Shown here: positions 1-64,000 of the stretch, piece by piece
Layout: every line of letters starts with the position of its first letter
Numbering within the stretch: the stretch's first letter is position 1
NCBI RefSeq assembly: GCF_937425535.1
Contig: NZ_OW485605.1
Location: 1 to 64,000, forward strand
Source of the DNA: Rhodovastum atsumiense
GTDB lineage: Bacteria; Pseudomonadota; Alphaproteobacteria; Acetobacterales; Acetobacteraceae
Length of the DNA stretch: 64,000 bases
Direction of reading: 5' to 3'
Position numbers and translations under genes: made by a program
The notes under the pieces: generated by a model
The model's input: the letters and a program-made list of their open reading frames with translations, nothing else
What the model was told of the DNA's origin: nothing
Database searches by the model: none

Positions 1-31
1 TTCCCGGATTCTTGCCGTGCCACGGCAAGCC

Positions 32-430
32 CTACGCGGCGGACGGCAAGCCCTTGTCGGCTTCGGGCATCCGAGATTCTGCAGCCGCCTCGGAGAACCA
101 TCCGCACGCCGCCTCCCCAAACGACGCCGCAGTGGCCCAAGGATGCCCGTGGATCAGGTGCGCGGCCGCCGCAGCGGCGCAGGCGGCCATCTCCGCATGC
201 TTGCCGTCGGCGCTCGGGAGGCACCGCACGAGTGCGCCGGCCGCAGCGCATTCCGGCGCGCAGCCGTCTTTCACGGCGGCCAGTGCGGCGCGCGCTATGG
301 CGGCCGCGACGATCTCGGCATGCTGCCCGTCGCGCACGCCACCCAGGCGGTGCAGGGCACGGCCGCAGAGGCGCGCGATGGGGCCATGGACTCGCCAGGC
401 GACCTTACTCGCTTCCACCGTTGTCAACAT
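32..430 (-). CDS. Hypothetical Ala-rich protein
   Basis: A 132-residue protein of unknown function. I chose the ATG at 430 because GGGAGG lies 8 bases upstream; a longer start at 451 has no ribosome site. The protein is rich in Ala, Cys and His, with regularly spaced short helices and no signal peptide or membrane segment. The ATG sits inside a TTGTCAACA/TGTTGACAA motif that recurs at other operon boundaries of this element, so the gene may be controlled at its start. Overlapping plus-strand frames here lack ribosome sites and look like shadows. No family recognised. Confidence 0.55.
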   Translation of the reverse strand: MLTTVEASKVAWRVHGPIARLCGRALHRLGGVRDGQHAEIVAAAIARAALAAVKDGCAPECAAAGALVRCLPSADGKHAEMAACAAAAAAHLIHGHPWATAASFGEAACGWFSEAAAESRMPEADKGLPSAA

Positions 431-540
431 TTCTCGGCCTCCCGGCTGCAACTACGCAAAGCATGGGCCAAGGTGAGCCTAGGGCTCAAGGACGTCGGCG
501 CACGCCACGTGTCGTCAACAACTTTCCTGCGTCGGAATGC

Positions 541-577
541 TTGCCTTTCTTCCGTCGTGTCCCTCATCATTAGGGAC
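541..577 (+). promoter_or_regulatory. Promoter with palindromic operator GTCCCT-N7-AGGGAC
   Basis: A TTGCCT box (541-546) is followed 18 bases later by CATCAT (565-570). The 19-bp palindrome GTCCCTCATCATTAGGGAC covers 559-577 and so contains the presumed -10. The promoter at 25798-25833 has the same design: TTGCCT, 18-base spacing and a related palindrome over the -10. A CGTCAACA motif lies upstream in both. It should drive the 607-1299 and 1301-1600 genes and be repressed by a dimeric regulator. Confidence 0.6.
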
Positions 578-606
578 AGGGCAACCAAGCCCACTGGGAG
601 GCATCA

Positions 607-1299
607 ATGGACTTCGGTTACAGTATCTCGCAGAGCGCGGAGCGGGACCGCCTGCAAGTCACGTTCGCGGACCCCGCGTTTCTAGCTGTCATTGACTTGA
701 CGAAGGTCATGCGCGTCGGCTCGCGCCGTGATGCGGCCAACCTCGTCACGCACTACGTCTTCCCGCCAGAGGTCGAGCCGGCCGTGCGCGCGCACATCGC
801 GCAGAAGGAGGACGACATCATCAACGGCCCCGCGCGCCTGGCGGCGGCACGGGCTGAGGCTGACGCTCGCCGCGCGGCGGCCGACGAGAAGGCCAGCCGC
901 GCAAAGGCTGCCGCGGAGAAGCGGTTCGCCGCCAAGGTCGCGGCGGCGGACGCCGCGGGCGTCAAGATTGAGGTCTCCGCGACGACGCTGAGCATGCCGT
1001 GCTACGCAAAGGGGGCGCCAGAGCTGCTGCGGAGCGCCGGGGCGAAGTGGGACGCCGCCGCTCGCAAGTGGCGGTTCCCGGAATCCGCTTCCCCGGCCAT
1101 CCGCGAGCTCGTGCCGCAGCTCAAGGTCCTCGTCGTGCAGGCTCTGAATGGTGGGCCGTCCGGCGGCGGCGGCCGGCGGCGCAACAGCGGGATCGGCGCT
1201 CGCTGGGGGATGACGGACCGCGAAATCGTCGCCGAGATCGGCTACCTTCCGTCGTCCGAGGACGCGATGCAGAGCGCGTTCGGCGCGTCGGACTACTGA
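607..1299 (+). CDS. Hypothetical protein with a DUF5710-like segment
   Basis: 230 residues. The middle (about 70-115) is an Ala/Lys/Arg-rich predicted coiled coil. Residues about 130-160 carry a pattern of the type AGAKWDAAARKWRFP, resembling the short DUF5710 module; the SNF2 helicase at 56951 has two similar segments (AGMAWDRTYKVWW and AGLHWDRERKLWF). Such modules are common in plasmid and phage DNA-processing proteins, but the function is unproven. The ATG follows GGGAGG by 7 bases. It is the first gene of a two-gene operon behind the palindromic promoter at 541-577; the next gene starts just after its stop codon. Confidence 0.65.
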   Translation: MDFGYSISQSAERDRLQVTFADPAFLAVIDLTKVMRVGSRRDAANLVTHYVFPPEVEPAVRAHIAQKEDDIINGPARLAAARAEADARRAAADEKASRAKAAAEKRFAAKVAAADAAGVKIEVSATTLSMPCYAKGAPELLRSAGAKWDAAARKWRFPESASPAIRELVPQLKVLVVQALNGGPSGGGGRRRNSGIGARWGMTDREIVAEIGYLPSSEDAMQSAFGASDY

Positions 1300-1300
1300 C

Positions 1301-1600
1301 GTGACAGGGGAGCCATCCCTGCTGGCGCGCCTCGCCATCGTCGGCGAGGCGCTGCACGGCGCCGAGTGGCAGCGCGCCATCGCGCGCGACCTCGGTCCGC
1401 TTCACCCGGCGGGCCCCCGCCCACAGATCGACGACCGCCTCGTGCGGCGCTGGCTGGCTGGGGAAAGGCCGGTGCCCGCGTGGATCGGCGACGCCCTTCC
1501 CGCGCTCCTCGAGCGCGCCGTGAGGGAGCGCCAGCAACACATGGCGTCCCTCGAGCGCCTGCGCGCCAACCTCGCCCGCGCGACCGCCGGCGGCTCCTGA
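1301..1600 (+). CDS. Small HTH-like protein, paralogue of the 26330 gene
   Basis: 99 residues, GTG start one base after the upstream TGA. The core (about 18-70) reads like a compact helix-turn-helix with the pattern VRRWLAGERPVPAWI, the layout seen in many phage XRE-like proteins (turn, then recognition helix with RRW). It is clearly paralogous to the 91-residue protein at 26330-26605, which has VRMWVAGDRPVPAWV in the same place. Both are second genes of operons whose promoters share a palindromic operator, so they are the best candidates for repressors of those promoters. That assignment is inference. Confidence 0.65.
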   Translation: MTGEPSLLARLAIVGEALHGAEWQRAIARDLGPLHPAGPRPQIDDRLVRRWLAGERPVPAWIGDALPALLERAVRERQQHMASLERLRANLARATAGGS

Positions 1601-1686
1601 AGACGGCTTCGACGTCCATGCCGCCCGGTGCTGGCGGCGGTCCGGGGCGCGAAAACCGACGCCGTGCAATTACAGTGGCTTACCGT

Positions 1687-1846
1687 GTGCTGCACGGTAT
1701 TTTGCCGTGCATGTGCCGGGCTGTCGCCGTGCGCCCGAACGACACCCTTTGTGTTGCACGGCTGCGGAAAGGTGTTGCACGGACTTCGAAGAAGTGTTGC
1801 ACGGCGTCGAACTGGCGTTACCAGGCGGCGAAGAGGTGTTGCACGC
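1687..1846 (+). repeat. Phased direct repeats of GTGTTGCACGG
   Basis: Copies start at 1687 (GTGCTGCACGG), 1751, 1772, 1794 and 1836. Intervals are 64, 21, 22 and 42 bases, all close to multiples of 21, so the copies lie on one face of the helix; degenerate copies could fill the gaps near 1708, 1729 and 1815. The array fills the space between the HTH gene and the end of the recombinase gene. It could be arm-type sites for the recombinase, a second iteron origin, or a regulator array. Confidence 0.6.
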
Positions 1847-1847
1847 C

Positions 1848-2834
1848 TCAAATCATCCTATGGGCACCCTCGGGAAACTCACTGACAGCATCAGCGCTTT
1901 CGGCTGCAACGCATGCCCTGGACATCCCGGGGTGCCTCAGGCGCGCGTTGTCGCGCACGCTCGCCACCTCGTGGACAGCGGGCCGCGGCACGGCACAGCC
2001 GCCCGAGAACCTGATGCGGCGCCCATAGCGGGAGGTCGTCCGGGTTGCGGCATGGCCCAGGAGCGCTGCGATTTCCGTCCGCGTAGCGCCGCCCGCCCGA
2101 GCTGCGGTCGCTGTCTGGTGGCGCGCGGACACCAGCGTGTAGTGCCGTCGGCCTTGCCAGATCCGGCGGCATGCCTCACGCAGGGCTCCCGCGCAGGCGA
2201 GATGGTGGTCCTCGTACGTGCCGGAATCCGACCACCGCTTGGCGTTGCCGAGCATGCGGTGCACGGCGCCCATCGCTTCCTCCGGTAGCGGGGAGAGATC
2301 GAGGGTCCGCCAGTCGCCATTGCCGACGCCTTCCCGCCGCTTGGCATTCAGAACGTGCAAGGTTTTCCCTTCCAAGAAGGCGGAAGGCCATTCGCAGGGG
2401 CGCAGCCCGGTCGCGATGCCAGCCGCGAGCCAGTCGGCCGTCGCATGGGCATGCGAATGCCGGGAGAAGTGCATCAGGAACACGGTAAGCTTCTCGGCGT
2501 CCTGGGGCGGGATGGATCGCTCACGCAGGCTGGAATCCTGCCGCGGCGGACGCGGCATCCGCGGGTCGTACGGCTCGCGGAGGAGCGTCTCGGCCGTCAG
2601 CACCGCTGGATCATCCATCTGCGCCAGCAACCCGTACCTGACCGACTGCCGGTAGATGCGCCACGTGGCCTTGGACATGGTTGGCCGAAGGCCGACGAGC
2701 CATTCGGCGACCTTCACCGGATCTGGGGCGGCGTCGGCCGGAAGGCCCGCCTCACGTCTCCAGCGAGCGACGAGTGCGGTCGCGCGCTCAGCGTATGTGG
2801 CGAGCGTTGCGGCAGAGGGCGTCGAGGTGTTCAT
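1848..2834 (-). CDS. Tyrosine recombinase/integrase
   Basis: 328 residues. The N-terminal 100 residues resemble a core-binding (SAM-like) domain. The catalytic domain shows an Arg box (GLRPCEW, about residue 147), a box II variant (SARHQ in place of HxLRH, about 238), and LLGHAATRTTSRY (about 255-270) supplying the His and the nucleophilic Tyr. The order matches the phage integrase/XerC family, though box II is atypical and activity is uncertain. After the catalytic Tyr there is a long tail of about 55 residues, possibly an extension caused by local rearrangement. The gene ends 2 bases from the phased repeat array, which could contain its arm sites. A second recombinase lies at 47250. Confidence 0.75.
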   Translation of the reverse strand: MNTSTPSAATLATYAERATALVARWRREAGLPADAAPDPVKVAEWLVGLRPTMSKATWRIYRQSVRYGLLAQMDDPAVLTAETLLREPYDPRMPRPPRQDSSLRERSIPPQDAEKLTVFLMHFSRHSHAHATADWLAAGIATGLRPCEWPSAFLEGKTLHVLNAKRREGVGNGDWRTLDLSPLPEEAMGAVHRMLGNAKRWSDSGTYEDHHLACAGALREACRRIWQGRRHYTLVSARHQTATAARAGGATRTEIAALLGHAATRTTSRYGRRIRFSGGCAVPRPAVHEVASVRDNARLRHPGMSRACVAAESADAVSEFPEGAHRMI

Positions 2835-2942
2835 GCGGACCTCCGTCGGGAGCGTGGGCGCCCGTGATTCAAAGGTTCGCCGTCAACACGCAGACGTCCA
2901 GGAACGGCAGCCGGCGACCAGGATGATGGCCGCCGGCTCCAA

Positions 2943-2960
2943 TGTTGACAGTGTTGACAA
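2943..2960 (+). promoter_or_regulatory. Tandem TGTTGACA motifs
   Basis: Two direct copies of TGTTGACA (2943-2950 and 2952-2959) lie 9 bases apart between the recombinase gene and its upstream neighbour. Single copies of the motif in either orientation occur at 421, 9264, 9811, 24132, 32692 and 56816, always at operon edges. It may be a regulator site, or simply a -35-like TTGACA in a tandem promoter. Strand and target are not resolved. Confidence 0.35.
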
Positions 2961-3017
2961 TGGCGGCCTGCGCCCATGCGGCGGCGCCGACCGGAAGGAC
3001 GGAGATGCCTCGGAGCC

Positions 3018-3782
3018 TCAGAGGGGCACGATCTTTGGCTCGGCCCGCCACCACCCGGACGGGTGTCGATCCAGCGCGAGAAACCGGAAACTCCGTTCCC
3101 GCAGGAACGCAACCAAGCGGTCCTGGGTGCGAGAGGTAGACGCAACGAGGATCAGTCGTGGTGCCATCTTCCGCAGGCGGCGGTCCAGGTCGTCGCGGAT
3201 CTCTGGTAGGTCAAAGAGAGCATGCCACGTCCGGTCGCGCACCGCCTTGTTGATGGCGCACCTTGGCTTGGCCGTGCACGCAGCCAAGCTCGTTTGGTAT
3301 TGCACCGCGTTGACGACGGCGATCCTGAATCCACCCGCTACGCCGTCCGGAACATGCCGGGCGACCTTCTCCAGCAGCCCGGGAAGGCGGTTGAGAACGA
3401 CTCGGTTTACCTCCGTGTCGCGTAGTGGTCCGAGGGCCTCGCCCCTCCCGCGATCCGCGTACTCTGAGCGGTGCGGGGATTCGATGAGTAGGGCGTCGCA
3501 TTCTTGTAGGGCATTTCTTACGGAAACGAAGTCGCATGCGCACGCGTGTTCGGTCTTGCCGTCCCACTCGAAGCGCGGGGTGGGGTCGTCGTCCACCCGT
3601 CGGGTGGCGCAGAACTGCCAATCCGGCAATTGGAGGATGCCTGGTTCCGCAGTCAGTGTTGGGTCGAACCAGCTCCATTTCCGCAGGCGGAGTTGGTATC
3701 GGATTTCCTTGACGGTCGGGCTATCACCGCCCGGCGGTGGAGCAATCCGGGCGACGACCTCGCGCGCAGATAGTGGTGGCAT
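3018..3782 (-). CDS. Hypothetical protein with ESPHxxEY motif
   Basis: 254 residues from the ATG at 3782, which has GGGAGG 8 bases upstream; an earlier ATG at 3830 would overlap the preceding gene. The central segment has a hydrophobic strand followed by ESPHRSEY (about 110), then a region of Arg/Leu-rich helices and a strand IAVVNAVQYQ. An ESPH motif at the end of a strand is reminiscent of proteins distantly related to uracil-DNA glycosylases, but I do not see the rest of that family's signature. Function is unknown. It follows the 3815-4456 gene on the same strand and is probably cotranscribed with it. Confidence 0.6.
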   Translation of the reverse strand: MPPLSAREVVARIAPPPGGDSPTVKEIRYQLRLRKWSWFDPTLTAEPGILQLPDWQFCATRRVDDDPTPRFEWDGKTEHACACDFVSVRNALQECDALLIESPHRSEYADRGRGEALGPLRDTEVNRVVLNRLPGLLEKVARHVPDGVAGGFRIAVVNAVQYQTSLAACTAKPRCAINKAVRDRTWHALFDLPEIRDDLDRRLRKMAPRLILVASTSRTQDRLVAFLRERSFRFLALDRHPSGWWRAEPKIVPL

Positions 3783-3814
3783 GGGTGGCCTCCCGGCCCG
3801 GCCGCGTCGTACGC

Positions 3815-4456
3815 CTACTGTCCGAGGCACTCGGCCACGACATCCTCCCAGCGCGTGTAATCGAGCACTTCCTGCTGGATCAGCTGCACGATCCGGTGGC
3901 GATCCTGGCGCAGTCGCTTCGCTTCGTCGGCACGGTCGGTCCCGATCAAGTAGGAGCGCAGGAAGTCATCGAGCCCCTCGCCCGGCACGCCCGTGGTCCC
4001 GTTGATGACCAGGGAACAGATTGGCGGCAGGCAGACGCCCCAACGTTCGCCGATTTCCATGACTGCACGCCCAACGCGGCCGAGCGGGTGGCCGTACTTG
4101 GCCAGGGTGCCTGACGGCCCGCGCTCCGGGTGGCGCCTGGCCAGGATTCCGTCCAAATCCAGGTAGGTCATGGGTGCTTCCGCCTCCGCCAGCACGGGCA
4201 AGCTCTGCCGCGCCGTCACGGCCGCCCACAAATCACCCTTCAGCACCTCTGGCATGTCGCCGCTGGCGCGGCAGGAAGCGAGCAGGCCGGGGTTGCGCAC
4301 CAACTCTGCGAGCAGGCCCTGGACCACATATTCGGCCCACCGGGGCGGATCATCCATCGCGAGCGCGTTCGAGAGCGGCTTTCGAGGAATTTCGGCGAAC
4401 AAGGCGGCCTGGCGGACCGAAAGCCCGCTCCGCTCCAGGAGCAATCTGGGGTGCAT
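3815..4456 (-). CDS. Hypothetical protein with N-terminal HTH-like segment
   Basis: 213 residues. Residues about 12-35 (LSVRQAALFAEIPRKPLSNA) fit a helix-turn-helix. The rest is mixed alpha/beta and unrecognised, with a Cys-Leu-Pro-Pro-Ile-Cys stretch near residue 142 and a charged C-terminus. The ATG and its GGAG ribosome site are locked in a 20-bp inverted repeat with the end of the upstream gene (4454-4508). Translation is therefore likely to depend on ribosomes finishing the upstream gene, whose stop codon lies in the loop. Confidence 0.6.
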   Translation of the reverse strand: MHPRLLLERSGLSVRQAALFAEIPRKPLSNALAMDDPPRWAEYVVQGLLAELVRNPGLLASCRASGDMPEVLKGDLWAAVTARQSLPVLAEAEAPMTYLDLDGILARRHPERGPSGTLAKYGHPLGRVGRAVMEIGERWGVCLPPICSLVINGTTGVPGEGLDDFLRSYLIGTDRADEAKRLRQDRHRIVQLIQQEVLDYTRWEDVVAECLGQ

Positions 4457-4508
4457 CTATCGTGGCTCCATTCACAGCTATCAAGCAGGAATGGCGCCAC
4501 GATAGATG
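4454..4508 (-). promoter_or_regulatory. 20-bp inverted repeat occluding a start site
   Basis: Arms 4454-4473 and 4489-4508 match at 19 of 20 positions around a 15-base loop. In the minus-strand transcript the 3' arm contains GGAG and the ATG of the 3815-4456 gene, and the loop contains the TGA (4483-4481) of the upstream gene. A ribosome ending there would disrupt the 5' arm and free the start site. A dimeric operator or a terminator are alternatives, but no T-run follows. Confidence 0.6.
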
Positions 4509-5590
4509 GCGGGTATCTGGTTTGCAAGCTGAATGGTTTGACCTCGAAAGAGAAGCTGATCAGGTCGCTGCCGCCTCTCCATCCCGGCGGCGACGGGACG
4601 GTACGCGGCGAGCAGCTCGAGGACGGCTGGCTGCTCGACGCCGAGACGCACCGCGGCGTGACGGCTGGCGCGGCGGCCTTGCGGTCCGCCGAGCGGCGCG
4701 CGGTCACAGGGCGACTTTCGCGGGCGGCGTCGAGAGTCGCCCCTGGTGACCGCGCGCTCTCCCCTGGCTGCCTTGGTGGACGTGCGCGGCGATGCCGCGG
4801 GGGCGGCCAGTTCCGCCTTTGGCGGCGTGACGGCGACCGGGGCGGCCTTTCGCCCCGCCGGCGGCCGGGCCGTCGCCTGGGCGGCTGGCATCGCGGGCGG
4901 CGTCGGGAGAGGCAGGACGGCCCGGCGCCTGGCGGCTGCGCGCCCTTCCGCCTTCGTCGCCTTGGTGGACGTGGCGGCGTCCTTGCGCCTTGCAGGTGGC
5001 TTGGCGGTCGCCGGAACGGCCGTGCGCGCTGCCGCCGGCCGCATCGGCGCGGGCAGCGGCCGCCCATGCGCGGCGCACCAGCGCCTCACGGCCTGCCGCA
5101 GCGACGTTCGGTCAACCCCGAGCTGCTGCGCGGCCGCCCTCTGGCTTGTGCCGCCCGTCAGCAGCCTGTAGGCCGCCTCCGGGTCAACTGGCGCACGCGT
5201 CCGGCGCGGGAAAGGGCGCACGGCAGGTGGCATCGGGAGCCCCTGCTCGGCGCACCAGCGGACCGTAGCCGCCCTGAGCGTTGAATGCCGCACGCCGAGC
5301 GCCTTCGCCGCCCGCTTCTGCCCCATGCCGCCCATGAGCATCTCGTAGGCCGCCTTCCGGTCAAAGGTCCGCCTCGACGGACGGGGCGCGCTGCTCCCTC
5401 CCGTGGGCCGGAATGGTGAGGCAAGCCCGCTTTTCGTGATGTAAACCTTGATGCCGAGGCTGACCGCCGCGGGACTGACGCCGAACCGGGTGGCGATTTC
5501 CCTCCGCCTCATGCCGCCGGCCGCAAACTGGTAGGCTTCCGCGTGCCATGCGCCGTCGTGGGCAACCGCGTGGCTGTCGGTTCTGTTCAA
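4481..5590 (-). CDS. Multi-HTH DNA-binding protein
   Basis: 369 residues. At least three helix-turn-helix repeats follow one another: about 18-50 (MRRREIATRFGVSPAAVSLG), 75-110 (GQKRAAKALGVRHSTLRAA) and 135-168 (SQRAAAQQLGVDRTSLRQA). A Pro/Ala/Lys/Arg-rich linker of about 130 residues follows. The C-terminus carries GVEQPAVLELLAAYRPVA, shared with the protein at 7228-7611. The layout resembles the product of 53238-54101. These look like a family of DNA-binding proteins carried in several copies on this element; a regulatory or packaging role is possible but unshown. It is translationally coupled to the next gene through the hairpin at 4454-4508. Confidence 0.65.
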   Translation of the reverse strand: MNRTDSHAVAHDGAWHAEAYQFAAGGMRRREIATRFGVSPAAVSLGIKVYITKSGLASPFRPTGGSSAPRPSRRTFDRKAAYEMLMGGMGQKRAAKALGVRHSTLRAATVRWCAEQGLPMPPAVRPFPRRTRAPVDPEAAYRLLTGGTSQRAAAQQLGVDRTSLRQAVRRWCAAHGRPLPAPMRPAAARTAVPATAKPPARRKDAATSTKATKAEGRAAARRRAVLPLPTPPAMPAAQATARPPAGRKAAPVAVTPPKAELAAPAASPRTSTKAARGERAVTRGDSRRRPRKSPCDRAPLGGPQGRRASRHAAVRLGVEQPAVLELLAAYRPVAAGMERRQRPDQLLFRGQTIQLANQIPAIYRGAIPA

Positions 5591-5646
5591 GGCTTCCCTC
5601 CCTTGCCGAGCGGAACCCGGGCGGCACGAGGCCGCCCGGTTGTTGG

Positions 5647-7029
5647 TCAGGCGGCGATGCCAGATTGGGCCCGCCGGAGCCGGGCTTCGATGTCACCCCA
5701 GTAGTCCGGGGTGAGCTCGCAACCGAGCGCGCAGAAGCCCTCGAGCAGCGCGGCTTCCAGCGTCGTGCCGCTGCCCGCGAACGGATCCATGACGACCCCG
5801 CCGGGAGGGGTGACGAGGCGGCACAGATGGCGCATGAGAGTGAGCGGTTTCTGCGTGGGGTGCTTCCCCATGCGGTCGCGCGCGCAAGCTTTGGCACAGA
5901 AGTAGAAGCGCGAGGCCGTCCCCGTGTCGCCGCGGGGCGCCATGGACGCGTCGGACCTCCCCATCTTGCCGTAGACTCCGCCCGTGCGCGGAGACGCCGC
6001 ATTGGCGCTGGACCGCCCTTGCTGCCCCGGCCGCTCGCCGAACGCCGCATAGGCCGCCTCGACTTCCTCCGAGCCGTCATGAATGACGTTTCCAGGCCAG
6101 CGCCCGTTGTCGGTGACGGTCCGCTCGATGGTGGCGCGTTCCTTGTACGCCTCGGTGCCCTGGCCGTAGTTGCCGCCCCGGATGTCGGGGTAAGACACCG
6201 TGCGGGTCTTCCCGGTGCCCGTGCCTACCCGGCAGCCATCGATGTTGATGCCGCCCGTTCCCCACTGGAGCACCGTCTCGGCCACGGTACCGTCAAGGGG
6301 CTTCCGGGCTGCGATGATTGGCTCGTAGCAGGGCTTCAACGCTGAGCCCCACCCGGACCAACGGGCGGCCTCGGCGGTGGCGGGCGCCCCGTGTTTCACC
6401 CCGGAATGCCTCAGGCTCATCTTTTCGACGGCCTTGCTCACGTCAACGGACTTTGGGAAGCCTGTCGCATGCTTCCACGCCACCTCGGATCCCAGGCCAT
6501 CCTGATCGTTCAGGAGTTCGAGCAGGGCACCGCGCTGGTCGTCTGTCAGGCTGGCCCACAGCGGCCCGAACTTCGTCTCTGGCGAGTACTCGTAGCGGAT
6601 GCGGTCCCGGATCTCGAACCCGGCGTCCTCGATGGCGACGGCGAGCCGATGGACGGTGCGCGTGCCGCCGAAGCCGAGCAGATGACCACCCGGCTTGAGC
6701 AGACGCCGTACAAGGTCCCAGGTCTCGGCACGGAAAGCGACATCGCCTCCATCCCATGCCTTCCCCATAAAGCCTGTGCCAATCATTGATCGGCCCGCCG
6801 GACTACGGGTGTTGACACTGGCCAATCCCGTTCCGCCCCTCTTGCCAGCGGTCAAGTGGTACGGCGGATCGGTCACCACGGCGTCGATGGAGTTCTCGAA
6901 GCCCAAGTCGAGGAGCTGCCGCATGATCTGCAGGCAGTCCCCCCTGTAGTAAGCGCCATTGCCGATTTCGACAGGCGCGAAGGTCAGCTGCGCCGTCTCC
7001 GCTGGCGCGGTGTTGTCAAGGATTTCCAA
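5647..7029 (-). CDS. DNA methyltransferase, N4/N6 amino type
   Basis: 460 residues from a TTG at 7029 that has GGAGG 5 bases upstream. The frame stays open to an ATG at 7173, but that region lies against a terminator and has no ribosome site. Motif IV, DPPY, is at about 54-57 and the SAM-binding motif I, DPFAGSGTT, near 417. The catalytic motif before the FxGxG motif marks a beta-class adenine-N6 or cytosine-N4 methyltransferase of the phage/orphan kind. A target-recognition region of about 200 residues lies between them, with WGTGGINIDGCR. No restriction enzyme is adjacent, so it probably protects or marks the element's DNA. Confidence 0.85.
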   Translation of the reverse strand: MEILDNTAPAETAQLTFAPVEIGNGAYYRGDCLQIMRQLLDLGFENSIDAVVTDPPYHLTAGKRGGTGLASVNTRSPAGRSMIGTGFMGKAWDGGDVAFRAETWDLVRRLLKPGGHLLGFGGTRTVHRLAVAIEDAGFEIRDRIRYEYSPETKFGPLWASLTDDQRGALLELLNDQDGLGSEVAWKHATGFPKSVDVSKAVEKMSLRHSGVKHGAPATAEAARWSGWGSALKPCYEPIIAARKPLDGTVAETVLQWGTGGINIDGCRVGTGTGKTRTVSYPDIRGGNYGQGTEAYKERATIERTVTDNGRWPGNVIHDGSEEVEAAYAAFGERPGQQGRSSANAASPRTGGVYGKMGRSDASMAPRGDTGTASRFYFCAKACARDRMGKHPTQKPLTLMRHLCRLVTPPGGVVMDPFAGSGTTLEAALLEGFCALGCELTPDYWGDIEARLRRAQSGIAA

Positions 7030-7179
7030 GGGAACCTCCGCAACGGAGGTTGGCAACCGGAGGGCGCCGGCGATGGCCGGGATGCCCTCAAAACAAACGC
7101 GCGGGCACCGAACAGGTGCGCCACCATGATGTTCGGCAACGGACCCTGCCGATGCAAGAGCATCCCGGGGCAAAATGAA

Positions 7180-7207
7180 GGCCGGGCATCCTCGCGGGTG
7201 CCCGGCC
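7180..7207 (-). terminator. Hairpin terminator
   Basis: GGCCGGGCA (7180-7188) pairs with TGCCCGGCC (7199-7207). On the minus strand TTCATTTT follows, so it probably ends transcription after the 7228-7611 gene, just before the methyltransferase gene. Confidence 0.65.
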
Positions 7208-7227
7208 CTGTTCCGCGGCGGCTGCGT

Positions 7228-7611
7228 TCAGGTCGCCGACGCCTTGGCGATGGCGCGCGCCGCAGCCCTTCGGTGGGCCTCAGCGACCGGGCGGTATGCC
7301 GCGAGAAGCTCGAAGACCTCGGGAAGCGAGACGCCCATCCTCCTGGCGGCGGCCTGGATGCTCAGGCCACGCCAGTGCACGAAGTCCCATGCCGTCGCCG
7401 GGGTAGCTTCGATCTTCGTGGCCGGCGTGACGGGCGCAGCCGCCTTTGAAGCGCGCAGCCCGAGCGTGGCGCGGTCGCGGATGACCGCTTCGTATCGGAT
7501 GCCGAGGGTCGTCGCGATATCCGCCGGCGCCATGCCCTCCTCGGTCATCCGCAGGACGTCGGCGCGGCGCCTGGCTATCGCCGAGCCCCTCGGCAGGCTG
7601 TCGTCAGGCAT
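7228..7611 (-). CDS. Small HTH protein
   Basis: 127 residues. Start at 7611 (ATGCCTGA overlap with the upstream stop, GGAGG 6 bases before). Residues about 14-45 form a helix-turn-helix (MAPADIATTLGIRYEAVIRD). The second half (about 72-115) holds another, ending in GVSLPEVFELLAAYRPVA, a sequence shared with the C-terminus of the 4481-5590 protein. It is the last gene of a four-gene overlapping operon (8811 to 7228) ended by the hairpin at 7180-7207. Likely DNA-binding; target unknown. Confidence 0.65.
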   Translation of the reverse strand: MPDDSLPRGSAIARRRADVLRMTEEGMAPADIATTLGIRYEAVIRDRATLGLRASKAAAPVTPATKIEATPATAWDFVHWRGLSIQAAARRMGVSLPEVFELLAAYRPVAEAHRRAAARAIAKASAT

Positions 7612-7876
7612 GGATGGCCTCCATCTCTTCATGGGCGGCGATCAGCGCGCGCCGCCAGTTCCAGCTCTCCGATGTCGCCCGGCGCACGGGGGCGTCGACG
7701 ATGAAACGGTGGCCCATGTGCCAGCCGCCACAGAACGAGCAATGATACACCTGATGCGCATCGAACGCCCGCTCGTGCCGCAGCCGCTTGTGCGCCTCGG
7801 CCGCCCGCGTCTTCGAGGGGAAGCGGACCTTCCCCTCGCAGGACCGCTCCAGCGTGAACCGCCGCCGTTCAGACAT
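7604..7876 (-). CDS. Small zinc-finger-like protein
   Basis: 90 residues, ATG overlapping the upstream stop as ATGTCTGA. Residues about 45-57 read CSFCGGWHMGHRF, a CxxC plus HxxxH arrangement that may bind zinc, as in small phage proteins with a CxxCGxWHxGH motif. The N-terminus is basic (SERRRF, KVRFPSKTRAAEAHKRLRH), consistent with nucleic-acid binding. It sits inside the overlapping 8811-7228 operon. Confidence 0.7.
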   Translation of the reverse strand: MSERRRFTLERSCEGKVRFPSKTRAAEAHKRLRHERAFDAHQVYHCSFCGGWHMGHRFIVDAPVRRATSESWNWRRALIAAHEEMEAIHA

Positions 7877-8432
7877 GGCACGTTGGCCGCAGGTAGACGT
7901 CGACGGGCGGCGAGATCCAATCGTCGCTGCGCTTACACTCCAGGCAAACCCGGTTGCCGATGCTGTCCGACATGAAGAGGTTCCCGCACAGCAGGCACTT
8001 GCGCTCCTTGCGTCCGGTCGTGGGCGTCCTCGGCTTCTTGCGGTCGTCCCTCTCCCTTTCCGACGGCGGACTCTTTCGGGCGGCAACGTCCGGCATGGGC
8101 GGCAGCGGCAGGTCCGCGACCGCCCGGGTCCCGACGAGGACGATGAGGCGCGCGGCCACGGCGTCCGGGCTCCGGTCGAGCGCCGTGGCGATGTCGGGCA
8201 GCGTGTGCCGCCGCCCGGCCGCCATCGCGATTGCCTGGGCATCCTCGTCCGGCGTCCAGCTATCACGGCGCGCGCGGTCACCCGCCACGGCGCCCATGCG
8301 GCTCGCCAGCGTCTGGACGGAGCCGCGCGTGCGCCCAAGGAGGCCCGCCGCAACGTGGTAGGAACCGTATTCCCGGAGGGCGGCGACGAGCCGCTCGCGG
8401 TCCTCGGTGGTGATCCGCTGGCGGTCAGACAT
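7869..8432 (-). CDS. HTH protein with zinc ribbon
   Basis: 187 residues, start at 8432 overlapping the upstream stop (ATGTCTGA). Two SANT/HTH-like helical segments (about 8-40, and 58-98 beginning SWTPDEDAQAI) precede a linker rich in Arg, Lys and Pro. The C-terminus has CLLCGNLFMSD and CLECK, a four-Cys zinc ribbon (about 147-168). The design suggests a DNA-binding phage protein, perhaps a late regulator. It is cotranscribed with its neighbours. Confidence 0.65.
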   Translation of the reverse strand: MSDRQRITTEDRERLVAALREYGSYHVAAGLLGRTRGSVQTLASRMGAVAGDRARRDSWTPDEDAQAIAMAAGRRHTLPDIATALDRSPDAVAARLIVLVGTRAVADLPLPPMPDVAARKSPPSERERDDRKKPRTPTTGRKERKCLLCGNLFMSDSIGNRVCLECKRSDDWISPPVDVYLRPTCHV

Positions 8433-8811
8433 TGCGCGCCTCCCCGCCCCCGGCCGCCGCACCGACGCCCGCCGCCTCGTCGCCAACCAGGCCGCCGAGA
8501 ATGGTCCGGGCGGCCGCCTCGAGGTCGTCGCGGACCTGCCTGAGGCGGGCGTCCGGGTGTCCCTCGAGGCGTTCCGTGGCGCGCCAGGCATCCCACAAGG
8601 TGTCGCCGGCGACGCGCAGGGCGGCACGGCGGTGGTGGGCCGCCGGGAGTTCGGCGGCCGCCGTGCGCAGTTCGCGCGCATACTCGAGCGCATCGGCAGC
8701 CGCGCCCGGCAGCATGTCGTCCAGGCCGCAGTCGGCCAGGTCGCGCGCGGCGGTCGCGTTGATCAACAGGAGCGCCAAATTTGTGTTGTAAGCGGATTGT
8801 GCAAAGGACAT
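8425..8811 (-). CDS. Hypothetical helical protein
   Basis: 128 residues from the ATG at 8811, which has GGAGG 6 bases upstream; a longer frame to 8955 lacks a ribosome site. Nearly all-helical and Ala-rich with charged faces, no cysteines of note except one, ending in a Gly/Ala-rich tail. First gene of an operon of four genes joined by 8-base overlaps. No family recognised. Confidence 0.6.
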   Translation of the reverse strand: MSFAQSAYNTNLALLLINATAARDLADCGLDDMLPGAAADALEYARELRTAAAELPAAHHRRAALRVAGDTLWDAWRATERLEGHPDARLRQVRDDLEAAARTILGGLVGDEAAGVGAAAGGGEARNV

Positions 8812-9232
8812 CTCGCTCCTCCCCGGGGAGCCCGTGCCTTGCTCGGCGCTCTTGCGCGCGGCACGGATGGCGGCCGATTTTTTCCGGCCTCGATCAGAGA
8901 TGGGCAGTCGGGGAGGCGGAAAGCAAGCTTGGCGGCTTGGGGATTTCTTTGACATAATCTGCAGACTTTCGGAGAAGACGTTGTCTCCCCTCCCCCGCAG
9001 GCGCTATGCTGCCAAGCAGGCAACGCCTGCAGGTCCACCATTGGGGGCCGCACCGAGGGCTGGGGTGTTCCCCCGGCCCTCGGTGTTTCTGCGGGTCGGC
9101 GGTGAGCCCGCGCACGCGAAAGCCGCCCGAAGCTCTCCTCCGAAGTTCGCAACCGTCCCCAACAATCTCAGTTCGGCGCCGCCGGGTTCATCATGACAAC
9201 TTTTCCCTCTGGCGGCGGGCCCAAGGATGCGA
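8812..9232. other. Intergenic region with one hairpin
   Basis: No gene with a credible start is seen. CACCGAGGGC (9051-9060) and GCCCTCGGTG (9076-9085) form a 10-bp hairpin followed on the plus strand by TTTCTG, a possible terminator. The stretch upstream of 8811 should contain the promoter of the 8811-7228 operon; a convincing pair of boxes is not evident. Confidence 0.4.
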
Positions 9233-9261
9233 AAGCCGCCCAGCTGGTGTCCGGGCGGCTT
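9233..9261 (-). terminator. Hairpin terminator
   Basis: AAGCCGCCC (9233-9241) pairs with GGGCGGCTT (9253-9261). The minus strand continues TTTCGC, so it should end transcription of the 9288-9641 gene. A TGTCAACA motif overlaps at 9264-9271. Confidence 0.65.
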
Positions 9262-9287
9262 CATGTCAACACGGCGGCTGGTGACCG

Positions 9288-9641
9288 TCAGGCGGCCGGC
9301 AGTGCCTGCAGCGCGCGGCCGCACACGTAGATGACGTCCAGGCAGCAGCCGGCGGCCCGCCCCCAGTCGGCGTCGTCTCCGTGGGCGCCGACGGTCCCTT
9401 CAGCGCATTCGGCCGCGAGCCGGAGGATGCCGATGGAATCCCGCAGGCCAGCCGCCTCATCGCCGGACATCGGCGCCGTGCCGTCGGCAACTGGCCTGAG
9501 GACCGCGAAGACGGACGTCGAGGCATCGGCCGCGAGCCAGGCCGCCTGTGTGCCCGGGGTGGCCGCCGCGGCGGCGTCCAGGGCGGATGTGGCGGCCGAG
9601 ATGATCTGGCGGGTGTCGGCGCTCGTCGTGTCCTCCCCCAA
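9288..9641 (-). CDS. Hypothetical Ala-rich helical protein
   Basis: About 117 residues, start uncertain: the only candidate at the 5' end is a TTG at 9641 inside a GGGGGAGG tract. An alternative frame upstream (from 9708) encodes MPIMTADIILKGIASFGGG, which could be the true N-terminus if a frameshift lies near 9640. The body is Ala-rich and helical with two adjacent Cys (AAGCCLDVIYVC). Function unknown. It is a stand-alone gene followed by a hairpin terminator. Confidence 0.5.
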   Translation of the reverse strand: MGEDTTSADTRQIISAATSALDAAAAATPGTQAAWLAADASTSVFAVLRPVADGTAPMSGDEAAGLRDSIGILRLAAECAEGTVGAHGDDADWGRAAGCCLDVIYVCGRALQALPAA

Positions 9642-9705
9642 AGCTTGCGATGCCCTTGAGGATGATGTCGGCGGTCATGATCGGCATCCGCAAGGGCTCG
9701 GCCGC

Positions 9706-9729
9706 CATTTTCGTTTGCGCACGAAAATG
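9706..9729. promoter_or_regulatory. Palindrome CATTTTCGT-N6-ACGAAAATG
   Basis: Perfect 9-bp arms (9706-9714, 9721-9729) in the intergenic space between two divergent genes. No T-run follows on either strand, so an operator is more likely than a terminator. Confidence 0.45.
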
Positions 9730-9817
9730 CCGAAGCCGCCCGGACGCCCCTCTATGTGGCGGCTAGAGTAGAGCCGCCGCCATTTCCCGGCCTACGCAGG
9801 GCCGCTATATTGTTGAC

Positions 9818-11143
9818 ATGCACCGGTTTGCCGGATGCCCAACCTCCACCAATGAGACGGTGAGTCAGAGTTCTGCTCGCATGGAACGATACCGCGACCT
9901 GTTCGCCAAATTGTCCTCCGAGGGGCTGCTTGGCTCCGCCGAGGCAATCCGTCTGGCGCGTGAGCGCATGGGCCTGCCTATTGCCCATGCGATGCACCAG
10001 AGGTTCGAGCTGGCGCACGGCGCCCTCTCGGAGTTCATGCGTGCCCAACAAGACCGCCAGCGGCTCATTGAGGCCGCCGGGCACCCTCTGTCGGCTACCC
10101 TCAAGGACCATGCTGCCTCCTTGGTCGGGGCTGGCGGCATCCCCCCAGAGATCCTGCGCCAGGCAGAAGTCCAGACGCGGCTACTGGCGACGTTCGGGGG
10201 CGCAGCAGACCGCATCAATGAACTCATTGGCGCCTCGGCACCGGTGCACGCTCAAGCGGCATCGATGCTGGCAACGTTCAAGGAGGCCAGAATCCATGAG
10301 GCTGCCATGCAGGCGGCCGAGATGGCAGCACGTATCCACCTGCCGGATTTCCTCGAACAGCATCGGCTTGGCGCTCCGGCTTTGGCCGACCATCTGACGA
10401 TCGCTGGCCTGTCCCGTTCTGCCGATGCCAGCCGGTGGAACGATACCGGCTATCTCTCGGCGTTCAGCGGTGCGGCTGCCATGGCGCAGGCACTCGGGCA
10501 CCACGACCGGATCGGCGCCAACCTATGTGGCGCGATGGACTCACTCTCCGTCGAGGGCTTCGCCGGCCCTTCGGGCCTGCGGGACTACCAGGGGGTCTTG
10601 AATGCGGCGGGCCTCGTGCTTCCGAGATGGCCGCAGTTCCGTCCCGTGAGCCACCGGGAACGGGCAGCACGTCAGAGGCGACGGCTGGCTCAGCATCAGC
10701 CATCGCAGCATGTCAGAAAGGCGATGCCGCTCGTCCACCAGCACGAATCCTACCTCCGGCAAGCCATAGACGAGGTAATGGAGGCGGAATACGGGGAGAA
10801 CTGGGTCGAGGAGCGGCTGCCGCTGTGCGGTCCGGCAGGCCGCAGGCTCTTCGGGAAATGGCAGAACAGGGGAGGGCATGCCCTCGACCATGCCGACTAT
10901 CCCGATTACCTGGCCATCATGGCTCACCCGGAGCACTTCGACGCAATCTTCGCCATCGCCTTCGAGGACATTCCGGTTCTGACCGACCTTATGGAGAAAG
11001 CCCGCCGCCTCCGGGCAGCATCACACCACCCGGGGCACGAGTTCACTGCCGCCGACCTGCGCGACCTTCGCGTCACCTGGAATGCGATAAAACGGGGGCT
11101 GTGCCTTCTTGAGGGCAGCCATGAAGTCGTCTTTGAGCCCTGA
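9818..11143 (+). CDS. Swt1-like HEPN-domain protein
   Basis: 441 residues from the ATG at 9818, which abuts a TGTTGACA motif; an internal ATG at 9881 is possible, and neither has a good ribosome site. The N-terminal 290 residues are helical and unassigned. The C-terminal part (about 308-440) has the layout of a Swt1-type HEPN domain: LRQAIDEVMEAEYGENWVEERLP, then DYPDYLAIM, a Phe-rich helix pair and a final helix with LRDLRVTWN in the position of the RNxxxH motif. The usual catalytic Arg-Asn is changed to LRVTWN, so RNase activity is uncertain. HEPN proteins often act in toxin or defence roles. Confidence 0.6.
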   Translation: MHRFAGCPTSTNETVSQSSARMERYRDLFAKLSSEGLLGSAEAIRLARERMGLPIAHAMHQRFELAHGALSEFMRAQQDRQRLIEAAGHPLSATLKDHAASLVGAGGIPPEILRQAEVQTRLLATFGGAADRINELIGASAPVHAQAASMLATFKEARIHEAAMQAAEMAARIHLPDFLEQHRLGAPALADHLTIAGLSRSADASRWNDTGYLSAFSGAAAMAQALGHHDRIGANLCGAMDSLSVEGFAGPSGLRDYQGVLNAAGLVLPRWPQFRPVSHRERAARQRRRLAQHQPSQHVRKAMPLVHQHESYLRQAIDEVMEAEYGENWVEERLPLCGPAGRRLFGKWQNRGGHALDHADYPDYLAIMAHPEHFDAIFAIAFEDIPVLTDLMEKARRLRAASHHPGHEFTAADLRDLRVTWNAIKRGLCLLEGSHEVVFEP

Positions 11144-11194
11144 GCCAGAGATGTTGTATTCTATATGGATTCGAAACAGATTTGAGGCGAGGAC

Positions 11195-11959
11195 GTGCCG
11201 AGACGAATGACGAGGCGGCAGACTTTCGCATTGAGCGGCCTGTGCGCGGCGTCGCTGGCCACTCAGGCACGCGCCGCCGACATGGTGATTCCCGCTGGCT
11301 ATGCCGTCGCCCAGCATTTCAACGTCGACAAGCCGGGCGCGCCTCTTTCGTCGATCGTTCTCTTTGAGGACGTGCGCATCGATCGGTCCCTGCGCGCGAC
11401 CATGTGGGGAACGTCCTCTGACCCGATGTTCATCCTGACCGACCAGGATCCGGGGCGGGCCGAGGAGTTCTCGAGGAATCCCCCGCTGCCAGCCCTCCTC
11501 AGGTTCTTGACCCCCGAAGGGAGGGTGAGCGACCAGAGGGCCCTGGAGCATCCGCTGGCCCAGATGGAGATGGCAGCCATCAGGGGCGTCAAGGTGCCCG
11601 TGATGCTGCTCACCGTGGACGGGCACTCCGGGGTGGGGAGCTACAACGGCTGGCGCACCACGGTTCTGCGGCCGACCATCCGGGGCCTCGAACCGGATAC
11701 GGCGAAGCTGCAGGGCTCTGCGCAGACGCTCGCGCTGACGCGAACGGGCAAGGCTTCCTGGCGGATCGTGCCGACGCGCGACCGCCTCGGAGAGGAGATT
11801 CAGCAGGTGCGCTGTTTCCCTGCGGTGTCAGGCCCAGGATTTGTCATGACATTCATCACCTACCGCGTGGCAGGCGACGGGTGGATGGCACTGACCAGAC
11901 AGGAGCCAGGCTTCTGGGAGTCCGATCAGCCGTTCCCTGAAGCGCAGCGGTTTCCGTAG
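11195..11959 (+). CDS. Exported protein with Tat-like signal
   Basis: 254 residues with a GTG start at 11195 (ATG at 11207 possible). The N-terminus has two Arg pairs (RRMTRRQTF), a hydrophobic stretch and an AQARA-AD cleavage site near residue 28, fitting a twin-arginine signal. The mature part is a beta-rich domain of unknown type with a few Trp and no Cys pair beyond one. It stands alone between the HEPN gene and the OLD-like gene. Function unknown; a periplasmic role is inferred. Confidence 0.65.
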   Translation: MPRRMTRRQTFALSGLCAASLATQARAADMVIPAGYAVAQHFNVDKPGAPLSSIVLFEDVRIDRSLRATMWGTSSDPMFILTDQDPGRAEEFSRNPPLPALLRFLTPEGRVSDQRALEHPLAQMEMAAIRGVKVPVMLLTVDGHSGVGSYNGWRTTVLRPTIRGLEPDTAKLQGSAQTLALTRTGKASWRIVPTRDRLGEEIQQVRCFPAVSGPGFVMTFITYRVAGDGWMALTRQEPGFWESDQPFPEAQRFP

Positions 11960-12050
11960 TCGCCAAGCTGCTGCTGCCTGCTGTCAGTGTTACCTATGCT
12001 CGTCTTGCTTTCTATATCTTCAAAAAATCGAAACAATATAACTACAGTTG

Positions 12051-13499
12051 ATGCAAATGACTGACTCAAAAATCGTGCTTTCCGCCAAATTCAAATTAGC
12101 AAGCCGCTATGCAAACTTCGGCCCACTTCTAACAAAAATGGAAGTCGATGGCTTCCGTGGCATTAAAGCAGATATCGAGTTCGAGTATCCTGTGACAGCA
12201 ATCACTGGAACAAACGGATCAGGCAAGAGTACACTTGCTCAATTGTCGTTATGTGCATACCGAAGACCCGTCACGTCCAGCGATAAGCGTTATTATGTGC
12301 CTGATTTCTTTCCAGTTTCACCAGTAGACCCGGCCCCATTCACAGCTGACGCTGCCGTGAAATACGAATACCAAACGGAAAAAGCCAAGGACTCGCAGAG
12401 TGTGACCGTGACCCGCGTGAAAACGAAATGGTCCGGCTACAAGAGGCAACCTGAACGAGATTGCTACTATGTGGGTCTGACGCTCTACATCCCCAAGGTA
12501 GAGATGCGGGATATGAGCATATACAGGTCTTCTAAGATTGAGTTGACGGACAAACGAGATTTTGCAGATGGCGCAAAATATATCAGCCAAATTCTTGATA
12601 GCGCGTATAATGATGTTTATTTTCAAGGCATCGAGCACAACGACAAGCAGGGCGAACTCGGCATCACTGAGCGGTTCGGCACCAGTTATTCTGAGAACAA
12701 CATGGGCTTCGGTGAGGGCCGAGTAGTCTATATGGTCCGGCTGCTTGAAACGTCGCCGCTCCAAAGCCTGTTCGTCATTGAGGAGCCAGAAACATCACTG
12801 CACGAGAGCGCACAGTACAGGCTTGCAAGCTATCTGTTGGATGTGTGCGCCCGTCGGAAGCATCAGATTATCCTCACCACGCACTCGTCGGCGTTAACCG
12901 AGGCGCTGCCACCGGAAGCGCGAAAGTTTGTCTTCAGGGGGGATGCGGGTGTCCGCGTGTTCGACAGGATCTCCGGCTCGCGGGTGCGGGCAACGCTCTC
13001 GAATGGGCGCATCGGCAAGGTCGCCGTCTGCGTAGAGGACAATTTTGCATCCGCAATGCTACGGGAGATGATGCGCCGGCATGACCCGCTGATGCTCAAG
13101 GCTGTCGACCTTGTCGAGGCGGGCGATACGAAAGCCGTGCTGACAGCTAAATCTTTTTATGAGAAAGCGGGCATGAAGACACTAGCCGTACGAGATGCAG
13201 ATACGGCCCCTGATGAAGCCACAAACATCTTTGCACTCCCAGGCACGATGCCACCTGAGAAGGAAGTCTTTTCCTGCCCTGATGTCAGAGAGCGCATTGC
13301 AGCAGAATTTCAAGTCGAATTCACGAAACTAATGACGCAATATCCCGAAATGGACCACCATGACTATGTCAAAACGGTAGCCTATGAAGCACAGGAAGAC
13401 CCAGCACATGTGAGGGCGTGCGTCATAAAGTGGTTCCTTGACGCTAACGGGCCGGATTGGGGCGCCGACCTTATGAAGAAGCTCTCGATGGCTATCTGA
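12051..13499 (+). CDS. OLD-like AAA ATPase, AT-richer than neighbours
   Basis: 482 residues. Walker A GTNGSGKST at about 53-61, Walker B LFVIEEPETSLHE near 240, and the H-loop TTHSSALTEAL about 280. The C-terminal 170 residues start with VCVEDNFAS and include ADTAP, compatible with a TOPRIM-like nuclease as in OLD-family proteins, although the full E...DxD set is not clear. OLD-type ATPases act as anti-phage or toxin proteins. The gene and its 60-base leader are visibly AT-richer, with AAA/ATA codons rare elsewhere here, indicating separate acquisition. Start could be ATG 12051 or 12057; no clear ribosome site. Confidence 0.75.
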   Translation: MQMTDSKIVLSAKFKLASRYANFGPLLTKMEVDGFRGIKADIEFEYPVTAITGTNGSGKSTLAQLSLCAYRRPVTSSDKRYYVPDFFPVSPVDPAPFTADAAVKYEYQTEKAKDSQSVTVTRVKTKWSGYKRQPERDCYYVGLTLYIPKVEMRDMSIYRSSKIELTDKRDFADGAKYISQILDSAYNDVYFQGIEHNDKQGELGITERFGTSYSENNMGFGEGRVVYMVRLLETSPLQSLFVIEEPETSLHESAQYRLASYLLDVCARRKHQIILTTHSSALTEALPPEARKFVFRGDAGVRVFDRISGSRVRATLSNGRIGKVAVCVEDNFASAMLREMMRRHDPLMLKAVDLVEAGDTKAVLTAKSFYEKAGMKTLAVRDADTAPDEATNIFALPGTMPPEKEVFSCPDVRERIAAEFQVEFTKLMTQYPEMDHHDYVKTVAYEAQEDPAHVRACVIKWFLDANGPDWGADLMKKLSMAI

Positions 13500-13512
13500 T
13501 TTACTTTTCGGA

Positions 13513-13809
13513 TCAGCCTGCCTTGAGCGTTTCGGCGCGCCGCCCCAGGAACGCCGCCTTGGCTGCCTCCCAGTCGCCGCCGGCCCCGGCCAACGGCCGC
13601 ACCAAGAGCACCTGCATGGCGTCGGCAGGCTGGTAGTAGCCGCCCTCGGTCACCGCAAGCCAAGCAACGTCTCCGGCCGCCTCAAGCTGGCGTGCGACTT
13701 CGGCCAGCTCGGCGTCTGTCGGGTCCGAATGACGGCCGAGCCAAGCGTGGCGGCCGTCGGCGGTGATGACGGCCCAGCGGTGCTCGCGGACGATGCCTGT
13801 GCTACCCAT
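13513..13809 (-). CDS. Small hypothetical protein
   Basis: 98 residues, ATG at 13809. It starts with a strand-turn-strand pattern (HRWAVITADGRHAWLGRHSDP) then an Ala/Glu helix, and ends with LLVRPLAGAGGDWEAAKAAF. It resembles small phage/plasmid accessory proteins but no family is recognised. It is divergent from vsr, with only 9 bases between the two start codons, so the two promoters must overlap the opposite gene. Confidence 0.55.
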   Translation of the reverse strand: MGSTGIVREHRWAVITADGRHAWLGRHSDPTDAELAEVARQLEAAGDVAWLAVTEGGYYQPADAMQVLLVRPLAGAGGDWEAAKAAFLGRRAETLKAG

Positions 13810-13818
13810 GGCCGCACC

Positions 13819-14304
13819 ATGCCACCGCCGGCCGCCCCTCGCCAGCTGCCCCGTCCGGACTTCTCGGATGTCCCCGAGGCGCGCCGCCGCAACATGGCGG
13901 CCGTCCGGGGCAGGGACACCAAGCCCGAGATGGCGGTCCGCCAGATGCTGCATGCGATGGGTTACCGCTTCCGGCTGCAGCGCCAGGACCTTCCAGGGCG
14001 GCCCGACATTGTGCTGCCGGGGCGCCATGCAGTGGTGGATGTAAGGGGGTGTTTTTTCCACCGCTGTCCCAACCCGGGCTGCAAAAACTCCGTGCTGCCG
14101 AAGACCAGGGCCGACTGGTGGGCGGCCAAGCTTGCCAGGAACGTCGAGCGTGACTTGGCCAATCAGGCAGCCCTGGAGTCGGCTGGCTGGCGGGTTTTTG
14201 TTGTCTGGGAGTGCCAAGTGCGTTCAGACCGGGGGGCGCTGGCCCAAAAACTGGCAGATTTTCTTGGTCCACCAGGGATTGCACGCAGGGAATCGGAGCC
14301 CTGA
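13819..14304 (+). CDS. vsr: Very short patch repair endonuclease Vsr
   Basis: 161 residues. The Vsr signature is complete in order: RRNMAAVRGRDTKPE (about 23-37), GYRFRLQRQDLPGRPDIVLPG (48-68, including the catalytic Asp), GCFFHRCP (about 77-84), KNVERD-like ARNVERD, and WECQV (about 128). Vsr nicks T:G mismatches made by deamination of m5C at Dcm sites. The second His of the usual FWHxH is replaced by Cys, which may weaken activity. Start chosen at 13819, after which the family homology begins; an upstream in-frame ATG at 13729 lies in the opposite gene. It is paired with dcm, 76 bases downstream. Confidence 0.9.
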   Translation: MPPPAAPRQLPRPDFSDVPEARRRNMAAVRGRDTKPEMAVRQMLHAMGYRFRLQRQDLPGRPDIVLPGRHAVVDVRGCFFHRCPNPGCKNSVLPKTRADWWAAKLARNVERDLANQAALESAGWRVFVVWECQVRSDRGALAQKLADFLGPPGIARRESEP

Positions 14305-14306
14305 AA

Positions 14307-14378
14307 GTAGGCTCCTGGCAAGCCTTACAGGACCTGGTACCATCCGCCACGCCGCGACTCGGCGGCCCAGGAGCCTAC
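14307..14378 (+). promoter_or_regulatory. 12-bp inverted repeat with three CCWGG sites before dcm
   Basis: GTAGGCTCCTGG (14307-14318) and CCAGGAGCCTAC (14367-14378) are perfect inverted repeats. The downstream arm contains the dcm ribosome site (GGAG). Three CCWGG sequences lie inside the 72 bases (about 14314, 14333 and 14367). This could be an RNA hairpin limiting dcm translation or an operator sensed through methylation. Confidence 0.55.
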
Positions 14379-14380
14379 GA

Positions 14381-15853
14381 ATGGATGCCTTGACGAAACC
14401 GGAGATCGATACCGCCGCGCAAGCGAAGCTGGCGCGGCTGGCCCGTGGGGAAAAGCCGCGGGTGTTGGACATGTTCTCCGGAGCTGGCGGGATTTCCCTG
14501 GGCTTCCAGAGGGCAGGCTTCCAGATCGACGGCGCCCTTGAGCTGGACGAGCTCGCGGCCTGCACCCATGCCACCAACTTCCACGGGGGCGATCCTGAGC
14601 AGCTGAAGCTGCACGCGAAGCCCCGCGACATGACGAAGGTCGAGCCTGAGGAACTGGTCGAGGAGCTCGGGCTGGGCTCGGTGGACAGCGCGATAGACGT
14701 CCTGGTCGGCGGGCCGCCATGCCAGGCTTACGCGCGGGTCGGGCGCGCCAAGCTTAGAGAGGTCGCCGAACACCCACAGGCATTCAAGGTGGACCCGCGC
14801 GGCAACCTGTTTCTGCGCTATTTGGCGTATGTGAAAGCCCTGCGCCCACTTGCCATACTGATGGAAAATGTGCCCGACATTCTGAATTTTGGTGGGCACA
14901 ATATCATCGAAGAGATGGTCGAAGCACTTGATGTGCTTGGATATGATGCCCGTTACTCGCTAATCAACAGCGCATTTCATGGCTGCCCACAGATGCGCGA
15001 CCGCGTTTTCCTTGTCGCCTACCGCAAGGAACTCAAGGTCAAGCCACGGTTTCCCAAGGCTACCCACCACATGGAATTGCCGCCTGGCTATGCTGGTACC
15101 CGGGCAGTAGCGCTGCGCTATGTCGACATTCTCGGCGGCGCCGGATACGTCCAGGCCGACCTGGGTGACGAAAGCCTGCCGTTTCCTGTGACCGCCGAAG
15201 AGGCGATCGGCGACCTGCCGCCAATCCTTGGCACGTCTGTGAAGCGCGGCGCACGCCGGTTCAGCCGGGCCACCTGGGTCCCCTACCGGGAAGACGTCGA
15301 GCCCAGCGATTATGCGTCAAAGATGCGGAACTGGAAGGGCTTCGAGACGGACGGCGGCGTGATCGACCACGCCATCCGCTATCTTCCACGCGACCACTTG
15401 GTTTTCAAAGAGATGCGGCAGGGTGCCGAGTATCCGGAGGCACACGCGACCGCCGTCAGAATCGCCCGACGTGAAGCGGTGCGCCTAGGCATCCGGGAGG
15501 GCACCAAGGCATACCAGGAACACTACAAAGGGATCGTCCCCCCTTACGACGTCAGTAAGTTCCCCAACCGTTGGTGGAAATTGCGGCCAGACTACCCAGT
15601 CAGAACGTTGATGGCCCATCTCGGCAAGGACACCTACAGCCATATCCATTGGGACGGCGGGCAAGCCAGGACGATCTCCGTGCGCGAGGCGGCCCGCTTG
15701 CAGGGCTTCCCGGACGCCTTCCGGTTCTGCGGTACCATGAACCCGGCATTCCGGCAGATCGGCAACGCGGTTCCGCCGCTGATGGCGGCTGCCATTGCCA
15801 AGATCATGCGCTCCTCTTTGGAATCGGCAGCGAAGAGGTTGGCGGGCAGCTGA
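14381..15853 (+). CDS. dcm: DNA (cytosine-5) methyltransferase
   Basis: 490 residues, ATG at 14381 after GGAG. Motif I DMFSGAGGISLGF at 30-42, the catalytic GGPPCQAYARVG with Cys114, motif VI MENV at 161-164, the QMRDRVFLVAY motif about 210, and a C-terminal GNAVPPLMA near 468. The variable region (about 260-430) that fixes target specificity is long. With Vsr next to it and CCWGG sites in its leader, a CCWGG target is plausible but unproven. It forms the modification arm of the island extending to 22684. Confidence 0.95.
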   Translation: MDALTKPEIDTAAQAKLARLARGEKPRVLDMFSGAGGISLGFQRAGFQIDGALELDELAACTHATNFHGGDPEQLKLHAKPRDMTKVEPEELVEELGLGSVDSAIDVLVGGPPCQAYARVGRAKLREVAEHPQAFKVDPRGNLFLRYLAYVKALRPLAILMENVPDILNFGGHNIIEEMVEALDVLGYDARYSLINSAFHGCPQMRDRVFLVAYRKELKVKPRFPKATHHMELPPGYAGTRAVALRYVDILGGAGYVQADLGDESLPFPVTAEEAIGDLPPILGTSVKRGARRFSRATWVPYREDVEPSDYASKMRNWKGFETDGGVIDHAIRYLPRDHLVFKEMRQGAEYPEAHATAVRIARREAVRLGIREGTKAYQEHYKGIVPPYDVSKFPNRWWKLRPDYPVRTLMAHLGKDTYSHIHWDGGQARTISVREAARLQGFPDAFRFCGTMNPAFRQIGNAVPPLMAAAIAKIMRSSLESAAKRLAGS

Positions 15854-15950
15854 CAGCTGAGTCCCGTTCGAGCGGAAGGCCCGTCCAGTGGCCTTCCAAT
15901 GCGAGGCCGGGCGTGATCCAACCGGCGGGTCCTTCAGCAAGGATTCGCCG

Positions 15951-17285
15951 ATGGCCGACGTTCTGTTCCTCAAACTTCTTACCCTCAAGTCAGACCTTGG
16001 GTGGTTTCGCGCCATCTACAAGGGTGAGAAGCTGCGAGGTCGCCAGAAGGGCATCACGCTCGGCGCCAAGCTCATCAAGGCGGCTTATCCGGCGATGGTG
16101 CCCCGGGAAGCCGCATACCGGACGGCCGTAGCTGCCCAGCAAGCTGCCAAGGCACTTGGGGAAGCCGGACAGGAGATTGTCAAGGCCGAGAAGGTAAAAG
16201 CCCGCGAAGCCGGGCACATACCGACTCTGGTTACCATTTACGGTCCTGGCGGCAAGAATGGCTTCAAGGTCGCCAGGCGGATAGTGCTGCAGCGGAAGAA
16301 CTGGCGACTGGATGGGCAGTTCATCGACGAGCCAGAGAACGAGCCAGGGCGCTTCTACCCCGCCCTCAAGGATGGTGATCTCGCCATCATGGCGTTCAGT
16401 GGCATTGAGTTTCCAACGGCCGCCTCTGTGCTCCTGCTGGGCAATAACCCCGCTGATTCCGCCCTCCGCGCCAAGCTGCTTCCCATGGTCAAGAAGAGGG
16501 TGAAGTCCATGGTCCGCCTCGACCCGGTCGAGATGCAGGCGCTGGCGGACACGCTCGGGCTTGGGGAAGATCATCCGCTCCGTTCGATGGCGACGGATAC
16601 CGTGGTCGCCTACGAGATGGAGCAGGCTGCCTTCGGCGACCCCGGCGCTGCCGAAAAGGTCAGAGCGCGCCGCGGCGGGCGGCACATGACCGCCGAGGAA
16701 CTCGCTGCATCGCTCGAGCGCGCGGCCGCCACCGGGCGTGTGGGCGAGGAAATGGTTGACTGGTATTTACAAGAGCAGACGCCCGCTGGCGCCCCACGTC
16801 GGCATCGCCGAATGTGGCCCGACAGCGCGAATCACCCTTACGATTTCGAGATATTTGACGCCACCGTCGCACTCGAAGCCGTCCTGGACGTGAAGTCGAC
16901 ATCGGGCGCATGGACGCTTGAGATGTTCATGTCCATGAGCGAAGTGGAGCATGCGGCCACCAGCACGGTGCCGTATTTCATTTATCGGGTGTCCGAGGTC
17001 AGCGAGATCGGCGCTTGGCTGCGCATTTCGGGAGACATCCGGCCGCTGGCCAAAGCCATCTCTGCTGCGTACTGCCCTGCCTATCCAAAGGCCACCCGGG
17101 CGACGACAATCGGCATCCGCCCTGCGGACAGCGACATCGTCTGGTCGGATCCAATCCGTCTCGACATTGCCGAGCTGGCTTCGGCTTCTGAGCCAGCCGA
17201 AGATGAGGAAGGCGAGGAAGAAGACGAGGAGGAGGGTGACGACGGGCCCGAGGAGGACGACGACACACCTGACACGGCCCCATGA
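15951..17285 (+). CDS. Restriction-like nuclease, EcoRII-N-like plus DUF3883
   Basis: 444 residues, ATG at 15951 after AAGGA. The N-terminal domain (about 1-150) follows the pattern of the EcoRII effector-binding domain: a helix with LFLKLLTLKSDLGW, then LGAKLIKAAYP, a strand with TLVTIYG, and KNWRLDG. The same pattern opens the GHKL protein encoded at 20663-22684. Residues about 255-390 match the DUF3883 nuclease fold: GRVGEEMVDWYL, then YDFEIF and VLDVKST as the D...D-x-K core, then MSEVEHA. The last 35 residues are strongly acidic. It is probably the cleavage arm of the Dcm/Vsr/Z1/GHKL island. Confidence 0.75.
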   Translation: MADVLFLKLLTLKSDLGWFRAIYKGEKLRGRQKGITLGAKLIKAAYPAMVPREAAYRTAVAAQQAAKALGEAGQEIVKAEKVKAREAGHIPTLVTIYGPGGKNGFKVARRIVLQRKNWRLDGQFIDEPENEPGRFYPALKDGDLAIMAFSGIEFPTAASVLLLGNNPADSALRAKLLPMVKKRVKSMVRLDPVEMQALADTLGLGEDHPLRSMATDTVVAYEMEQAAFGDPGAAEKVRARRGGRHMTAEELAASLERAAATGRVGEEMVDWYLQEQTPAGAPRRHRRMWPDSANHPYDFEIFDATVALEAVLDVKSTSGAWTLEMFMSMSEVEHAATSTVPYFIYRVSEVSEIGAWLRISGDIRPLAKAISAAYCPAYPKATRATTIGIRPADSDIVWSDPIRLDIAELASASEPAEDEEGEEEDEEEGDDGPEEDDDTPDTAP

Positions 17286-17308
17286 TGCGTGTGCGCCCCG
17301 GGCCTGCG

Positions 17309-18304
17309 TCAGGTTGCCGTATGAAGATTCGTCTCCCTGATGATCTCCGTCGCCTCATCCATGCCCAGGGAAGGCAGGTTGGCGAGGTCGATCGTGTACT
17401 TCACGGCCACCACGCCGGAAGGCGGCACGAAGTCGTCCGGAAGGCGTGGGAATTCGTCGTCGACCGCGAAGATGGAGGCATCGCGGAGAAAGAACCGCAC
17501 GAGCTCGCCGGACCTGACCATCTCGTCCGACCAGCCGACGTTCACCAGCTTGGCCATGAACGCGTCCAACGCCGCCGCGTCGCCCCGCAGCTGGTCGGTG
17601 ACCGCATCGATAGCAGTGGCCAGCGTTTCATTCCCGCCGACGGACTCCTCCACCTGGACGGAGACCACCAGCAGCTGGCAGCCCTCCGGGGCCCGTAGCT
17701 GGTCCAGGCGGGAAATCTCATGCTCATGGCGGCTCTTGCGCGTCGTCTTGACCTCCACGTGCAGCCGCTCGCCGACGAAGTCATGTCGCTCGAACTCCGG
17801 ACCGCTCCACTGGCCGACGGCGGCCGGACCCAGGCAGGGGATCATCAGGCGCTGGAGGACTAACAGTTCGCCAAAGAGGCCGACCTGGGTGGTCTTGTCC
17901 ATCTCCGGGCGGGCTGGCTTCCATGCCGACTGCCACGCCCGGACGATGGCGCCAACCGCCGCCCATGGATCTCGCCGCTGGACCAGCACGGCGTCCACAA
18001 CCTCTCGGCAAACGGGGGTGAAGACCCGCTCGTGCGCGGGGGTGGCGGTGAGGTCCAGCACCTGACCGAGGCTCTCGAGGTGGCGATGGCGCACCCTGAG
18101 GCCGGTGAGGTCCGGCGGCTTGGGGCCTGCCGGGCCACGCTGGACGGGGACGAGGAGGTGCAGGTGGCCCGCGCTGTCCATGGCCATCAGTACCGGCGTG
18201 TCCTTGCCGCCGGCGGTGACCGGCATGGTCGCAAGGGCGTCCTCGGCGACGGGCCTCGCGGCCCTCAGCCCGGCCCATTGCTCGGGAGTGGGGCCCTCAG
18301 CCAT
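17309..18304 (-). CDS. PD-(D/E)XK motif protein (DUF4420-like)
   Basis: 331 residues. A conserved GLFGELLVLQRLM (about 143-155) precedes HDFVGERLHVEVKTTRKS (about 173-190), a nuclease core of the E...D-VEVKTT type. This matches the family annotated as PD-(D/E)XK motif protein that accompanies Z1 ATPases. Its start overlaps the end of the Z1 gene by 8 bases, and it is the last gene of the GHKL-Z1-nuclease operon. It converges on the DUF3883 gene 23 bases away. Confidence 0.8.
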   Translation of the reverse strand: MAEGPTPEQWAGLRAARPVAEDALATMPVTAGGKDTPVLMAMDSAGHLHLLVPVQRGPAGPKPPDLTGLRVRHRHLESLGQVLDLTATPAHERVFTPVCREVVDAVLVQRRDPWAAVGAIVRAWQSAWKPARPEMDKTTQVGLFGELLVLQRLMIPCLGPAAVGQWSGPEFERHDFVGERLHVEVKTTRKSRHEHEISRLDQLRAPEGCQLLVVSVQVEESVGGNETLATAIDAVTDQLRGDAAALDAFMAKLVNVGWSDEMVRSGELVRFFLRDASIFAVDDEFPRLPDDFVPPSGVVAVKYTIDLANLPSLGMDEATEIIRETNLHTAT

Positions 18305-20663
18305 CGGACACGCCGGAGTTGACGATCCACTTCGTCGCGGAATCGGAGGTGTTGGGCAGGCTCAGCGCGAGGGCGATGACGGCGTCCGTGCTCGTGACCC
18401 CCAGGGGTTCCGGATCAAGGGGATAGACGATCAGCAGGCCCTGGGTCGGCGGCCGCGCCCCGCGCATCGCGTCGGCGTCGTAGGAACCTCCCGCCCGCCT
18501 GTAGGCGTCCGGCCCGTCCGGTAGGTCGACGCCCTCGTGCCGCGGGTCCGTCAGGATGCCGATGCTTTCGCTGCTGACGCGCGAGCGGCGGGCGAGCCCG
18601 ACGCGCAGGCCGCCGATGGACGCCTGCCTGGGCGCCTCGCCGGGGGAAGCGACGAAGACCGACCAGTCGGTGAGCTCCCCGGCGGCGGCGCGCTCCGCGA
18701 TCCAGTCGGCCAGCAGGTCGCTCCGGAAGGCCACAACCTCTTCGTGCACCCAGTAGGCCCTCAGGAAGTCGCAGACGGCCTCCGGGGCGACGTCGCGCAA
18801 CAAGAGGCCGCCGTGACATGGCAGCGCAGCCGGAAGGCTGGCCAGGAAGCCGTCAGCCAGCGCCCGGTTGGCCTGGAGCCTGCCCGGGTCGGACAGAGGC
18901 AGCAGAACCGTCTGGGGGTGCTCCCCTGACCAGGAGTCCTGTCGGGCGACGGCCATGGACGACTTGTTGCGGGCGGTGAGCAGGAGGCTGCTGTGGCCGC
19001 GGAGCCTGATCGCCATCTGGTCCGGTCGGCGGCCCGCCCGCCCCAGGGCGACGATGGAATCCCGCATCGACTGCTCGACCAGGGCGAGCTCGGAGAACCA
19101 GCGCGCAATCCCGTCAGTCGTCCAGATCCGGATCAGGTCTTCGTAGCCGCTGCGGTAGCCGTACCAACGGGCCATCTGCAGCAGGGTGTCGCACATAGCC
19201 GTCGTGCGCAGGAAGTAACTGACCGTCAGCCCCTCAAGGGTCAGCCCCCTGGAGAGCCGGTTGCCGCCGACGGCGACGATGTGCCTGCCGGGCTTTTCCT
19301 CGTACTCCAGATCCTCTCCGGTCACGCTGTTGAGCACCAGGATCACCAGCCGCCGCATGACGGCGATGGAGGCGCGCACGACCGCCGCATCGTCCGCAGG
19401 GGCGTCCACGCTTGCCCGGAAGGCTTCCCAAGCCTCCTGGAATAGCGGCTCCAGCCTCTGCCCCTGCCGGTCCGCCTCGCGCCACAGCTCAACCTGCTCG
19501 CGGATGGCGTCCGCAATGCGCTCCTGGTCCTCGATCCGCTGGCTGACGTGCACCAGCATCGTGTGCGGCTGGCCGTCCAGGGACGGCCGAAGCGAACGCA
19601 CGCCGCCGGCGACGCAGAACGCGAGGATGGCCTCGCGCAGCGACCCTGGGAGCGCGCCCTGCTCCGCCTGCAGCACGACCTCGGCGGACTTCCGCCGCCG
19701 CGCCGGGCGCAGGGCCCGCACGTCGTCGTCAGGAACGGGGCGCAGGACATCCCGTCCCTGGGCGGAGGCGCCGAAGAGCTCCTCGGTTCCCGTGTAGCCA
19801 TCCGGCCGCGGCAACTGGACCACGAAATCCCTGGGGAACAGATCGTCCCCCACCTCCCGGTCCGCGGCGGCCGGATTGACGAGAAGGTTGGCGAAGGGGG
19901 TGGCCGTATAGGCGACGTAGGACGCCTTGGGGATCCGCCCGAGGATGGAGCGGATGAGCTCGTTCGTTCGGGAGGGCGGCGGGCCGTCGTCCTCCTCGTC
20001 CTCGCAGACCGCCGGATCAGACGCCCGGTTGCCCCGGGTGTTGATGGACGCCTGGTCGGCCTCGTCGTCGATCAACAGGACCGCCCTGTCGCTGAGGAAG
20101 GGCTGGGCGGCTTCAAGCCAGCGGTCCAGCCTGGCCAGGACGCTCACGTTCTTCTTCGCCACGACCAGGAACGCCGCGTCGGACTGCAGGACGCCGGGAT
20201 CGCATTCCCTGAAGTCCTCCGTCGCGGTCGTGAGCAGCCCCCACTCCCGCCCCGGACCGTCCGTGCCGCCAATGCCAGCCTGGCTGCCGACCAGTTCCCG
20301 CTCGAGGCGGAGCTGCGTCTGGGTCCTGAGCGAGTCGTGGATGCCCGAGAGGACGATGACGATGCGGTAGCCAGCGTCCACGGCGCGGGCGGCAACGGCG
20401 GTGTAGTTGGCTGTCTTGCCGCTCTGCACGTAGCCGACCACCAGCCCTCGCCCCTGGAACGGGGCCGGGCGCAGGGGGTCGCGAAGATGCCGCAGGACCC
20501 GAAGGGATTCCGAGGTCACCGATTCAATCTGGTGAGGCTTCCAGCGCGGGTTGGCGCGGAGCGTCGCCTGCAGGCGGCCCCAATGGGGCCAGGATTCCGG
20601 CCCCATCCTGTCCGTCCAGTGCGGCAGGAGGGGCTCGGTCCCGACGACCCGCACCGTCGCCAT
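18297..20663 (-). CDS. Z1-domain superfamily ATPase/helicase
   Basis: 788 residues. Walker A GYVQSGKTAN at about 77-86, Walker B LLIDDEADQASINT near 200, YVAYTATPFANLLVNP about 240, and the C-terminal motor motif AVGGNRLSRGLTLEG with MARWYGYRSGYEDL about 490-545. These are the hallmarks of the Z1 family, superfamily-II-like ATPases associated with restriction-modification loci that also carry MutL/MORC-type GHKL ATPases. Start at 20663 shares one base with the upstream stop (TGATG). It probably couples ATP hydrolysis to DNA translocation for the linked nucleases. Confidence 0.9.
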   Translation of the reverse strand: MATVRVVGTEPLLPHWTDRMGPESWPHWGRLQATLRANPRWKPHQIESVTSESLRVLRHLRDPLRPAPFQGRGLVVGYVQSGKTANYTAVAARAVDAGYRIVIVLSGIHDSLRTQTQLRLERELVGSQAGIGGTDGPGREWGLLTTATEDFRECDPGVLQSDAAFLVVAKKNVSVLARLDRWLEAAQPFLSDRAVLLIDDEADQASINTRGNRASDPAVCEDEEDDGPPPSRTNELIRSILGRIPKASYVAYTATPFANLLVNPAAADREVGDDLFPRDFVVQLPRPDGYTGTEELFGASAQGRDVLRPVPDDDVRALRPARRRKSAEVVLQAEQGALPGSLREAILAFCVAGGVRSLRPSLDGQPHTMLVHVSQRIEDQERIADAIREQVELWREADRQGQRLEPLFQEAWEAFRASVDAPADDAAVVRASIAVMRRLVILVLNSVTGEDLEYEEKPGRHIVAVGGNRLSRGLTLEGLTVSYFLRTTAMCDTLLQMARWYGYRSGYEDLIRIWTTDGIARWFSELALVEQSMRDSIVALGRAGRRPDQMAIRLRGHSSLLLTARNKSSMAVARQDSWSGEHPQTVLLPLSDPGRLQANRALADGFLASLPAALPCHGGLLLRDVAPEAVCDFLRAYWVHEEVVAFRSDLLADWIAERAAAGELTDWSVFVASPGEAPRQASIGGLRVGLARRSRVSSESIGILTDPRHEGVDLPDGPDAYRRAGGSYDADAMRGARPPTQGLLIVYPLDPEPLGVTSTDAVIALALSLPNTSDSATKWIVNSGVSDG

Positions 20664-22684
20664 CAGTCTCCGGTCCTGCCGAGCAGGGATTGCTGGACGC
20701 CGATCCTGTCGAGGCTGTCGAGGAAGTCGGCGAGATCGGCCAGCGCGTCCGGATCGCCGGCGATCCGCTTGGCCAGGGCAGCCAGGCTTGGCGCGGCGTC
20801 GCTCACCTGCACGTCGCGGCCGCCCGCCAGCCCCGTGCTCACCTTCCACAGGAACTTCCTGGTGGCCACGGGCCTCACCGCGATGCGCGGCGGCGGCTCC
20901 CCGCCAGCTGGCGCCGCCCCTGTCGCGCCGGAGCCTGGAGCCTGGCCGGGAACGGGCGGCGTAGTCCTCGGCACAGGCGCCCCGTGTCCGTTCCCCGCGT
21001 GTGCGCTGCCGGAGCCGCCAGCGGGCGAACCCGAAGCGGATTTGCGGTACTTCTTCTGGCTGTCCTTGCGGGCAACCTCAGCGATCAGCTTGATCTCCGC
21101 CTGCAACTGGCTCGGCAGTTGGACCAGTTGTTTGCTGATGTTGATTTTGAAGGAGTCGTCCAGGACGGTGTCGTAGTTGACGACGACGCGGGCGAGCTTG
21201 GTCTTCTCGTCGTTGGTGGACCACATCTGGTGCCAGCCGCCCCATTTGATGAGGCGGTCGTTGCGGTAGATGAACAGGCCCTGCGTCTCGTTTCTTTTGC
21301 CGTGCAGGCCGATCAGGTCGATGGCCCTGTCGACCGCCTCCTGCCCCTGGGCGGCATGGTGGGCTTTGATTTCGTCTTCCGACGGTAGCAGGAATGCCTG
21401 GATCTGCACCCGGCCGTCCCCGGTGCCGGTAGGGACCCGGATCGACTTCATGTCGTATGGCGAGGCCAGCGGATGGCCGACCGGGTTGTTCGGCTCCACC
21501 TTGCGGCCGTTGATCGTGATCGTGACGGGGCGCCGCCCGGCCGCTGTCCCCTCCAGGAAGCGGTGGAACACCAGAGCCAGGTGACGTTCGAGCTCCATGA
21601 CCTCCGCGGAATGCGGGTCGAGGCCCTTAATCGTCGGCATAGTCTGCGGCGGGCGCATGCTCTTCCAGAGCACGACCGTCCCGTGGTCCGGTATGGCCGT
21701 CGCGTCCTGTTCCCAGGTTTCCAGCGGATCCGTGCTCGGGATCCAGTCGTCCATCTCGTTGGCATCCCAGGTCATCCATGCCAGCGGGCCCCCGGCCTTC
21801 CTGGTCACGACCGTGAAGACATCTGTCTGGGACCATGAGGCGCCTTTCAGGCCGTACCCGTACTTGCCCAGGCTGTTCGCCTCGTAGCTGGCGTCGCTGC
21901 CGATGCGCATGGCTTCCGCAAGCCCGGGCGCATCCATTCCCTCCCCGTTGTCGGCGATGCTCATCCATCGGCCGTGGCCACCGTTCGGAGGCCCGAAGGT
22001 GATCGCAATCTCCGTGGCCTTCGCGTTGATCGAGTTGTCCACAAGGTCGGCGACGGCGCTGTGCATCGTGTGGCCAACGGCGGCCAGAATCCTCACGAGC
22101 CTCTTGGGGTTGGGAGCCAGTTCCATTCCCTTGCCGCTGCCGTTGGCGGTTGTGGCGCCGCCGCTTTCGATGACGCCCTTCCCGAGCAAGAACAGGTCAG
22201 GACGGGCCTTGGCCAGCGTCCGCCAGGCGTGCTCGCCCTCATCGCCGTGCAGGGCGATCATCGCCGAACTCGCCAACCTGCTGCTGTCGCCGTGGGCGAG
22301 TATGGAGCGGGCCACCTCGTCATCCTCGGGGAACACCGCCCATGCCCCAGTGGCTGGGGATGTACTCGCGTCGACCTCCATCGCGAACAGACACCCCGGG
22401 TCGACGAAGGCGTAGCACTTGTCCCTCGGGCAGTTCCCTTCCAGTCGCCAGTTCTTCTCTTGGCGTTTCAACCAGTGTGGCCTTTCAGCCACACCGGTAT
22501 CAGTCTGATACCGCATTTCGATATCAATTTTCTCGGTGTCCTTGGCCGCCGGAAAGACGCGGTCAACAACATCCCAATCGAAATTCACAGCGCGCTGCTT
22601 GGAGCCTTCTTTTCCCTGCCGCCGATACTCGTGAAACATTCCCAGTTCGCTATGGGTAAGCACGCGCAGAATTAGAAAACGCAT
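20663..22684 (-). CDS. MutL/MORC-type GHKL ATPase
   Basis: 673 residues from the ATG at 22684, chosen because the homology with the 15951 protein begins there; the frame is open to about 22747. The GHKL ATP site is complete: DLVDNSINA (213-221), SIADNGEGM (242-250) and GKYGYGLKGAS (about 276-286). Residues 1-105 (FLILRVLTHSELGMF, KNWRLEG) are homologous to the N-terminal domain of the DUF3883 nuclease. The C-terminal third has a Gly/Pro/Ala linker and a helical end. It heads the GHKL-Z1-nuclease operon. Family knowledge: prokaryotic MORC-like ATPases are linked to restriction systems. Confidence 0.85.
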   Translation of the reverse strand: MRFLILRVLTHSELGMFHEYRRQGKEGSKQRAVNFDWDVVDRVFPAAKDTEKIDIEMRYQTDTGVAERPHWLKRQEKNWRLEGNCPRDKCYAFVDPGCLFAMEVDASTSPATGAWAVFPEDDEVARSILAHGDSSRLASSAMIALHGDEGEHAWRTLAKARPDLFLLGKGVIESGGATTANGSGKGMELAPNPKRLVRILAAVGHTMHSAVADLVDNSINAKATEIAITFGPPNGGHGRWMSIADNGEGMDAPGLAEAMRIGSDASYEANSLGKYGYGLKGASWSQTDVFTVVTRKAGGPLAWMTWDANEMDDWIPSTDPLETWEQDATAIPDHGTVVLWKSMRPPQTMPTIKGLDPHSAEVMELERHLALVFHRFLEGTAAGRRPVTITINGRKVEPNNPVGHPLASPYDMKSIRVPTGTGDGRVQIQAFLLPSEDEIKAHHAAQGQEAVDRAIDLIGLHGKRNETQGLFIYRNDRLIKWGGWHQMWSTNDEKTKLARVVVNYDTVLDDSFKINISKQLVQLPSQLQAEIKLIAEVARKDSQKKYRKSASGSPAGGSGSAHAGNGHGAPVPRTTPPVPGQAPGSGATGAAPAGGEPPPRIAVRPVATRKFLWKVSTGLAGGRDVQVSDAAPSLAALAKRIAGDPDALADLADFLDSLDRIGVQQSLLGRTGD

Positions 22685-22768
22685 TTCTTGTTCGCTCTCG
22701 GGGCAGGCAAGGCAACCCTTGTGCCATGGCATCGGATGGGTTGCCACAATATACGTGCCCCACCATCT

Positions 22769-22800
22769 CGTCAGCCTTCATGGCGCCATGAAGGCTGACG
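22769..22800. repeat. Perfect 32-bp palindrome without loop
   Basis: CGTCAGCCTTCATGGC (22769-22784) is followed directly by its complement GCCATGAAGGCTGACG. It lies between the end of the ESCO-like gene and the start of the GHKL operon. It lacks a T-run, so it could be a cruciform, a protein site for the operon, or an atypical terminator. Confidence 0.65.
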
Positions 22801-22822
22801 GCCAGCGCTACGGGATGGCCAT

Positions 22823-24124
22823 TCACAGCGGCACCTGCGCGAATGGCACCCCCGCCTTCGCCGCGAATGCCTGCATCGCCTCGGACAGCGGCGGCTCGAT
22901 GCGAAAGGCACCGTAAGCGGCCCGGAACCCTGCCCAGTGGCGGGTCAGGATGCCGCGGCGCCGGGCACCTTTGGCCAGCCAGATCCAGTCAAGCCACCAC
23001 CCGGCCTGATTCCGTTCTCGCCACCTGAAACAGCAGGCCCCCTGGATCGTGCCGTCCGGATCGACGAACAGGTGCCCTCGGACTGTGGGTTCCCGCTCCC
23101 CTTTGGGATCCCACTGCGGGAAGTCGTACCCCATCTCCCGTTTGAAGGCGACCGCGCGCCGATACATGGCGTCCTGCATCCACCTGGGCGACTTGCTTCC
23201 CACTTCCCCCGTCCATCCCTTGGCAAGCGCCGCGGCCGCGCGGGTGTCCGGGGACGGCTGGAGAATCCGCATCGTCTTCTTGTGGTGGGCGCGATGGATG
23301 ACCCCGTCGTCCGGGTCGCCCTTCATGTAGCTCATGCCGCACTCGTCGCAGCGTGTCAGCTCCGGCTCCGGGCGGAGGCGGTAGCGCGGCGCGTGGACCG
23401 TCAGGCGGAGCAGCACGCCGTCCGCCCCGAAGGCCGCCTCGGCGCGGTAGTGCGCTGGCGTCTTCAGGGCCTCGGTCTTCCCTCTCGAATGAACGGCGCC
23501 AGCCCGTTCCAAGGTGAGGGGGAACATCCGGTGCCGGCTGTGGGCAAAGTTCAGGACGTCCACCTCCCCGTCGGTCGCCCGCTCAAGCCCTTTCAGGGTT
23601 GGAAGGACGGCCGCCACCATCGCCGACGGGTCGACCGCGAAGCCCAGGCGTTCCAGCCAGATCATGAACGCCGCCGCATCCGCCGGCGCCATGGCCTCGC
23701 TCCCGCTGAAGTACCGTTGCGTCTTCCGCCCGGTCAGGCGGTAGGCCATGCGGAACGGCACGCCTGCAATCCGCGCAAGCTCTCCGAGGTCCACGTCGCG
23801 CAGCCTCTGGTCGTGGTCCTCGATGAGGTCGGAGACGCATACCCTGTCGATCCAGCGGTCCCGGAGAAGATGGGCGATCCTTGTCCCCTCGGCGCCGGCA
23901 AACGACCGCTCCGAGGGAGCCTTGAGAGCCGCCCAGATTGCGTCAAGCACATTGGGCGCGACATCCGCGGTCAATACGGCCTCCCGATCACAGGGGCGCC
24001 GCGCGCCCGGCACTGTCGTTGCTATTGCAGCCCAATCTGCCCGTACACGGCAAGCTCGCCAGGGCTTCCCGGCGGCGCCGTGCGCCCCCAGGCCGTCCCC
24101 TTCACATGAAGGCCGCCATCGCAT
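22823..24124 (-). CDS. ESCO-like zinc finger plus GNAT acetyltransferase
   Basis: 433 residues, ATG at 24124 with AAGGA 5 bases upstream, the site overlapping a TGTTGACAA motif. The N-terminal 250 residues are helical and unassigned. A C2H2 finger of the ESCO type (RCDECGMSYMKGD ... HRAHHKK, about 258-283) is followed by a GNAT-like domain (about 340-433): GHLFVDPDGTIQGACC, a Trp-rich strand WWLDWIWLAKGARRRG in place of the acetyl-CoA loop, then a C-terminal helix. In eukaryotes this pairing acetylates cohesin; here the substrate is unknown. The gene stands alone beside the restriction island. Confidence 0.7.
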   Translation of the reverse strand: MRWRPSCEGDGLGAHGAAGKPWRACRVRADWAAIATTVPGARRPCDREAVLTADVAPNVLDAIWAALKAPSERSFAGAEGTRIAHLLRDRWIDRVCVSDLIEDHDQRLRDVDLGELARIAGVPFRMAYRLTGRKTQRYFSGSEAMAPADAAAFMIWLERLGFAVDPSAMVAAVLPTLKGLERATDGEVDVLNFAHSRHRMFPLTLERAGAVHSRGKTEALKTPAHYRAEAAFGADGVLLRLTVHAPRYRLRPEPELTRCDECGMSYMKGDPDDGVIHRAHHKKTMRILQPSPDTRAAAALAKGWTGEVGSKSPRWMQDAMYRRAVAFKREMGYDFPQWDPKGEREPTVRGHLFVDPDGTIQGACCFRWRERNQAGWWLDWIWLAKGARRRGILTRHWAGFRAAYGAFRIEPPLSEAMQAFAAKAGVPFAQVPL

Positions 24125-24209
24125 CGAATCCTTGTCAACATATTGATTTAGATCACTTTTTTCTCGCCGGCCGGCTTGATCTGCGCCTTGGCCGGCCCCA
24201 ACCTCAGTG

Positions 24210-24228
24210 TGTCCCCGCTGTGGGGACA
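24210..24228 (+). promoter_or_regulatory. Operator palindrome GTCCCC-N5-GGGGAC
   Basis: The palindrome TGTCCCC-GCTGT-GGGGACA lies 17 bases upstream of the XRE gene ATG at 24245. Near-identical sites lie at the csf1 operon (32586-32603) and before the 33885 gene (33957-33973). It probably controls the XRE-IbrA operon and may be the XRE protein's own site. Confidence 0.6.
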
Positions 24229-24244
24229 GCGTGAGGAGGAGCGG

Positions 24245-24463
24245 ATGGCGACGGGGGAGATGGACGGCCAGGGCCTGAGGGAAGCGCGGATCCGGTCCGG
24301 GCTGCCCGTGCGCGAGTGGGCCCGGCGCCTCGGGGTCGGCAAGTCGAGCATCGGCCGTTGGGAGACCGGGCAGCTGCCCGTGCCGCGCAAGATCGCCCTG
24401 GCGGTTGTCGGCCTGCAGGCCGAGCTGGCGGCCGCCCGGAATGCCGAGGGAGGGCGGGTCTGA
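24245..24463 (+). CDS. Small XRE-family regulator
   Basis: 72 residues, ATG at 24245 after GAGGAG. It is one HTH domain: LREARIRSGLPVREWARRLG, then VGKSSIGRWETGQLPVP, the classic XRE recognition helix and turn, followed by a short helix. Its TGA overlaps the ATG of the IbrA gene (TGATG). It is preceded by the GTCCCC-N5-GGGGAC palindrome, so it is the leading candidate for the regulator of that site and hence of the type IV-B operon. That link is inference. Confidence 0.8.
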   Translation: MATGEMDGQGLREARIRSGLPVREWARRLGVGKSSIGRWETGQLPVPRKIALAVVGLQAELAAARNAEGGRV

Positions 24464-25794
24464 TGGGCAAGCGTTACCTCGACATCGACGTCCTGACCGC
24501 CGCCAAGGAGCGCATCGCCTGGACGTTCGACCGCTTCCCGGAACGGCTCTACGTGAGCTTCTCCGGCGGCAAGGACAGTACGGTCCTGATGCACCTGGCC
24601 TGCGCCGAGGCCCGCAGGCGCGGCCGCCGGATCGGGCTGCTCTTCATCGACTGGGAAGCCCAAATGGAGATGACGATCGCGCACGTCCGGCACATGCTGG
24701 CCGAGTACGCGGATTGTATCGAGCCGCACTGGATCTGCCTCCCGCTGCGGACCACTAATGCGTGCAGCCAGATCGAGCCGGAATGGGCGCCGTGGGATCC
24801 GGCCAAGCGCGACATTTGGGTTCGCGAGATGCCGCCCGAAGCGTTCCCGGCCGACCGGTTGCCTTTCTTCAAGCCGCACGACACGTTCGAGGAGTTCGTG
24901 CGCGATTTCGCCGTCTGGTATTCCGGCGGCAAGCCGACCGCTTGCCTCCTGGGCATCAGGGGCGACGAGGCGAGCACGCGCTACATGGACGTCGTCGACC
25001 GCGGCGGCCGGGACCGCATCGACCCCGACACGGGCGAGGTCGTCCGCATCGGTCACGAGCGCCTGGAAGGTCGGTCCTGGACGGTGAAGCTGAACCTGGG
25101 GACGGCGGACGCGCCGATCTACAACTGCTCGCCGATCTACGACTGGCGCACCGAGGATCTGTTCACCTACCTGGGCAAGTTCGGGCTGGCCTACAACCCG
25201 CTCTACGACATGATGCACAAGGCGGGCCTCAAGCTTTCGCAGATGCGCATCTGCGAGCCGTATGGCGACGAACAGAGGAAGGGCCTCTGGCTCTACCACA
25301 TCGTCGAGCCGGAGACCTGGCAGAAGGTGGTCAACCGTGTGGCTGGCGCCAACACCGGGGCGCTCTACAGCCGCGAGCGCGGGAACGTCGCCGGGGTCGG
25401 CAAGGTCCGCCTCCCGCCCAACATGCCGACCTGGAAGGCGTACGCCGAGTTCCTGCTCGACACGATGCCGCATGCCACGGCGGAGCACTACCGGAGCAAG
25501 ATCGCCACGTGGCTGCGCTACTACCAGCAGCACGGCTACCCCGACCTCAATATCCCCGACAGCAAGGACGGCGACACGGGGGTCAAGGACGTCGCCTCCT
25601 GGCGCCGCGTCTGCAAGTGCCTCATGCGCAACGATTATTGGTGCAAGACCATTGGATTCTCGCCAACGAAGACCCAGAGCTACGAGCGCTACCAGCGCAT
25701 CATGGCCAGGCGCCGCGAGGAGTGGGGCATCATGGCCAGCGGGGCTTCCTCCGAGGCAGCGTCAACAACTTTCTCGCATTCGGCGTGCGCATGA
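24463..25794 (+). CDS. ibrA: IbrA-like PP-loop enzyme (PAPS reductase family)
   Basis: 443 residues. PP-loop YVSFSGGKDSTVLMH at about 26-40, then LLFIDWEAQ, and a second conserved stretch AVWYSGGKPTACLLGIRGDEAS. YNCSPIYDWRTEDLFTYL (about 220) is the family's substrate-side motif. The C-terminal Cys motif of true PAPS reductases is missing, as in IbrA, DndC and phage relatives. These enzymes activate a substrate with ATP for sulfur or nucleotide chemistry; the substrate of IbrA is not known. It overlaps the XRE gene start to stop and lies just upstream of the GNAT-HTH-IbrB operon. Confidence 0.85.
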   Translation: MGKRYLDIDVLTAAKERIAWTFDRFPERLYVSFSGGKDSTVLMHLACAEARRRGRRIGLLFIDWEAQMEMTIAHVRHMLAEYADCIEPHWICLPLRTTNACSQIEPEWAPWDPAKRDIWVREMPPEAFPADRLPFFKPHDTFEEFVRDFAVWYSGGKPTACLLGIRGDEASTRYMDVVDRGGRDRIDPDTGEVVRIGHERLEGRSWTVKLNLGTADAPIYNCSPIYDWRTEDLFTYLGKFGLAYNPLYDMMHKAGLKLSQMRICEPYGDEQRKGLWLYHIVEPETWQKVVNRVAGANTGALYSRERGNVAGVGKVRLPPNMPTWKAYAEFLLDTMPHATAEHYRSKIATWLRYYQQHGYPDLNIPDSKDGDTGVKDVASWRRVCKCLMRNDYWCKTIGFSPTKTQSYERYQRIMARRREEWGIMASGASSEAASTTFSHSACA

Positions 25795-25797
25795 CGC

Positions 25798-25833
25798 TTG
25801 CCTTATGCGCAATAGTTCCTATATATTAGGAAC
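25798..25833 (+). promoter_or_regulatory. Promoter with palindromic operator GTTCCTA-N5-TAGGAAC
   Basis: TTGCCT (25798-25803) and TATATT (25822-25827) are 18 bases apart. The palindrome GTTCCTATATATTAGGAAC (25815-25833) contains the -10. A second small inverted repeat GCGCAT/ATGCGC (25787-25792, 25805-25810) flanks the -35. Same architecture as 541-577. Drives GNAT, HTH and IbrB. Confidence 0.7.
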
Positions 25834-25866
25834 ACAAGCCGACGCGAGGTCGGCACGGAGGGGAAG

Positions 25867-26328
25867 ATGACGAAGCACACCGAGACCGCCCTCACCTACG
25901 TGACGCTGACCCAGGCCGACGGCGCCGCCTTCTGGGTGAAGCTGGGCCCGCTCGCGACCGATGCGGCGGCCGTGAAGGAGATCGGCAGCCAGATCGTCAA
26001 CAACGAGCGCTACACCTGGGTGTTCGCCCTTGACGGCGACGAGGTCGTCGGCTGCGGCGCGTTCGTCGCGCCCAGGAAGTCGGGCGACCCGGCGTGGCTG
26101 GACTTCGGCTACGTGAAGCCATCGCACCGCTGGCAGGGGATCTGGAAGGAGCTGTTCGACCGCCGCATCGCGCTGGCGCGGTCGGCGGAGGTCACGCACC
26201 TGCGCGTCTGCACCCGCGTCCTGGCGCGCGCCCTCGAAGCCCGCGGGTTCGCCACGTACCAGCAGCGCGGCTCGTGGTCCTACATGGAGCGCGACCTGAC
26301 CGCAGCCCCAACGGCCAAGGCGGCCTGA
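25867..26328 (+). CDS. GNAT-type acetyltransferase
   Basis: 153 residues, ATG at 25867 after GGAGGGGAAG. Central pattern: WVFALDGDEVVGCGAFV (strands 2-4), WLDFGYVKPSHRWQGIWKELF as the acetyl-CoA loop (consensus Q/RxxGxG/A, here RWQGIW), then LRVCTRVLARALEARGF. This is a GNAT domain of about 140 residues. Small GNAT genes are common beside IbrA/IbrB pairs in phages. Target unknown. First gene of the operon, and its stop is 1 base from the next ATG. Confidence 0.75.
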   Translation: MTKHTETALTYVTLTQADGAAFWVKLGPLATDAAAVKEIGSQIVNNERYTWVFALDGDEVVGCGAFVAPRKSGDPAWLDFGYVKPSHRWQGIWKELFDRRIALARSAEVTHLRVCTRVLARALEARGFATYQQRGSWSYMERDLTAAPTAKAA

Positions 26329-26329
26329 C

Positions 26330-26605
26330 ATGTCGCTGGACCTCCTCAGGACCGCCGGAGAGGCGGCCTTCGGGGCGGACTGGCAGCGGCCGATGGCGCG
26401 CGCCCTGGGGCCGCTGCATCCGTCGGGCGCCAAGAAGGAACTCTCCGACAGGCTGGTGCGGATGTGGGTCGCCGGCGACCGCCCGGTTCCTGCCTGGGTG
26501 GCTGCGGCGCTCCCGGCGCTCCTCGAGGCCGAGGCTGCCGAACACGACCGCCAGGCCGCCTCGCTGCGGAAGTTGGCGGGCAAGATAAGGGGGAAGGCAT
26601 CGTGA
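26330..26605 (+). CDS. Small HTH-like protein, paralogue of the 1301 gene
   Basis: 91 residues. Shares with the 1301-1600 product the order AEWQR or ADWQR, ALGPLHP, SDRLVRMWVAGDRPVPAWV, ALPALLE, then a charged helix. The middle fits a compact helix-turn-helix. It lies second in its operon, as does its paralogue, and both operons have the same type of palindromic promoter. It is the best candidate for a repressor of the palindromes at 559 and 25815. Confidence 0.65.
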   Translation: MSLDLLRTAGEAAFGADWQRPMARALGPLHPSGAKKELSDRLVRMWVAGDRPVPAWVAAALPALLEAEAAEHDRQAASLRKLAGKIRGKAS

Positions 26606-27234
26606 GCACACAGGACATCGTCGCCCAGGCCAAGGCGCTCTTCGCCGAACTGGACGCCCTGCCGGACGACGCGCGCATGGACGCGGTCAACGAGATCCGG
26701 CTGGCGCTGCACGAACACTCGCCGATGCGGAGCGAGCCGGTAGATTGTGTCATCTGGGTCAGGCAGGACGCCGTTCACGCCAACGACTACAACCCGAACT
26801 CGGTCGCCCCGCCCGAGATGCGTCTCCTGCAGCTCTCTATCCAGGCGGACGGCTACACACAGCCAATCGTCGCCATGTCGGAGGAAGACGGCCGCTACGA
26901 AATCGTGGACGGCTTCCACCGCAACCGCGTCGGCCGCGAGGTCGGCGCCGTCCGGAAGCGCGTGAAAGGGCGGCTGCCGATCGCCGTCATCAACGCGGGC
27001 CGGACGTCGCGCGAGGATCGGATGGCCGCCACGATCAGGCACAACCGGGCACGCGGCAAGCACAGCGTCGACACGATGGCCGACATCGTTGTCGACCTCC
27101 ATCGGCGCGGCTGGGACCAGGAGAAGATCGGCAAGGAACTCGGCATGGACGCGGACGAGGTCCTGCGCCTCAGACAGACGACCGGGTTGGCGGCGGCGTT
27201 CGCCGACAGGGAGTTCTCGAAAGCCTGGGAATAG
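26602..27234 (+). CDS. ibrB: IbrB-like ParB/Srx-fold protein
   Basis: 210 residues, GTG start overlapping the upstream stop (GTGA). Residues about 48-125 match the ParB N-terminal domain: VRQDAVHANDYNPN, LQLSIQADGYTQPIV, YEIVDGFHRNRVGRE (ParB box II, normally GERRxRA, here DGFHRNRV), then RAARIRHNRARGKHS-like ATIRHNRARGKHSVD. The C-terminal part has a helix-turn-helix (QEKIGKELGMDADEVLRL). The product resembles IbrB, the usual partner of IbrA. Together they form a PP-loop plus ParB-domain module whose chemistry is not established. Confidence 0.85.
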   Translation: MSTQDIVAQAKALFAELDALPDDARMDAVNEIRLALHEHSPMRSEPVDCVIWVRQDAVHANDYNPNSVAPPEMRLLQLSIQADGYTQPIVAMSEEDGRYEIVDGFHRNRVGREVGAVRKRVKGRLPIAVINAGRTSREDRMAATIRHNRARGKHSVDTMADIVVDLHRRGWDQEKIGKELGMDADEVLRLRQTTGLAAAFADREFSKAWE

Positions 27235-27260
27235 TCGGCGGCTGAGCAGGGCGACCCGGA

Positions 27261-27288
27261 AGCGGGGCGGTCCCACGGCCGCCCCGCT
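27261..27288. terminator. Bidirectional terminator
   Basis: AGCGGGGCGG (27261-27270) pairs perfectly with CCGCCCCGCT (27279-27288). It sits between the convergent IbrB and 27294 genes. Confidence 0.75.
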
Positions 27289-27293
27289 TCGCG

Positions 27294-27887
27294 TCAGGCC
27301 GCCGTGCGTTCGGCGGCCGCCGCCATCGCCGCGGCGTTGATGTCCCAGCGCCGCAGCAGGGCCCTGGCGATGTCGGCCGGGTCTTCGGCGTACTCGGACG
27401 CCAGGTCGGCGGCGGCGTCCACGCCCTCCCACCAGCTCATGATGGAAGCGGCCGCCTCCGGACGGACGCCGACGGAGGACCGCTCCTCGAACGCCGTGGC
27501 GAGGTAGATGAGTCCGTCCGGCGACGGCTGCACCCAGGCCAGGCCGCAGCGGAGCCGGACCTTGGCGCCGACATTGGAGAGGATGGCGGCGATGTGCGTG
27601 AGGACCGTGCCCTCGGCCATGTGGTCCCACGCGTTGACGAACTGCCACGCCTCGTTCGCGGCCTCGTCGCACTCTCCGTCCTCGAGCATGGCGGCGATCT
27701 CGTCCCCGTCCGGCATCCCACACAGAACGAGCTGCTCGGCGACGGCATCGGTGACCGCCCACTCGGAGATGTGTCCGTGCGGGCCGACGGCGCGCAGCAT
27801 GTCGGTTCCCGTCCGCTCGATGCCAAACAGGCCAGAGGCGTCCATGACGGTCGTCGACAGCAGCTGTGGGATGATGGTCGTGGTCAT
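27294..27887 (-). CDS. Hypothetical protein, paralogue of the 27970 gene
   Basis: 197 residues, ATG at 27887. It shares with the 27970-28554 product an N-terminal motif TVMDASG-x-FG, a matching middle with AVGP-x-G, a CG(I/L)-rich strand, and a C-terminal helix ALLRRWD / AALARWD. The middle is acidic (EDGECDEAANEAW). No known family, no membrane segments. It is the last gene downstream of the type IV-B operon. The intergenic hairpin before it is duplicated in front of its paralogue, so the pair arose by duplication of gene plus leader. Confidence 0.65.
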   Translation of the reverse strand: MTTTIIPQLLSTTVMDASGLFGIERTGTDMLRAVGPHGHISEWAVTDAVAEQLVLCGMPDGDEIAAMLEDGECDEAANEAWQFVNAWDHMAEGTVLTHIAAILSNVGAKVRLRCGLAWVQPSPDGLIYLATAFEERSSVGVRPEAAASIMSWWEGVDAAADLASEYAEDPADIARALLRRWDINAAAMAAAAERTAA

Positions 27888-27916
27888 GGTTTGGTGTCCT
27901 TGGTGATGGTGATGGC

Positions 27917-27937
27917 GGCCGCGCTGCGGGGGCGGCC
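27917..27937 (-). repeat. Intergenic hairpin, copy 1
   Basis: GGCCGC-N9-GCGGCC. The 21-bp element is identical at 20 positions to the one at 28573-28593, and a looser copy lies at 33242-33261. Each lies just upstream of a minus-strand start codon. Possible processing site, attenuator or protein site. Confidence 0.55.
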
Positions 27938-27969
27938 ATTCCCTGTTGCCGGCGGCGAGCCGGATGGGG

Positions 27970-28554
27970 TCACGCGTCCGCAGCGAACGACAGCGGCGCG
28001 GTTTCGGAGTCCCACCGCGCCAGCGCGGCGCGGGCGACCTGTTCCGACTGGCGGCCGAACTCGGACGCCAGGCTTTCCAGGACATCGCTGGCATCCCAGC
28101 GGCATGCGATGGTCACGGCGGTCTCGGGGGTCGTGCCGTTTACCGACATCTCACCTGAGAACGCCGCGAGCCTCACGAACCCGTCGCGGCACGGCTGCAG
28201 CCGGAGCAGGTAGTCGGGCCGGGCCCCCTCGCAGGGCGAGGGATGCTCGAGGCCGAACAGGGGGAGCGAGTATCCGGCCAGGGCATCAATGATGCCGCAG
28301 ACCGAGAATTCGGCCTCCTCGTCCCAGACTTCGTCGAACATGCGCGCGTCGGAATCGGTGAGCCTGCCGATGCAGGTCGCCATGAGGTCGGCGGCGATGT
28401 CTCTGTTGACGCTCCACTTGGAGGAACGTCCGGTCGGCCCGACGGCGCAGACCGTTCCTGGTGTCGCGCAGCGCAGCCCGAAACTGCCAGACGCGTCCAT
28501 TACGGTATCGCCGACAGCTCCGGGCAGTCTGTTGATGGTGGTTTCCACTGGCAT
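27970..28554 (-). CDS. Hypothetical protein, paralogue of the 27294 gene
   Basis: 194 residues, ATG at 28554 with AAGGAAGAT upstream. Clearly related to the following gene (TVMDASGSFGLRC, AVGPTGRSSKW, LARWDSE). Several Cys are unshared with the paralogue (CATPGTVC, CRDGF, CRWDA). It lies 72 bases after cysH, with a hairpin in between, so it may be transcribed at reduced level from the type IV-B promoter. Function unknown. Confidence 0.65.
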   Translation of the reverse strand: MPVETTINRLPGAVGDTVMDASGSFGLRCATPGTVCAVGPTGRSSKWSVNRDIAADLMATCIGRLTDSDARMFDEVWDEEAEFSVCGIIDALAGYSLPLFGLEHPSPCEGARPDYLLRLQPCRDGFVRLAAFSGEMSVNGTTPETAVTIACRWDASDVLESLASEFGRQSEQVARAALARWDSETAPLSFAADA

Positions 28555-28572
28555 CTTCCTTTCTCGGCATGC

Positions 28573-28625
28573 GGCCGCGCTGCGAGGGCGGCCTGTCCGC
28601 TTTCCCGGCGTGCGCCGGGGGAAAG
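28573..28625 (-). promoter_or_regulatory. Two hairpins between cysH and the next gene
   Basis: An imperfect hairpin (CTTTCCCGGCG, 28600-28610, with GCCGGGGGAAAG, 28614-28625) begins at the cysH stop codon and lacks a T-run. GGCCGC-N9-GCGGCC at 28573-28593 follows. Together they may attenuate transcription into the paralogue pair. Confidence 0.5.
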
Positions 28626-29423
28626 TCACAGTTCCTGGGAAAGGCCGGGGTAGCGCTCGACGAGGGCGTGCCAGAGTTCCGGGTCGCGGAGCTGGATGCG
28701 CCTGGCCATACCGCGCGCCCAGACATTCGGCGCGAACCAGGCGTCGTCCGAGCGTTCCCAGACGCGGTCCTCCGCTTCGTCGTAGCGCGCGAGGTAGGGC
28801 AGCCCTCGGCCAAGGATTGCTGCCCAGACATCGCGCCCGCTCCAGTCGTGCAGCGGGCAGCATGTCCATCCGGGGCGGCTGGCGACGCGGTAGAGCCAGC
28901 CCTTGCGAGAGATGGTGATCGCGCGCGCCATCGATTCCTCGCGGCGCATGCCCATGATGATGCCCGTCCACCCCTGGCGCTCCTGGAACGCCGTGAGCTC
29001 GGCCTTGTAGGTCCGCTCCCACCAGCGAGCCGCCTCCGTGACGGCCTCCTGGCCGACAGCGCCAGGCGCGAAGAAGCGGTCAGCGCCCACGCGGTCGATG
29101 GCCTCCATCTCGGAGGCGACCTCGACCATGACGAACGGCAGCCCCCAGCGGACGGCGAGCGCGCACGCGTTCGCCGTCGGCTGCGGGTCGTAGTCGCCCC
29201 GGTAGGCGAAGTGGAACACCGGGCCCCTCCAGCCCGCCTCGACTGCGACGGCGAGCGCGGCGGTGCTGTCCTTGCCCCCGGAGCAGCCGACCGCCCACGT
29301 GCCCGGTGCGGCCGCCAGCGCCTCGCGGACGCGCCCGGCGGCGCGCTCGACCGCCCGCTTGTGGGCGGGCAGCCTGGCATGGAGGCGCGCGGCCTCCATG
29401 CTGAAGTCCTGGACGTAGCGCAT
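28626..29423 (-). CDS. cysH: CysH-like PP-loop enzyme of the type IV-B locus
   Basis: 265 residues, ATG at 29423, two bases after the upstream stop. The PP-loop reads VGCSGGKDSTAALAV (about 44-58), followed by FHFAYRGDYDPQPT, IIMGMRREES and WTCCPLHDWSGRDVWAAI, the substrate-side motif that matches YNCSPIYDW in the IbrA-like protein. The ECGLH-type Cys motif of PAPS reductases is absent. A cysH-like gene is the characteristic accessory gene of type IV-B CRISPR-Cas loci; its role there is unknown. It is the sixth gene of the operon starting at csf1. Confidence 0.85.
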   Translation of the reverse strand: MRYVQDFSMEAARLHARLPAHKRAVERAAGRVREALAAAPGTWAVGCSGGKDSTAALAVAVEAGWRGPVFHFAYRGDYDPQPTANACALAVRWGLPFVMVEVASEMEAIDRVGADRFFAPGAVGQEAVTEAARWWERTYKAELTAFQERQGWTGIIMGMRREESMARAITISRKGWLYRVASRPGWTCCPLHDWSGRDVWAAILGRGLPYLARYDEAEDRVWERSDDAWFAPNVWARGMARRIQLRDPELWHALVERYPGLSQEL

Positions 29424-29425
29424 CG

Positions 29426-29683
29426 TCAGCCCTCGAAGATGGTGGCGACGGCAGGCATGCCGCCCGGGTGCTCCGAGGGCACCACGAAGGCCCGGAAGCG
29501 GAAGGGCGCCCTGGTGCGGACCACCACCGTCACCCCATCGCGCTGCGGCTTCAGGCGCACGTCAGGCGACTCCAAGGACTTGATGATGGCCGCCAGCGCA
29601 TGGCGCTCCGGGAGCGGCGCGATGCGCTCCCGGAACCGCCGGACGGCATGCGGCGTGACGAAGTAGCCGCCGGCGATGCTCAT
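29426..29683 (-). CDS. 85-residue protein inside the type IV-B operon
   Basis: 85 residues, ATG overlapping the csf3 stop (ATGA). Pattern GGYFVTPHAVRRFRERIAP at 5-23, a conserved small-protein motif (YxVTxHAxxRFxER) seen in many phage genes, then an amphipathic helix and a beta hairpin with VTVVVRTRAPFRF. The shape is compatible with a small RNA-binding or RelE/BrnT-like protein, but this is not shown. Its place between csf3 and cysH with overlapping reading frames suggests a role in the same complex. It is not one of the standard type IV-B genes I know. Confidence 0.7.
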   Translation of the reverse strand: MSIAGGYFVTPHAVRRFRERIAPLPERHALAAIIKSLESPDVRLKPQRDGVTVVVRTRAPFRFRAFVVPSEHPGGMPAVATIFEG

Positions 29684-30387
29684 GCCGCCGCCCTCGCGCT
29701 TGCGGCGAGGGCCTCGAACGGGTCGGGCACCACGCACATGACGCTGTTTGCCGCGAGGTGCTTGGGCGGCCGGATAGCGTGCATCGCCCGCCGCCCGCGG
29801 ATGCCGTGCTCCTCTGCGTAGCCGATGGGAACCGGGCGTACGATCTCGCCCGCGAAGCCATCCCTGATCTCCCAGCGGCTGACCTGCCCCAGTCCGCGCG
29901 AATGGCCAGAGCCGACAGACGTCATCTGCGTTACCAAGCGCTCCACCTCCCTCGGGTCGCCGATGCACTTCCACGACACGCTGGCGCACGTGCTGACGAA
30001 GTGAGGCTTGCGGAGGTTCTTGTGCGGGCCCGTCGCCGTCTCGACCTTCCGGCCGTTGAACCAGCGCTCGGCGTCCACGCTGTTGAACCGCCGATGGAAG
30101 TACTTGTCGCGCTGGCCGAGGATCTCCGACGGCTCCGGCATCCCGGCTGCGTACCACCACAGGTCGCCGTGCATGACGACCTGCAGGGGCAACCCTTCGA
30201 CGGGCGCGAGGTCTAGGTTCGTGCCGAAGTCGGGGCCCAGGCGCTCCCGCATTGCCGCCCAGGCGAGCATGCCGTCGATGCTGGGGGACCACGCGTCGGC
30301 CGAGGCGTAGCCCGCGGGCGTGTAGGCGGTCACCGTCAGGGGGCGGAACGCCCCCTGGGTGACCTCGAGAGAGGTCAGGCTGCGCAC
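29680..30387 (-). CDS. csf3: Csf3 (Cas5-like) of type IV-B
   Basis: 235 residues from a GTG at 30387 with GGAGG upstream, overlapping csf2 by 13 bases. The N-terminal strand FRPLTVTAYTPAGYA, then SIDGMLAWAAMRERLG, LPLQVVMHGDLWWYAAGMP and a Gly-rich region GSGHSRGLGQVSRWEI (about 165-180) fit the Cas5/RAMP fold as seen in Csf3. It should hold the 5' handle of the guide RNA and contact Csf1. No catalytic residues are expected. Known alternative: another RAMP subfamily, but the order of neighbours makes Csf3 most likely. Confidence 0.8.
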   Translation of the reverse strand: MRSLTSLEVTQGAFRPLTVTAYTPAGYASADAWSPSIDGMLAWAAMRERLGPDFGTNLDLAPVEGLPLQVVMHGDLWWYAAGMPEPSEILGQRDKYFHRRFNSVDAERWFNGRKVETATGPHKNLRKPHFVSTCASVSWKCIGDPREVERLVTQMTSVGSGHSRGLGQVSRWEIRDGFAGEIVRPVPIGYAEEHGIRGRRAMHAIRPPKHLAANSVMCVVPDPFEALAASARAAA

Positions 30388-31301
30388 CCGAGCACCTCCT
30401 TCACCGCGTCGACGCTGGCCGCCAGGTGCGCCTCGTATTCGCCCATCACCTCCCGGGCGAACGGCGACAGGCGAACGCCGTCGTGCGGGCACACGCGCAC
30501 GAAGCCCTCATGCCGCTTGCCGTCGGCGACGAGCGCGTAGGCGAGCCTGACCAGCCCGTGCCCCTTGTTGTTTTGGCCGCCGATGAAGGGGCTGGCGCCG
30601 AAATCGTTCAGGGCGGCGACGAGGCAGCCGAGTTCCACGCGGCTGACATAGGCGCCGTGGATTTCGGTGCGCAGCTTCGCCCCGGGCGCCAGCAGCTCGG
30701 AGGTCATCCGCATCTGGTCGGCGACCCTCGTGTTCCTGGGCGCCTCGTCTCGCGCCAACCAGTCGGCGGTCCAGCCCAGCTTGCCGTCGTCCTTGCGCGA
30801 GAACTCCTTCTCCCACGTCAGGCTGCCGTAACGGATGACGGACGCCTCGGCGTGGTCCTCCTCCGGCAGGACTGGGATGGCCTCGCGGCACAGCGGGTAG
30901 CTGTTGGTCACCCGCAGCCGCCCTTGCAGGATCTCGGAGCCGACGCCGCCGCCCAGGAGCGCCAACATCGGCACGGTCGCCCGGATGCGACGGGCCGCCT
31001 CCAGGTCGACTCGCTTCTCGGCCATGTCCAGGCGGCCGCCGCTGAACAGGAGGTGGAACGCATCGCCGGGCAGGCGGCAGTCCAGGGCGGCGCACACGCG
31101 GCGCGCCATGATGTCGCGCAGCCCGCCGCGCCAGCCGTTACCCGAGTAGGAGAACACTTCCACCACGCTGCCGTCCGGCTGCACGATGATGTCCTGCGCC
31201 AGGTAGGCCGTCGTGCTGACGACCTCGCCGATGTGCGAGACGGGCGACAGGGCGGTGAAGTGGCCGGTCAGCTTGATGGTCTTGAGGACGTTGTTGGGCA
31301 C
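30375..31301 (-). CDS. csf2: Csf2 (Cas7-like backbone) of type IV-B
   Basis: 308 residues, GTG at 31301 with AAGGAG 7 bases upstream. It opens with LKTIKLTGHFTALSPVSHIGE and YSGNGWRGGLRDIMARR (about 49-65), the RAMP pattern of Csf2 (SGNxxRGxLR). LLGGGVGSEILQGRL, and later FGASPFIGGQNNKGHGLV near 265 (Gly-rich loop), complete the Cas7 signature. Cas7 subunits bind guide RNA repeatedly along the complex. With csf1, the cas11-like gene and csf3 in order on one strand it defines a type IV-B locus. Confidence 0.9.
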   Translation of the reverse strand: MPNNVLKTIKLTGHFTALSPVSHIGEVVSTTAYLAQDIIVQPDGSVVEVFSYSGNGWRGGLRDIMARRVCAALDCRLPGDAFHLLFSGGRLDMAEKRVDLEAARRIRATVPMLALLGGGVGSEILQGRLRVTNSYPLCREAIPVLPEEDHAEASVIRYGSLTWEKEFSRKDDGKLGWTADWLARDEAPRNTRVADQMRMTSELLAPGAKLRTEIHGAYVSRVELGCLVAALNDFGASPFIGGQNNKGHGLVRLAYALVADGKRHEGFVRVCPHDGVRLSPFAREVMGEYEAHLAASVDAVKEVLGCAA

Positions 31302-31339
31302 GTGTGGTCTCCTTGAAGGATGGGATGTCTGGTGAGAGG

Positions 31340-31810
31340 TCAGGCGGCCTCGAAGAGCTCCAGCTGGAACTCAGCTCCCTCATCGATGACGCCCTGCTTC
31401 CCGGCGGCCTTGGCGGCCTCACGGGCGACGCGCTCGCGCTCGAGGCGCTCCCGGACGAGCAGGACGCACAGCGACGTCTCGCGGTGCAGCACGCGCAGCA
31501 CGGCATGCGGGTCGGCGGGCGGGGCGTCGAGGATGGAGGTCAGCGATGCGAAGTCGCGCGTCGCCCCCTGTTCCTCTCCGGCTTCCCGGACCGGGCGGAG
31601 CACCTCGCACCCAAGGCGGGGCATCAGCCGCTCGATGAACGTGGGCAGGCTGTCGGCGCGCTTCGCGGCGGCCTTCACGAACCGCTCGATGCGCGACCAC
31701 ATGTCGAGGCTGACCTTGAGCCGCGCGACGTCGCGCGAGCGGTAGACGACGTAGATGAGCAAAGCGGCAACAGACGCGTCCGCCCGCTCGGTGTCGAAAC
31801 CGAGTGTCAT
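31340..31810 (-). CDS. cas11: Cas11-like small subunit
   Basis: 156 residues, ATG at 31810 after GGAGAG. Predicted all-helical and basic, with VASLLIYVVYRSRDVARLK-like ALLIYVVYRSRDVARLK (about 15-31), then WSRIERFVKAAAKRA and a Lys/Arg/Glu-rich C-terminus. There is no identifiable motif, which is normal for Cas11. The position between csf1 and csf2 is the one taken by cas11 in type IV-B. Assignment rests mainly on position and helicity. Confidence 0.65.
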   Translation of the reverse strand: MTLGFDTERADASVAALLIYVVYRSRDVARLKVSLDMWSRIERFVKAAAKRADSLPTFIERLMPRLGCEVLRPVREAGEEQGATRDFASLTSILDAPPADPHAVLRVLHRETSLCVLLVRERLERERVAREAAKAAGKQGVIDEGAEFQLELFEAA

Positions 31811-31840
31811 AAGGCTCTCCGATGTCGTGGATTGGGTGGT

Positions 31841-32572
31841 CTAGCGCGCCGGGCTGGCTGCTATTGCGTGGACCAGGCGCAAGAGATGCAGGCTTTGCCT
31901 ACGAAACTGTCCGATGGCTTCTTCGTGGACCTGCCACGTCGCACGGCCGACCTTGAAGATGGATGCCGCCGAGTAGTCGCCGCTGAGCAGGTCGTCACGG
32001 CGCAGGCCGTCGGCGAGGGCCGCCTCGAAGGCGAGCACGATGTCGCCCAGCAGCCGAGGGTTCACCCAAACGGCCCTGTCCTCGACGAGCATCGCGAACA
32101 GATCGCCGTCCTCAGCGATGAGGCCGCGGTAGACGAGGTTCTTCATGCCGGTGTTGGTCATCACCGCCATGAAGCGGCCCCCGGGCGGTGATGTCAGGAC
32201 GCGCCGCCAGTCCTCCCGGCGCGGGATGATGTGCCCCAGGCTCTCCGAGAAGATGTGGGAGTACGAACGCCACGACGCCTGGGGCCAAAGCTTCACCTGC
32301 AGGCCGCGCCGCACGATGGTCGCGTGGAAGGTCTTGCCGATTGCGAAGTGCACGCAGGCGCAGCAGACCGCGCGGCTGTGCTGGACGGAAAGGCTCTCGG
32401 AGGGGCCGAACGATTCCGAGATGGCCTTTTCACGGCGCCACGCCCGGCCATAAGCGTGCGCATCGCCGCCGCAGACAGCGCAGCGGGCAGGCTCTTCCGG
32501 GTACGCTTCGCGGTGGGTGGGCTGCACGGCGTCCTCTCCGAGGCAGGCCAGAGCGAATGAGCAGGGATGCAT
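31841..32572 (-). CDS. csf1: Csf1 (Cas8-like large subunit) with zinc finger
   Basis: 243 residues if ATG 32572 is used; the frame opens to a GTG at 32614 whose extra codons coincide with the operator at 32586-32603. A CxxC pair (CAVCGG, 31-36) and a second (CCACVH, about 70-75) form the zinc finger typical of Csf1. The rest is mixed alpha/beta (FMAVMTNTGMKNLVYRG, about 135-152). Csf1 takes the Cas8 place at the 5' end of the crRNA. First gene of the operon. Confidence 0.8.
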   Translation of the reverse strand: MHPCSFALACLGEDAVQPTHREAYPEEPARCAVCGGDAHAYGRAWRREKAISESFGPSESLSVQHSRAVCCACVHFAIGKTFHATIVRRGLQVKLWPQASWRSYSHIFSESLGHIIPRREDWRRVLTSPPGGRFMAVMTNTGMKNLVYRGLIAEDGDLFAMLVEDRAVWVNPRLLGDIVLAFEAALADGLRRDDLLSGDYSAASIFKVGRATWQVHEEAIGQFRRQSLHLLRLVHAIAASPAR

Positions 32573-32585
32573 GTGAGGCAAGTCC

Positions 32586-32630
32586 TGTCCCGTGGTGGGG
32601 ACAAGATGGGGCACGCAGGATCGCCGTCCA
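32586..32630 (-). promoter_or_regulatory. csf1 operon promoter and operator
   Basis: On the minus strand TGGACG (32630-32625) is followed 16 bases later by CATCTT (32608-32603) and then by the palindrome TGTCCCCACCACGGGACA (32603-32586). The palindrome starts at the end of the -10 and so covers the likely transcription start. It matches the operators at 24210 and 33957. It lies 14 bases upstream of the csf1 ATG. Confidence 0.65.
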
Positions 32631-32691
32631 GTGTAACTAGAGGCGTCTTCTTTGTCGTTGTTACATAATCTACCTAGCCAGCAGCCAGAAA

Positions 32692-32817
32692 TGTTGACAA
32701 CGCGACCAGAAACCGCCGAAAATTCTGTTCGTGACGCTTCTGTTATTTCAGCAATGCATGAATGCCATGCCGCACGTGCGCATCTCGGCGGTCCGGGCGC
32801 CGTCAGTGACGGCGCCC
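32692..32817 (-). promoter_or_regulatory. Spacer with TGTTGACAA motif and terminator-like hairpin
   Basis: TGTTGACAA lies at 32692-32700. A perfect hairpin GGGCGCCGTC (32795-32804) with GACGGCGCCC (32808-32817) follows the stop of the 32826-33227 gene; on the plus strand TTTG follows it, on the minus strand there is no T-run. No gene or CRISPR-type repeat array is seen between csf1 and 32826. Confidence 0.5.
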
Positions 32818-32825
32818 TTTGTGCA

Positions 32826-33227
32826 TCAGACCGCTTGTTCCCCGCCCGGTTCGCGGCCGCGCAGCCAGGCCGTCACGCTTCCGCCCTTGCGGGCCACGGC
32901 GTGAGCCGCGGCGTGCGTGATCACGAGGGCAGCCGCCGTCTCGTCGCTGGCGTACGCGGGAATGGACACGCCAGCCGGGATCTCGCCCGCGATCTCGCCG
33001 ATCTCGCGTTCGACGCGCGCGAGGACCGTCGGGTTGCGCTGCTCAAGCCGCGGTGCGCCGGAACGCTGCCACGCCGCGGCGATGGCGGGCAGCCCGCGCG
33101 CCGGGGACTGCAAGGTTTCTCCGACCAGGCTGCGGACGCGGAGGCCGAGGCCTGCCGTCTCGAGGCCATAGGCATAGAGGGCGATCAGCGCGCCGAGGCG
33201 CTGGCCGAGGATTGCATCGGGGGTCAT
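32826..33227 (-). CDS. Helical protein, possible Cas8c-C/Cas11-like
   Basis: 133 residues, ATG at 33227 after AGGAG. All-helical: ILGQRLGALIALYAYGLETA (5-24), SLVGETLQSPARGLPAIAA, then EREIGEIAGEIPAGVSIPAYASDETAAALVITHAA (about 78-110). The order LGRLxA, SxTP, IGEIxxxIP, LSxEE resembles the small-subunit-like C-terminus of Cas8c (Csd1). The match is by eye and may be coincidental; it could equally be an unrelated phage protein. It lies directly upstream of the type IV-B operon and downstream of the 33885 gene. Confidence 0.55.
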   Translation of the reverse strand: MTPDAILGQRLGALIALYAYGLETAGLGLRVRSLVGETLQSPARGLPAIAAAWQRSGAPRLEQRNPTVLARVEREIGEIAGEIPAGVSIPAYASDETAAALVITHAAAHAVARKGGSVTAWLRGREPGGEQAV

Positions 33228-33278
33228 ATCGTCTCCTGGGGGCCGCCTCGCAGGACGGCCTGTGGGTTTATGGGGGGA

Positions 33279-33299
33279 AGCGCCGGCTGTGCCGGCGCT
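33279..33299 (-). terminator. Hairpin terminator
   Basis: AGCGCCGGC (33279-33287) pairs with GCCGGCGCT (33291-33299) around a 3-base loop; TTCCCC follows on the minus strand. It lies just after the 33316-33885 gene. A looser copy of the GGCCG-N10-CGGCC intergenic hairpin is at 33242-33261. Confidence 0.6.
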
Positions 33300-33315
33300 C
33301 GTCGGTGTGGCCGCC

Positions 33316-33885
33316 TTACGCGGCGGAACAGACCGCCGCCGCGTGGGCGAAAGCGGTTTCGGCGCGCGGGTAGCGGCGGTGATATGCGGCAACCTCGCCA
33401 TCCCAGCGAGCACGGGAAACCGATCCCGCTTCGACGGCCTGGGCATGGGCTGCCTCGACGGCGCGGACGAATTGCGTCGACAGCGGCATCCGCATCGCGG
33501 ACCGGATCACGCCACGGCCGTCCATGACGGAGATGCTGACGGTTGGCGAAACGTACGGGTTGGCCCACGGCAGGGTGTGCAGGCCGTAGGCCACCCGGCA
33601 AGGGGAGTAAGGGATGGCGAGCGAGCCGATGCCGGTTCGCAAAAGCCAGATGTAGCCGGCGGTGATGGGGATGATGCCCAGGGTGATGCCGCCGCCACGG
33701 AACATGGTGACGGCCTCTTCGCTGCAGGGGCTGATGCAGACGCAGATGCCGATGCCGCGGGCCTTGTAGATGACCGAGCTCGTTTCGACGGTCGCCTTTT
33801 CGGGGCGAGGCGGCTTCTGGCGAACGGGGGTGGGCGCGACAGGGCGCGCAGGCGCGTTTGCGCCTGCCAGGTCGGCAGTGAGCAT
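33316..33885 (-). CDS. Hypothetical protein with hydrophobic middle
   Basis: 189 residues, ATG at 33885 with AAGGA upstream. The first 35 residues are Pro/Ala/Lys-rich. Residues about 45-110 are beta-rich and hydrophobic (IGICVCISPCSEE, TLGIIPITAGYIWLL) with several Cys; the C-terminus is helical (FVRAVEAAHAQAVEAG, RRYPRAETAFAHA). No family recognised. It is the first gene behind the GTCCCC-N5-GGGACAG operator at 33957, which it shares with csf1 and XRE-IbrA, so it may work with them. Confidence 0.6.
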   Translation of the reverse strand: MLTADLAGANAPARPVAPTPVRQKPPRPEKATVETSSVIYKARGIGICVCISPCSEEAVTMFRGGGITLGIIPITAGYIWLLRTGIGSLAIPYSPCRVAYGLHTLPWANPYVSPTVSISVMDGRGVIRSAMRMPLSTQFVRAVEAAHAQAVEAGSVSRARWDGEVAAYHRRYPRAETAFAHAAAVCSAA

Positions 33886-34224
33886 TGGAAATCCTTGCGT
33901 GAGGGGGGACGACAGCCGGTCAGGCTGCGGTCGTTATTCGCAAGGAGGTCCCAATCTGTCCCATGCTGGGGACTATGATCGCAGGTCGATCCGCCGTCAA
34001 GACGACGATGCGTCCATCAGCGTGCCGGATTCCCTTGGTTTCCGCACGCTCCCTGGCCACCCGGCAGCCGCTCGGTCTGCCCCTCAGCGAAGACGGCGAC
34101 CCACCTGCTGATCAGGCCACCCTCCTCCACGACGGCCGCCGGCGCTTCCCCAGGCCGCACTATTCGGCCGTCAGCCGCCCCGCGCTGCGGCGGGCAGGGT
34201 GGCCTCAGGTGCAGGTCGGCGACT
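33886..34224 (-). promoter_or_regulatory. Intergenic region with promoter and operator
   Basis: On the minus strand TTGACG (34000-33995), a 17-base gap, and CATAGT (33977-33972) make a strong promoter. The palindrome AGTCCCCAGCATGGGACA (33974-33957) overlaps the -10. The rest up to 34224 holds no gene that I can support; an open frame there (IVRPGEAP to the stop at 34017) has no start with a ribosome site. Confidence 0.6.
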
Positions 34225-34533
34225 TCATGCCGCCCGGTCTCCCCCCATGCACCGGGGCGTCGGCAGCGCCGCGAGCACAGTCGCCACCCGCGCGTCGTAG
34301 GCGGCCCAGCGAGCTTGCTCGTCGGCCTGGCGCCTGGCGGCCGCGATGTCCGCAGCACGGCCGCCAAAGGGGCGGGTCTGGCCCTCGCGCCACAGGGCGG
34401 CGTTGAACCCGCCCTGGACGGCAACGCGGTGATCAGGCTGCTCGCCAAGCAGGACATCGCGCCCTTCCCGGCGCCACTGCGTACGCGTCAGGTAGCCGGG
34501 CGGCACGTCGCGCCAGCGGTCAAAGTCCGCCAT
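34225..34533 (-). CDS. Small hypothetical protein
   Basis: 102 residues. Opens with FDRWRDVPPGYLTRTQWRREGRD, a pattern typical of small phage proteins (W/Y-rich, basic), followed by an Ala/Arg helical second half. It overlaps the end of the 34520-34792 gene by 14 bases, so it belongs to the operon reading down from 37047. Function unknown. Confidence 0.6.
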   Translation of the reverse strand: MADFDRWRDVPPGYLTRTQWRREGRDVLLGEQPDHRVAVQGGFNAALWREGQTRPFGGRAADIAAARRQADEQARWAAYDARVATVLAALPTPRCMGGDRAA

Positions 34534-34792
34534 CGGTCATCTCAAGGAAGTCCGCGAACTCGACGCTGGCCAGTATCCGGGCCAGCTCGGCATCGACGGC
34601 GGCGACGTGTTCGTTCCGGGGCGGCAGACCCGGCTCTATCGGCGGCGAACAGGCTGCAAGGGCGGCGCGTCGGCGCTCGTCAGCGATCGCTGCGGCGGTG
34701 GCGAGTTGGCGGCGGAGCGAGGTCATCCCCTCGACGAGGGTCAGCACGGGCGAGCTGGCCGTCGCGTTGGTTTCGAGGTCGTCCTCGAGCAT
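34520..34792 (-). CDS. Small acidic hypothetical protein
   Basis: 90 residues, acidic ends and a central helix (MTSLRRQLATAAAIADERRRAAL, about 23-45). C-terminus ELARILASVEFADFLEMTDGGL. No family. Part of the 37047-34225 operon. Confidence 0.55.
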   Translation of the reverse strand: MLEDDLETNATASSPVLTLVEGMTSLRRQLATAAAIADERRRAALAACSPPIEPGLPPRNEHVAAVDAELARILASVEFADFLEMTDGGL

Positions 34793-34841
34793 CAGGGCCT
34801 CCCTTGCCTTGGCAGCGGACCGCGCGGGAGTGCACCGGAGG

Positions 34842-35213
34842 TCATGGCGCCCTCCGCAGCTCGGCGGGCACCGTGCCGACGTCCATCCACACCACCGGCT
34901 TCCCGGCGGCGGTGAACGCCTCCAACTCGAGCCGCATGCCGTAGGACTGCTCCCAGGACTCGGCTCGCAGCATGATCAGGCCGGAGGCGGCGCGCATTAT
35001 CGGTTCGTCCACCGGGATCCAGATGTCGTGCGAGTAGGGGTCCAGCCCGCACTCGACGGCGACCGGGTGCGTGTGGGCGATCGGGGAGAAGACGGGCACC
35101 CCGGCGCTGACGAGGCGCCCGGTCTCGCGGAGAGCCAGCCGGAACGCTTCCTCGATGCCGCCCGGGTAGCGACTGTATGGCGACGCGAGATACCAGAAGG
35201 TCGTGCCGCTCAC
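34842..35213 (-). CDS. DUF1937-type protein
   Basis: 123 residues. WYLASPYSRYPGGIEEAF (7-24), LVSAGVPVFSPIAHTHPVA, and AEGLIMLRAESWEQSYGMRLELE-like GLIMLRAESWEQS, then FTAAGKPVVWMDV. This is the DUF1937 family, related to nucleoside 2-deoxyribosyltransferase-like folds and common in phages of proteobacteria. The substrate is unknown; a role in nucleotide or base metabolism is inferred. It overlaps the upstream gene by 4 bases (GTG/TGA region). Confidence 0.8.
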   Translation of the reverse strand: MSGTTFWYLASPYSRYPGGIEEAFRLALRETGRLVSAGVPVFSPIAHTHPVAVECGLDPYSHDIWIPVDEPIMRAASGLIMLRAESWEQSYGMRLELEAFTAAGKPVVWMDVGTVPAELRRAP

Positions 35214-35854
35214 TGTCCCCTCCCTCGCACAAGTGCCTTGTCGGCGCTCGCCAGCATGGCATCCGCGCGGACACGCACGGCGTCTGCCCAGGTAATGGCT
35301 TCCGCCGACCTGCGATTCGCGGACTCAGGCTCGGCAGATTGCTCGCGCAACACCGACAGCAAGCTTGCGAGCCGGGCCCGCAGCTCGGCGTTCTCGGCCG
35401 CCAGCCGCGCGAGTTCGCCGCCCTCGACCTGCGGCCGCCCTTCCCGCCCCTCCGTCGCCTCGACGCTCAATGCCGACCTCCCAACACCCGCAGCGCACGC
35501 CCGGGCGACGACAGCCAGGATGGCATGCGCGTGGTTCTTCCCTCGTCCGCTGATACGGCCGTCCTTCGTGCCTGCGATGTACCATCCGTTCGGGAACGGG
35601 CTCGGCGACTTCGAGGCGCGCACATCCAGCCCGCAGTCGGCGGCGAGACGGAACGCCGCCGACCAGCTGCCATCGGCACCGTCCAGCGCCATCCGCACTC
35701 GTGCGCGGACACCGGGGCCGCCTGCGAGCGCAATGGCCAGCTTGTCGGCCAGTGCGTCGAGCCTGCCCGGTGCCGGGCCGTCCTCCAGTTCCTTGAGGAT
35801 GCCAAGGAAGGCTTCGCCGCCGCCGAGGTCGGTGGCCGGGACTTGCTGCGTCAT
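35210..35854 (-). CDS. Hypothetical phage-type protein
   Basis: 214 residues, ATG at 35854 (ATGA overlap). The centre has LDVRASKSPSPFPNGWYIAGTKDG, a pattern like phage proteins with a short beta domain; then a helical C-terminus with a heptad-like ELARLAAENAELRARLASLLSVL (about 150-172), a likely coiled coil. Cotranscribed with neighbours. Function unknown. Confidence 0.6.
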   Translation of the reverse strand: MTQQVPATDLGGGEAFLGILKELEDGPAPGRLDALADKLAIALAGGPGVRARVRMALDGADGSWSAAFRLAADCGLDVRASKSPSPFPNGWYIAGTKDGRISGRGKNHAHAILAVVARACAAGVGRSALSVEATEGREGRPQVEGGELARLAAENAELRARLASLLSVLREQSAEPESANRRSAEAITWADAVRVRADAMLASADKALVRGRGQ

Positions 35855-36498
35855 GCGGCCCTCCCCTGCCCCGCCGCCATCACGACAAGCTGGCCGCCGG
35901 CGATCTGCCGCAGCCGCCGTGCGACCGCCCGGCTGCCGTTCAACCCGCCGGCGGACGCCTTGGCGCTTCGCCTGGCGTCCGCCAAGCGCTTCCGGGCTGC
36001 CTGCCACGACGCGTCGTCCTCCCGGCGCTGGATCTCCGCCAAGGCAACGGCGGCCGCAGCCGGACCCAGGCGGGCCTGCAGCTTGGCCGCCAGGACGGCG
36101 CGAGCCGTCGTGTTCAGGGCGGCCACACGTTCGGCGACCGTCGCCGGGTTGGCGCGGTCCTGCTGCTTCGCGGCCATCCGCTCCCGGTGCGCGGCAGTGC
36201 GAGCGGCCAGGGCGGCGGTGGTGCTCAAGGCCGCCACGTGCTGGTCGTGGCGGCGGTGCAGTGCCTTGAGGGCGGCCCGGGCCACAAGCCGGGCGACACG
36301 GCAACGATCGGGCGGCACGAGAGCGTCAGCGAGGGTGTCGAAGAACTGATCCAGCTCGGCTTGGCTCTCCGGGGTCAGCTTGAAGGTGCAGGAATACGAC
36401 GACGGGAGCCATCCGAAGGGACGGCGGGTGCCGCCCTCCGTCGCGAGGGCGACCTGGGCGGGATGGGCCTCGTCGCCGACGATGAGGGTGGCGTCCAT
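35851..36498 (-). CDS. Hypothetical helical protein
   Basis: 215 residues. Short beta-rich start (MDATLIVGDE ... FKLTPESQAELDQFF), then a long Ala/Arg-rich helical part (about 70-200) with many basic residues, consistent with nucleic-acid binding. No motif seen. ATG at 36498, three bases downstream of the upstream stop. Operon gene. Confidence 0.6.
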   Translation of the reverse strand: MDATLIVGDEAHPAQVALATEGGTRRPFGWLPSSYSCTFKLTPESQAELDQFFDTLADALVPPDRCRVARLVARAALKALHRRHDQHVAALSTTAALAARTAAHRERMAAKQQDRANPATVAERVAALNTTARAVLAAKLQARLGPAAAAVALAEIQRREDDASWQAARKRLADARRSAKASAGGLNGSRAVARRLRQIAGGQLVVMAAGQGRAA

Positions 36499-36501
36499 GG
36501 C

Positions 36502-37047
36502 TCAGCCCCTCCTCGCCGAAGAGAGCGTCCGGTAGCTGAAGGCATTACGGACGCCGGAGCTGAAGGCGGCCCGTCCGTTCCAGGCTTCGATGGTGCCGCC
36601 GACCTCGAATCGAACGATGACCTTGATTGTGCCGTCCTCGGCGACGCCGACGGCAAGGAACTCCGTGTCCGGGATGGATACCCGCAGGAGGGCGCGGATC
36701 CACTCCCTGTCCCTGTTCAGCCCAGCGGGCTCGTTGGCGGCCTTCGCGAGCACGGCGCGCAGGAGGTCGAGGCGGGCTTGCGTGATGTCCGCAGGCTCTT
36801 TGAGCAGGTGTCCCACATGCCTCTCGCCATCGATCCCGATGAAGACCTCGGCCTCAGGCGCTGCCCCTGATTGCTGCCCAGCGGCTGCCACCTCGCGCGC
36901 GGCCAGGACGTCGGCGATGCCAAGGGCGACCGTGCGGAAGACGCTGCCCTTGGTGAAGTCGAGCGGAACCGGGGAGTGCCTCTGAAAGGCGGCGATGAGC
37001 TGGTGCGCGATTTCGTCGGCGCGCTCGGACGTGCTGCGTGCGGGCAT
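36502..37047 (-). CDS. Hypothetical protein, first gene of the operon
   Basis: 181 residues, ATG at 37047 with AGGGAGG upstream. Helical N-terminal half (IAHQLIAAFQRHS), a middle EVFIGIDGERHVGHLLKE, and a beta-rich end (TIKVIVRFEVGGTIEAW). No family. It heads the minus-strand operon to 34225 and is divergent from the repressor gene 37147; the 99 bases between should contain both promoters. Confidence 0.6.
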   Translation of the reverse strand: MPARSTSERADEIAHQLIAAFQRHSPVPLDFTKGSVFRTVALGIADVLAAREVAAAGQQSGAAPEAEVFIGIDGERHVGHLLKEPADITQARLDLLRAVLAKAANEPAGLNRDREWIRALLRVSIPDTEFLAVGVAEDGTIKVIVRFEVGGTIEAWNGRAAFSSGVRNAFSYRTLSSARRG

Positions 37048-37146
37048 GGATACCTCCCTGCCAACGGCCGCCCGGAATCTGGCGGCGAAATCGTTGGTGT
37101 GGTATCAAGCATGCCGCGTAAGTCAGCATAAGAAGGCAAGCTTTCC

Positions 37147-37818
37147 ATGGCTTTGCAGCCCGCCGGCGGTCTCCTGGGCGCCCGCCTCGACCGCCTCCTC
37201 AAGCTCAAGGGTCTCAGCCCTCGCGCGGCGAGCCTGGCGGCGCAATTGTCACCTGATGCCTGCAGGAACCTCATGACCGGCAGGAGCCAAAAGCCGCACC
37301 CATCAACTATCGCGGCTCTGGCCCGCGTGCTCGGTGTGCAGCCCGCCGACCTCGACGGTGCAAACGTGCCCTCCGATGCCCCTGCCCGCTCGATGCCCGC
37401 CGAGATCCAAGAGGTCGATCTGCGGCGGGTAGACGACGCTGGAGGGGACTTCCTGAAATACCGCCCGCAGTTGGCCCTTTGGAGCGTTCCCGCTGACCTC
37501 CTTGCAGCCAGGGGGCTGCAGGCCGACCGGACGGTGGTCCTGCGGGCCCAAGGCGGCCTTGAAGGCGTGGCCGCCGGCGATCGGCTGATCGTCGACCTGA
37601 CGCAACGCAGTCTCTACCCACCGGGGCTGGCCGTCATTTGGATCGAGGAGTCCGGAGAGTTCGACCTCGTGCGCATTGGCGCGCCGTCACGTGGCGTGAG
37701 TGGCCGGGATGCGGGAGGGATGTCCGTTAGCCTGGAGTTCGGATGGGGCAGCGTGTCGTGGGCGCCGTCCGACGTGCACGTGGTTGGCCGGGTGGTCGCG
37801 AAGTGGGCTTGGGGGTGA
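37147..37818 (+). CDS. XRE repressor with degenerate S24-like domain
   Basis: 223 residues. N-terminal HTH (about 8-70): LLGARLDRLLKLKGLSPRAA, then SPDACRNLMTGRSQKPHPST, IAALARVLGVQPADL. The C-terminal half looks like a LexA/CI S24 domain (AGDRLIVDLTQRSLYPPGLAVIWIE, about 145-170), but the GDSM motif with the catalytic Ser is replaced, so self-cleavage is unlikely. It is divergent from the 37047 operon, fitting a master repressor of a prophage-like region, with release by some other mechanism. Confidence 0.75.
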   Translation: MALQPAGGLLGARLDRLLKLKGLSPRAASLAAQLSPDACRNLMTGRSQKPHPSTIAALARVLGVQPADLDGANVPSDAPARSMPAEIQEVDLRRVDDAGGDFLKYRPQLALWSVPADLLAARGLQADRTVVLRAQGGLEGVAAGDRLIVDLTQRSLYPPGLAVIWIEESGEFDLVRIGAPSRGVSGRDAGGMSVSLEFGWGSVSWAPSDVHVVGRVVAKWAWG

Positions 37819-37825
37819 TGCGCTC

Positions 37826-38035
37826 ATCCATACGACCATACACGCATGAGCGCATACGCGCTTACCTGGATGGCCACATACCTGTACGCGGACATGCGCG
37901 GGTTCGAAGCTGACCTCTCAGCCGTCATACGGACACGCGCGTATATGTGTATGGTCGTATATGAACATAGGCGCAAATCCGTGTTGCAGCATACGTGTAT
38001 GCCCGTTGACACGTATCATTGTATTGGCGCATAGA
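37826..38035 (+). promoter_or_regulatory. Partition site and parA promoter
   Basis: The region is crowded with CATACG/CGTATG. CCATACGACCATACAC (37829-37844) and GTGTATGGTCGTAT (37946-37959) are inverted copies. CATACGTGTATG at 37990-38001 is repeated exactly at 39111-39122 behind the parAB operon. A promoter TTGACA (38006-38011), 18 bases, CATAGA (38030-38035) is immediately downstream. The repeats are probable binding sites for the ribbon-helix-helix protein, doing both centromere and autoregulation. Confidence 0.65.
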
Positions 38036-38086
38036 ACCACGTGCTGATACACGCACACATCAAGACGCGGATGGGAGTATGCGCGG

Positions 38087-38755
38087 ATGAAGGTCGTCTC
38101 GGTGGTTCAGCAAAAGGGCGGAGTTTCAAAGACTTCGATTGCGACTGCCCTGGCAGTCGCGGCCTCGATGGAGGGTAAGCAGGCCGCTGTTTTTGACCTC
38201 GACCCCCAGGGCTCAGCCGCATTTTGGAAGGACACGCGGAAGGCCGACGAGCCAGCCGTGGTTTCCGTTCAACCCGTCCGCCTCAAGCACATGCTGGCGG
38301 CTGCTAAGGAAGCCGGGACCGAACTCGTGGTCATCGACGCGCCCCCAATTGCCAAGGATGTCGCCTACCAGGCGGCGGAGGTCTCCGACTACATCCTGGT
38401 GCCTACGAAGCCGAGCGTCCTGGACGTCATGGCGATGACGGAGACCCTCAAGCTCATCAAGCGGGCAACTGAGCCGCCTGTGCCCCATGCTGTCGTCCTG
38501 ACCCTGTGCCCGCTGCAGGGACGAGAGGTCGTGGACACCGAGGAGGCCGTCAGGAAGCTTGGTGCCGAAGTCGCTCCGGTCCGGCTTCACAACCGGATCG
38601 CCTATTCGCGCGCCCAGCAGTCCGGTCTGACTGCCATGGAATACGAGCCGGAAGGGAAGGCGGCTGCTGAGTTGCGCCAGCTATACGAGTTTGTGTGTAT
38701 GCACGTATGGCCTCATACGGTCACACGGAAGCCAGAGAAAGCCGCTGCAGCATGA
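38087..38755 (+). CDS. parA: ParA-family partition ATPase
   Basis: 222 residues. Deviant Walker A KGGVSKTS (10-17), Walker A' VFDLDPQGSA, Walker B VVIDAPP (about 80). Length and lack of an N-terminal DNA-binding domain mark a type Ib ParA (ParF-like). The Gly of KGGVGKT is Ser. It partitions the plasmid together with the small protein downstream, whose start overlaps its stop (ATGA). Confidence 0.9.
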   Translation: MKVVSVVQQKGGVSKTSIATALAVAASMEGKQAAVFDLDPQGSAAFWKDTRKADEPAVVSVQPVRLKHMLAAAKEAGTELVVIDAPPIAKDVAYQAAEVSDYILVPTKPSVLDVMAMTETLKLIKRATEPPVPHAVVLTLCPLQGREVVDTEEAVRKLGAEVAPVRLHNRIAYSRAQQSGLTAMEYEPEGKAAAELRQLYEFVCMHVWPHTVTRKPEKAAAA

Positions 38756-39099
38756 GTGCCGCCCGTCCAAACTCGCTCCAGGCCGTTCTTGAACGCGAAG
38801 CTCGCGAGGTCGCTGCTGTGCCTGCACCCGAGCCGCCGGCGCAGCCTTCGTCTCCAGCACCCTCAGCGCCGCTTGCCACCACTGCTGCGGTTCCCCGCCT
38901 GCCAAAGGCTGCCAAGCAAAAGACCAAGCGGCCGTCGCGTGACGGACGGCGGTTCCTCGGAGGCCACTTCGAGCCAGGCGTCGTCAAGGCAATGCGGATG
39001 CTTGCGGCGGAGGAGGACACAACGGTGCAGGCGCTTCTCGAGGAAGCCGTGGATTTGCTGTTCCTCAAGAAGGGGAAAGGTCGCATCGTACGCGCATGA
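38752..39099 (+). CDS. ParG-like ribbon-helix-helix partition protein
   Basis: 115 residues. The first 65 are disordered and Ala/Pro-rich. The C-terminal part (about 70-112) fits a ribbon-helix-helix: RRFLGGHFEPGVVKAMRMLA then TVQALLEEAVDLLFLKK. ParG-type proteins pair with short ParA proteins, bind the centromere and the operon promoter, and carry a flexible N-terminus that stimulates ATP hydrolysis. The flanking CATACGTGTATG copies are its likely sites. Confidence 0.75.
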   Translation: MSAARPNSLQAVLEREAREVAAVPAPEPPAQPSSPAPSAPLATTAAVPRLPKAAKQKTKRPSRDGRRFLGGHFEPGVVKAMRMLAAEEDTTVQALLEEAVDLLFLKKGKGRIVRA

Positions 39100-39100
39100 C

Positions 39101-39131
39101 CGTATGTGCGCATACGTGTATGGACGTATTG
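39101..39131 (+). promoter_or_regulatory. Downstream partition repeat
   Basis: CGTATG (39101-39106) and CATACGTGTATG (39111-39122), then CGTATT. The 12-mer equals that at 37990-38001, on the other side of parAB. Probable second half of the centromere. Confidence 0.6.
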
Positions 39132-39159
39132 TGAACTGAACGGCTGGCGAAGGCTCTTT

Positions 39160-40116
39160 CTAAAGCAACTGAGACGGCAGCGTCAGGACCTTCGGGGATA
39201 CTGGCGGTTTGGATGGCTTCAGGATCAGGCCATCTTCCGCCACATCCACCCTGGCTTCCGGGTAAGCGGCCATTGCCGCGCTGAAGGAATCGATGAACCG
39301 CGGCTTCCAATGGCTCAGTTTCCCGAACCCGGCGCCGAATTGGTCAAATAGGGCCCGCCACGACACGTCAGTTGGCCCTGAGAGAGCATGCAGGCGGTAG
39401 GCAAGCCAGACATACACATCCAGTCCCATGCTCCGGTCGCGAAGCGCTTTCACAGCCTCCTCAAGAAGCGGAACGGGATGTTCGCGTAGGGCGGCGTAGA
39501 AGTCCTCGTCGAGGACAACAGTGTCTTGCCATGAGTCCTCGGACCTGTGGAAAGACAGGCCGCGCTTGATGATCGCTGCCCGTTGGAAAGCGGTTGCCCG
39601 GCCTTCCTCGGCCTTCCAGAAGAATTTCAAATTGCACGCCGAGAGCCGCATGGCCTGATCGCGAACGGCGGCCGCCTGCTCGCCGCCGATCGACATCCCC
39701 ATCCGTTTCATCCAGCGGTTCATATTGCCGCCCAGGTGAACCTCGCGGCTGCGGGTCTTGATGGCTTCGGACATCAGGAAAATGACGATCAGCCGGGCCC
39801 GGGCGCCGTAGGGAACCCCGAATTCCCGGGTTTCGCCATCGATGACCATTCGGCCGGGTTCCACGAGCAGGGTCACCTGATGCCCGTCGCGGCGCCATGC
39901 CTGACCTTCGGGAAGAGCCTTGTGGGGAAGCGACGCGAGGCAGAACCCGCTGTAGCTAATACCGAGCCGCCCGCGTTCGTCGGCGAGGACATCGGCGGAG
40001 ATCCGGACGAGCTTGGCTTCCTTGTGGCGTCCCTGAGCCTTGAGCGTGGCCACGGCCTTTTCTCGCCCCTGTTCCAGGACCAGTCGCGGCACCTCCGATG
40101 TGTCACTCGCGCTCAT
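39160..40116 (-). CDS. repA: Plasmid replication initiator RepA
   Basis: 318 residues. The sequence has the layout of the RepA_C (plasmid-encoded RepA) family: LASLPHKALPEGQAWRR near 60, FGVPYGARARLIVIFLMSEA about 100-120, GGNMNRWMKRMGM, and near the end MGLDVYVWLAYRLHAL followed by a tail. These initiators bind iterons beside the gene, and an iteron array lies directly upstream at 40155-40527. It faces away from parAB. Confidence 0.85.
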   Translation of the reverse strand: MSASDTSEVPRLVLEQGREKAVATLKAQGRHKEAKLVRISADVLADERGRLGISYSGFCLASLPHKALPEGQAWRRDGHQVTLLVEPGRMVIDGETREFGVPYGARARLIVIFLMSEAIKTRSREVHLGGNMNRWMKRMGMSIGGEQAAAVRDQAMRLSACNLKFFWKAEEGRATAFQRAAIIKRGLSFHRSEDSWQDTVVLDEDFYAALREHPVPLLEEAVKALRDRSMGLDVYVWLAYRLHALSGPTDVSWRALFDQFGAGFGKLSHWKPRFIDSFSAAMAAYPEARVDVAEDGLILKPSKPPVSPKVLTLPSQLL

Positions 40117-40662
40117 GCCCGCAACGGTGCCGGATCCACATCCCCGACGTCAAGTTGTGGTTAAGCGGCCCGGCTACATAGAAAGATAGTTGATTCTATC
40201 TAGTTGTACAGGCCGCTTAACCACAGTTGATAACTGGAGTCGCGGCCGCTTAACCACAAAAAGAGGCCGCTTCTCCACAGTGGACGTTGCGCATCCATTG
40301 TGGATGACGATATGGGCCGCGTCCCCTGCAGAGCGAGTTTTCCACAGGGGGGGGAGGTGCCTCAGGTCGATCTTCCTGCCCCCGATTCGGGGGTTGGTTT
40401 GTGGTTAAGCGGCCAGAGGCTGCGGCGCAGCGGAGGCCAGAGTCGGTCGGACAGGCGTCGCAAAGACAGCGCCGGCGTCATGCCGTGCGGTGTTCCTAAG
40501 GAAGGGCCGAGGGCCGCTTAACCACAAAGCGGCCCCGGCTTAGCTCCCGCACTGCTTGGGGTGAATTGGCAAGCTTGACGTTCCCGTGATCGGCTGGCCA
40601 GGGTCGGCAGCGCCCGCTTCCGCTCGGGGTGGCGCGGCGGCGCCACCGCAGAGAGCCTCGAC
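40117..40662. other. Iteron replication origin (oriV)
   Basis: Copies of the 16-bp GGCCGCTTAACCACAA are at 40211-40226, 40244-40259, 40265-40280 (degenerate) and 40512-40527, and inverted at 40155-40170 and 40399-40414. An AT-rich stretch 40176-40206 has AGATAG-N6-CTATCT. TTTTCCACAG near 40340 resembles a weak DnaA-like site. The layout upstream of repA marks this as the origin. No gene is seen in the rest of the region. Confidence 0.8.
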
Positions 40663-42027
40663 ATGCCGATCTCCCCCAGGACCAAGCGTCATCGCATCTC
40701 GGCGCGGGCCGCCGAGGAAATCGCCCGCCGCGCCGACGCTGCGCGCAGGGACATCCTGGACGAGACGGGGCGCCTGGTGCAGTTCCGGGGCGGCCTCGAC
40801 GCGTTGACGGCGCCCCAGGCGGAGGCGGTCACCGAACTGCTCGCCGACACGCCAGCCGCGCCGTCCCTCGCGACCCTGCGGCGCCTGCTGGCCCCCACGG
40901 ACGCCGAAGCGGCGGCGCTCAGCTTGCGGCGATTGGTGTCAGAGCGGCTGCGGTCAGAGCAGCGACGCCGCGCCGAGGGCGCCAAGCCCGCCGCCGAGGC
41001 GCAGGCGGCACGGGCAGCGGCAGCAGAGCGGCCGTGGGTGGCGGCGGGGGTCAGCCGCGCGACGTGGTACCGCCAGCAACGCGCGGTCGCGATGACAGCG
41101 GCGCGGGAGGCCGTGCGGCAGGCCGAGATGGAGACCGGGGGAGGGCAGGGGGCCGGTGAGACTCGGGCCGACCCTATACAGAAAGAAGAAAAGGGTAGCG
41201 AAGAAGGGAAGGGTCGCCCGCGTAGTAAGGTCGCCCCGAGTCTCACTGCCGCCCCGGCGCCCCCAAGGCTGCCAAGGATGGCCGATTTGGAGACCGCCGA
41301 GGCCAGGCGGTACACCGCAACGGCATTGCGGGCCGGATGCCGCTGGTCGGACGGTCTGCAATGGTCTCGGCCGATGACGTGGTTCACGCGTCCGCCGGAC
41401 CTTCCGGCGGACGCCGCCGCCGTCCTGGACACGATGGCAGCGGTCGCGGAGGCATCCTTGGAGCGCAGGGAGGCAGTTGTCATCGCGCGCGCCCGCCGTA
41501 CCGGGCCGACGCCCGAACGTGCCGAGCGCCAGATTGACCCCCAGGCATGCCCGCCGACCGTGCGGGCCGACGTCTGGCAAGAGGTGCCCGCCCATCTCTG
41601 CCCGCGCGTCAGGCGGCGGGCCGCCCTGGCCTGGGTGAAAGGCGTCGAGGCCAATGCCGCGGTCGTCCAGTCCATCGTGCCAGCTGCGCGCGAGGCGGCG
41701 CTCGTGGCGGCCCTGGCCGATGCCGCACCGGAACTCGATGCCGCTGCCTGCGAGCGGTTGGCGCAGCAGTATGCTGGCTGGCCGCTGGCCGACGGTGTTC
41801 GGCATGCCCTCGCCGATGTTGCCGACAGGCTCAGCCGCCGTGCTGCCGCCGAGGCCGCCGCTGCAGCGGCGGTCGACGCGGCCGATCCGCCGATTCCGCC
41901 TGCCGATCGGGCAGCGGTGATTGCTAGGGCGGCCGCCATGCTCGCGACGGAGAGCTGCCGTCGGGATGCCGCCGATGTCGCGCATGCCGTCGCGCTGGCC
42001 CGCCAGGTCGTAGCCACCCGGCGGTAA
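40663..42027 (+). CDS. Large Ala-rich protein next to the origin
   Basis: 454 residues. Basic, Ala/Arg-rich, with one clear helix-turn-helix (WVAAGVSRATWYRQQRAV, about 125-142), a low-complexity Glu/Lys linker (about 165-190), and a long helical C-terminus. The HTH resembles those of DNA-binding proteins next to origins of alphaproteobacterial plasmids. It may assist replication or be a Mob-like accessory protein, but nothing specific is visible. It transcribes away from repA. Confidence 0.6.
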   Translation: MPISPRTKRHRISARAAEEIARRADAARRDILDETGRLVQFRGGLDALTAPQAEAVTELLADTPAAPSLATLRRLLAPTDAEAAALSLRRLVSERLRSEQRRRAEGAKPAAEAQAARAAAAERPWVAAGVSRATWYRQQRAVAMTAAREAVRQAEMETGGGQGAGETRADPIQKEEKGSEEGKGRPRSKVAPSLTAAPAPPRLPRMADLETAEARRYTATALRAGCRWSDGLQWSRPMTWFTRPPDLPADAAAVLDTMAAVAEASLERREAVVIARARRTGPTPERAERQIDPQACPPTVRADVWQEVPAHLCPRVRRRAALAWVKGVEANAAVVQSIVPAAREAALVAALADAAPELDAAACERLAQQYAGWPLADGVRHALADVADRLSRRAAAEAAAAAAVDAADPPIPPADRAAVIARAAAMLATESCRRDAADVAHAVALARQVVATRR

Positions 42028-42044
42028 CCAGGCGTGGCCAGAGC

Positions 42045-42374
42045 CTAGAAGTCCTCCACATCCTTTGTGCGTGAACTGCGCCGCCGCCCGGTTTCGAGTT
42101 CCAGGTCCGCCCCGATGGGGTCGGAATCCAGGATGCCGGTCAGACGGTCGGCGTAGCCCAGGATCGACAGCGCCTTCAGCAGGCAGCCGACGCTGACGCC
42201 GCTGTCCCCGGCCTCGAGCGCGGCGTACGTCTTCCGGGTCACACCGGACCGCTGGGCCATCTCGGCTTGCGACCAGTTCCGGCGCAGGCGCGCCGCCCGG
42301 AGGCGGCGGCCAAAGACGCTCATCGCCATCTCGCTTTCGGGCAGGAGTGCAACGCGCTTTCTCAAGGTGGGCAT
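42045..42374 (-). CDS. HipB-like XRE regulator
   Basis: 109 residues from ATG 42374. MSVFGRRLRAARLRRNWSQAEMAQRSGVTRKTYAALEAGDSG (about 20-62) is an XRE HTH of the type found in HipB antitoxins. No hipA-like gene follows, so it is either solitary or the partner is lost. On the minus strand TTGGCC, 18 bases, TATAAA (near 42425 to 42396) give a plausible promoter just upstream. Confidence 0.75.
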   Translation of the reverse strand: MPTLRKRVALLPESEMAMSVFGRRLRAARLRRNWSQAEMAQRSGVTRKTYAALEAGDSGVSVGCLLKALSILGYADRLTGILDSDPIGADLELETGRRRSSRTKDVEDF

Positions 42375-43100
42375 GGTAGGGCCATCTTGACCCATTTTAT
42401 AGCCATATTGCCGCCTAATGGCCAAAAAATGGACCAACGCTCGTCGAGCGCAGGCATCCTCTGATGTGCGGCGGCAGCGTGGTTGCGATATGCGCATAAG
42501 GGCGTCAGTGGCGTTTGCCTAATCATCTGATTCAAAATCGGTTTTACCAAAAGACGAAAGCAAACATGGTGTGTTGCTTTCGGATGTCCTGCGGGTCCGG
42601 GTGGGAGGCTCGCCACAATCGGCGGCTACTTTATCAACAGGCGTGATAACCAACTTCCGTCCGGAATCCGGACATGCTACGGCTGTCCGAGAATCACAAT
42701 TCTCGGACATACGTGTAGAGGAAAGCAAGCAACGACGGCACCGTGCCAGTGCAGTGAGGGCGCCAGGGGGGGGGGACTGGTGATCGCCTGCTCCACGCCC
42801 GGCAGCGCCAAGCCGTCAAAGAGCCCAAGCACCGTTCATCACATGACGCAGGTGCATCGGCACCATCGGCCGAAGTCCTACCAGTCGCGAGTGTATTTGC
42901 TTCGGGTGTTTCGGTCCGCGAAGCGTCGCAGTAGCCGCGGGCGGCCTCGATTTCCTCGCGCGAGGACCGGAAGCTTACGACGTCGATCGGCACCAGCGAC
43001 CCGGCGGCGCCATCCACCTCGTTCTCAGCCACGTGCGGCGATCCGGTCAATCGACAGCCGCAGCCCACCATTCCACCCATCGCGGCGCCCCCGCCTCCCC
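42375..43100. other. Intergenic region with 11-bp inverted repeat
   Basis: TGTCCGAGAAT (42684-42694) and ATTCTCGGACA (42699-42709) are perfect arms around a 4-base gap, with no T-run, so an operator is likely. An open minus frame 42694-43104, overlapping the helicase stop, has no convincing protein features. The promoter of the XRE gene lies at the left end. Otherwise nothing is seen. Confidence 0.5.
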
Positions 43101-45005
43101 TCATTTCGCGACGGCGTGGAACAGAACCACGTCGTGTCCTCGCTCATGGTAGTCGGGCCACGTCCTGCCGAATGCGGCGAGTTCCGGCGTGGCGCACACC
43201 ACGGTCAGCCAACTTCCATCCGGACTACGCTTCAGCCGTGTCAGCGCGGCGTAGACGAGCGCCTTGCTCTCGTCGGTACGGAACTGGCTCACGTAGACCA
43301 CGAGCAGACGGGATTCCCATCCCTTAAAGCTGTGCAGGGTCGTCGCCTTGATTCGCTCGCTCCCCATGTAGAAGCCCATCTTCTCGCGGCGACGCTCCAT
43401 GACCGACTGGTTGAAGGTGCTGATCGCCCTGATGTTCCTGTCCGACAGGTGGGCAATCACTTTCTCGCCCACCTTCGTATCGTCCGTAAGATAGGTGATG
43501 TCTGCGTTCGCCAGACCCTTCGTTCCGGTCTGTCGCATGAGCAACATGAGCTCACTGACGCAGACTTCGGCTCCTTTCTCTTCGGGGCATTGCACCCACC
43601 GGAGACTGCAGTTCTCCAAGGTAAGATCGGTCTGCCCATCGTCGGGTAGATCCGCGGTCAGGGGCGGCAGGAATCGTTCAGCGAAGTTCCTGGCGTAGTT
43701 CTTGGCGATGGGGGGGAGGCGATAGCTCGTCTTCAGTTGTGCCCAGCGCCCTCTGCTGAAGCCCATACCGTGCATGGCCTCTTCAGTCCAAGCCTTTCCC
43801 GTGCCGTAAACGTCCTGGGTCGCGTCGGCGACGAGGAGCATCTCGCCCCCTTCTTTCAGCGCTTTGCGGATAATGTTCCACCATTTCGGCTCGTGATCCT
43901 GGCCCTCATCGACCATGATGGTGTCGAACGGCTCTACATTGCCGGATTCCAATGCCTCTTCAGCCAGACGCGGTATGGCGACGCGGAACAGATAATCTTT
44001 CTGCCTCTTGTCCTTCAACTTCAAATAATCTTCAAATAAAGAATCATAGCGTCCATTGAATCCAGCTTCGTAACAGGCACGTTTACAGAAATTGTGAAAA
44101 TGATCGAAGCGAATTAATTCGATATTGCTAGACTTCTTCAGTCCTCTGACGACCAGGTCCTTCAGGTAGTGCCAAAGCGTGATGTTAAAAGTGACGATCA
44201 GGACGGACTTGCCCTGGTTCGCGCGGTGCGCGGCTCGCGCGGCCAGCACGAGGGACTTGCCGGAACCGGCCGGTCCCTTGATGCGCCTGTAGCCGGAAGT
44301 GGGCCACGTAATGACAAGGTTCTTTTGATTATGGTCGAGTATCAACGGTTCCCTCTGGGTCGCCGCGAAATCCGGTTCCACGAGCCAGCCGCGCAAATCC
44401 TGCGCCAGCGCTTCGGTCATGATGCGCGAGCCCGGACGGAACGCTTCAGGAAAGACCGCCCTGACCTTGGCAGAACGGACTTCTGCCATACCGCTCACGG
44501 GATGATATTTGGCGTATTCCTCAACCTCTTCATGTGAAAGGAAATGCTTCATCAAATCCCTGACCCTCTGAGTCGCAGCGTAAGGGAAAATAACACCTGC
44601 GGTTATTGCTGCAAAGCCGTTATTCGTCTCAAGACGAGGGCAATACAGCTCGTATATGCTCCGCTTATATAGCCGCACTTTTATGACAGGATTCTCCCGT
44701 TGCATGCTGAAATGCTTCCCGTCACGTTGCGCCACAAGAACCGGTATTCCGCCACCGTCATCTTCGACGGAGTATCTCATGACGTCGAGATCCCAATCCT
44801 TCACCTCGAAGACGCCGATGCCGACCTTCGGGTTGAGCAGCACGAAGTCAGGGCGCAACCCGTTCATATGGGGTTGTACGTAGATCTCCCATTCGATGGG
44901 AAGATTGCGGTCAAACATTTCGAACACGGCCCGCTCTCCCGCCGTGAGGGGCTGGCGCAGCTTGGAGAATGCTTCAACGGGCGGGGAAACGATACGGCGT
45001 GACAT
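43101..45005 (-). CDS. NERD-domain UvrD-like helicase
   Basis: 634 residues, ATG at 45005. N-terminal NERD nuclease-related domain: RPDFVLLNPKVGIGVFEVKDW (51-71; Asp53, Glu67-x-Lys69), then the helicase with Walker A IKGPAGSGKS (242-251), Walker B TIMVDEGQDHE (about 358), GSERIKATTLHSFKGWESRLL near 560 and a final ALTRLKR motif. NERD-UvrD proteins act in DNA repair, defence, or with plasmids. The N-terminal part is AT-richer than its neighbours. Stand-alone gene. Confidence 0.85.
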   Translation of the reverse strand: MSRRIVSPPVEAFSKLRQPLTAGERAVFEMFDRNLPIEWEIYVQPHMNGLRPDFVLLNPKVGIGVFEVKDWDLDVMRYSVEDDGGGIPVLVAQRDGKHFSMQRENPVIKVRLYKRSIYELYCPRLETNNGFAAITAGVIFPYAATQRVRDLMKHFLSHEEVEEYAKYHPVSGMAEVRSAKVRAVFPEAFRPGSRIMTEALAQDLRGWLVEPDFAATQREPLILDHNQKNLVITWPTSGYRRIKGPAGSGKSLVLAARAAHRANQGKSVLIVTFNITLWHYLKDLVVRGLKKSSNIELIRFDHFHNFCKRACYEAGFNGRYDSLFEDYLKLKDKRQKDYLFRVAIPRLAEEALESGNVEPFDTIMVDEGQDHEPKWWNIIRKALKEGGEMLLVADATQDVYGTGKAWTEEAMHGMGFSRGRWAQLKTSYRLPPIAKNYARNFAERFLPPLTADLPDDGQTDLTLENCSLRWVQCPEEKGAEVCVSELMLLMRQTGTKGLANADITYLTDDTKVGEKVIAHLSDRNIRAISTFNQSVMERRREKMGFYMGSERIKATTLHSFKGWESRLLVVYVSQFRTDESKALVYAALTRLKRSPDGSWLTVVCATPELAAFGRTWPDYHERGHDVVLFHAVAK

Positions 45006-45160
45006 AAACACCAAAGTAACAAAAATTGTTATAAGTAAGTATTTCTCTCGGCACGCTCATCTACTCGGCTGCATCCGAACTAGAGCAACTGTCTGCGTTA
45101 CTCGCCGAACCTATTTGCAAGGTGCCGGGGAATTCATGTCCAGCGCCGCCGATCCGGAAC

Positions 45161-45451
45161 TCATTGCTTCCAACAAACGGTGATGATGGTGCCATCCTCG
45201 GCAACGACGATGTAGGCGTTGCGGTAGCGCTCAAAGTATTTGGCCTGCACCCCTAAGTATTCAGCGAACTTGCGCCAGCCGCGTTTGGAGAAGGAGTAGG
45301 AGGAAGCCCCGCAACCCGCATCCCTGCGGTCGCCCCAGCCGAGCAACCCGTCGTGAATGAACTGCGGTATCGAGCGCTGCTGGGTGCGGACAGCAGCGTG
45401 CCTCGTCAACTTCAATGCTTGGCGGTCAGGGGAATGGCATTCGTTCCACAT
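45161..45451 (-). CDS. DUF4258-like small protein
   Basis: 96 residues, ATG 45451 directly after the upstream TAA. TRHAAVRTQQRSIPQFIHDGL (about 16-36), then YSFSKRGW and a final strand YIVVAEDGTIITVCWKQ, the shape of DUF4258 proteins (RelE-like fold). Paired with the XRE gene upstream, it could be a toxin-antitoxin system in which the XRE protein neutralises it. Confidence 0.65.
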   Translation of the reverse strand: MWNECHSPDRQALKLTRHAAVRTQQRSIPQFIHDGLLGWGDRRDAGCGASSYSFSKRGWRKFAEYLGVQAKYFERYRNAYIVVAEDGTIITVCWKQ

Positions 45452-46405
45452 TTAGCGGTTCTCCTCTTGTTCGGGAGACATTGTGTCAACAAATTTAATT
45501 TTAGCGAGGAAATTGGCACACGTTTCTCTGAATGCACGTGACCGTTCCTCCCGTTGCGCCCTGGCCTCAGCGGCCCTCGTCTGGAGCCACTGCAGACGCT
45601 GCTTGGCCATCTCGCCATCCAGCAGTTCGTGGGGAACTTCGTGGAGACCGACGGTTCCGTCCAGCAGCGCCATTGCCATAGCTTCGTCGCCGCATGCGAA
45701 ATCCAACGCCAATTCCGAACAGATAGAGAAATGGGGGCCCGCTTCCTCCCAGTGATCGATCCCGCCCGCCTCACCGGTCCGCTCGAACCAGTCCTTGATG
45801 TAGGCTTCGAACGGGTTGCACTGACCAACCCAGTCCACGTCCTTGAAGAAGTCCAACGGCTGGATGCTAGGGTCGTTCAATTGGAGGCCAAAGATGTCCT
45901 TGGATCGGATGGACCGTTCTTCATCCTGCTCAAAACGCTCAGCCGCGTCGCGATAGATCCACGGCAGCGCTTCGCTATTACCCTGTGCGGAGCGGATCAT
46001 GGAGAGCCTTTCGACTCGCTTGCGCAGGCTGTCCTCCGCAACCATCACGAACAGCAGAGGGGCGAGCTTCAGAATGGTCGTTTGGTTGATATCGTACCGC
46101 CAGCACACGAACGCGAACGCGTTACGAAAGCGGTTCTCCAGCCTGAAAGAGACCTGCGACTTGTCCTGCGTGTTCCGGCGGTGCTGTTCGGCCACCGGCT
46201 CTGCTTCGGAGGTAAGTTCCTTCTCTGGCACATTGAGAGCCTTGGCAATCTTGCCGACGACATTAGCGCGGGTTGTCTTCGCCTGACCGCTCTCGATCCG
46301 AAAGATCGTGCTCTTGTCCACGGATGACCTGTCCGCCAGGTCCGCCATGCTCATGTTGCGCTTCTCGCGCCAGTGCTTCAGGCGCTGAGGGTTGATGCGA
46401 AGCAT
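45452..46405 (-). CDS. XRE-family regulator, large
   Basis: 317 residues, ATG 46405 with GGAGAG upstream. HTH at about 5-60: LKHWREKRNMSMADLADRSS, then VDKSTIFRIESGQAKTTRA. The 240-residue C-terminal domain is helical (FRNAFAFVCWRYDINQTTILKLAPLLF) and unassigned. The pair with the DUF4258 gene is the reason to consider a toxin-antitoxin function. AT-rich promoter region at 46430-46470. Confidence 0.75.
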   Translation of the reverse strand: MLRINPQRLKHWREKRNMSMADLADRSSVDKSTIFRIESGQAKTTRANVVGKIAKALNVPEKELTSEAEPVAEQHRRNTQDKSQVSFRLENRFRNAFAFVCWRYDINQTTILKLAPLLFVMVAEDSLRKRVERLSMIRSAQGNSEALPWIYRDAAERFEQDEERSIRSKDIFGLQLNDPSIQPLDFFKDVDWVGQCNPFEAYIKDWFERTGEAGGIDHWEEAGPHFSICSELALDFACGDEAMAMALLDGTVGLHEVPHELLDGEMAKQRLQWLQTRAAEARAQREERSRAFRETCANFLAKIKFVDTMSPEQEENR

Positions 46406-47249
46406 GCTGCTCTCCTTTTCTGAGAGCACTTTCGCCTACATAACGATATCTGACCATATGCATATTATTGCTTTTTGCACACATCTGGGAGTGTTTCTGC
46501 GGCTATTTGGCAGCATGACAGCGCTCAAATGCATATGCGTATGCATTTGAGCGCCCCTGCTTCGAATGCTGAGATAGGAGGTTCTCTGACGTGCGGCACG
46601 TCCATCCAGGCTTTGCAGTGCTGGATGCGCAGCCCGCTATGAGGAGATGCCCGGAGACCAGCGCGCCGCGTGGCGCCGCAAGCCGTCTCCCGCAGCCGTA
46701 AAGCCCATCGAGCCGGGCCGCCGCGTCCAGCGCGGACCTGTACAGGGGCGTCCGGTATAAGGCGTGTGACTGTGCCCGCAGGAGCACAGCACCGTACAAA
46801 TCACGTCACTGTCTGCGGCAACCTTCTTCTTCGACGGTGGAACGTGGTTGCGCGGGATCCCGGCGAAAACGTCCAAGACTATGGTGTCGGTCTCCGCCTT
46901 CTGCAGCGTGGACTGCCTGCTTGGCGGTAGGAGAAGTCGATAGCTCCGACCTTGCGGTTCACCGTCGGTGGCGCGCCGCGGCGATCAGCTTCATGGCTCA
47001 TGTGAACGGCGACTACGGCCGGGCTGGCACCAGCGCGCGAAGTAAGTCCAGTCGCGTGCATAGTTTCGGCGCGCGCCTCTTCGCACGCGAGGGGCCGCTA
47101 TAGGAGCGCGCGCCACGACCTCTTCAGGCCAAAGGCCAGGGTGAACTGCGCTGCCGCCTCAACTTCTTCAGACACCACATCCCCCCAAGGAGAAAAACGG
47201 GGTAGAGTCTCTTGAAGTGGGCGGGCGCAGGACAGCAGAGGTGGCAGGC
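46406..47249. other. Intergenic region with 34-bp palindrome
   Basis: GCGCTCAAATGCATA (46521-46535) and TATGCATTTGAGCGC (46540-46554) form perfect 15-bp arms with a 4-base loop. It is without a T-run. A minus frame of 46637-46876 has CSCGHSHTP but no ribosome site. The right end holds the leader of the recombinase gene. Besides these I see nothing. Confidence 0.5.
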
Positions 47250-48236
47250 ATGGGCGACATCGTGCCGGTGACAGGCGGAGGCGGGAGCCACGCGGGGGAG
47301 GTGGTCGGGCTGGACGCCAACGCCGCAGCCGCCCGCGACTACGCCCATGCCAGCCGCGCCGCTTCCACCCGGCGCCTCTACGCCACTGACTGGGCCCGAT
47401 TCCAGGACTGGTGCGCCGCCCGTGGCGTGCCGCCGCTCCCGGCCGCCCCCGAACTGGTGGCGCTCTTCATCGCCGCCGAGGCAGACACCGGGATCGCGCC
47501 GCCGACCATCACCAGGCGGCTGGCCGCCATCGCCTGGGCGCACCAGCTGGCCGGGCAGGTCGCCCCGCAGCGCGCGCCGGGCGGCGAGGTCATCCGGGAA
47601 GTCATGTCGGGGATCCGGCGGTCGCGTGGCGCGCCGCCGGCGCGGAAGGCTGCGGCCGACGACGGCGTGCTGCGCGACATGCTGCGCGCCATTGAAGGCG
47701 ACGGCCTGCGGGAGGTCCGGGCGCGCGCTGTGCTTGCCATCGGCTTCGCTGCGGCGCTCCGGCGCGCCGAACTGGTCGCCATCCGGGCGGAGGATGTCCT
47801 GCGGGATGCCGACGGCGTCCGCCTGACGATCCGGCGCTCGAAGACCGACCAGGAGGGCCGGGGGGAGATTGTCGCCATCCCGAACGGCGAGCGCCTGCGC
47901 CCCGTGGCCCTCCTCGACGCCTGGCTGGCAGCCGCCACGGTCACCGACGGTTTTCTGTTCCGGCGTCTCGACGCCGCGGAGCGCGTGACGGACTCCCCGA
48001 TGAGCGACCGTGCCGTCGGCCGCCTCGTGCAGGCATCGGCCGCGGCGGCGGGCTACAACCCCCGGCGGTTCGGCGGCCATTCGCTGCGGGCGGGCTTCAT
48101 CACCTCGGCTGCCCGGGGCGGGGCATCTATCTTCAAGATCCAGGAGGTCAGCAGGCACCGCAGCGTCCAGGTGCTGGCGGGCTACGTCAGGGACGCGCAG
48201 CTCTACAGGGACCATGCCGGGAGCGGGTTCCTGTAG
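47250..48236 (+). CDS. Tyrosine recombinase
   Basis: 328 residues from ATG 47250; a GTG at 47217 is possible. The core-binding domain (about 20-105) has TRRLYATDWARFQDWC and ITRRLAAIAWAHQ. The catalytic domain shows AALRRAELVAI (Arg), TIRRSKTDQEG, HSLRAGFITSA (H-x-x-R) and RHRSVQVLAGYVRDA (His/Tyr). This is the phage/plasmid integrase family and is complete. The 34-bp palindrome upstream is a possible recombination site. Terminator follows at 48337. Confidence 0.85.
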   Translation: MGDIVPVTGGGGSHAGEVVGLDANAAAARDYAHASRAASTRRLYATDWARFQDWCAARGVPPLPAAPELVALFIAAEADTGIAPPTITRRLAAIAWAHQLAGQVAPQRAPGGEVIREVMSGIRRSRGAPPARKAAADDGVLRDMLRAIEGDGLREVRARAVLAIGFAAALRRAELVAIRAEDVLRDADGVRLTIRRSKTDQEGRGEIVAIPNGERLRPVALLDAWLAAATVTDGFLFRRLDAAERVTDSPMSDRAVGRLVQASAAAAGYNPRRFGGHSLRAGFITSAARGGASIFKIQEVSRHRSVQVLAGYVRDAQLYRDHAGSGFL

Positions 48237-48336
48237 CGAGCGGGCCCGCGATGGAACAAGACGATGGTTGAGGTCACGGCTTCGAACATTCGTGGCAAAC
48301 CATCAAGCATATGATGATATAGGCCGCCAGCATCAC

Positions 48337-48366
48337 AGGTCAGCCGGAATGTTCCGGCTGACCTTT
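48337..48366 (+). terminator. Hairpin terminator
   Basis: AGGTCAGCCGGAA (48337-48349) pairs perfectly with TTCCGGCTGACCT (48352-48364), followed by TTCGG. Ends the recombinase transcript. Confidence 0.75.
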
Positions 48367-48380
48367 CGGTATGACGCTCG

Positions 48381-48512
48381 CTACCTCATCATAATCCACC
48401 ACTCCATGATGTGGCGAACGAGTTCGGACGCTGAGTCCGAAAGTGCTCTGTCAGCTAACCAGCGGGCGGCGGCAGCGAGCAGTAGACTCGCCAAGGTGTA
48501 GCCCAGACTCAT
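48381..48512 (-). CDS. Short membrane-peptide gene candidate
   Basis: 43 residues, ATG at 48512 with GGGAGAG 5 bases upstream. Residues 5-17 are hydrophobic (YTLASLLLAAAARW), the rest amphipathic with a Trp-rich end. The good ribosome site is the main evidence. Could be a small toxin or holin-like peptide, or chance. Confidence 0.35.
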   Translation of the reverse strand: MSLGYTLASLLLAAAARWLADRALSDSASELVRHIMEWWIMMR

Positions 48513-49029
48513 TTTACTCTCCCAAACGACTATTTGCTTTCGTGAGATGACGGGAGATGGACGGAGAGTGTGCTCGGACGGCTTCAACGAAGCACCGCAT
48601 GGGCGCCGCGTGCGTCCGGTCTGATAATGCTGGCGCCCGGAAGTGCGAACGCCGGCTGAAGATGATACGGGTGACCATAGCCGGGGCCACCGTCTGCTGA
48701 ATTGCAGGCACCTGGAAAACTAGGTGCCGGTAGGAAGCGTGGTGAACGTATCACAGGCCTGTAGGCGATACAATGGCAACGTGTACAGAGCCGACAGCAA
48801 ACGTCGCCCGCTCACTCGCCACCGCTCGGTGCGCTCCGTTCGCCGACCCGTCAGCGAGGATCTCGCCGAACTTGGCCTTCAACCGCCCATCGCCAGCTGC
48901 CGCGGAGGTTCGGCTGGAAGGCGGCGATTGAGGCGATCCGGCGCTACCTGCGCAGCCATCGGCGCGATGGCCGCCGATACGCATCGGCCGCACAAGCTGG
49001 CTATCAGACTATCAGAGCCCAGATGTCGG
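48513..49029. other. Intergenic region, nothing supported
   Basis: Several frames are open but none has a start with a ribosome site or a recognisable domain. It might contain the worn remains of a gene. The plus-strand frame continuing into 49434 is a shadow of herA. Confidence 0.4.
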
Positions 49030-50793
49030 CTAATCCGGGACCGGGGGCGATTCCTCGCCGACATCGCTTCCCATCTTCCAGCTTCTTCCGAAACAGGGAT
49101 CGGCAGAGCGTGGCTCCGGGTTCGGACGCACGACAGCGATGCGCGTGGCAATGGGAACCGCCCCGCCGAACAGGATGGCTTCGCCCCGTGCAAGGCCAGA
49201 CATCTGGCGCGCCACGTTCGCCGCAGCCGATTCGGCAGCCGCCGAAACCGAGCGCTGGTCAGCCTCATTGCTGAGGCGGAAAACCGCCCATGTGCCGCAT
49301 TGGGCAAGGACGGTCGGAGACACTTCGGAAGGTCGCTGTGTGCTCACAAGAAGAGAAACGCCAAACTTGCGGCCTTCCTTGGCCAGCCGTTCGTAGGCAA
49401 GCGCGTGCTGGCCGGTTTCTGCGTCACCCGGTAGCTGACGCAGGTAATGGTGAGCTTCCTCCAGCACCAGCAGTGTTGGATGCGTGTTACCCGGACCGCG
49501 CTGAAACAGCTCCGCAGCGTAGAGTTCCAGAAATGAGCCAAGGACGAATGGCATCAGATCCTGTGCGAGGCGGCTGAGATCAACCACGTGCACGGACCAG
49601 CCGCCCGGGTTGCCTGCTTGGCTGCCGAAGACGGTCTCGACCAATCTTGCCCCTTCCGCAGCCATGGACAACGCCCCCTCGGCAGGCTGGCCGCCTTCCA
49701 CTCGGACTACCTCCCGGAACCGCTCATCCTCAATAAGACCCCGAATTCGGTTCACAAGCGAATGTATATGCCCGTAATGAAATGAGTCGCGGCGCGCAAC
49801 GCCCCTATCCTCGCGTGTCGCGTACCACTCTGCGGACAGACAAGAAAGGGCGGACATGTGCGGCCATTTCGCTGCAGGTTTGGCCCCACCTGCTTTCAAC
49901 TTCCGAATCGCCTGGAAGGCATCTCTCGCGTCGCCCGCTCGACAGTCGTCGAAGAGCACCTTTGCCTCGCCAACCAGACCCGCCCCCTCCTCGTTAGCCT
50001 CAACGAAAGCGAGCCGCTCGAGCGCGAACCGCAGGGCAGGCATCTGAGCCCGCTCACTCGGGAGCAGCAGGCGAGAGAGTCCGTGGCGCCCGAGTGCATA
50101 GTACGGAATCCGAAGACCCTCCTTACCGAGACGCGTCACCAGCAGGCGAGAACCGAGGTATGCGAAGGCCGGGGCGTATTCTCCGTTGACATCGAACACG
50201 ACGATGCGCGCGTCGGGAGCGCGGGCGAGGCATTGCAGGAGGGCCGCGACGAAGTGCGTCTTGCCCTGGCCGGTTCCTCCGAGCACCGCAAGGTGCCGTC
50301 CAAGAAGGCCGTCTACTCCCACCGAGAAAGGAAGCAGCCCGCTCCGCGCATCCCTGCCCAGCAGAATGCGCTCACCGTCACCTGTTTTCCCTCCAAGCGT
50401 CGCGAGCACTTCAAGGTCAGAGAGTGGGAAGGCTGCAGCGCCGAGAACAGGCAGTCGCCATTCGTGCGCCGTGAATTCAAGTCGTTCATTGTGCCGGGAG
50501 ATGCAGCCGATAACGCAGCCACGGAGTTGTCGAAGCGGGACTGCAGGAGTGGAACGCCCCATCGAGCCCCGTGAATGCACTTCTCGCGGCTCCGCAAAGG
50601 CTACGGAGAGAACGCGGACGACGATGACGTTGGAGCCCCCCTCGACCCCAATGAGGTCGCCCGGCTGGCCGACGGTCGATACGCCGTCTGCATGCCCCGC
50701 AGCATGTCCACGGGTGCTTTCATGGAGGTTCAGCAGCACCTGCGGGCCATCGACCTCCACCACGTAGCCCAGCGGGTGACGGCCAATAATCAT
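49030..50793 (-). CDS. herA: HerA-family ATPase of a SIR2-HerA pair
   Basis: 587 residues. HAS-barrel-like N-terminus; Walker A LGGTGQGKTHFV (171-182); FDVNGEY near 204; Walker B LLVLEEAHHYLRQLP about 445; LVSTQRPSEVSPTVLAQCG (sensor/motor motif) about 487. HerA forms a hexamer that translocates DNA; with SIR2 it makes a large complex that depletes NAD or cleaves DNA during phage infection. Its ATG overlaps the SIR2 stop (ATGA). Confidence 0.9.
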   Translation of the reverse strand: MIIGRHPLGYVVEVDGPQVLLNLHESTRGHAAGHADGVSTVGQPGDLIGVEGGSNVIVVRVLSVAFAEPREVHSRGSMGRSTPAVPLRQLRGCVIGCISRHNERLEFTAHEWRLPVLGAAAFPLSDLEVLATLGGKTGDGERILLGRDARSGLLPFSVGVDGLLGRHLAVLGGTGQGKTHFVAALLQCLARAPDARIVVFDVNGEYAPAFAYLGSRLLVTRLGKEGLRIPYYALGRHGLSRLLLPSERAQMPALRFALERLAFVEANEEGAGLVGEAKVLFDDCRAGDARDAFQAIRKLKAGGAKPAAKWPHMSALSCLSAEWYATREDRGVARRDSFHYGHIHSLVNRIRGLIEDERFREVVRVEGGQPAEGALSMAAEGARLVETVFGSQAGNPGGWSVHVVDLSRLAQDLMPFVLGSFLELYAAELFQRGPGNTHPTLLVLEEAHHYLRQLPGDAETGQHALAYERLAKEGRKFGVSLLVSTQRPSEVSPTVLAQCGTWAVFRLSNEADQRSVSAAAESAAANVARQMSGLARGEAILFGGAVPIATRIAVVRPNPEPRSADPCFGRSWKMGSDVGEESPPVPD

Positions 50794-52316
50794 GCCGTCA
50801 GCCCGACGGGGGGCGGGGATGGTGCTTCAAGCCTCTGGATCGCGCGCTGCAAGGCGTGAGCGCCCGAAGCGAGATCATCCATAAGGGCGGGTTCCGGGAG
50901 ATCCCCAACAAACTCCCCGAAGTAAGCCCGGGCACCCGCACCGACAACGGTGACCTGCGGCAACCCGAGCCCTAGTAGGTGGTGAACTGGATGTCCGTTG
51001 GGGAAAGGCTTGGTCGGCGGGGGAGCACCAGGCAGCTGCAGCCTGTCCTTCGCCTCAGGCAGGTACACCACAATCTGCGCGGTCGGGTTCTGTAGGACGG
51101 AAAGAAGTATCCGATTGAGATGATCGTCGCCGAAGCCGTAGCCGCACACCAGCAAGGCCGTATTGGGGCGCGACGCAAAGTCGGTCAGGCGGCGGATAAC
51201 CTCGCCGTACACGAAGCCCGTGGTTTGCACGAATTTCGCGGCGCCGGGGAAGATGAGCAGTCCCGGCCAGTCCTCGGTCTTTCCCTCCAGAAAGGCCGAC
51301 ATCAATGGCCACTGGGCACTGGAGGAGTTTTCCACTACCGAACCATCTGCAAGGGCGCGCCACGACAGCGAGCCATGCAGTTTGGCGAGATAGACGTGGT
51401 AGGTGCCAAAGCGTGCCTCGCCGCGTGCCGTTGCGTGCGTCAGGGCTAGGTCATAGCTGGCGGCGTTGAAGCGCCGCAGGTGAAGGCCCGAAAATCCGTT
51501 CACGACCTGCAAACCCAGAGTCTCGGCAGCCCACTCGATTGCTAGATCGTAGTTCGTGGTGAAAACCCACGGTGCGGCCTGCCCGGGCTGGCGATTGGCC
51601 ACCAAACGAGCCAGCAGGAGCATGTGGTCCCGCATCCTCGGGTTGGCGGCAGGTGTTTCCGGGGCGGTCCAACTGGCCTCGTCAAGAAGAGCGGCTCGCA
51701 GCACGGCCCGTCTCAACTCGGCTCGGTGGATTCGCAGAATGGCGAGTTCGGTATGCCTTCCCGCGCGAGACCACTCCATATCGGCGAGTTCAATTCGATC
51801 AAGGAGAAACTCGACGTTCTCCGTATCCCCCGTCGCAGCTGTGAGAAAGCCCTCTCCCCTGAGCCAATTAACCGAGGCAGGAGAGACTGCTGAGAAGTCA
51901 TCCCACAGGGCTGGCATCGTGCGGCCGCCAACCCCAACCGAGGCGCCTGCGCCGAGAAGCACGGCGATGTTTTCCAGCCTCGTGCATAGGGCCAAGTGAG
52001 CCCTGAATTCTTCCTCGCCAAGCTTACGTGTACCGCGAACCGCATAAAAATCCGAACTCAAGTCCACATCTCCGAAGTAGCGAAGAGGCTGCCAACCAGG
52101 AGCCAACGCGCGATCTCTCTGCGGACGATGAGTAGACCCCTTATCCTGACCATTGAAAAGACCGAAAACATAGTCATTGATGCTGACAGTGAATCCTTTT
52201 TGTGGCCCGCATCCACCATGTGGCCGGTTGGCGCCGGTCAGCAAGATGCCCGTCGAAATGGAAGCCGCCGTCGGCCGGATACCGGCAGCGGCCGGGTAGT
52301 GGCGGCTTGCCCTCAC
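50790..52316 (-). CDS. SIR2-domain protein of a SIR2-HerA pair
   Basis: Up to 508 residues. The SIR2 motifs are VLLGAGASVG (about 119-128), FTTNYDLAIE (about 248-257, Asn of the NAD site), KLHGSLSW (about 310, His), and LLVCGYGFGDDHLNR (about 380-394). The first 45 residues, before INDYVFG, include the 30-bp repeat at 52240-52269 and look non-native; no ATG is available downstream in the frame until well into the domain, so the real start may be at an unusual codon or disrupted. Predicted NADase in an abortive defence system. Confidence 0.85.
   Translation of the reverse strand: MRASRHYPAAAGIRPTAASISTGILLTGANRPHGGCGPQKGFTVSINDYVFGLFNGQDKGSTHRPQRDRALAPGWQPLRYFGDVDLSSDFYAVRGTRKLGEEEFRAHLALCTRLENIAVLLGAGASVGVGGRTMPALWDDFSAVSPASVNWLRGEGFLTAATGDTENVEFLLDRIELADMEWSRAGRHTELAILRIHRAELRRAVLRAALLDEASWTAPETPAANPRMRDHMLLLARLVANRQPGQAAPWVFTTNYDLAIEWAAETLGLQVVNGFSGLHLRRFNAASYDLALTHATARGEARFGTYHVYLAKLHGSLSWRALADGSVVENSSSAQWPLMSAFLEGKTEDWPGLLIFPGAAKFVQTTGFVYGEVIRRLTDFASRPNTALLVCGYGFGDDHLNRILLSVLQNPTAQIVVYLPEAKDRLQLPGAPPPTKPFPNGHPVHHLLGLGLPQVTVVGAGARAYFGEFVGDLPEPALMDDLASGAHALQRAIQRLEAPSPPPVGLTA
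52240..52269 (+). repeat. 30-bp direct repeat, left copy
   Basis: Matches 53159-53188 at 28 of 30 positions (core CCCGTCGAAATGGAAGC). The two copies bracket about 890 bases containing a phosphatase remnant and a lipoprotein gene. Possible trace of an insertion or recombination. Confidence 0.65.
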
Positions 52317-52344
52317 ATGCGCGAACGCGGCCCATCCTCCGCTG

Positions 52345-52699
52345 CGGCGCCGTTACCCGGCCCACGGGTTACCTGCCGAAGACCGAATTCGAAGAGGTGG
52401 CCGATCAGTTCTTTGCTCGCCCTGAGGAGAGCGTGCGAGGGTGGGAGCGGGCGGCGGATGCCCAGAGGAGGATCGTGGCGGCAGTCGAGCGCATCATGCC
52501 GACGGCCGTCAGCAACGGAGACACCGCCGTCATTCCCCATGGCGGTGTCGGCGCGCTGCTGCTGTGCCACCTCAAGCGTATCCCGGTCAGCCGGACGGAA
52601 GACCATCCGGGCAATGGAGGCGGCAACGTCTTCTCCTTCGATACCGAGAGCCGTTTCCCGTCGGGATGGCGCCGTATCGAGGACGAGTGGAAGGGGTAG
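52345..52699 (+). pseudogene. 5'-truncated histidine phosphatase
   Basis: The last 118 codons read FARPEESVRGWERAADAQRRI, then VAAVERIM, DTAVIPHGGVGALLLCH (the second His motif of the histidine-phosphatase superfamily), and PGNGGGNVFSF. The N-terminal RHG motif and first half are missing; upstream codons do not look related. The frame is open from 52202, but the family starts around 52345. The truncation ends near the 30-bp repeat, suggesting loss by recombination. Confidence 0.65.
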
Positions 52700-52759
52700 C
52701 AGCCTCGGTTTCGCCAGGGCGGCGTTCCGCTGACGACGCTCTGGCGCCAACACTCCTAG

Positions 52760-53128
52760 CTAGTTGCGCAGCAAAGTGACGTCCTCTGGGGAGACGGGCG
52801 TTGAATATACTTCCCCCGTTAGCGGAAATGTTATGGTCATTGCGTGGCCGTCGAAGCCCACACATTTCGTGGTTGCGCTTTCACCAGGCAATCCAAGGCC
52901 ACAAAAGAGCAGTTGGCCGCCATCTCTCAATTTTCTATCCGCAACCATGAGGGTGCCGGCCGGAAATATTACCGGCCCACGCAGCGGGCCTTGCGACACG
53001 CTGACTTCACGATTAAAGCGAAACGCCTGATAACCTTCCGGCGGGCGTGGGAGAATTTCAAAGTTCTTGGCGCAAGAAGCAAGCAAGCTTGCTGCACAGG
53101 ATAGGGCCAGCACGGTACGATATCGCAT
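52760..53128 (-). CDS. Predicted lipoprotein
   Basis: 122 residues. Signal peptide TVLALSCAASLLASC with lipobox LLASC (Cys at about 19). The mature part is a beta-rich domain (VFNREVSVSQGPLRGPV-like FRFNREVSVSQG; VGFDGHAMTITFPLTG). Start at 53128 lacks a good ribosome site. Exported, lipid-anchored; function unknown. Lies between the two copies of the 30-bp repeat. Confidence 0.65.
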   Translation of the reverse strand: MRYRTVLALSCAASLLASCAKNFEILPRPPEGYQAFRFNREVSVSQGPLRGPVIFPAGTLMVADRKLRDGGQLLFCGLGLPGESATTKCVGFDGHAMTITFPLTGEVYSTPVSPEDVTLLRN

Positions 53129-53158
53129 TAGATGACCGTCGCACGGCGAGGATCCGCG

Positions 53159-53188
53159 AGCAAGATACCCGTCGAAATGGAAGCAGCC
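53159..53188 (+). repeat. 30-bp direct repeat, right copy
   Basis: See 52240-52269; same orientation, 28 of 30 positions identical. Confidence 0.65.
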
Positions 53189-53237
53189 CCAGGCCCTTCC
53201 CAGAGCGACCTCGCGATCGTCGGCGTCCGGTTGCTGG

Positions 53238-54101
53238 TCAGGCGCCGGGCAGCGCGATGGGGCGGCTGCCCGCTGCCCAGCGGGCCTCGATGCGCGTAGC
53301 GCCACGGCTGGCGAGGAACGCGGCGATGGCCGCCTCGTCGCCAGAGCGGTCCGGGCGGGGCCTGCGGGCGACCGTCGGCGGTGCGGGCGGCGCGACATGC
53401 ACAGGCGGCTTGCTGATCGCCGGCGGCGGGGCGGGGAGGGGCGGCATGACCGCCTTGGGCTTCGGCGCCGCCGTCGGCACCCGGTCCGGCTTCGTCGCGG
53501 CTGCCTTGGTCGGCTTGGTGGCCCTGGTCAGCTTCGGCGCCTCTCCGGAGTTCTGCGTCTTCACCCGGGGCGGGGCGGCGTCCTCCGCCTTGGGCGGATG
53601 GGTGGGCATCTCCAGGCCATGGGCAGCCGCGTGCCGCCGCATGGCGGCACGGAAGGCGCCGACATCGGCACGGAAACGTGCCGCCGCCTCCGCGAACGAC
53701 AGGCCGCCTTCGACCATCGCTCTGAACGCCGCCGCATGGTCGTATCGGACCGTCGGCTTCCGCCGAGGCCGCAGCGGGCCGAGGTGGCCGGACAGCTTCC
53801 GGAGCGCAAGGTTGACGGTCGAGCGGTCGACCTCGAACCGGGCGGCGATGTCCCTGACCGACATGCCGTCGGCGTAGAGCCTCCATGCCTCCATGTGCCA
53901 GGAGGCATCCTGCGCGCCGGGCGGCCGGGCGCCGCCGTTGCGCTCCATCGTTCTCACGGCGTAGCGCACGCTCTCCGCCGCCACACTGAACCGCCGCCCG
54001 ATCTCGGCGAACGAAAGCCCCTCCTCGACGTGCAGCCTATACGCCTCGGCGTGCCACGATCCGGCAGGCGGCCTGCTGCGCACGGTCCCGTTCTCCCCCA
54101 T
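53238..54101 (-). CDS. Multi-HTH DNA-binding protein
   Basis: 287 residues, ATG 54101 with GGGAGG upstream. Three HTH repeats: SFAEIGRRFSVAAESVRYA (about 30), MSVRDIAARFEVDRSTVNL (about 75) and LSFAEAAARFRADVGAFRA (about 120). Repeats begin with WHAEAYRL / WHMEAWRLYA, as in the 4481-5590 protein (WHAEAYQF). A Pro/Lys/Ala-rich linker and a small C-terminal domain (AAIAAFLASRGATRIEARW) follow. Likely paralogue of the 4481 protein. Binding target unknown. Confidence 0.65.
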   Translation of the reverse strand: MGENGTVRSRPPAGSWHAEAYRLHVEEGLSFAEIGRRFSVAAESVRYAVRTMERNGGARPPGAQDASWHMEAWRLYADGMSVRDIAARFEVDRSTVNLALRKLSGHLGPLRPRRKPTVRYDHAAAFRAMVEGGLSFAEAAARFRADVGAFRAAMRRHAAAHGLEMPTHPPKAEDAAPPRVKTQNSGEAPKLTRATKPTKAAATKPDRVPTAAPKPKAVMPPLPAPPPAISKPPVHVAPPAPPTVARRPRPDRSGDEAAIAAFLASRGATRIEARWAAGSRPIALPGA

Positions 54102-54262
54102 CGTTGACCTCCCATGGCCGCATTCGCGGCTCGTAAAGGAATCATGGAGATCTGGAACTCTCGGAATCAATGCTGTTCCGGATATAAATCGCGTTGACCG
54201 CAACGAACACCCAGGCGACTCTCTCGCGCCCGGCCAGCGAACCGGATGCCAGGAGTCCCCAC

Positions 54263-54727
54263 ATGACGATGAAGCCTATCCGCAGCGCTGCCCTCGCGCT
54301 CGCCGTCGCCTGCACGCTGCCGCATGCCGCGCATGCCGCGCAGCCGAGCGAGACGCGCGATGTCGCGGGCAAGCGCGTCGAGGTCTACGGGACAATGGGC
54401 CAGCCTCTGCAGGTGCGGGTCGGCGGCCAGACCGTCATTCCGCCAGCTGTCTTCGATAAGGATTCCGTCTCCATGGCGGGCGTCCAAGGCGTCTACGGCG
54501 GCCGCTACGTCGTCATCAAGGGCGACACGATGGGCGAGGCGTGCCCGGCCATGTTCTACGCCATCGACCTGTCCGGTCCCCGCCCCACCGCCTCCGGCGC
54601 GCTCGGCACCTGCTCGGATGTCCCCAGGGTGTCGGTCGACGGCAGCGGCGCACTCAAGCTGGCGTTCCCCGCGTTCCGAAAAGCCCCCGCCGAGACGGTG
54701 ACCTTCGCCAACGGCACCGCGCGGTAG
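54263..54727 (+). CDS. Exported small protein
   Basis: 154 residues, ATG 54263 with GGAG upstream. Sec signal peptide (IRSAALALAVACTLPHAAHA, cleavage after AHA-A near residue 23). The mature part is beta-rich with Cys at two positions (GEACPAMF, GTCSDV) that could form a disulfide. No known family. Confidence 0.65.
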   Translation: MTMKPIRSAALALAVACTLPHAAHAAQPSETRDVAGKRVEVYGTMGQPLQVRVGGQTVIPPAVFDKDSVSMAGVQGVYGGRYVVIKGDTMGEACPAMFYAIDLSGPRPTASGALGTCSDVPRVSVDGSGALKLAFPAFRKAPAETVTFANGTAR

Positions 54728-55257
54728 CCGCACGCCGGAGGCCGGCGCCCTCGGACTCTACTGACGCCTTGGAATCAGAAAGGCCGCCCGGGATCCTTCC
54801 CGGGCAGCCTCATTTCCTTCAACTGCGGTCGCTCGGCCGAGCCCGGCCTCCATCCCGGTTCCCGGGCGGCAAGCTGCCGGGCGGCCTGCGGCGGCCCACC
54901 CGAAGCTCGATCGACATCCGCACCGAAATCCGGTATATAGCCCTGATGCTGTCCATCCATCATTCCATACCCTGATTCCCGAGGCGGCCATCCGGCCGCC
55001 GCGAAATGGCCGGTGGTTATGGATACCGGGGCGCACGAACGCCCATGACCAGCGAGACAGCCTTGCAGACCATCCTTCCCGTCGAACTGACCGCCATGTC
55101 GGCCCGCACCGTCGTCCTGCGTGCGGCCCGAATAGCTGGCGCCTGACCGCCACCGGCGGTCCGCTCCAGGTATCGGCTCCCGCGTCACATCGCGGGAACT
55201 CATCGACGGCAGCGCCCCCCGCGGAACGGGAGCGGCGCCTTGCGGAAGGTCGCTTAC
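54728..55257. other. Intergenic region, mostly empty
   Basis: A hairpin GCCGCCCGGGA (54782-54792) with TCCCGGGCAGC (about 54796-54806) is a possible terminator. A minus frame ending at 54775 (MMDGQHQGYIPD...) has no ribosome site. No other gene is supported. Confidence 0.4.
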
Positions 55258-56709
55258 ATGCAGTGGTTCGAAGTTGACCGCAATGGGCTGGCCAAGATTC
55301 TCGAGCGCAAGGGCAAGGAGTTCGTCCTCTACGAACTCGTCCAGAACGCCTGGGACCAGCAGGTCGCCCGGGTCGACGTCCGGCTGACCAAGGAACCCGG
55401 GGCACGCGTGGCGGTCCTGCGGGTCGAGGATGACGACCCGGACGGCTTCGCCGACCTGCGGCACGCGTGGACGCTGTTCGCGGAGAGCGGCAAGAAGGGC
55501 AACGCTGAGAAGCGCGGGCGCTTCAATCTCGGCGAGAAGCTCGTGCTCGCGCTGTGCGAGGAGGCCGAGATCGTCTCCACCAAAGGGGGTGTCCGCTTTG
55601 ACGCGGACGGGCGCCACCATCTGCGGCGTTGCCGCGAGCGCGGCTCCGTCTTCGAGGGGCGCCTGCGGCTGACCAACGCCGAGTCCGACGCATGCTGCCG
55701 GGCAATGGGGCGCCTGCTCGCACCGGCGGGCGTGGAGACGACGTTCAACGGCACGGCGCTCCGGCCTCGTGAGCCGGTAGCGACGTTCGAGGCGTCGCTG
55801 CGCACGGAGGTCTCGGACACCGAGGGCAACCTGCGCCCGGCCACCCGCAAGACGGTCGTTCGCGTCCACCGCCCGGCCCCGGGCGAGACCGGCACGCTGT
55901 ACGAGATGGGCATTCCCGTCGTGGAGACGGGCGACGGCTACCACGTCGACGTGCAGCAGAAGGTGCCGCTTGGCTTCGAACGCGAGCACGTGCCGCCCGG
56001 ATATCTGCGGACTCTGCGCGCACTCGTGCTGAACGCTGTCCACGAGCAGCTACCCAAGAAGCAGGCGACGTCCGTGTGGGTGCGCGAGGCGCTGGGCACG
56101 TCGGGCATCAGCGCCGACGCGGTCCGCTCGGTCATTCGCCACCGCTTCGGCCGGAAGGCGGTCGTGCATGACCCGTCCGACCTCGAAGCCAACAAGCTCG
56201 CCATCGTCAAGGGCTACACGGTCGTGCACGGAGGGCAGCTGTCGGGCGACGAGTGGAAGAATGTCCGGGCTGCGGGCGCGCTGCTTCCCGCTGGCCAGGT
56301 GACACCCAGCCCCAAGCCCTTCTCCCCCGGCGGGAGCCCGCTCGTTCTGGTGCAGGAACACGTGTGGAGCGCCGGCGAGCACTCCTTTGCCGCCCTCGCC
56401 CGCAGGGTCGCCCTGGCAACCATCGACGCGGACATCGCGGTCAAAATCGCGGACGACCCCGGCTGGCGCTTCGATGGGTGCTACGGCAAGCGGCGCCTGA
56501 TTGCCAACCGGGCAGCGCTCGGCAGGAGGTTCTTCGAGGAGGGTGCCTCGGAGCGCGTGCTGGATTTCCTGCTGCACGAGCTCGGCCATGAGTGGGCTCC
56601 CGACCACCTGAGCGAGGACTACCACCGGGCGCTCACCAAGCTCGGGGCGCGGCTGGCGTTGGCGGCGGCGCGCGAGCCCGGCCTGCTGGAGCATTCCGGG
56701 CAGGCGTAA
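55258..56709 (+). CDS. GHKL-type ATP-binding protein with HExxH motif
   Basis: 483 residues, ATG 55258 with GGAAGG 8 bases upstream. The ATP-binding part has YELVQNAWDQQ (25-35, the GHKL N box), VEDDDPDGFADL (56-67, variant of DxGxG) and GRFNLGEKLVLAL (87-99). After a transducer-like middle part, HELGHEW at 440-446 is an HExxH zinc-peptidase-like motif, with a following DHLSEDYH. The combination of GHKL ATPase and metallopeptidase-like end is unusual. Function unknown; a stand-alone phage/plasmid gene. Confidence 0.7.
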   Translation: MQWFEVDRNGLAKILERKGKEFVLYELVQNAWDQQVARVDVRLTKEPGARVAVLRVEDDDPDGFADLRHAWTLFAESGKKGNAEKRGRFNLGEKLVLALCEEAEIVSTKGGVRFDADGRHHLRRCRERGSVFEGRLRLTNAESDACCRAMGRLLAPAGVETTFNGTALRPREPVATFEASLRTEVSDTEGNLRPATRKTVVRVHRPAPGETGTLYEMGIPVVETGDGYHVDVQQKVPLGFEREHVPPGYLRTLRALVLNAVHEQLPKKQATSVWVREALGTSGISADAVRSVIRHRFGRKAVVHDPSDLEANKLAIVKGYTVVHGGQLSGDEWKNVRAAGALLPAGQVTPSPKPFSPGGSPLVLVQEHVWSAGEHSFAALARRVALATIDADIAVKIADDPGWRFDGCYGKRRLIANRAALGRRFFEEGASERVLDFLLHELGHEWAPDHLSEDYHRALTKLGARLALAAAREPGLLEHSGQA

Positions 56710-56725
56710 CCTTCGCAAAGAGCAG

Positions 56726-56755
56726 GGCCGCCCTCAAGATCGGGGCGGCCTTCTC
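56726..56755 (+). terminator. Hairpin terminator
   Basis: GGCCGCCC (56726-56733) pairs with GGGCGGCC (56743-56750), followed by TTCTCG. Ends the GHKL gene. Confidence 0.6.
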
Positions 56756-56815
56756 GTGTGTGGTGACAGAAGCGGATGGCGAACCCTGCGCGCTGTTGAG
56801 TAGGCGCGTCGGAGG

Positions 56816-56877
56816 TTGTCAACAAATCTCGTAACGGCATCTCCATATCCACAGAAGAATTCCGTTCGCAAACGGAA
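56816..56877 (+). promoter_or_regulatory. TTGTCAACA motif and palindrome upstream of SNF2 gene
   Basis: TTGTCAACA at 56816-56824 and TTCCGTT-N4-AACGGAA at 56860-56877. Both are in the leader of the 56951 gene and are candidate operator sites. Confidence 0.45.
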
Positions 56878-56950
56878 ATCCTCTTGTTCCGCGAAATCGC
56901 AGGTACCGATTTCTCTTCCATAGAGCCGAATAGCCGCCTGGGAGGCTACG

Positions 56951-59950
56951 ATGCAGGTTGGTTACAACGAGCACCGCGCGCGCTGGGAGGCGACGACCAA
57001 GTACGGAACGTCCGAGGGCGACGCCGCGCGGTCGGCCGGGATGGCCTGGGACCGGACGTACAAGGTCTGGTGGACCCGTGATGCCGAGGCCGCCAAGGCG
57101 CTCCGCGACGGTGCTGCGGATCCGGTCGCCGAGAGCCGCCCGGTCGTCCTGGTGTTCTCCGAAGCCCGCAACCGCTGGGAGGCCCGGACCAAGTACGGCT
57201 GCGGTGACGCCGCGCGGGAGGCAGGGCTGCACTGGGACCGCGAGCGGAAGCTCTGGTTCACCGACGATGCGTCCGTCGCCAACAAGCTGCGCGCCTACGC
57301 CGACGAGGCCACGCAGGCCCGCCTCGATGCGGAGACGGCCCAGGTCCGGCACGCCATCGAGGCGAGCCGCGCACAGTCGGCCGACATCGAGCTGCCGATC
57401 GCCGAGGGCAGGTCGTATCTCCCTTACCAGCGCGCGGGTATCGCGTTCGCCCTCGCGCGCCAGAACACGCTGTTCGGCGACGACATGGGGCTGGGCAAGA
57501 CCGCGCAGGCAATCGGCGTCGTGAACGCCGACGAAAGCCTCAAGAGGATCCTGGTCATCTGCCCGGCCTCGCTGACCCGCAACTGGGTCCGCGAGTTCGG
57601 GATGTTCGGCAGCCGCACGTTGAGCGTCGGCATCGCCGACATGAAGACGGTTCCGGCGGCTGACGTCGTGGTGGCCACCTATGACGCCTTCAGCCGCAAG
57701 ACGGCCACCGCCGAGGCCCTGCGCGCGGTGGAGTGGGACGCCCTCATTCTCGACGAGGCGCACTACCTCAAGAGCAAGGACGCCGCGCGCACGGTGGGCA
57801 TCCTGGGCGGGAAGAAGAAAGGCGCCGATCAGGCCGTCGAGGGCATCCGCGCGCGCCGCCGGCTCTACCTGACGGGCACGCCGCTGACCAACAGGCCCGT
57901 CGAGCTCTGGCCGCTGGTGCACAGCTTGGCGCCCGCGACGTTCGGTGATTTCTGGTCGTTCGCGCGGCGCTACTGCGACGCCCGCAACGACGGCTACGGA
58001 TGGAACTTCAACGGAGCCTCGCACCTGGACGAACTGCAGGACTTGCTCAGGCAGACGGTGATGGTTCGCCGCCTCAAGAAGGACGTGCTGACCGAACTCC
58101 CTCCCAAGCGCCGCCAGATCATCGAACTCCCGGCCGACGCACCCGCCCTCAAGGCCGCGCTGACCGCCGAGAGGAAGGCGACCGAGGAGGAGGCGCGCAT
58201 CAAGGAGCAGCTCGCCGAGTTGCGGGCCAAGGTGGAGCTGGCCAAGGCCAGCGAGGACCCGCGCGACTACGAGCGCGCTGTCGCCGCGCTGCAGGCGGGC
58301 CAGTCGGTCCCGCTGCCCGACATGTCGCGCGTCCGCCACGAGACGGCGGTCGCCAAGGCGCCACTGGTCGCCGACCACGTGCGCGAGGCGGTCGAGGCGG
58401 GCGGCAAGGTCATCGTGTTCGCCCACCACAAGGACGTGGTGGACCTGCTGAAGAGCGCCCTGGCCGACCTCGGTGTCGTCGTGCTCACGGGCGACACGCC
58501 CCCGGCGAAGCGCCAGGACGCCGTGGACGCCTTCCAAAACTGCGACGATATCCGGGTGTTCATCGGCAACATCCAGGCGGCCGGGGTCGGCATCACGCTC
58601 ACCGCGTCGGCGCATGTGGTGTTCGCCGAGCTTGACTGGGTGCCTGGCAACCTGTCGCAGGCCGAGGACCGCGCGTGGCGCCTCGGGCAGCGGAACGCGG
58701 TGCTCGTGCAGCACATCGTGCTCGAGGGCAGCCTGGATGCGACCATGGCGGCCACGGTGACGGGCAAGCAGCGCGTCATCGACGCCGCCCTCGACAAGAT
58801 CCAAGACCCCGAGGAGCGGGCGCGCCGCATCGCGGAGGAGCAGGCTCGCATCGAAGCCGCCGTGCAGGCCGGGGCGGCCTCCGACACGGATACCGACGAT
58901 GCAGGGGCGGCCCGCGCGGCCACGGCCGACAGCACTCCCGAGGACGTCGCGGCTGTGGCGGCTGCCCTTTCGCCAGAGGCCGTCGCTGCCATCCACGCGG
59001 GCCTGCGGATCCTCGCGGGCCTCGACCGCGACGGCGCGCGGGAAATCAACGGCGTCGGGTTCAACAGGCTGGACACCGTGATCGGCCGGAAGCTGGCCAT
59101 GCTCGACGTGCTCACGGCCAGGCAGGCGGCTCTCGGTCAGAAGCTGGTCCGCCGCTACCGCCGCCAGCTGCCCGCCGACCTGCTCGCCGTCGCCTTGGGC
59201 GAGGCAGTTGCCCCCGCAACGTCGCGCATCGCCAAGGCCGAGCCGCCCGTCGAGACCACGGCCGCCGTCGAGGTCGAAGCCGCCCCGGCGCCGGAGGCGA
59301 CGAGCGAGCCCGAGGATGTCGGTCCGGCCGAAGCCGCCGTCGAGCGGCCGCAGGGCGTCGGCCCGGATGCGTCCGCTCCCGCCGCGGCGGTGACCGCCGA
59401 ACCGGGCAAGCCGCCCATCGAGGCATCCCCCGGCATGCCGCTGCCCGCGACCGAGGAGGCCGCCGAGGTCGAGGCAGAGGCCGTTGCCCTACCCGAGCCG
59501 TCCGCGGGAGGGGAGGGCGCAGCTCCGGCAAGCGACGCCGCCCGGATGGCCGACGATGCCCCTGAGATTCCGGTTCCCATGCCGTTCCTGGCAGCCCCGC
59601 CGGCGACGGATGCCGGGGATCAGCCGGGCAACCCGGAGGGTGGGGAATCCTGCGAGCCCGCCGATGCCGCGCCGCTCGCTGCCGCCCTCGCGCCTACCGA
59701 TGCCGCCCCGGCCGCGCCACGCCGCCGTGGGCGCCCGCCCAAAGGCGACAAGGCCATGTCGGACGCCGAACGCGCACGCGCCTGGCGGGAAGGCCGGGCA
59801 ATGGGGACGGCGGCACTGCCCGTTGCGGTCCTCGAGCAGATCAGGGAACTGCAGGCGGAGATGGGCGGCACGACGGGCGACATCATCACAGCGGCCCTGG
59901 CCGCCCTGGCACGGGAGCGGGCGGCGGCGCGGGGACAGAGGGCGGCGTGA
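56951..59950 (+). CDS. SNF2-family DNA helicase
   Basis: 999 residues, ATG 56951 with GGGAGG upstream. Two DUF5710-like segments (2-50, 66-115; AGMAWDRTYKVWW, AGLHWDRERKLWF), then a SNF2 ATPase: DDMGLGKT (177-184), LILDEAHYL (268-276), LTGTPLTN (about 305), VFIGNIQAAGVGITL (about 537), WRLGQRNAV (about 575). The layout recalls SMARCAL1/ZRANB3-type annealing helicases. The last 300 residues are Ala/Pro/Glu-rich, contain an AT-hook-like RRRGRPPKGD and a C-terminal RHH-like helix pair. Probable DNA remodelling role in replication or packaging. Confidence 0.85.
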   Translation: MQVGYNEHRARWEATTKYGTSEGDAARSAGMAWDRTYKVWWTRDAEAAKALRDGAADPVAESRPVVLVFSEARNRWEARTKYGCGDAAREAGLHWDRERKLWFTDDASVANKLRAYADEATQARLDAETAQVRHAIEASRAQSADIELPIAEGRSYLPYQRAGIAFALARQNTLFGDDMGLGKTAQAIGVVNADESLKRILVICPASLTRNWVREFGMFGSRTLSVGIADMKTVPAADVVVATYDAFSRKTATAEALRAVEWDALILDEAHYLKSKDAARTVGILGGKKKGADQAVEGIRARRRLYLTGTPLTNRPVELWPLVHSLAPATFGDFWSFARRYCDARNDGYGWNFNGASHLDELQDLLRQTVMVRRLKKDVLTELPPKRRQIIELPADAPALKAALTAERKATEEEARIKEQLAELRAKVELAKASEDPRDYERAVAALQAGQSVPLPDMSRVRHETAVAKAPLVADHVREAVEAGGKVIVFAHHKDVVDLLKSALADLGVVVLTGDTPPAKRQDAVDAFQNCDDIRVFIGNIQAAGVGITLTASAHVVFAELDWVPGNLSQAEDRAWRLGQRNAVLVQHIVLEGSLDATMAATVTGKQRVIDAALDKIQDPEERARRIAEEQARIEAAVQAGAASDTDTDDAGAARAATADSTPEDVAAVAAALSPEAVAAIHAGLRILAGLDRDGAREINGVGFNRLDTVIGRKLAMLDVLTARQAALGQKLVRRYRRQLPADLLAVALGEAVAPATSRIAKAEPPVETTAAVEVEAAPAPEATSEPEDVGPAEAAVERPQGVGPDASAPAAAVTAEPGKPPIEASPGMPLPATEEAAEVEAEAVALPEPSAGGEGAAPASDAARMADDAPEIPVPMPFLAAPPATDAGDQPGNPEGGESCEPADAAPLAAALAPTDAAPAAPRRRGRPPKGDKAMSDAERARAWREGRAMGTAALPVAVLEQIRELQAEMGGTTGDIITAALAALARERAAARGQRAA

Positions 59951-60143
59951 ATTCCGTGACGTAAACGCTGGACGGGGAGGGAACGCCGGGGGAACGAAGG
60001 GTGCGCGGTAGCCGTGGCGCGTCCTACCCTTCCAGCCGTCCTGTGCTAGGATGAAACGGAATTCGCCTTATCATCAGACCCGATGGGATTTCCCTGCCGT
60101 GCTGAATGATGTGGTTCGTTGACCCAAACGCTGGCTGAGCAAG

Positions 60144-60386
60144 ATGCAAGAAATGGCGGCACCTGGAGCGGATAACCTCCCACACGATTGGACACTTCGA
60201 CTGACCCTCATGAGGACGCTCAATCAGCCGAAGTATGTTTCCCAGAGGCTGAAACATGATGCTCGCGAGAGAGGGCTTGTGGTATTGCGGCGGAACAAGG
60301 GAATCATGGGCAAGGTCGAGTACCGTGTTCGCCCGCCGGAAGGCAACGAGAAGCCTGGCGACCTGATTGACGAGGCGACAGCGTGA
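60144..60386 (+). CDS. Small basic protein
   Basis: 80 residues. DWTLRLTLMRTLNQPKYVSQRL and RVRPPEGNEKPGDLIDEA; basic. The ribosome site is poor. Its end overlaps the start of the next gene by 4 bases (GTGA), which supports it. Function unknown. Confidence 0.5.
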   Translation: MQEMAAPGADNLPHDWTLRLTLMRTLNQPKYVSQRLKHDARERGLVVLRRNKGIMGKVEYRVRPPEGNEKPGDLIDEATA

Positions 60387-60835
60387 GCAGCGCGCCGGGG
60401 AATACCAGCCACCTCGTTGCCGGGGGCTTTATCCGGGCTGGAGTATGGAAGCACGATGAGGCATCCGGCTCGATTCGCTTTGAAGGCGCCAAGCCGCTGC
60501 CACGAGAACCCGGTGTGTATGCCTACGCAGTCGACGGCATCGTCCATTACGTTGGGTCAGCCCAACGCGGCCTGCGGCAGCGGCTGAGACACTACGAGAT
60601 TGCCAAGACGCTTCGGACTGCCCACCGGATAAGGCAGGAAATTCTCGCGCTCCTGGCTGCTGGCCGCGAGGTAGAGGTCTTCACGATAGTTCCTCCGCCA
60701 ATGAACCTGAACGGCAACTTGCCCTTCGACAGCGTGGCGGGGCTAGAAGAAGGCATTATCCGGGCATGGCGGCCAGCCTGGAACCGCCGAGGGGCGGGAG
60801 GCGATGACACCAAGTCATCAGTTTGCGACGTCTGA
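60383..60835 (+). CDS. GIY-YIG-type nuclease
   Basis: 150 residues, GTG 60383. The GIY-YIG order is present: PGVYAYAVDG (about 42-51), VHYVGSAQRGLRQRLRHY (54-71, with the catalytic Arg), GLEEGIIRAW (about 117, with the Glu) and PAWNRRG (Asn). It is in the UvrC/Endo-like single-domain class common in phages. The gene follows the 60144 gene with an overlap. It may cut host or phage DNA, or act in homing. Confidence 0.75.
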   Translation: MSSAPGNTSHLVAGGFIRAGVWKHDEASGSIRFEGAKPLPREPGVYAYAVDGIVHYVGSAQRGLRQRLRHYEIAKTLRTAHRIRQEILALLAAGREVEVFTIVPPPMNLNGNLPFDSVAGLEEGIIRAWRPAWNRRGAGGDDTKSSVCDV

Positions 60836-60950
60836 GGGGCGCACCGCCCGGTATTCGTCGTCCAGAAGCACGCGGACCTCGCCCCGGCGGGCAGCTGCAC
60901 GACATCCCCTTTCCTTGCGCCTGCGCGATGGTATGTAAGGCGTCCGAATC

Positions 60951-60990
60951 AAAAAAGGCCGCTCTCAGTTTCCCGAGGGCGGCCTTTTTT
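60951..60990. terminator. Strong bidirectional terminator
   Basis: AAAAAAGGCCGC (60951-60962) and GCGGCCTTTTTT (60979-60990) are perfect arms with A/T runs on both sides. It separates the GIY-YIG gene from the 61028 gene. Confidence 0.9.
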
Positions 60991-61027
60991 GACAACCTCT
61001 GATTCCTGTACGCGAGAAGACGTGGAT

Positions 61028-61813
61028 ATGGCCTACGAGTTTCCGAAAAACCCAGCTCCACTTGCGCCTGACGCCAAAAGGCAGATGCTCAAGGAATACT
61101 ATACCTATTGCCGAGAGTTGGCCCGGCAAGACCCGGAGGCGTTGAACAGGAAAGTGCCGAGGTCCGCCCTGATGGGCACCATGGACAGGATCGGGACGTT
61201 GCTGATTGAGGAGGCAAAGTCCCTTGCCGAGCAAAATGAGGAAGTTCGGGAGTTCCTGGCACAGAACAAGCCGCCTGGCATGATGAGCCACCTGCTACCC
61301 GATGACTTCAGGGCGTTCTGCCTCCTCCTCAACGGCCTCAAGCAATGGCTTGCTGCGCAGCAGAACGCTACCGACCGCTACTTGCTGGGCGGTACGGCAC
61401 GGCCGCTCTGCCGCGAGATGAGCGAAACCTGCCTTGTCACTGGCGAGCGGCTCACGGATGACATGGAACTGCATCACCCGGTCCGCGACGGGCGGCCGCC
61501 GATTCCCCTCAGCAAGCAGGGTCACCGGCTTATCGAGAAGCAGACTTCGGCCACCGGATTGTCGGGTGGAGACGAGGGCGACCCGGTGGCACTCGCCGTA
61601 CAGGAGATTCGAACCAAGGGGCATTTCTCCTGGAACATGCTCCGGCGGGGCTGCCGTCAGATCCTCGGCCTCGCCACCGAGGGAGGAACCGCAGGCAGCA
61701 ACGCCAGCGCCAGAACTTTCGCTCGCCAGGCCATGCAGAAAGCGAACCTGAACGCAGAGGATCTCCTGGCATGGATGGACGCAAACGGATTGGGCCTGGA
61801 ACGGGGAAGGTGA
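61028..61813 (+). CDS. HNH-like protein
   Basis: 261 residues, ATG 61028. The middle has CLVTGERLTDDMELHHPVRDG then RPPIPLSKQGHRLIE (about 135-170), an HNH-like pattern with CxxTG, LHH and GH. The N-terminal part is helical (MLKEYYTYCRELARQDPEAL), the C-terminal part (NASARTFARQAMQKANL) is basic. Similar to phage proteins of unclear function; nuclease activity is plausible. Confidence 0.6.
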   Translation: MAYEFPKNPAPLAPDAKRQMLKEYYTYCRELARQDPEALNRKVPRSALMGTMDRIGTLLIEEAKSLAEQNEEVREFLAQNKPPGMMSHLLPDDFRAFCLLLNGLKQWLAAQQNATDRYLLGGTARPLCREMSETCLVTGERLTDDMELHHPVRDGRPPIPLSKQGHRLIEKQTSATGLSGGDEGDPVALAVQEIRTKGHFSWNMLRRGCRQILGLATEGGTAGSNASARTFARQAMQKANLNAEDLLAWMDANGLGLERGR

Positions 61814-61863
61814 TGTCGGCGGGCACCCTATGACCGTTCCTGCCACCCGTGAAAGCAGGCTCC

Positions 61864-62163
61864 TCAGTGCGCAGAGGCCGTCGCTGGCCGCGTCGCCAGC
61901 TCGATCAGCCTGCTGTCCATATCCCTGCAGGTGTCCAGCGCCGCGCGCAGCCGCAGCGCGACCGCCAGGACATCCTCATACCCGACGGCGCCCTCGGGCA
62001 GCACGGGCGGCGGCGGGCAACGGAACAGCTCGGCCTCTGACGGTGTCAGGGCGGCCTGCGGTCCCTGGGCGGCGGTGATCACCGCCGGCGGCTCACTGGG
62101 CGCGCAGGCGGCCAAGCAGAGTATCGGCAGCAGGAGAGGGATTGCAGCCAGTCGAGGGCGCAT
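61864..62163 (-). CDS. Rz1-like outer spanin lipoprotein
   Basis: 99 residues, ATG 62163. Signal peptide LAAIPLLLPILCLAAC with lipobox LAAC. A Pro-rich mature part (PPPPVLPEG) typical of Rz1 o-spanins. It starts inside the Rz-like gene in another frame (overlap 62093-62163), the classic embedded arrangement of spanins. With Rz it disrupts the outer membrane at lysis. Confidence 0.75.
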   Translation of the reverse strand: MRPRLAAIPLLLPILCLAACAPSEPPAVITAAQGPQAALTPSEAELFRCPPPPVLPEGAVGYEDVLAVALRLRAALDTCRDMDSRLIELATRPATASAH

Positions 62164-62497
62164 TGCGGAGGGACTCCAGGTCGGCGGCGAGCGTGGCCTC
62201 GCGGTCGCGCTGGGCGATGGCGGACGCGGCGGCGGCACGGGCGGCCGCCTCGTGCTGTTCCTCGGCGGCCTTGAGCGCGGCCGCGTTCGCGTTCGCCGTT
62301 TTCACGGCCTCGTCGCGCTCGGCGGTCAACCGCGCCACGGCAGCCGCGTCGGCGCGCGCCTGGGCGGCGAACCGGACACCCAGGAAGCCCAGCCCGAGCG
62401 CGGCCGCCACGGCGGTGGCGATGGCGATGCCCTTGAGCGAGATGCCGCCCAGCAGCGACCGGGCGCCGCTCCAGGCCGCAAGGATGGCGGTGATCAT
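62093..62497 (-). CDS. Rz-like inner spanin
   Basis: 134 residues, ATG 62497 with GGGAGG upstream. One N-terminal transmembrane segment (GISLKGIAIATAVAAALGLG, about 18-37), then a long coiled coil (EEQHEAAARAAAAS) facing the periplasm. Together with the embedded Rz1-like gene it forms the spanin pair of the lysis cassette. Confidence 0.75.
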   Translation of the reverse strand: MITAILAAWSGARSLLGGISLKGIAIATAVAAALGLGFLGVRFAAQARADAAAVARLTAERDEAVKTANANAAALKAAEEQHEAAARAAAASAIAQRDREATLAADLESLRNAPSTGCNPSPAADTLLGRLRAQ

Positions 62498-62718
62498 GAC
62501 TGGCCTCCCGGACCGGGGCACGGGCGGTCCGGCCTGCCGCGCTCCTGGATGACGGCAAGCACGATTGAGTCGACCACGCTCAGCAGGAGGCCAAGCGCGT
62601 CGAGCTTATCCGGGGCGATCTGGAATCCGGCGAGCAGCGCGACGGCATTGAGCAATGCGATTACGGTGCTCTTCTGCGCCAGCTGCCCGAGCACGATTTC
62701 GCGGATAGTGGGGCGCAT
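62494..62718 (-). CDS. Holin-like membrane protein
   Basis: 74 residues, ATG 62718 with GGGAGG upstream. Two hydrophobic segments (IALLNAVALLAGFQI, about 20-34, and LGLLLSVVDSIVLAVI, about 41-57), then a charged Arg/Pro tail. Position between the endolysin and Rz genes supports a holin. It overlaps Rz by 4 bases. Confidence 0.7.
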   Translation of the reverse strand: MRPTIREIVLGQLAQKSTVIALLNAVALLAGFQIAPDKLDALGLLLSVVDSIVLAVIQERGRPDRPCPGPGGQS

Positions 62719-62853
62719 GGGAATGCCTCCCGTCCAGGCGTTGTGCGGGAATTTGAATGAAGGGCGCCCGGTCAATTCCGGCCGCCGGGCGGCTTTTCAG
62801 CCGCCGATCGTGCTGTGCCGCCAAGCAAGTGAGAGCGGCGCCCGGAAGCGCGG

Positions 62854-63585
62854 TCAGGCGCCTGCAGCGCGGAGACCGTCCTCGAACAGCTGGGCCTCGG
62901 CCTCGCGGCGGTCGCGCAGGCCGCGCTCGTTCGCCCCTGGCCACAGTCGCTTCATCGCCCGCACCTGAGCGGGGACGTCCTGGGGGCGCCCGGCGGCGAT
63001 TGCGGACCGAATGGCGCGCATCTCCGAGCGGCGATCACCCGTCATGCTGGTTCCCCGGTTATAGACGAGGCTGACGAGCACCCCGAAGCAGTCCGCAGGT
63101 AGGGCGCCGCAGCCCGGGAAGGCCGCCAGCGTCTGGCGCGTGAACTCCGGCACCGTGCGCTTGCGGAACACGGCCATGGCAGCATCCAGCGGCACAACGG
63201 CCGCCGCCACGGACGGCAGCGCCGCCTGCGCGGCCGCGCCGCTCTTGCCGACGACCTTGGCCAGCAGGTCGACCGTCGCGGTGGGCAGCACGTCGGACCA
63301 GTCGGCCCGGAACTGCGCGGGAAACACGGTCCCCAGGTCGTAACCGATCCCGACCGTGACGCCCGACGCGCCGCCGGGCCACTTGGGATGCTGGTAATGC
63401 GCCTGATAGTAGGCCGGGCTCGTCACCTCGAACCCGATGATGGCCTGGATGGCGCGCTCGCTGGGCGCCGGGCCCCCAGGCGGCTGCGCCGGATCGGCGG
63501 CCGTGGTAGGCGGGGCGGCTGCAGGAGCAGCGGTGCCCGACACGCGCGCGAGCTCGCGCGCGTTGAGGTCGTCGGCAGTTGTCAT
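62854..63585 (-). CDS. Endolysin (lysozyme-like muramidase)
   Basis: 243 residues, ATG 63585 with GGGGGAA upstream. After an Ala/Pro-rich start (1-40), IIGFEVTSPAYYQAHYQHPK, GVTVGIGYDLGTVF (about 75-88), ALPADCFGVLVSLVYNRGTS (about 160-180) and RSEMRAIRSAI. The pattern GIGYDLG...VSLVYNRG corresponds to pesticin/T4-like lysozyme domains. First gene of the lysis cassette. Confidence 0.8.
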   Translation of the reverse strand: MTTADDLNARELARVSGTAAPAAAPPTTAADPAQPPGGPAPSERAIQAIIGFEVTSPAYYQAHYQHPKWPGGASGVTVGIGYDLGTVFPAQFRADWSDVLPTATVDLLAKVVGKSGAAAQAALPSVAAAVVPLDAAMAVFRKRTVPEFTRQTLAAFPGCGALPADCFGVLVSLVYNRGTSMTGDRRSEMRAIRSAIAAGRPQDVPAQVRAMKRLWPGANERGLRDRREAEAQLFEDGLRAAGA

Positions 63586-63620
63586 GGATTCCCCCAATGG
63601 CCAGGGGTTTCGGGAAGGGG

Positions 63621-63854
63621 TCAGGCGTCCTCGGAATCCGCGCCGCCGGCGGCGAGCTGGTCGGCCAGGATCTCGACGAGGCCGCGGAACAGCGCCGCGC
63701 TGGCGGGCAGCGTGCGGTAGTCCACGGCTCCCTCAGACGTCTCCCAGGCGACGAGGACCGCAACCGGTCCGGCGGCGATGCACTCGCGGGCGGCCTCGTC
63801 GATGGCGTCCTCGAGCGGGAAGCGGAATGGCGGCATGTGCGGCACCCCGGACAT
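63621..63854 (-). CDS. Small acidic hypothetical protein
   Basis: 77 residues, ATG 63854 (63836 also possible). PPFRFPLEDAIDEAARECIAAG, then AVLVAWETSEGAVDYRTLP and a C-terminal acidic helix. No family. It lies upstream of the endolysin on the same strand. The final 146 bases of the window hold no complete gene. Confidence 0.55.
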   Translation of the reverse strand: MSGVPHMPPFRFPLEDAIDEAARECIAAGPVAVLVAWETSEGAVDYRTLPASAALFRGLVEILADQLAAGGADSEDA

Positions 63855-64000
63855 GGAACCGCCGCCTCGGTGGGACCGGGCGGCGGCTGGTGGGCGGGCG
63901 ACAGGGAGAGGGAAGGGCGGCTGGTTCAGGTCAGGCGGCGGCAGGGCAGCCCTTCAGTCCGCGCGCCAGCGGTCGCCCTGCATAGTGATGAGCTGTCGCT

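Follow-up and report, generated by a model that had tools for sequence, protein, structure and literature searches.

The csf operon and its replicon

The window, that is the whole stretch analysed here, comprises 64,000 nt of Rhodovastum atsumiense DNA (assembly GCF_937425535.1, contig NZ_OW485605.1, positions 1 to 64,000, forward strand). An intact and tightly packed operon occupies positions 28626-32614 on the minus strand in the order csf1-cas11-csf2-csf3-orf85-cysH. The genes considered below are as follows, with E-values of profile matches in brackets.

31841..32572, minus strand: csf1, Cas8-like large subunit (PADLOC PDLC01721, typeIV_Cas8, 2.1e-18; TIGR03114 3.7e-7, below cut-off)
31340..31810, minus strand: cas11, small subunit (PADLOC PDLC01696, 2e-30)
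30375..31301, minus strand: csf2 (Cas7), containing SGNGWRGGLRD (PADLOC PDLC01724, 6.3e-54)
29680..30387, minus strand: csf3 (Cas5), 13-nt overlap with csf2 (PADLOC PDLC01727, 4.2e-28)
29426..29683, minus strand: orf85, small accessory protein of 85 codons with a predicted RelE/BrnT-like fold, 4-nt overlap with csf3
28626..29423, minus strand: cysH-like N-type ATP pyrophosphatase, starting 2 nt after orf85 (PF01507 2.4e-8, above cut-off)
27970..28548, minus strand: gene without assigned family, downstream of cysH and possibly co-transcribed (gene call; weak PHROG match, 0.05)
27294..27887, minus strand: gene without assigned family, N-terminus by eye like that of the preceding gene (gene call)
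24463..25794, plus strand: IbrA-like protein of the DUF3440 PAPS-reductase family, oriented convergently to the csf operon (PF11922 1.2e-35)
25867..26328, plus strand: GNAT acetyltransferase between IbrA and ParB (PF00583 2e-7)
26602..27234, plus strand: ParB/Srx-like partner, IbrB-like (ParB_N 1.3e-5; its 25.5 bits narrowly miss the cut-off of 26.3)
38087..38755, plus strand: ParA-like ATPase of the phage-plasmid (PF13614 1.5e-15)
39160..40116, minus strand: RepA replication protein of the phage-plasmid (PF04796, RepA_C, 1.1e-22)
62857-63585: putative lysozyme (one weak match, below cut-off)

A first-pass annotation of this DNA had listed the csf genes and cysH in order on one strand and proposed a genuine type IV-B system on a replicon with lysis genes. 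Gene calls and independent HMM matches agree on that order (the four Csf genes match PADLOC models at 2e-18 to 6e-54), and the HMM check proposed for csf1, csf2, csf3 and cas11 returned type IV families for all four. The motifs it had pointed out, two CxxC pairs in csf1 (CAVC and CCAC) and SGNGWRGGLRD in csf2, were read directly in the sequence. An alternative GTG start at 32614 is possible for csf1 (gene then 31841-32614). The NCBIfam equivalogs for csf1, csf2 and csf3 also match, every one below its cut-off; PDLC01724 finds only the window csf2 in its own genome. The type IV subtypes cannot be told apart by PADLOC model name, and some matches are labelled CAS-IV-A. A chance operon was rejected, given that the four Csf families and CysH match in order. 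The two genes downstream of cysH (27970..28548 and 27294..27887) have no homologue among the 81 other loci compared.

The contig carrying the operon is 114,898 bp long (114.9 kb) and encodes portal, terminase, major head, tail sheath and baseplate families. From these virion genes, RepA and the ParA-like gene we take the replicon to be a phage-plasmid; its circularity is unproven because the contig ends do not overlap. The phage-plasmid nature of the replicon thus stands, and its lysis genes come down to the single weak lysozyme match. No plasmid near-identical to 20-44 kb of the window was found, a promoter and terminator pattern scan gave nothing informative, and no non-coding RNA of known family was detected between 20 and 40 kb with an E-value limit of 0.5. 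Judged from the sequence, with the Csf HMM matches set beside the virion, RepA and ParA-like genes, we concluded that the phage-plasmid carries a type IV-B effector operon that is both genuine and intact.

Arrays, Cas6 and possible sources of RNA

Our own detector found no CRISPR array of at least three repeats in the window or in the rest of the 114.9-kb contig; the same detector reported an array in 1 of 80 control loci. A scan for two-copy repeats gave one 25-nt pair (L003:615-693), with similar pairs in 7 control loci, and neither a repeat search over 23-37 kb nor TRF over the window gave anything array-like. Profiles made from related Cas6 and Cas6e proteins had no match within the window. 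In the genome of the source organism, Cas6e (PF08798) matched only on chromosome C1 and the DinG C-terminal domain (PF13307) only at C1:5784919-5785371, neither on the phage-plasmid contig, and Cas6 (PF10040) had zero matches; these whole-genome negatives are not proof, because the same search gave 0 for Cas1 despite a real Cas1 (PF01867 1.7e-9) beside the host array. The claim that dinG, cas6 and an array are missing therefore agrees with what the array detector and profile searches found on the contig. Type IV-A, to which an array or a cas6 or dinG gene elsewhere on the replicon would point, was rejected, since these searches found no DinG, array or Cas6 on the contig.

The host chromosome carries a type I-E locus with Cas6e, 75 spacers and Cas1 by the array. 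This array and its Cas6e bear on the possible source of guide RNA. Targeting of the phage-plasmid by the host I-E system was considered and rejected: the best matches of the 75 spacers to the contig extend over 15-20 nt, which leaves no sign of current targeting. These data bear on a published hypothesis (PMC8175902; PMC7937560) that the Csf ribonucleoprotein is a guide-RNA sponge, which binds crRNAs or small RNAs unspecifically and blunts host I-E immunity, with CysH and orf85 serving only to load or inactivate the RNAs. The published type IV-B complex binds heterogeneous RNA of 55-60 nt, and a co-expressed I-E crRNA was not enriched (PMC7937560); the heterogeneous RNA, the 75-spacer host array and the failure to find an array on the phage contig all fit a sponge. 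The missing signs of current targeting speak against it, however, it leaves CysH without a clear role, and a pure sponge would have no need of the Cas6 genes and the array found in relatives (below). We regard it as possible but rather unlikely.

Relatives were surveyed in 93 csf2 loci, a count that includes near-duplicates (e.g. L085/L086, L028/L030 and L053/L054) and excludes L006 and L007; the profiles behind the locus counts were built from the same loci and seeded with window proteins. The Csf2 tree holds 75 rows of csf2 relatives only, without IV-A, IV-C, IV-D or IV-E reference subtypes; it includes L187 and L188, which were found through orf85, and lacks identical rows and domains under 170 residues (12 loci between L048 and L062, plus L070 and L075). 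A single-protein csf2 scan of viral contigs returned no relative. Cas6 or Cas6e genes occur in 14/93 csf2 loci and, within the Csf2 clade of the window, in the operons of 6 of the 10 rows; one clade member, L016, has a four-repeat array next to its Cas6. The lack of an array and of Cas6 holds for this contig within the reach of these searches, but not for its relatives. Among the clade members without an operon Cas6, Rhodovulum has Cas6e elsewhere, and in Aureimonas and the L170 MAG neither Cas6 family was found, so a general reliance on borrowed crRNAs does not follow.

The same counts are relevant to classical RNA-guided interference, in which borrowed or own crRNAs would direct the complex against competing plasmids and phages by binding (silencing), with CysH secondary. 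Such a function would explain Cas6 or Cas6e in relatives and the array of L016, and the host I-E Cas6e could serve it as well. Yet the contig yielded no array, the single L016 spacer searched (1 of 3; 24-nt core, exact) matches its own contig only, and CysH accompanies csf2 much more regularly than Cas6 does (81 of the 93 loci, against 14). We consider this explanation improbable.

CysH, orf85 and the IbrA-ParB pair

The window CysH keeps SGGKDS together with G158, R160, E163, S164 and R167, and has no Cys after residue 189. These ATP-pyrophosphatase site residues are conserved over 64 csf-linked CysH homologues. Of two reviews, one regards the CysH of type IV-B as inactivated (PMC8730458) and the other describes it as being without the catalytic cysteine (PMC8175902). 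Against PDB profiles the protein matched 6vpu (1.5e-17). Its own profile recovers csf-linked cysH genes; at E 1e-5 a scan of phage records returned none, although the profile finds one in phage SPI1. The cysH label is present in 81/93 csf2 loci and in 79/93 lies no more than 3 kb from a csf gene. DndC of Dnd phosphorothioation was considered as an identity for CysH and rejected for want of a full-length match: the best stretch covers residues 21-59 only (1.1e-7), and TIGR03183 scored 26.4 bits against a cut-off of 290.4. The earlier proposal that CysH is part of the mechanism gains from the constant association and the conserved site residues; what CysH does in the mechanism we infer from its sequence.

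That cysH is coupled to csf3 through an 85-residue gene is borne out by the 4-nt overlap and the 2-nt spacing, and orf85 is more than a link: it belongs to a rare small family, and its predicted fold is RelE/BrnT-like. No sequence-family match was obtained beyond a weak one to PHROG 8252 (0.067), a family without assigned function. The AlphaFold2 model (pLDDT 85.7, pTM 0.76) had as its best Foldseek match RelE1 (9g12_B, probability 1.00, E 0.024, TM 0.55), which is weak, followed by others including BrnT (3u97, probability 0.80, E 0.51) and Cami1 (8phj_X, probability 0.77, E 0.23), with an unrelated protein at rank 3. H12, F17, R20 and T81 are invariant in 11 sequences, and no antitoxin gene was recognised beside orf85. 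On the predicted fold, orf85 is a candidate RNase of RelE/BrnT type. The family sits at varied places in csf operons in 7/93 csf2 loci. An orf85 scan gave seven viral loci with csf genes (5) or ParB genes (2), among which L189 is a 20-residue match not confirmed by profile and L183 and L184 are near-duplicates. A Fisher count of 9/95 carries a bias, as orf85 itself had led to two of those loci; the fairer count is 6/92 against 0/80 (p 0.03). A locality product of 1.9e-5, computed alongside, assumes independence and uniform placement.

The window contains a second PAPS-reductase-family gene, IbrA, with a ParB partner, 2.8 and 1.4 kb from the operon, respectively, and on the opposite strand; the first-pass annotation made no mention of either. 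Pairs of this kind (DUF3440 PAPS-reductase/ParB, IbrA-IbrB-like) lie beside or inside csf operons in 10/93 csf2 loci. In the literature searched, no paper brings together DUF3440 and CRISPR, or ParB and type IV-B. IbrA occurs in 212/50,697 phage records; in 73 viral csf records, every DUF3440 copy sits at the csf operon (6/6 records). The window IbrA groups with the common phage subfamily, for which a csf gene was within the flank in 0/80 loci (best 80 of 537; flanks up to 10 kb). A second subfamily, whose choice rested on the csf linkage of its query sequences (four of five, L186 being the exception), has csf genes adjoining in 22/79 loci, on the same strand in all 22, and 17/73 loci are csf-linked after already-known contigs are dropped. 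In this second set cysH is present in 20/22 loci with csf and 0/57 without. On the Csf2 tree, 9 changes account for 10 IbrA-bearing rows (the ten include L188, found through orf85, and not L086); a sign test of IbrA against orf85 had too few pairs.

Both accessories could be hitch-hikers, orf85 a stray RelE-type toxin gene and IbrA-ParB a common phage cassette, which would reduce the system to csf1-3, cas11 and cysH. The abundance of IbrA in phage records, its csf-free flanks in the common subfamily, the convergent orientation of the window pair and the rarity of orf85 are all as expected from such passengers. The one-strand csf linkage of the other IbrA subfamily, in contrast, is not, nor is the recurrence of orf85 inside csf operons and in viral loci with csf or ParB genes. 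We think passengers unlikely for the two accessories together; the membership of the window IbrA in the csf system is uncertain.

Proposed function and comparison with known systems

The reading we prefer, held tentatively and at less than an even chance, is that a Csf ribonucleoprotein uses borrowed small RNAs and acts enzymatically through CysH. Csf1, Cas11, Csf2 and Csf3 would assemble on small RNAs that the system does not make itself, most likely crRNAs processed by Cas6e or other short RNAs of the host. With no nuclease subunit recognised, the enzymatic output would be CysH, which keeps its nucleotide-site residues and is for that reason proposed to adenylylate or thiolate the nucleic acid held by the complex rather than cut it. 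The candidate RNase orf85 may trim the bound RNA or cleave RNA near the complex. The phage-plasmid would probably gain protection or a means of competing with other elements. The CysH chemistry, the RNA source and the orf85 activity in this scheme are those we infer. Several observations weigh against the scheme: the published complex showed no enrichment of the I-E crRNA, Aureimonas and the L170 MAG gave no match to either Cas6 family, the window IbrA is convergent and of the common subfamily, the two reviews describe the type IV-B CysH as inactivated or as devoid of the catalytic cysteine, and the fold match of orf85 is weak. In its favour, the operon of related viruses includes the second PAPS-reductase/ParB cassette as well, frequently together with a methyltransferase-like gene; this suggests modification as the output and hints that type IV-B systems modify rather than cut. 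A broader version, to which we give a low probability, holds that phage type IV-B is RNA-guided nucleic-acid modification: a Csf complex with RNA processed by its own or the host's Cas6 would deliver CysH to a chosen sequence, in many phages along with a dedicated IbrA, a ParB/Srx ATPase and a methyltransferase-like protein, and the RelE-like orf85 would be its RNase. One review names the RNA source and the function of CysH as the keys to type IV-B (PMC8175902); the IbrA-ParB partner, the RNase-like orf85 and the Cas6 of relatives make that function directly testable by experiment.

The type IV-B system of Mycobacterium sp. JS623 has the same csf1, cas11, csf2, csf3 and cysH in an array-free locus on an extrachromosomal element (PMC7937560). 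Unlike known type IV-B loci, the window has orf85 between csf3 and cysH, lies on a phage-plasmid and belongs to a clade with frequent Cas6. Its Csf2 is 24-34% identical to six plasmid and phage representatives (JS623 stands outside that comparison). Skermania phage SPI1 (KR011061, L008), a tailed phage, has the same csf1-cas11-csf2-csf3-cysH order and a Csf2 34% identical to that of the window, but neither orf85 nor IbrA-ParB was found in the 17-kb stretch examined. The Fuxivirus type IV-B of Bathyarchaeia viruses, compared by its description and not by sequence, is likewise virus-borne with CysH next to csf3, but its virus is archaeal and its locus includes a mini-array (PMC10848311).

For the accessory genes, the predicted fold of orf85 resembles RelE/BrnT toxins and the RelE domain of Cami1. 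Dnd and Ssp use the PAPS-reductase-family enzymes DndC/SspD, Dnd has the ParB-superfamily protein DndB and Dpd the ParB-like DpdB (PMC12839542); CysH matches DndC only weakly and over short stretches. The closest likeness of the window pair (24463-27234) is to phage IbrA-IbrB pairs, which in L039, L170 and others lie inside csf operons, whereas the window copy is convergent with its operon.

The csf operon and its replicon

The genome of Rhodovastum atsumiense comprises 7.42 Mb in nine contigs, and the window corresponds to bases 1-64000 of contig C5 (114,898 bp). The following features of the window are discussed here:

32614 to 28626, - strand: operon csf1, cas11, csf2, csf3, orf85 (an 85-codon ORF), cysH (gene calls and HMMs)
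27294-27887 and 27970-28548, - strand: two genes with N-termini alike by eye, directly after cysH
24463-27234, strand opposite to the csf operon: DUF3440 protein (IbrA), GNAT and ParB-domain protein (Pfam)
14381-22684: Mza-like defence system with a type II-like DNA methyltransferase, MzaB (1e-38), MzaC (1e-93) and MzaD (8e-15)
45161-45451, - strand: 96-residue protein (PHROG 6182, 4.6e-5), like orf85 by eye

The first-pass annotation had read csf1, cas11, csf2, csf3 and cysH in this order on one strand, and the profile searches bear it out: the type IV models of PADLOC matched csf1 (2.1e-18), cas11 (2e-30), csf2 (6.3e-54) and csf3 (4.2e-28), and cysH matched PF01507 above cut-off. By coordinates, csf2 and csf3 overlap by 13 nt and csf3 and orf85 by 4 nt, and the start of cysH is spaced 2 nt from orf85. 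The window csf2 is the sole match to its model in its own genome. In line with the first-pass annotation, which saw no CRISPR array in the window, none with at least three repeats was found on the 114,898 bp of C5. The operon shows each type IV-B defining feature tested. IV-B or type IV loci in viruses and prophages have already been described in passages of PMC10848311 and PMC8730458.

The replicon is a phage-plasmid. A PHROG scan covered 53 of the 61 called proteins of at least 60 residues from the second part of C5; portal, head maturation protease, major head, terminase, tail sheath and baseplate were among the matches listed (25 of 104 families). The window part encodes RepA (PF04796, 1.1e-22) and a ParA-like ATPase. 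The lysis genes also ascribed to this replicon come down to one weak lysozyme match in the window part, below cut-off. The C5 contig ends show no overlap that would indicate circular closure. The Mza-like system, with a gene at 15951-17285 in its midst, shares the phage-plasmid with the csf operon. The gene pair after cysH had no homologue among 81 other loci compared.

Csf2 relatives, Cas6 and arrays

By tblastn, Csf2 relatives, all below 60% identity, turned up in 63/72,556 plasmid records and, of 50,697 phage records, in that of Skermania phage SPI1 alone; motif scans gave 73 loci in IMG/VR and 13 in GTDB genomes. The csf2 set of 93 loci, near-duplicates counted, consists of the window, six plasmid or phage records read closely and these IMG/VR and GTDB loci (L-numbers below denote relative loci). 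With our own profiles, we detected csf3 in 90, csf1 in 89, cysH in 81, cas11 in 74, IbrA and ParB in 10 each, Cas6e in 8, orf85 in 7, and Cas6 and a SpoU-like gene in 6 each. Five of the 14 Cas6/Cas6e proteins were run against Pfam (PF08798 or PF10040 above cut-off) and six against PADLOC (Cas6/Cas6e models), and every one was confirmed.

In a Csf2 tree of 75 rows, all csf2 relatives without IV-A to IV-E references, the window falls within a 10-row clade (support 100/99). According to part of PMC8175902, IV-B systems have no crRNA-processing enzyme. Since six of the ten clade rows carry Cas6 or Cas6e and one, L016, has an array of four repeats, this rule fails for the window's clade, if the clade is IV-B.

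Several loci are unusual in architecture. The IMG/VR contigs L049, L051, L052 and L059 carry csf operons and, within the same 20 kb, arrays with a repeat length of 37 nt and 9-13 repeats each, presumably cyanobacterial in style. The csf3 homologue of a Thermococcus nautili plasmid (L012, 5842-6585) is annotated as Cas6; our profile identifies it as csf3. Viral contig L048 carries several csf1, csf3 and cysH copies in series, a tandem or nested locus, and L227 and L228 have a doubled csf3-like gene in one operon (csf2-cysH-csf3-csf3-orf85).

CysH and orf85

CysH conservation was assessed over 64 distinct csf-linked domains, drawn from 80 genes at most 3 kb from csf. The P-loop residues S48, G50, K51, D52 and S53, as well as G158, R160, E163, S164, R167, P190 and W194, are 92-100% conserved and all kept in the window; C188, ahead of P190, is present in 43/64. 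The nearest solved folds by profile search are PAPS reductases (6vpu, 1.5e-17) and CysD (1zun, 1.6e-13). The window CysH looks like a working ATP pyrophosphatase. Type IV-B CysH is termed inactivated in a section of one review (PMC8730458), and AMPylation is proposed for it in part of PMC8175902. A glycosyltransferase-like gene lies near cysH in L016, L017, L022, L042 and L068; the L017 protein matched PHROG 1721 (8e-5) and no Pfam family.

Relatives of orf85 were found neither in 50,697 phage records (tblastn, E 0.01) nor, by profile, in 298 further genomes from the host family. Scanning IMG/VR for the motif yielded seven loci, two directly after ParB without csf and five with csf genes, the latter including one near-duplicate pair and one 20-residue match. 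For the AlphaFold2 model (pLDDT 85.7, from 11 sequences), RelE1 is the best structural match and BrnT, YafQ and the RelE protein Cami1 likewise rank high, all at E >0.02 and intermixed with unrelated folds; the predicted fold is likely RelE/BrnT-like.

IbrA-ParB pairs and a possible mechanism

Nine other loci of the 93 have an IbrA-ParB pair on the csf strand, either among the csf genes or no more than 0.9 kb away from them. In L039, where cysH was not found, the pair lies between csf2 and csf3; L170 reads csf1-IbrA-ParB-cysH-cas11-csf2-orf85-csf3. On the Csf2 tree the IbrA trait requires nine changes for ten rows, so IbrA would have been gained, or lost, many times. Ten csf2 proteins of IbrA-bearing loci were run and all matched type IV Cas7 in PADLOC, which gives no subtype call here, several of the best models carrying a CAS-IV-A label. 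DUF3440 occurs in 6 of 73 full viral csf records, always at the csf operon with no copy elsewhere, vs 212/50,697 in the phage background (Fisher 1.5e-5, locus L086 dropped).

Among relatives of the IbrA type in L055, L083, L170, L186 and L188 (second type), csf genes are present in 22/79 loci, on one strand in 22/22, and in 17/73 after removal of contigs already known (p 1e-6). These loci carry cysH in 20/22 cases with csf vs 0/57 without. A methyltransferase-like protein is encoded in 62/79; three such proteins scored 4.8e-5, 0.016 and no match for N6_N4_Mtase in Pfam, all below cut-off. No csf genes flank the common-type IbrA in 80 loci (best 80 of 537 relatives). The window IbrA is of this common type (60% identical to that of L087) and convergent with the csf operon, so its tie to csf in the window is one of proximity only. 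Inside the csf operons of L044, L077, L082, L084, L171 and L173 we observed a SpoU/TrmH-like 2'-O-methyltransferase gene (Pfam SpoU 1.4e-8 in L044; 2e-4, below cut-off, in L171), found in 0/80 control loci. We found no report in the open-licence literature of DUF3440 with CRISPR, or of type IV-B with ParB and CRISPR.

We tentatively propose a mechanism of an RNP on foreign small RNA, an acting CysH and a modification output, which as a whole is somewhat doubtful. The Csf RNP would most likely take up a small RNA encoded elsewhere. In R. atsumiense the obvious source would be host I-E crRNA: the only Cas6e match (PF08798) in the genome lies on the 6.48-Mb chromosome, adjoining Cas1, Cas2 and Cas5 proteins and an array of 76 repeats and 75 spacers, by these components a type I-E locus. 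None of the 75 spacers matched C5 over more than 15-20 nt. In Rhodovulum (L167) no Cas6 was seen in the csf locus and Cas6e lies elsewhere in the genome. Two observations count against borrowed crRNA: neither Cas6 family was found in the Aureimonas (L169) genome, and a published IV-B RNP showed no enrichment for I-E crRNA, as stated in part of PMC7937560. CysH, about as frequent as Cas11 (81 vs 74 of 93 csf2 loci), may be the enzyme acting on the RNP-bound nucleic acid. The output could be modification, because a second PAPS-reductase/ParB pair recurs at csf loci and such pairing is also known from Dnd (PMC12839542).
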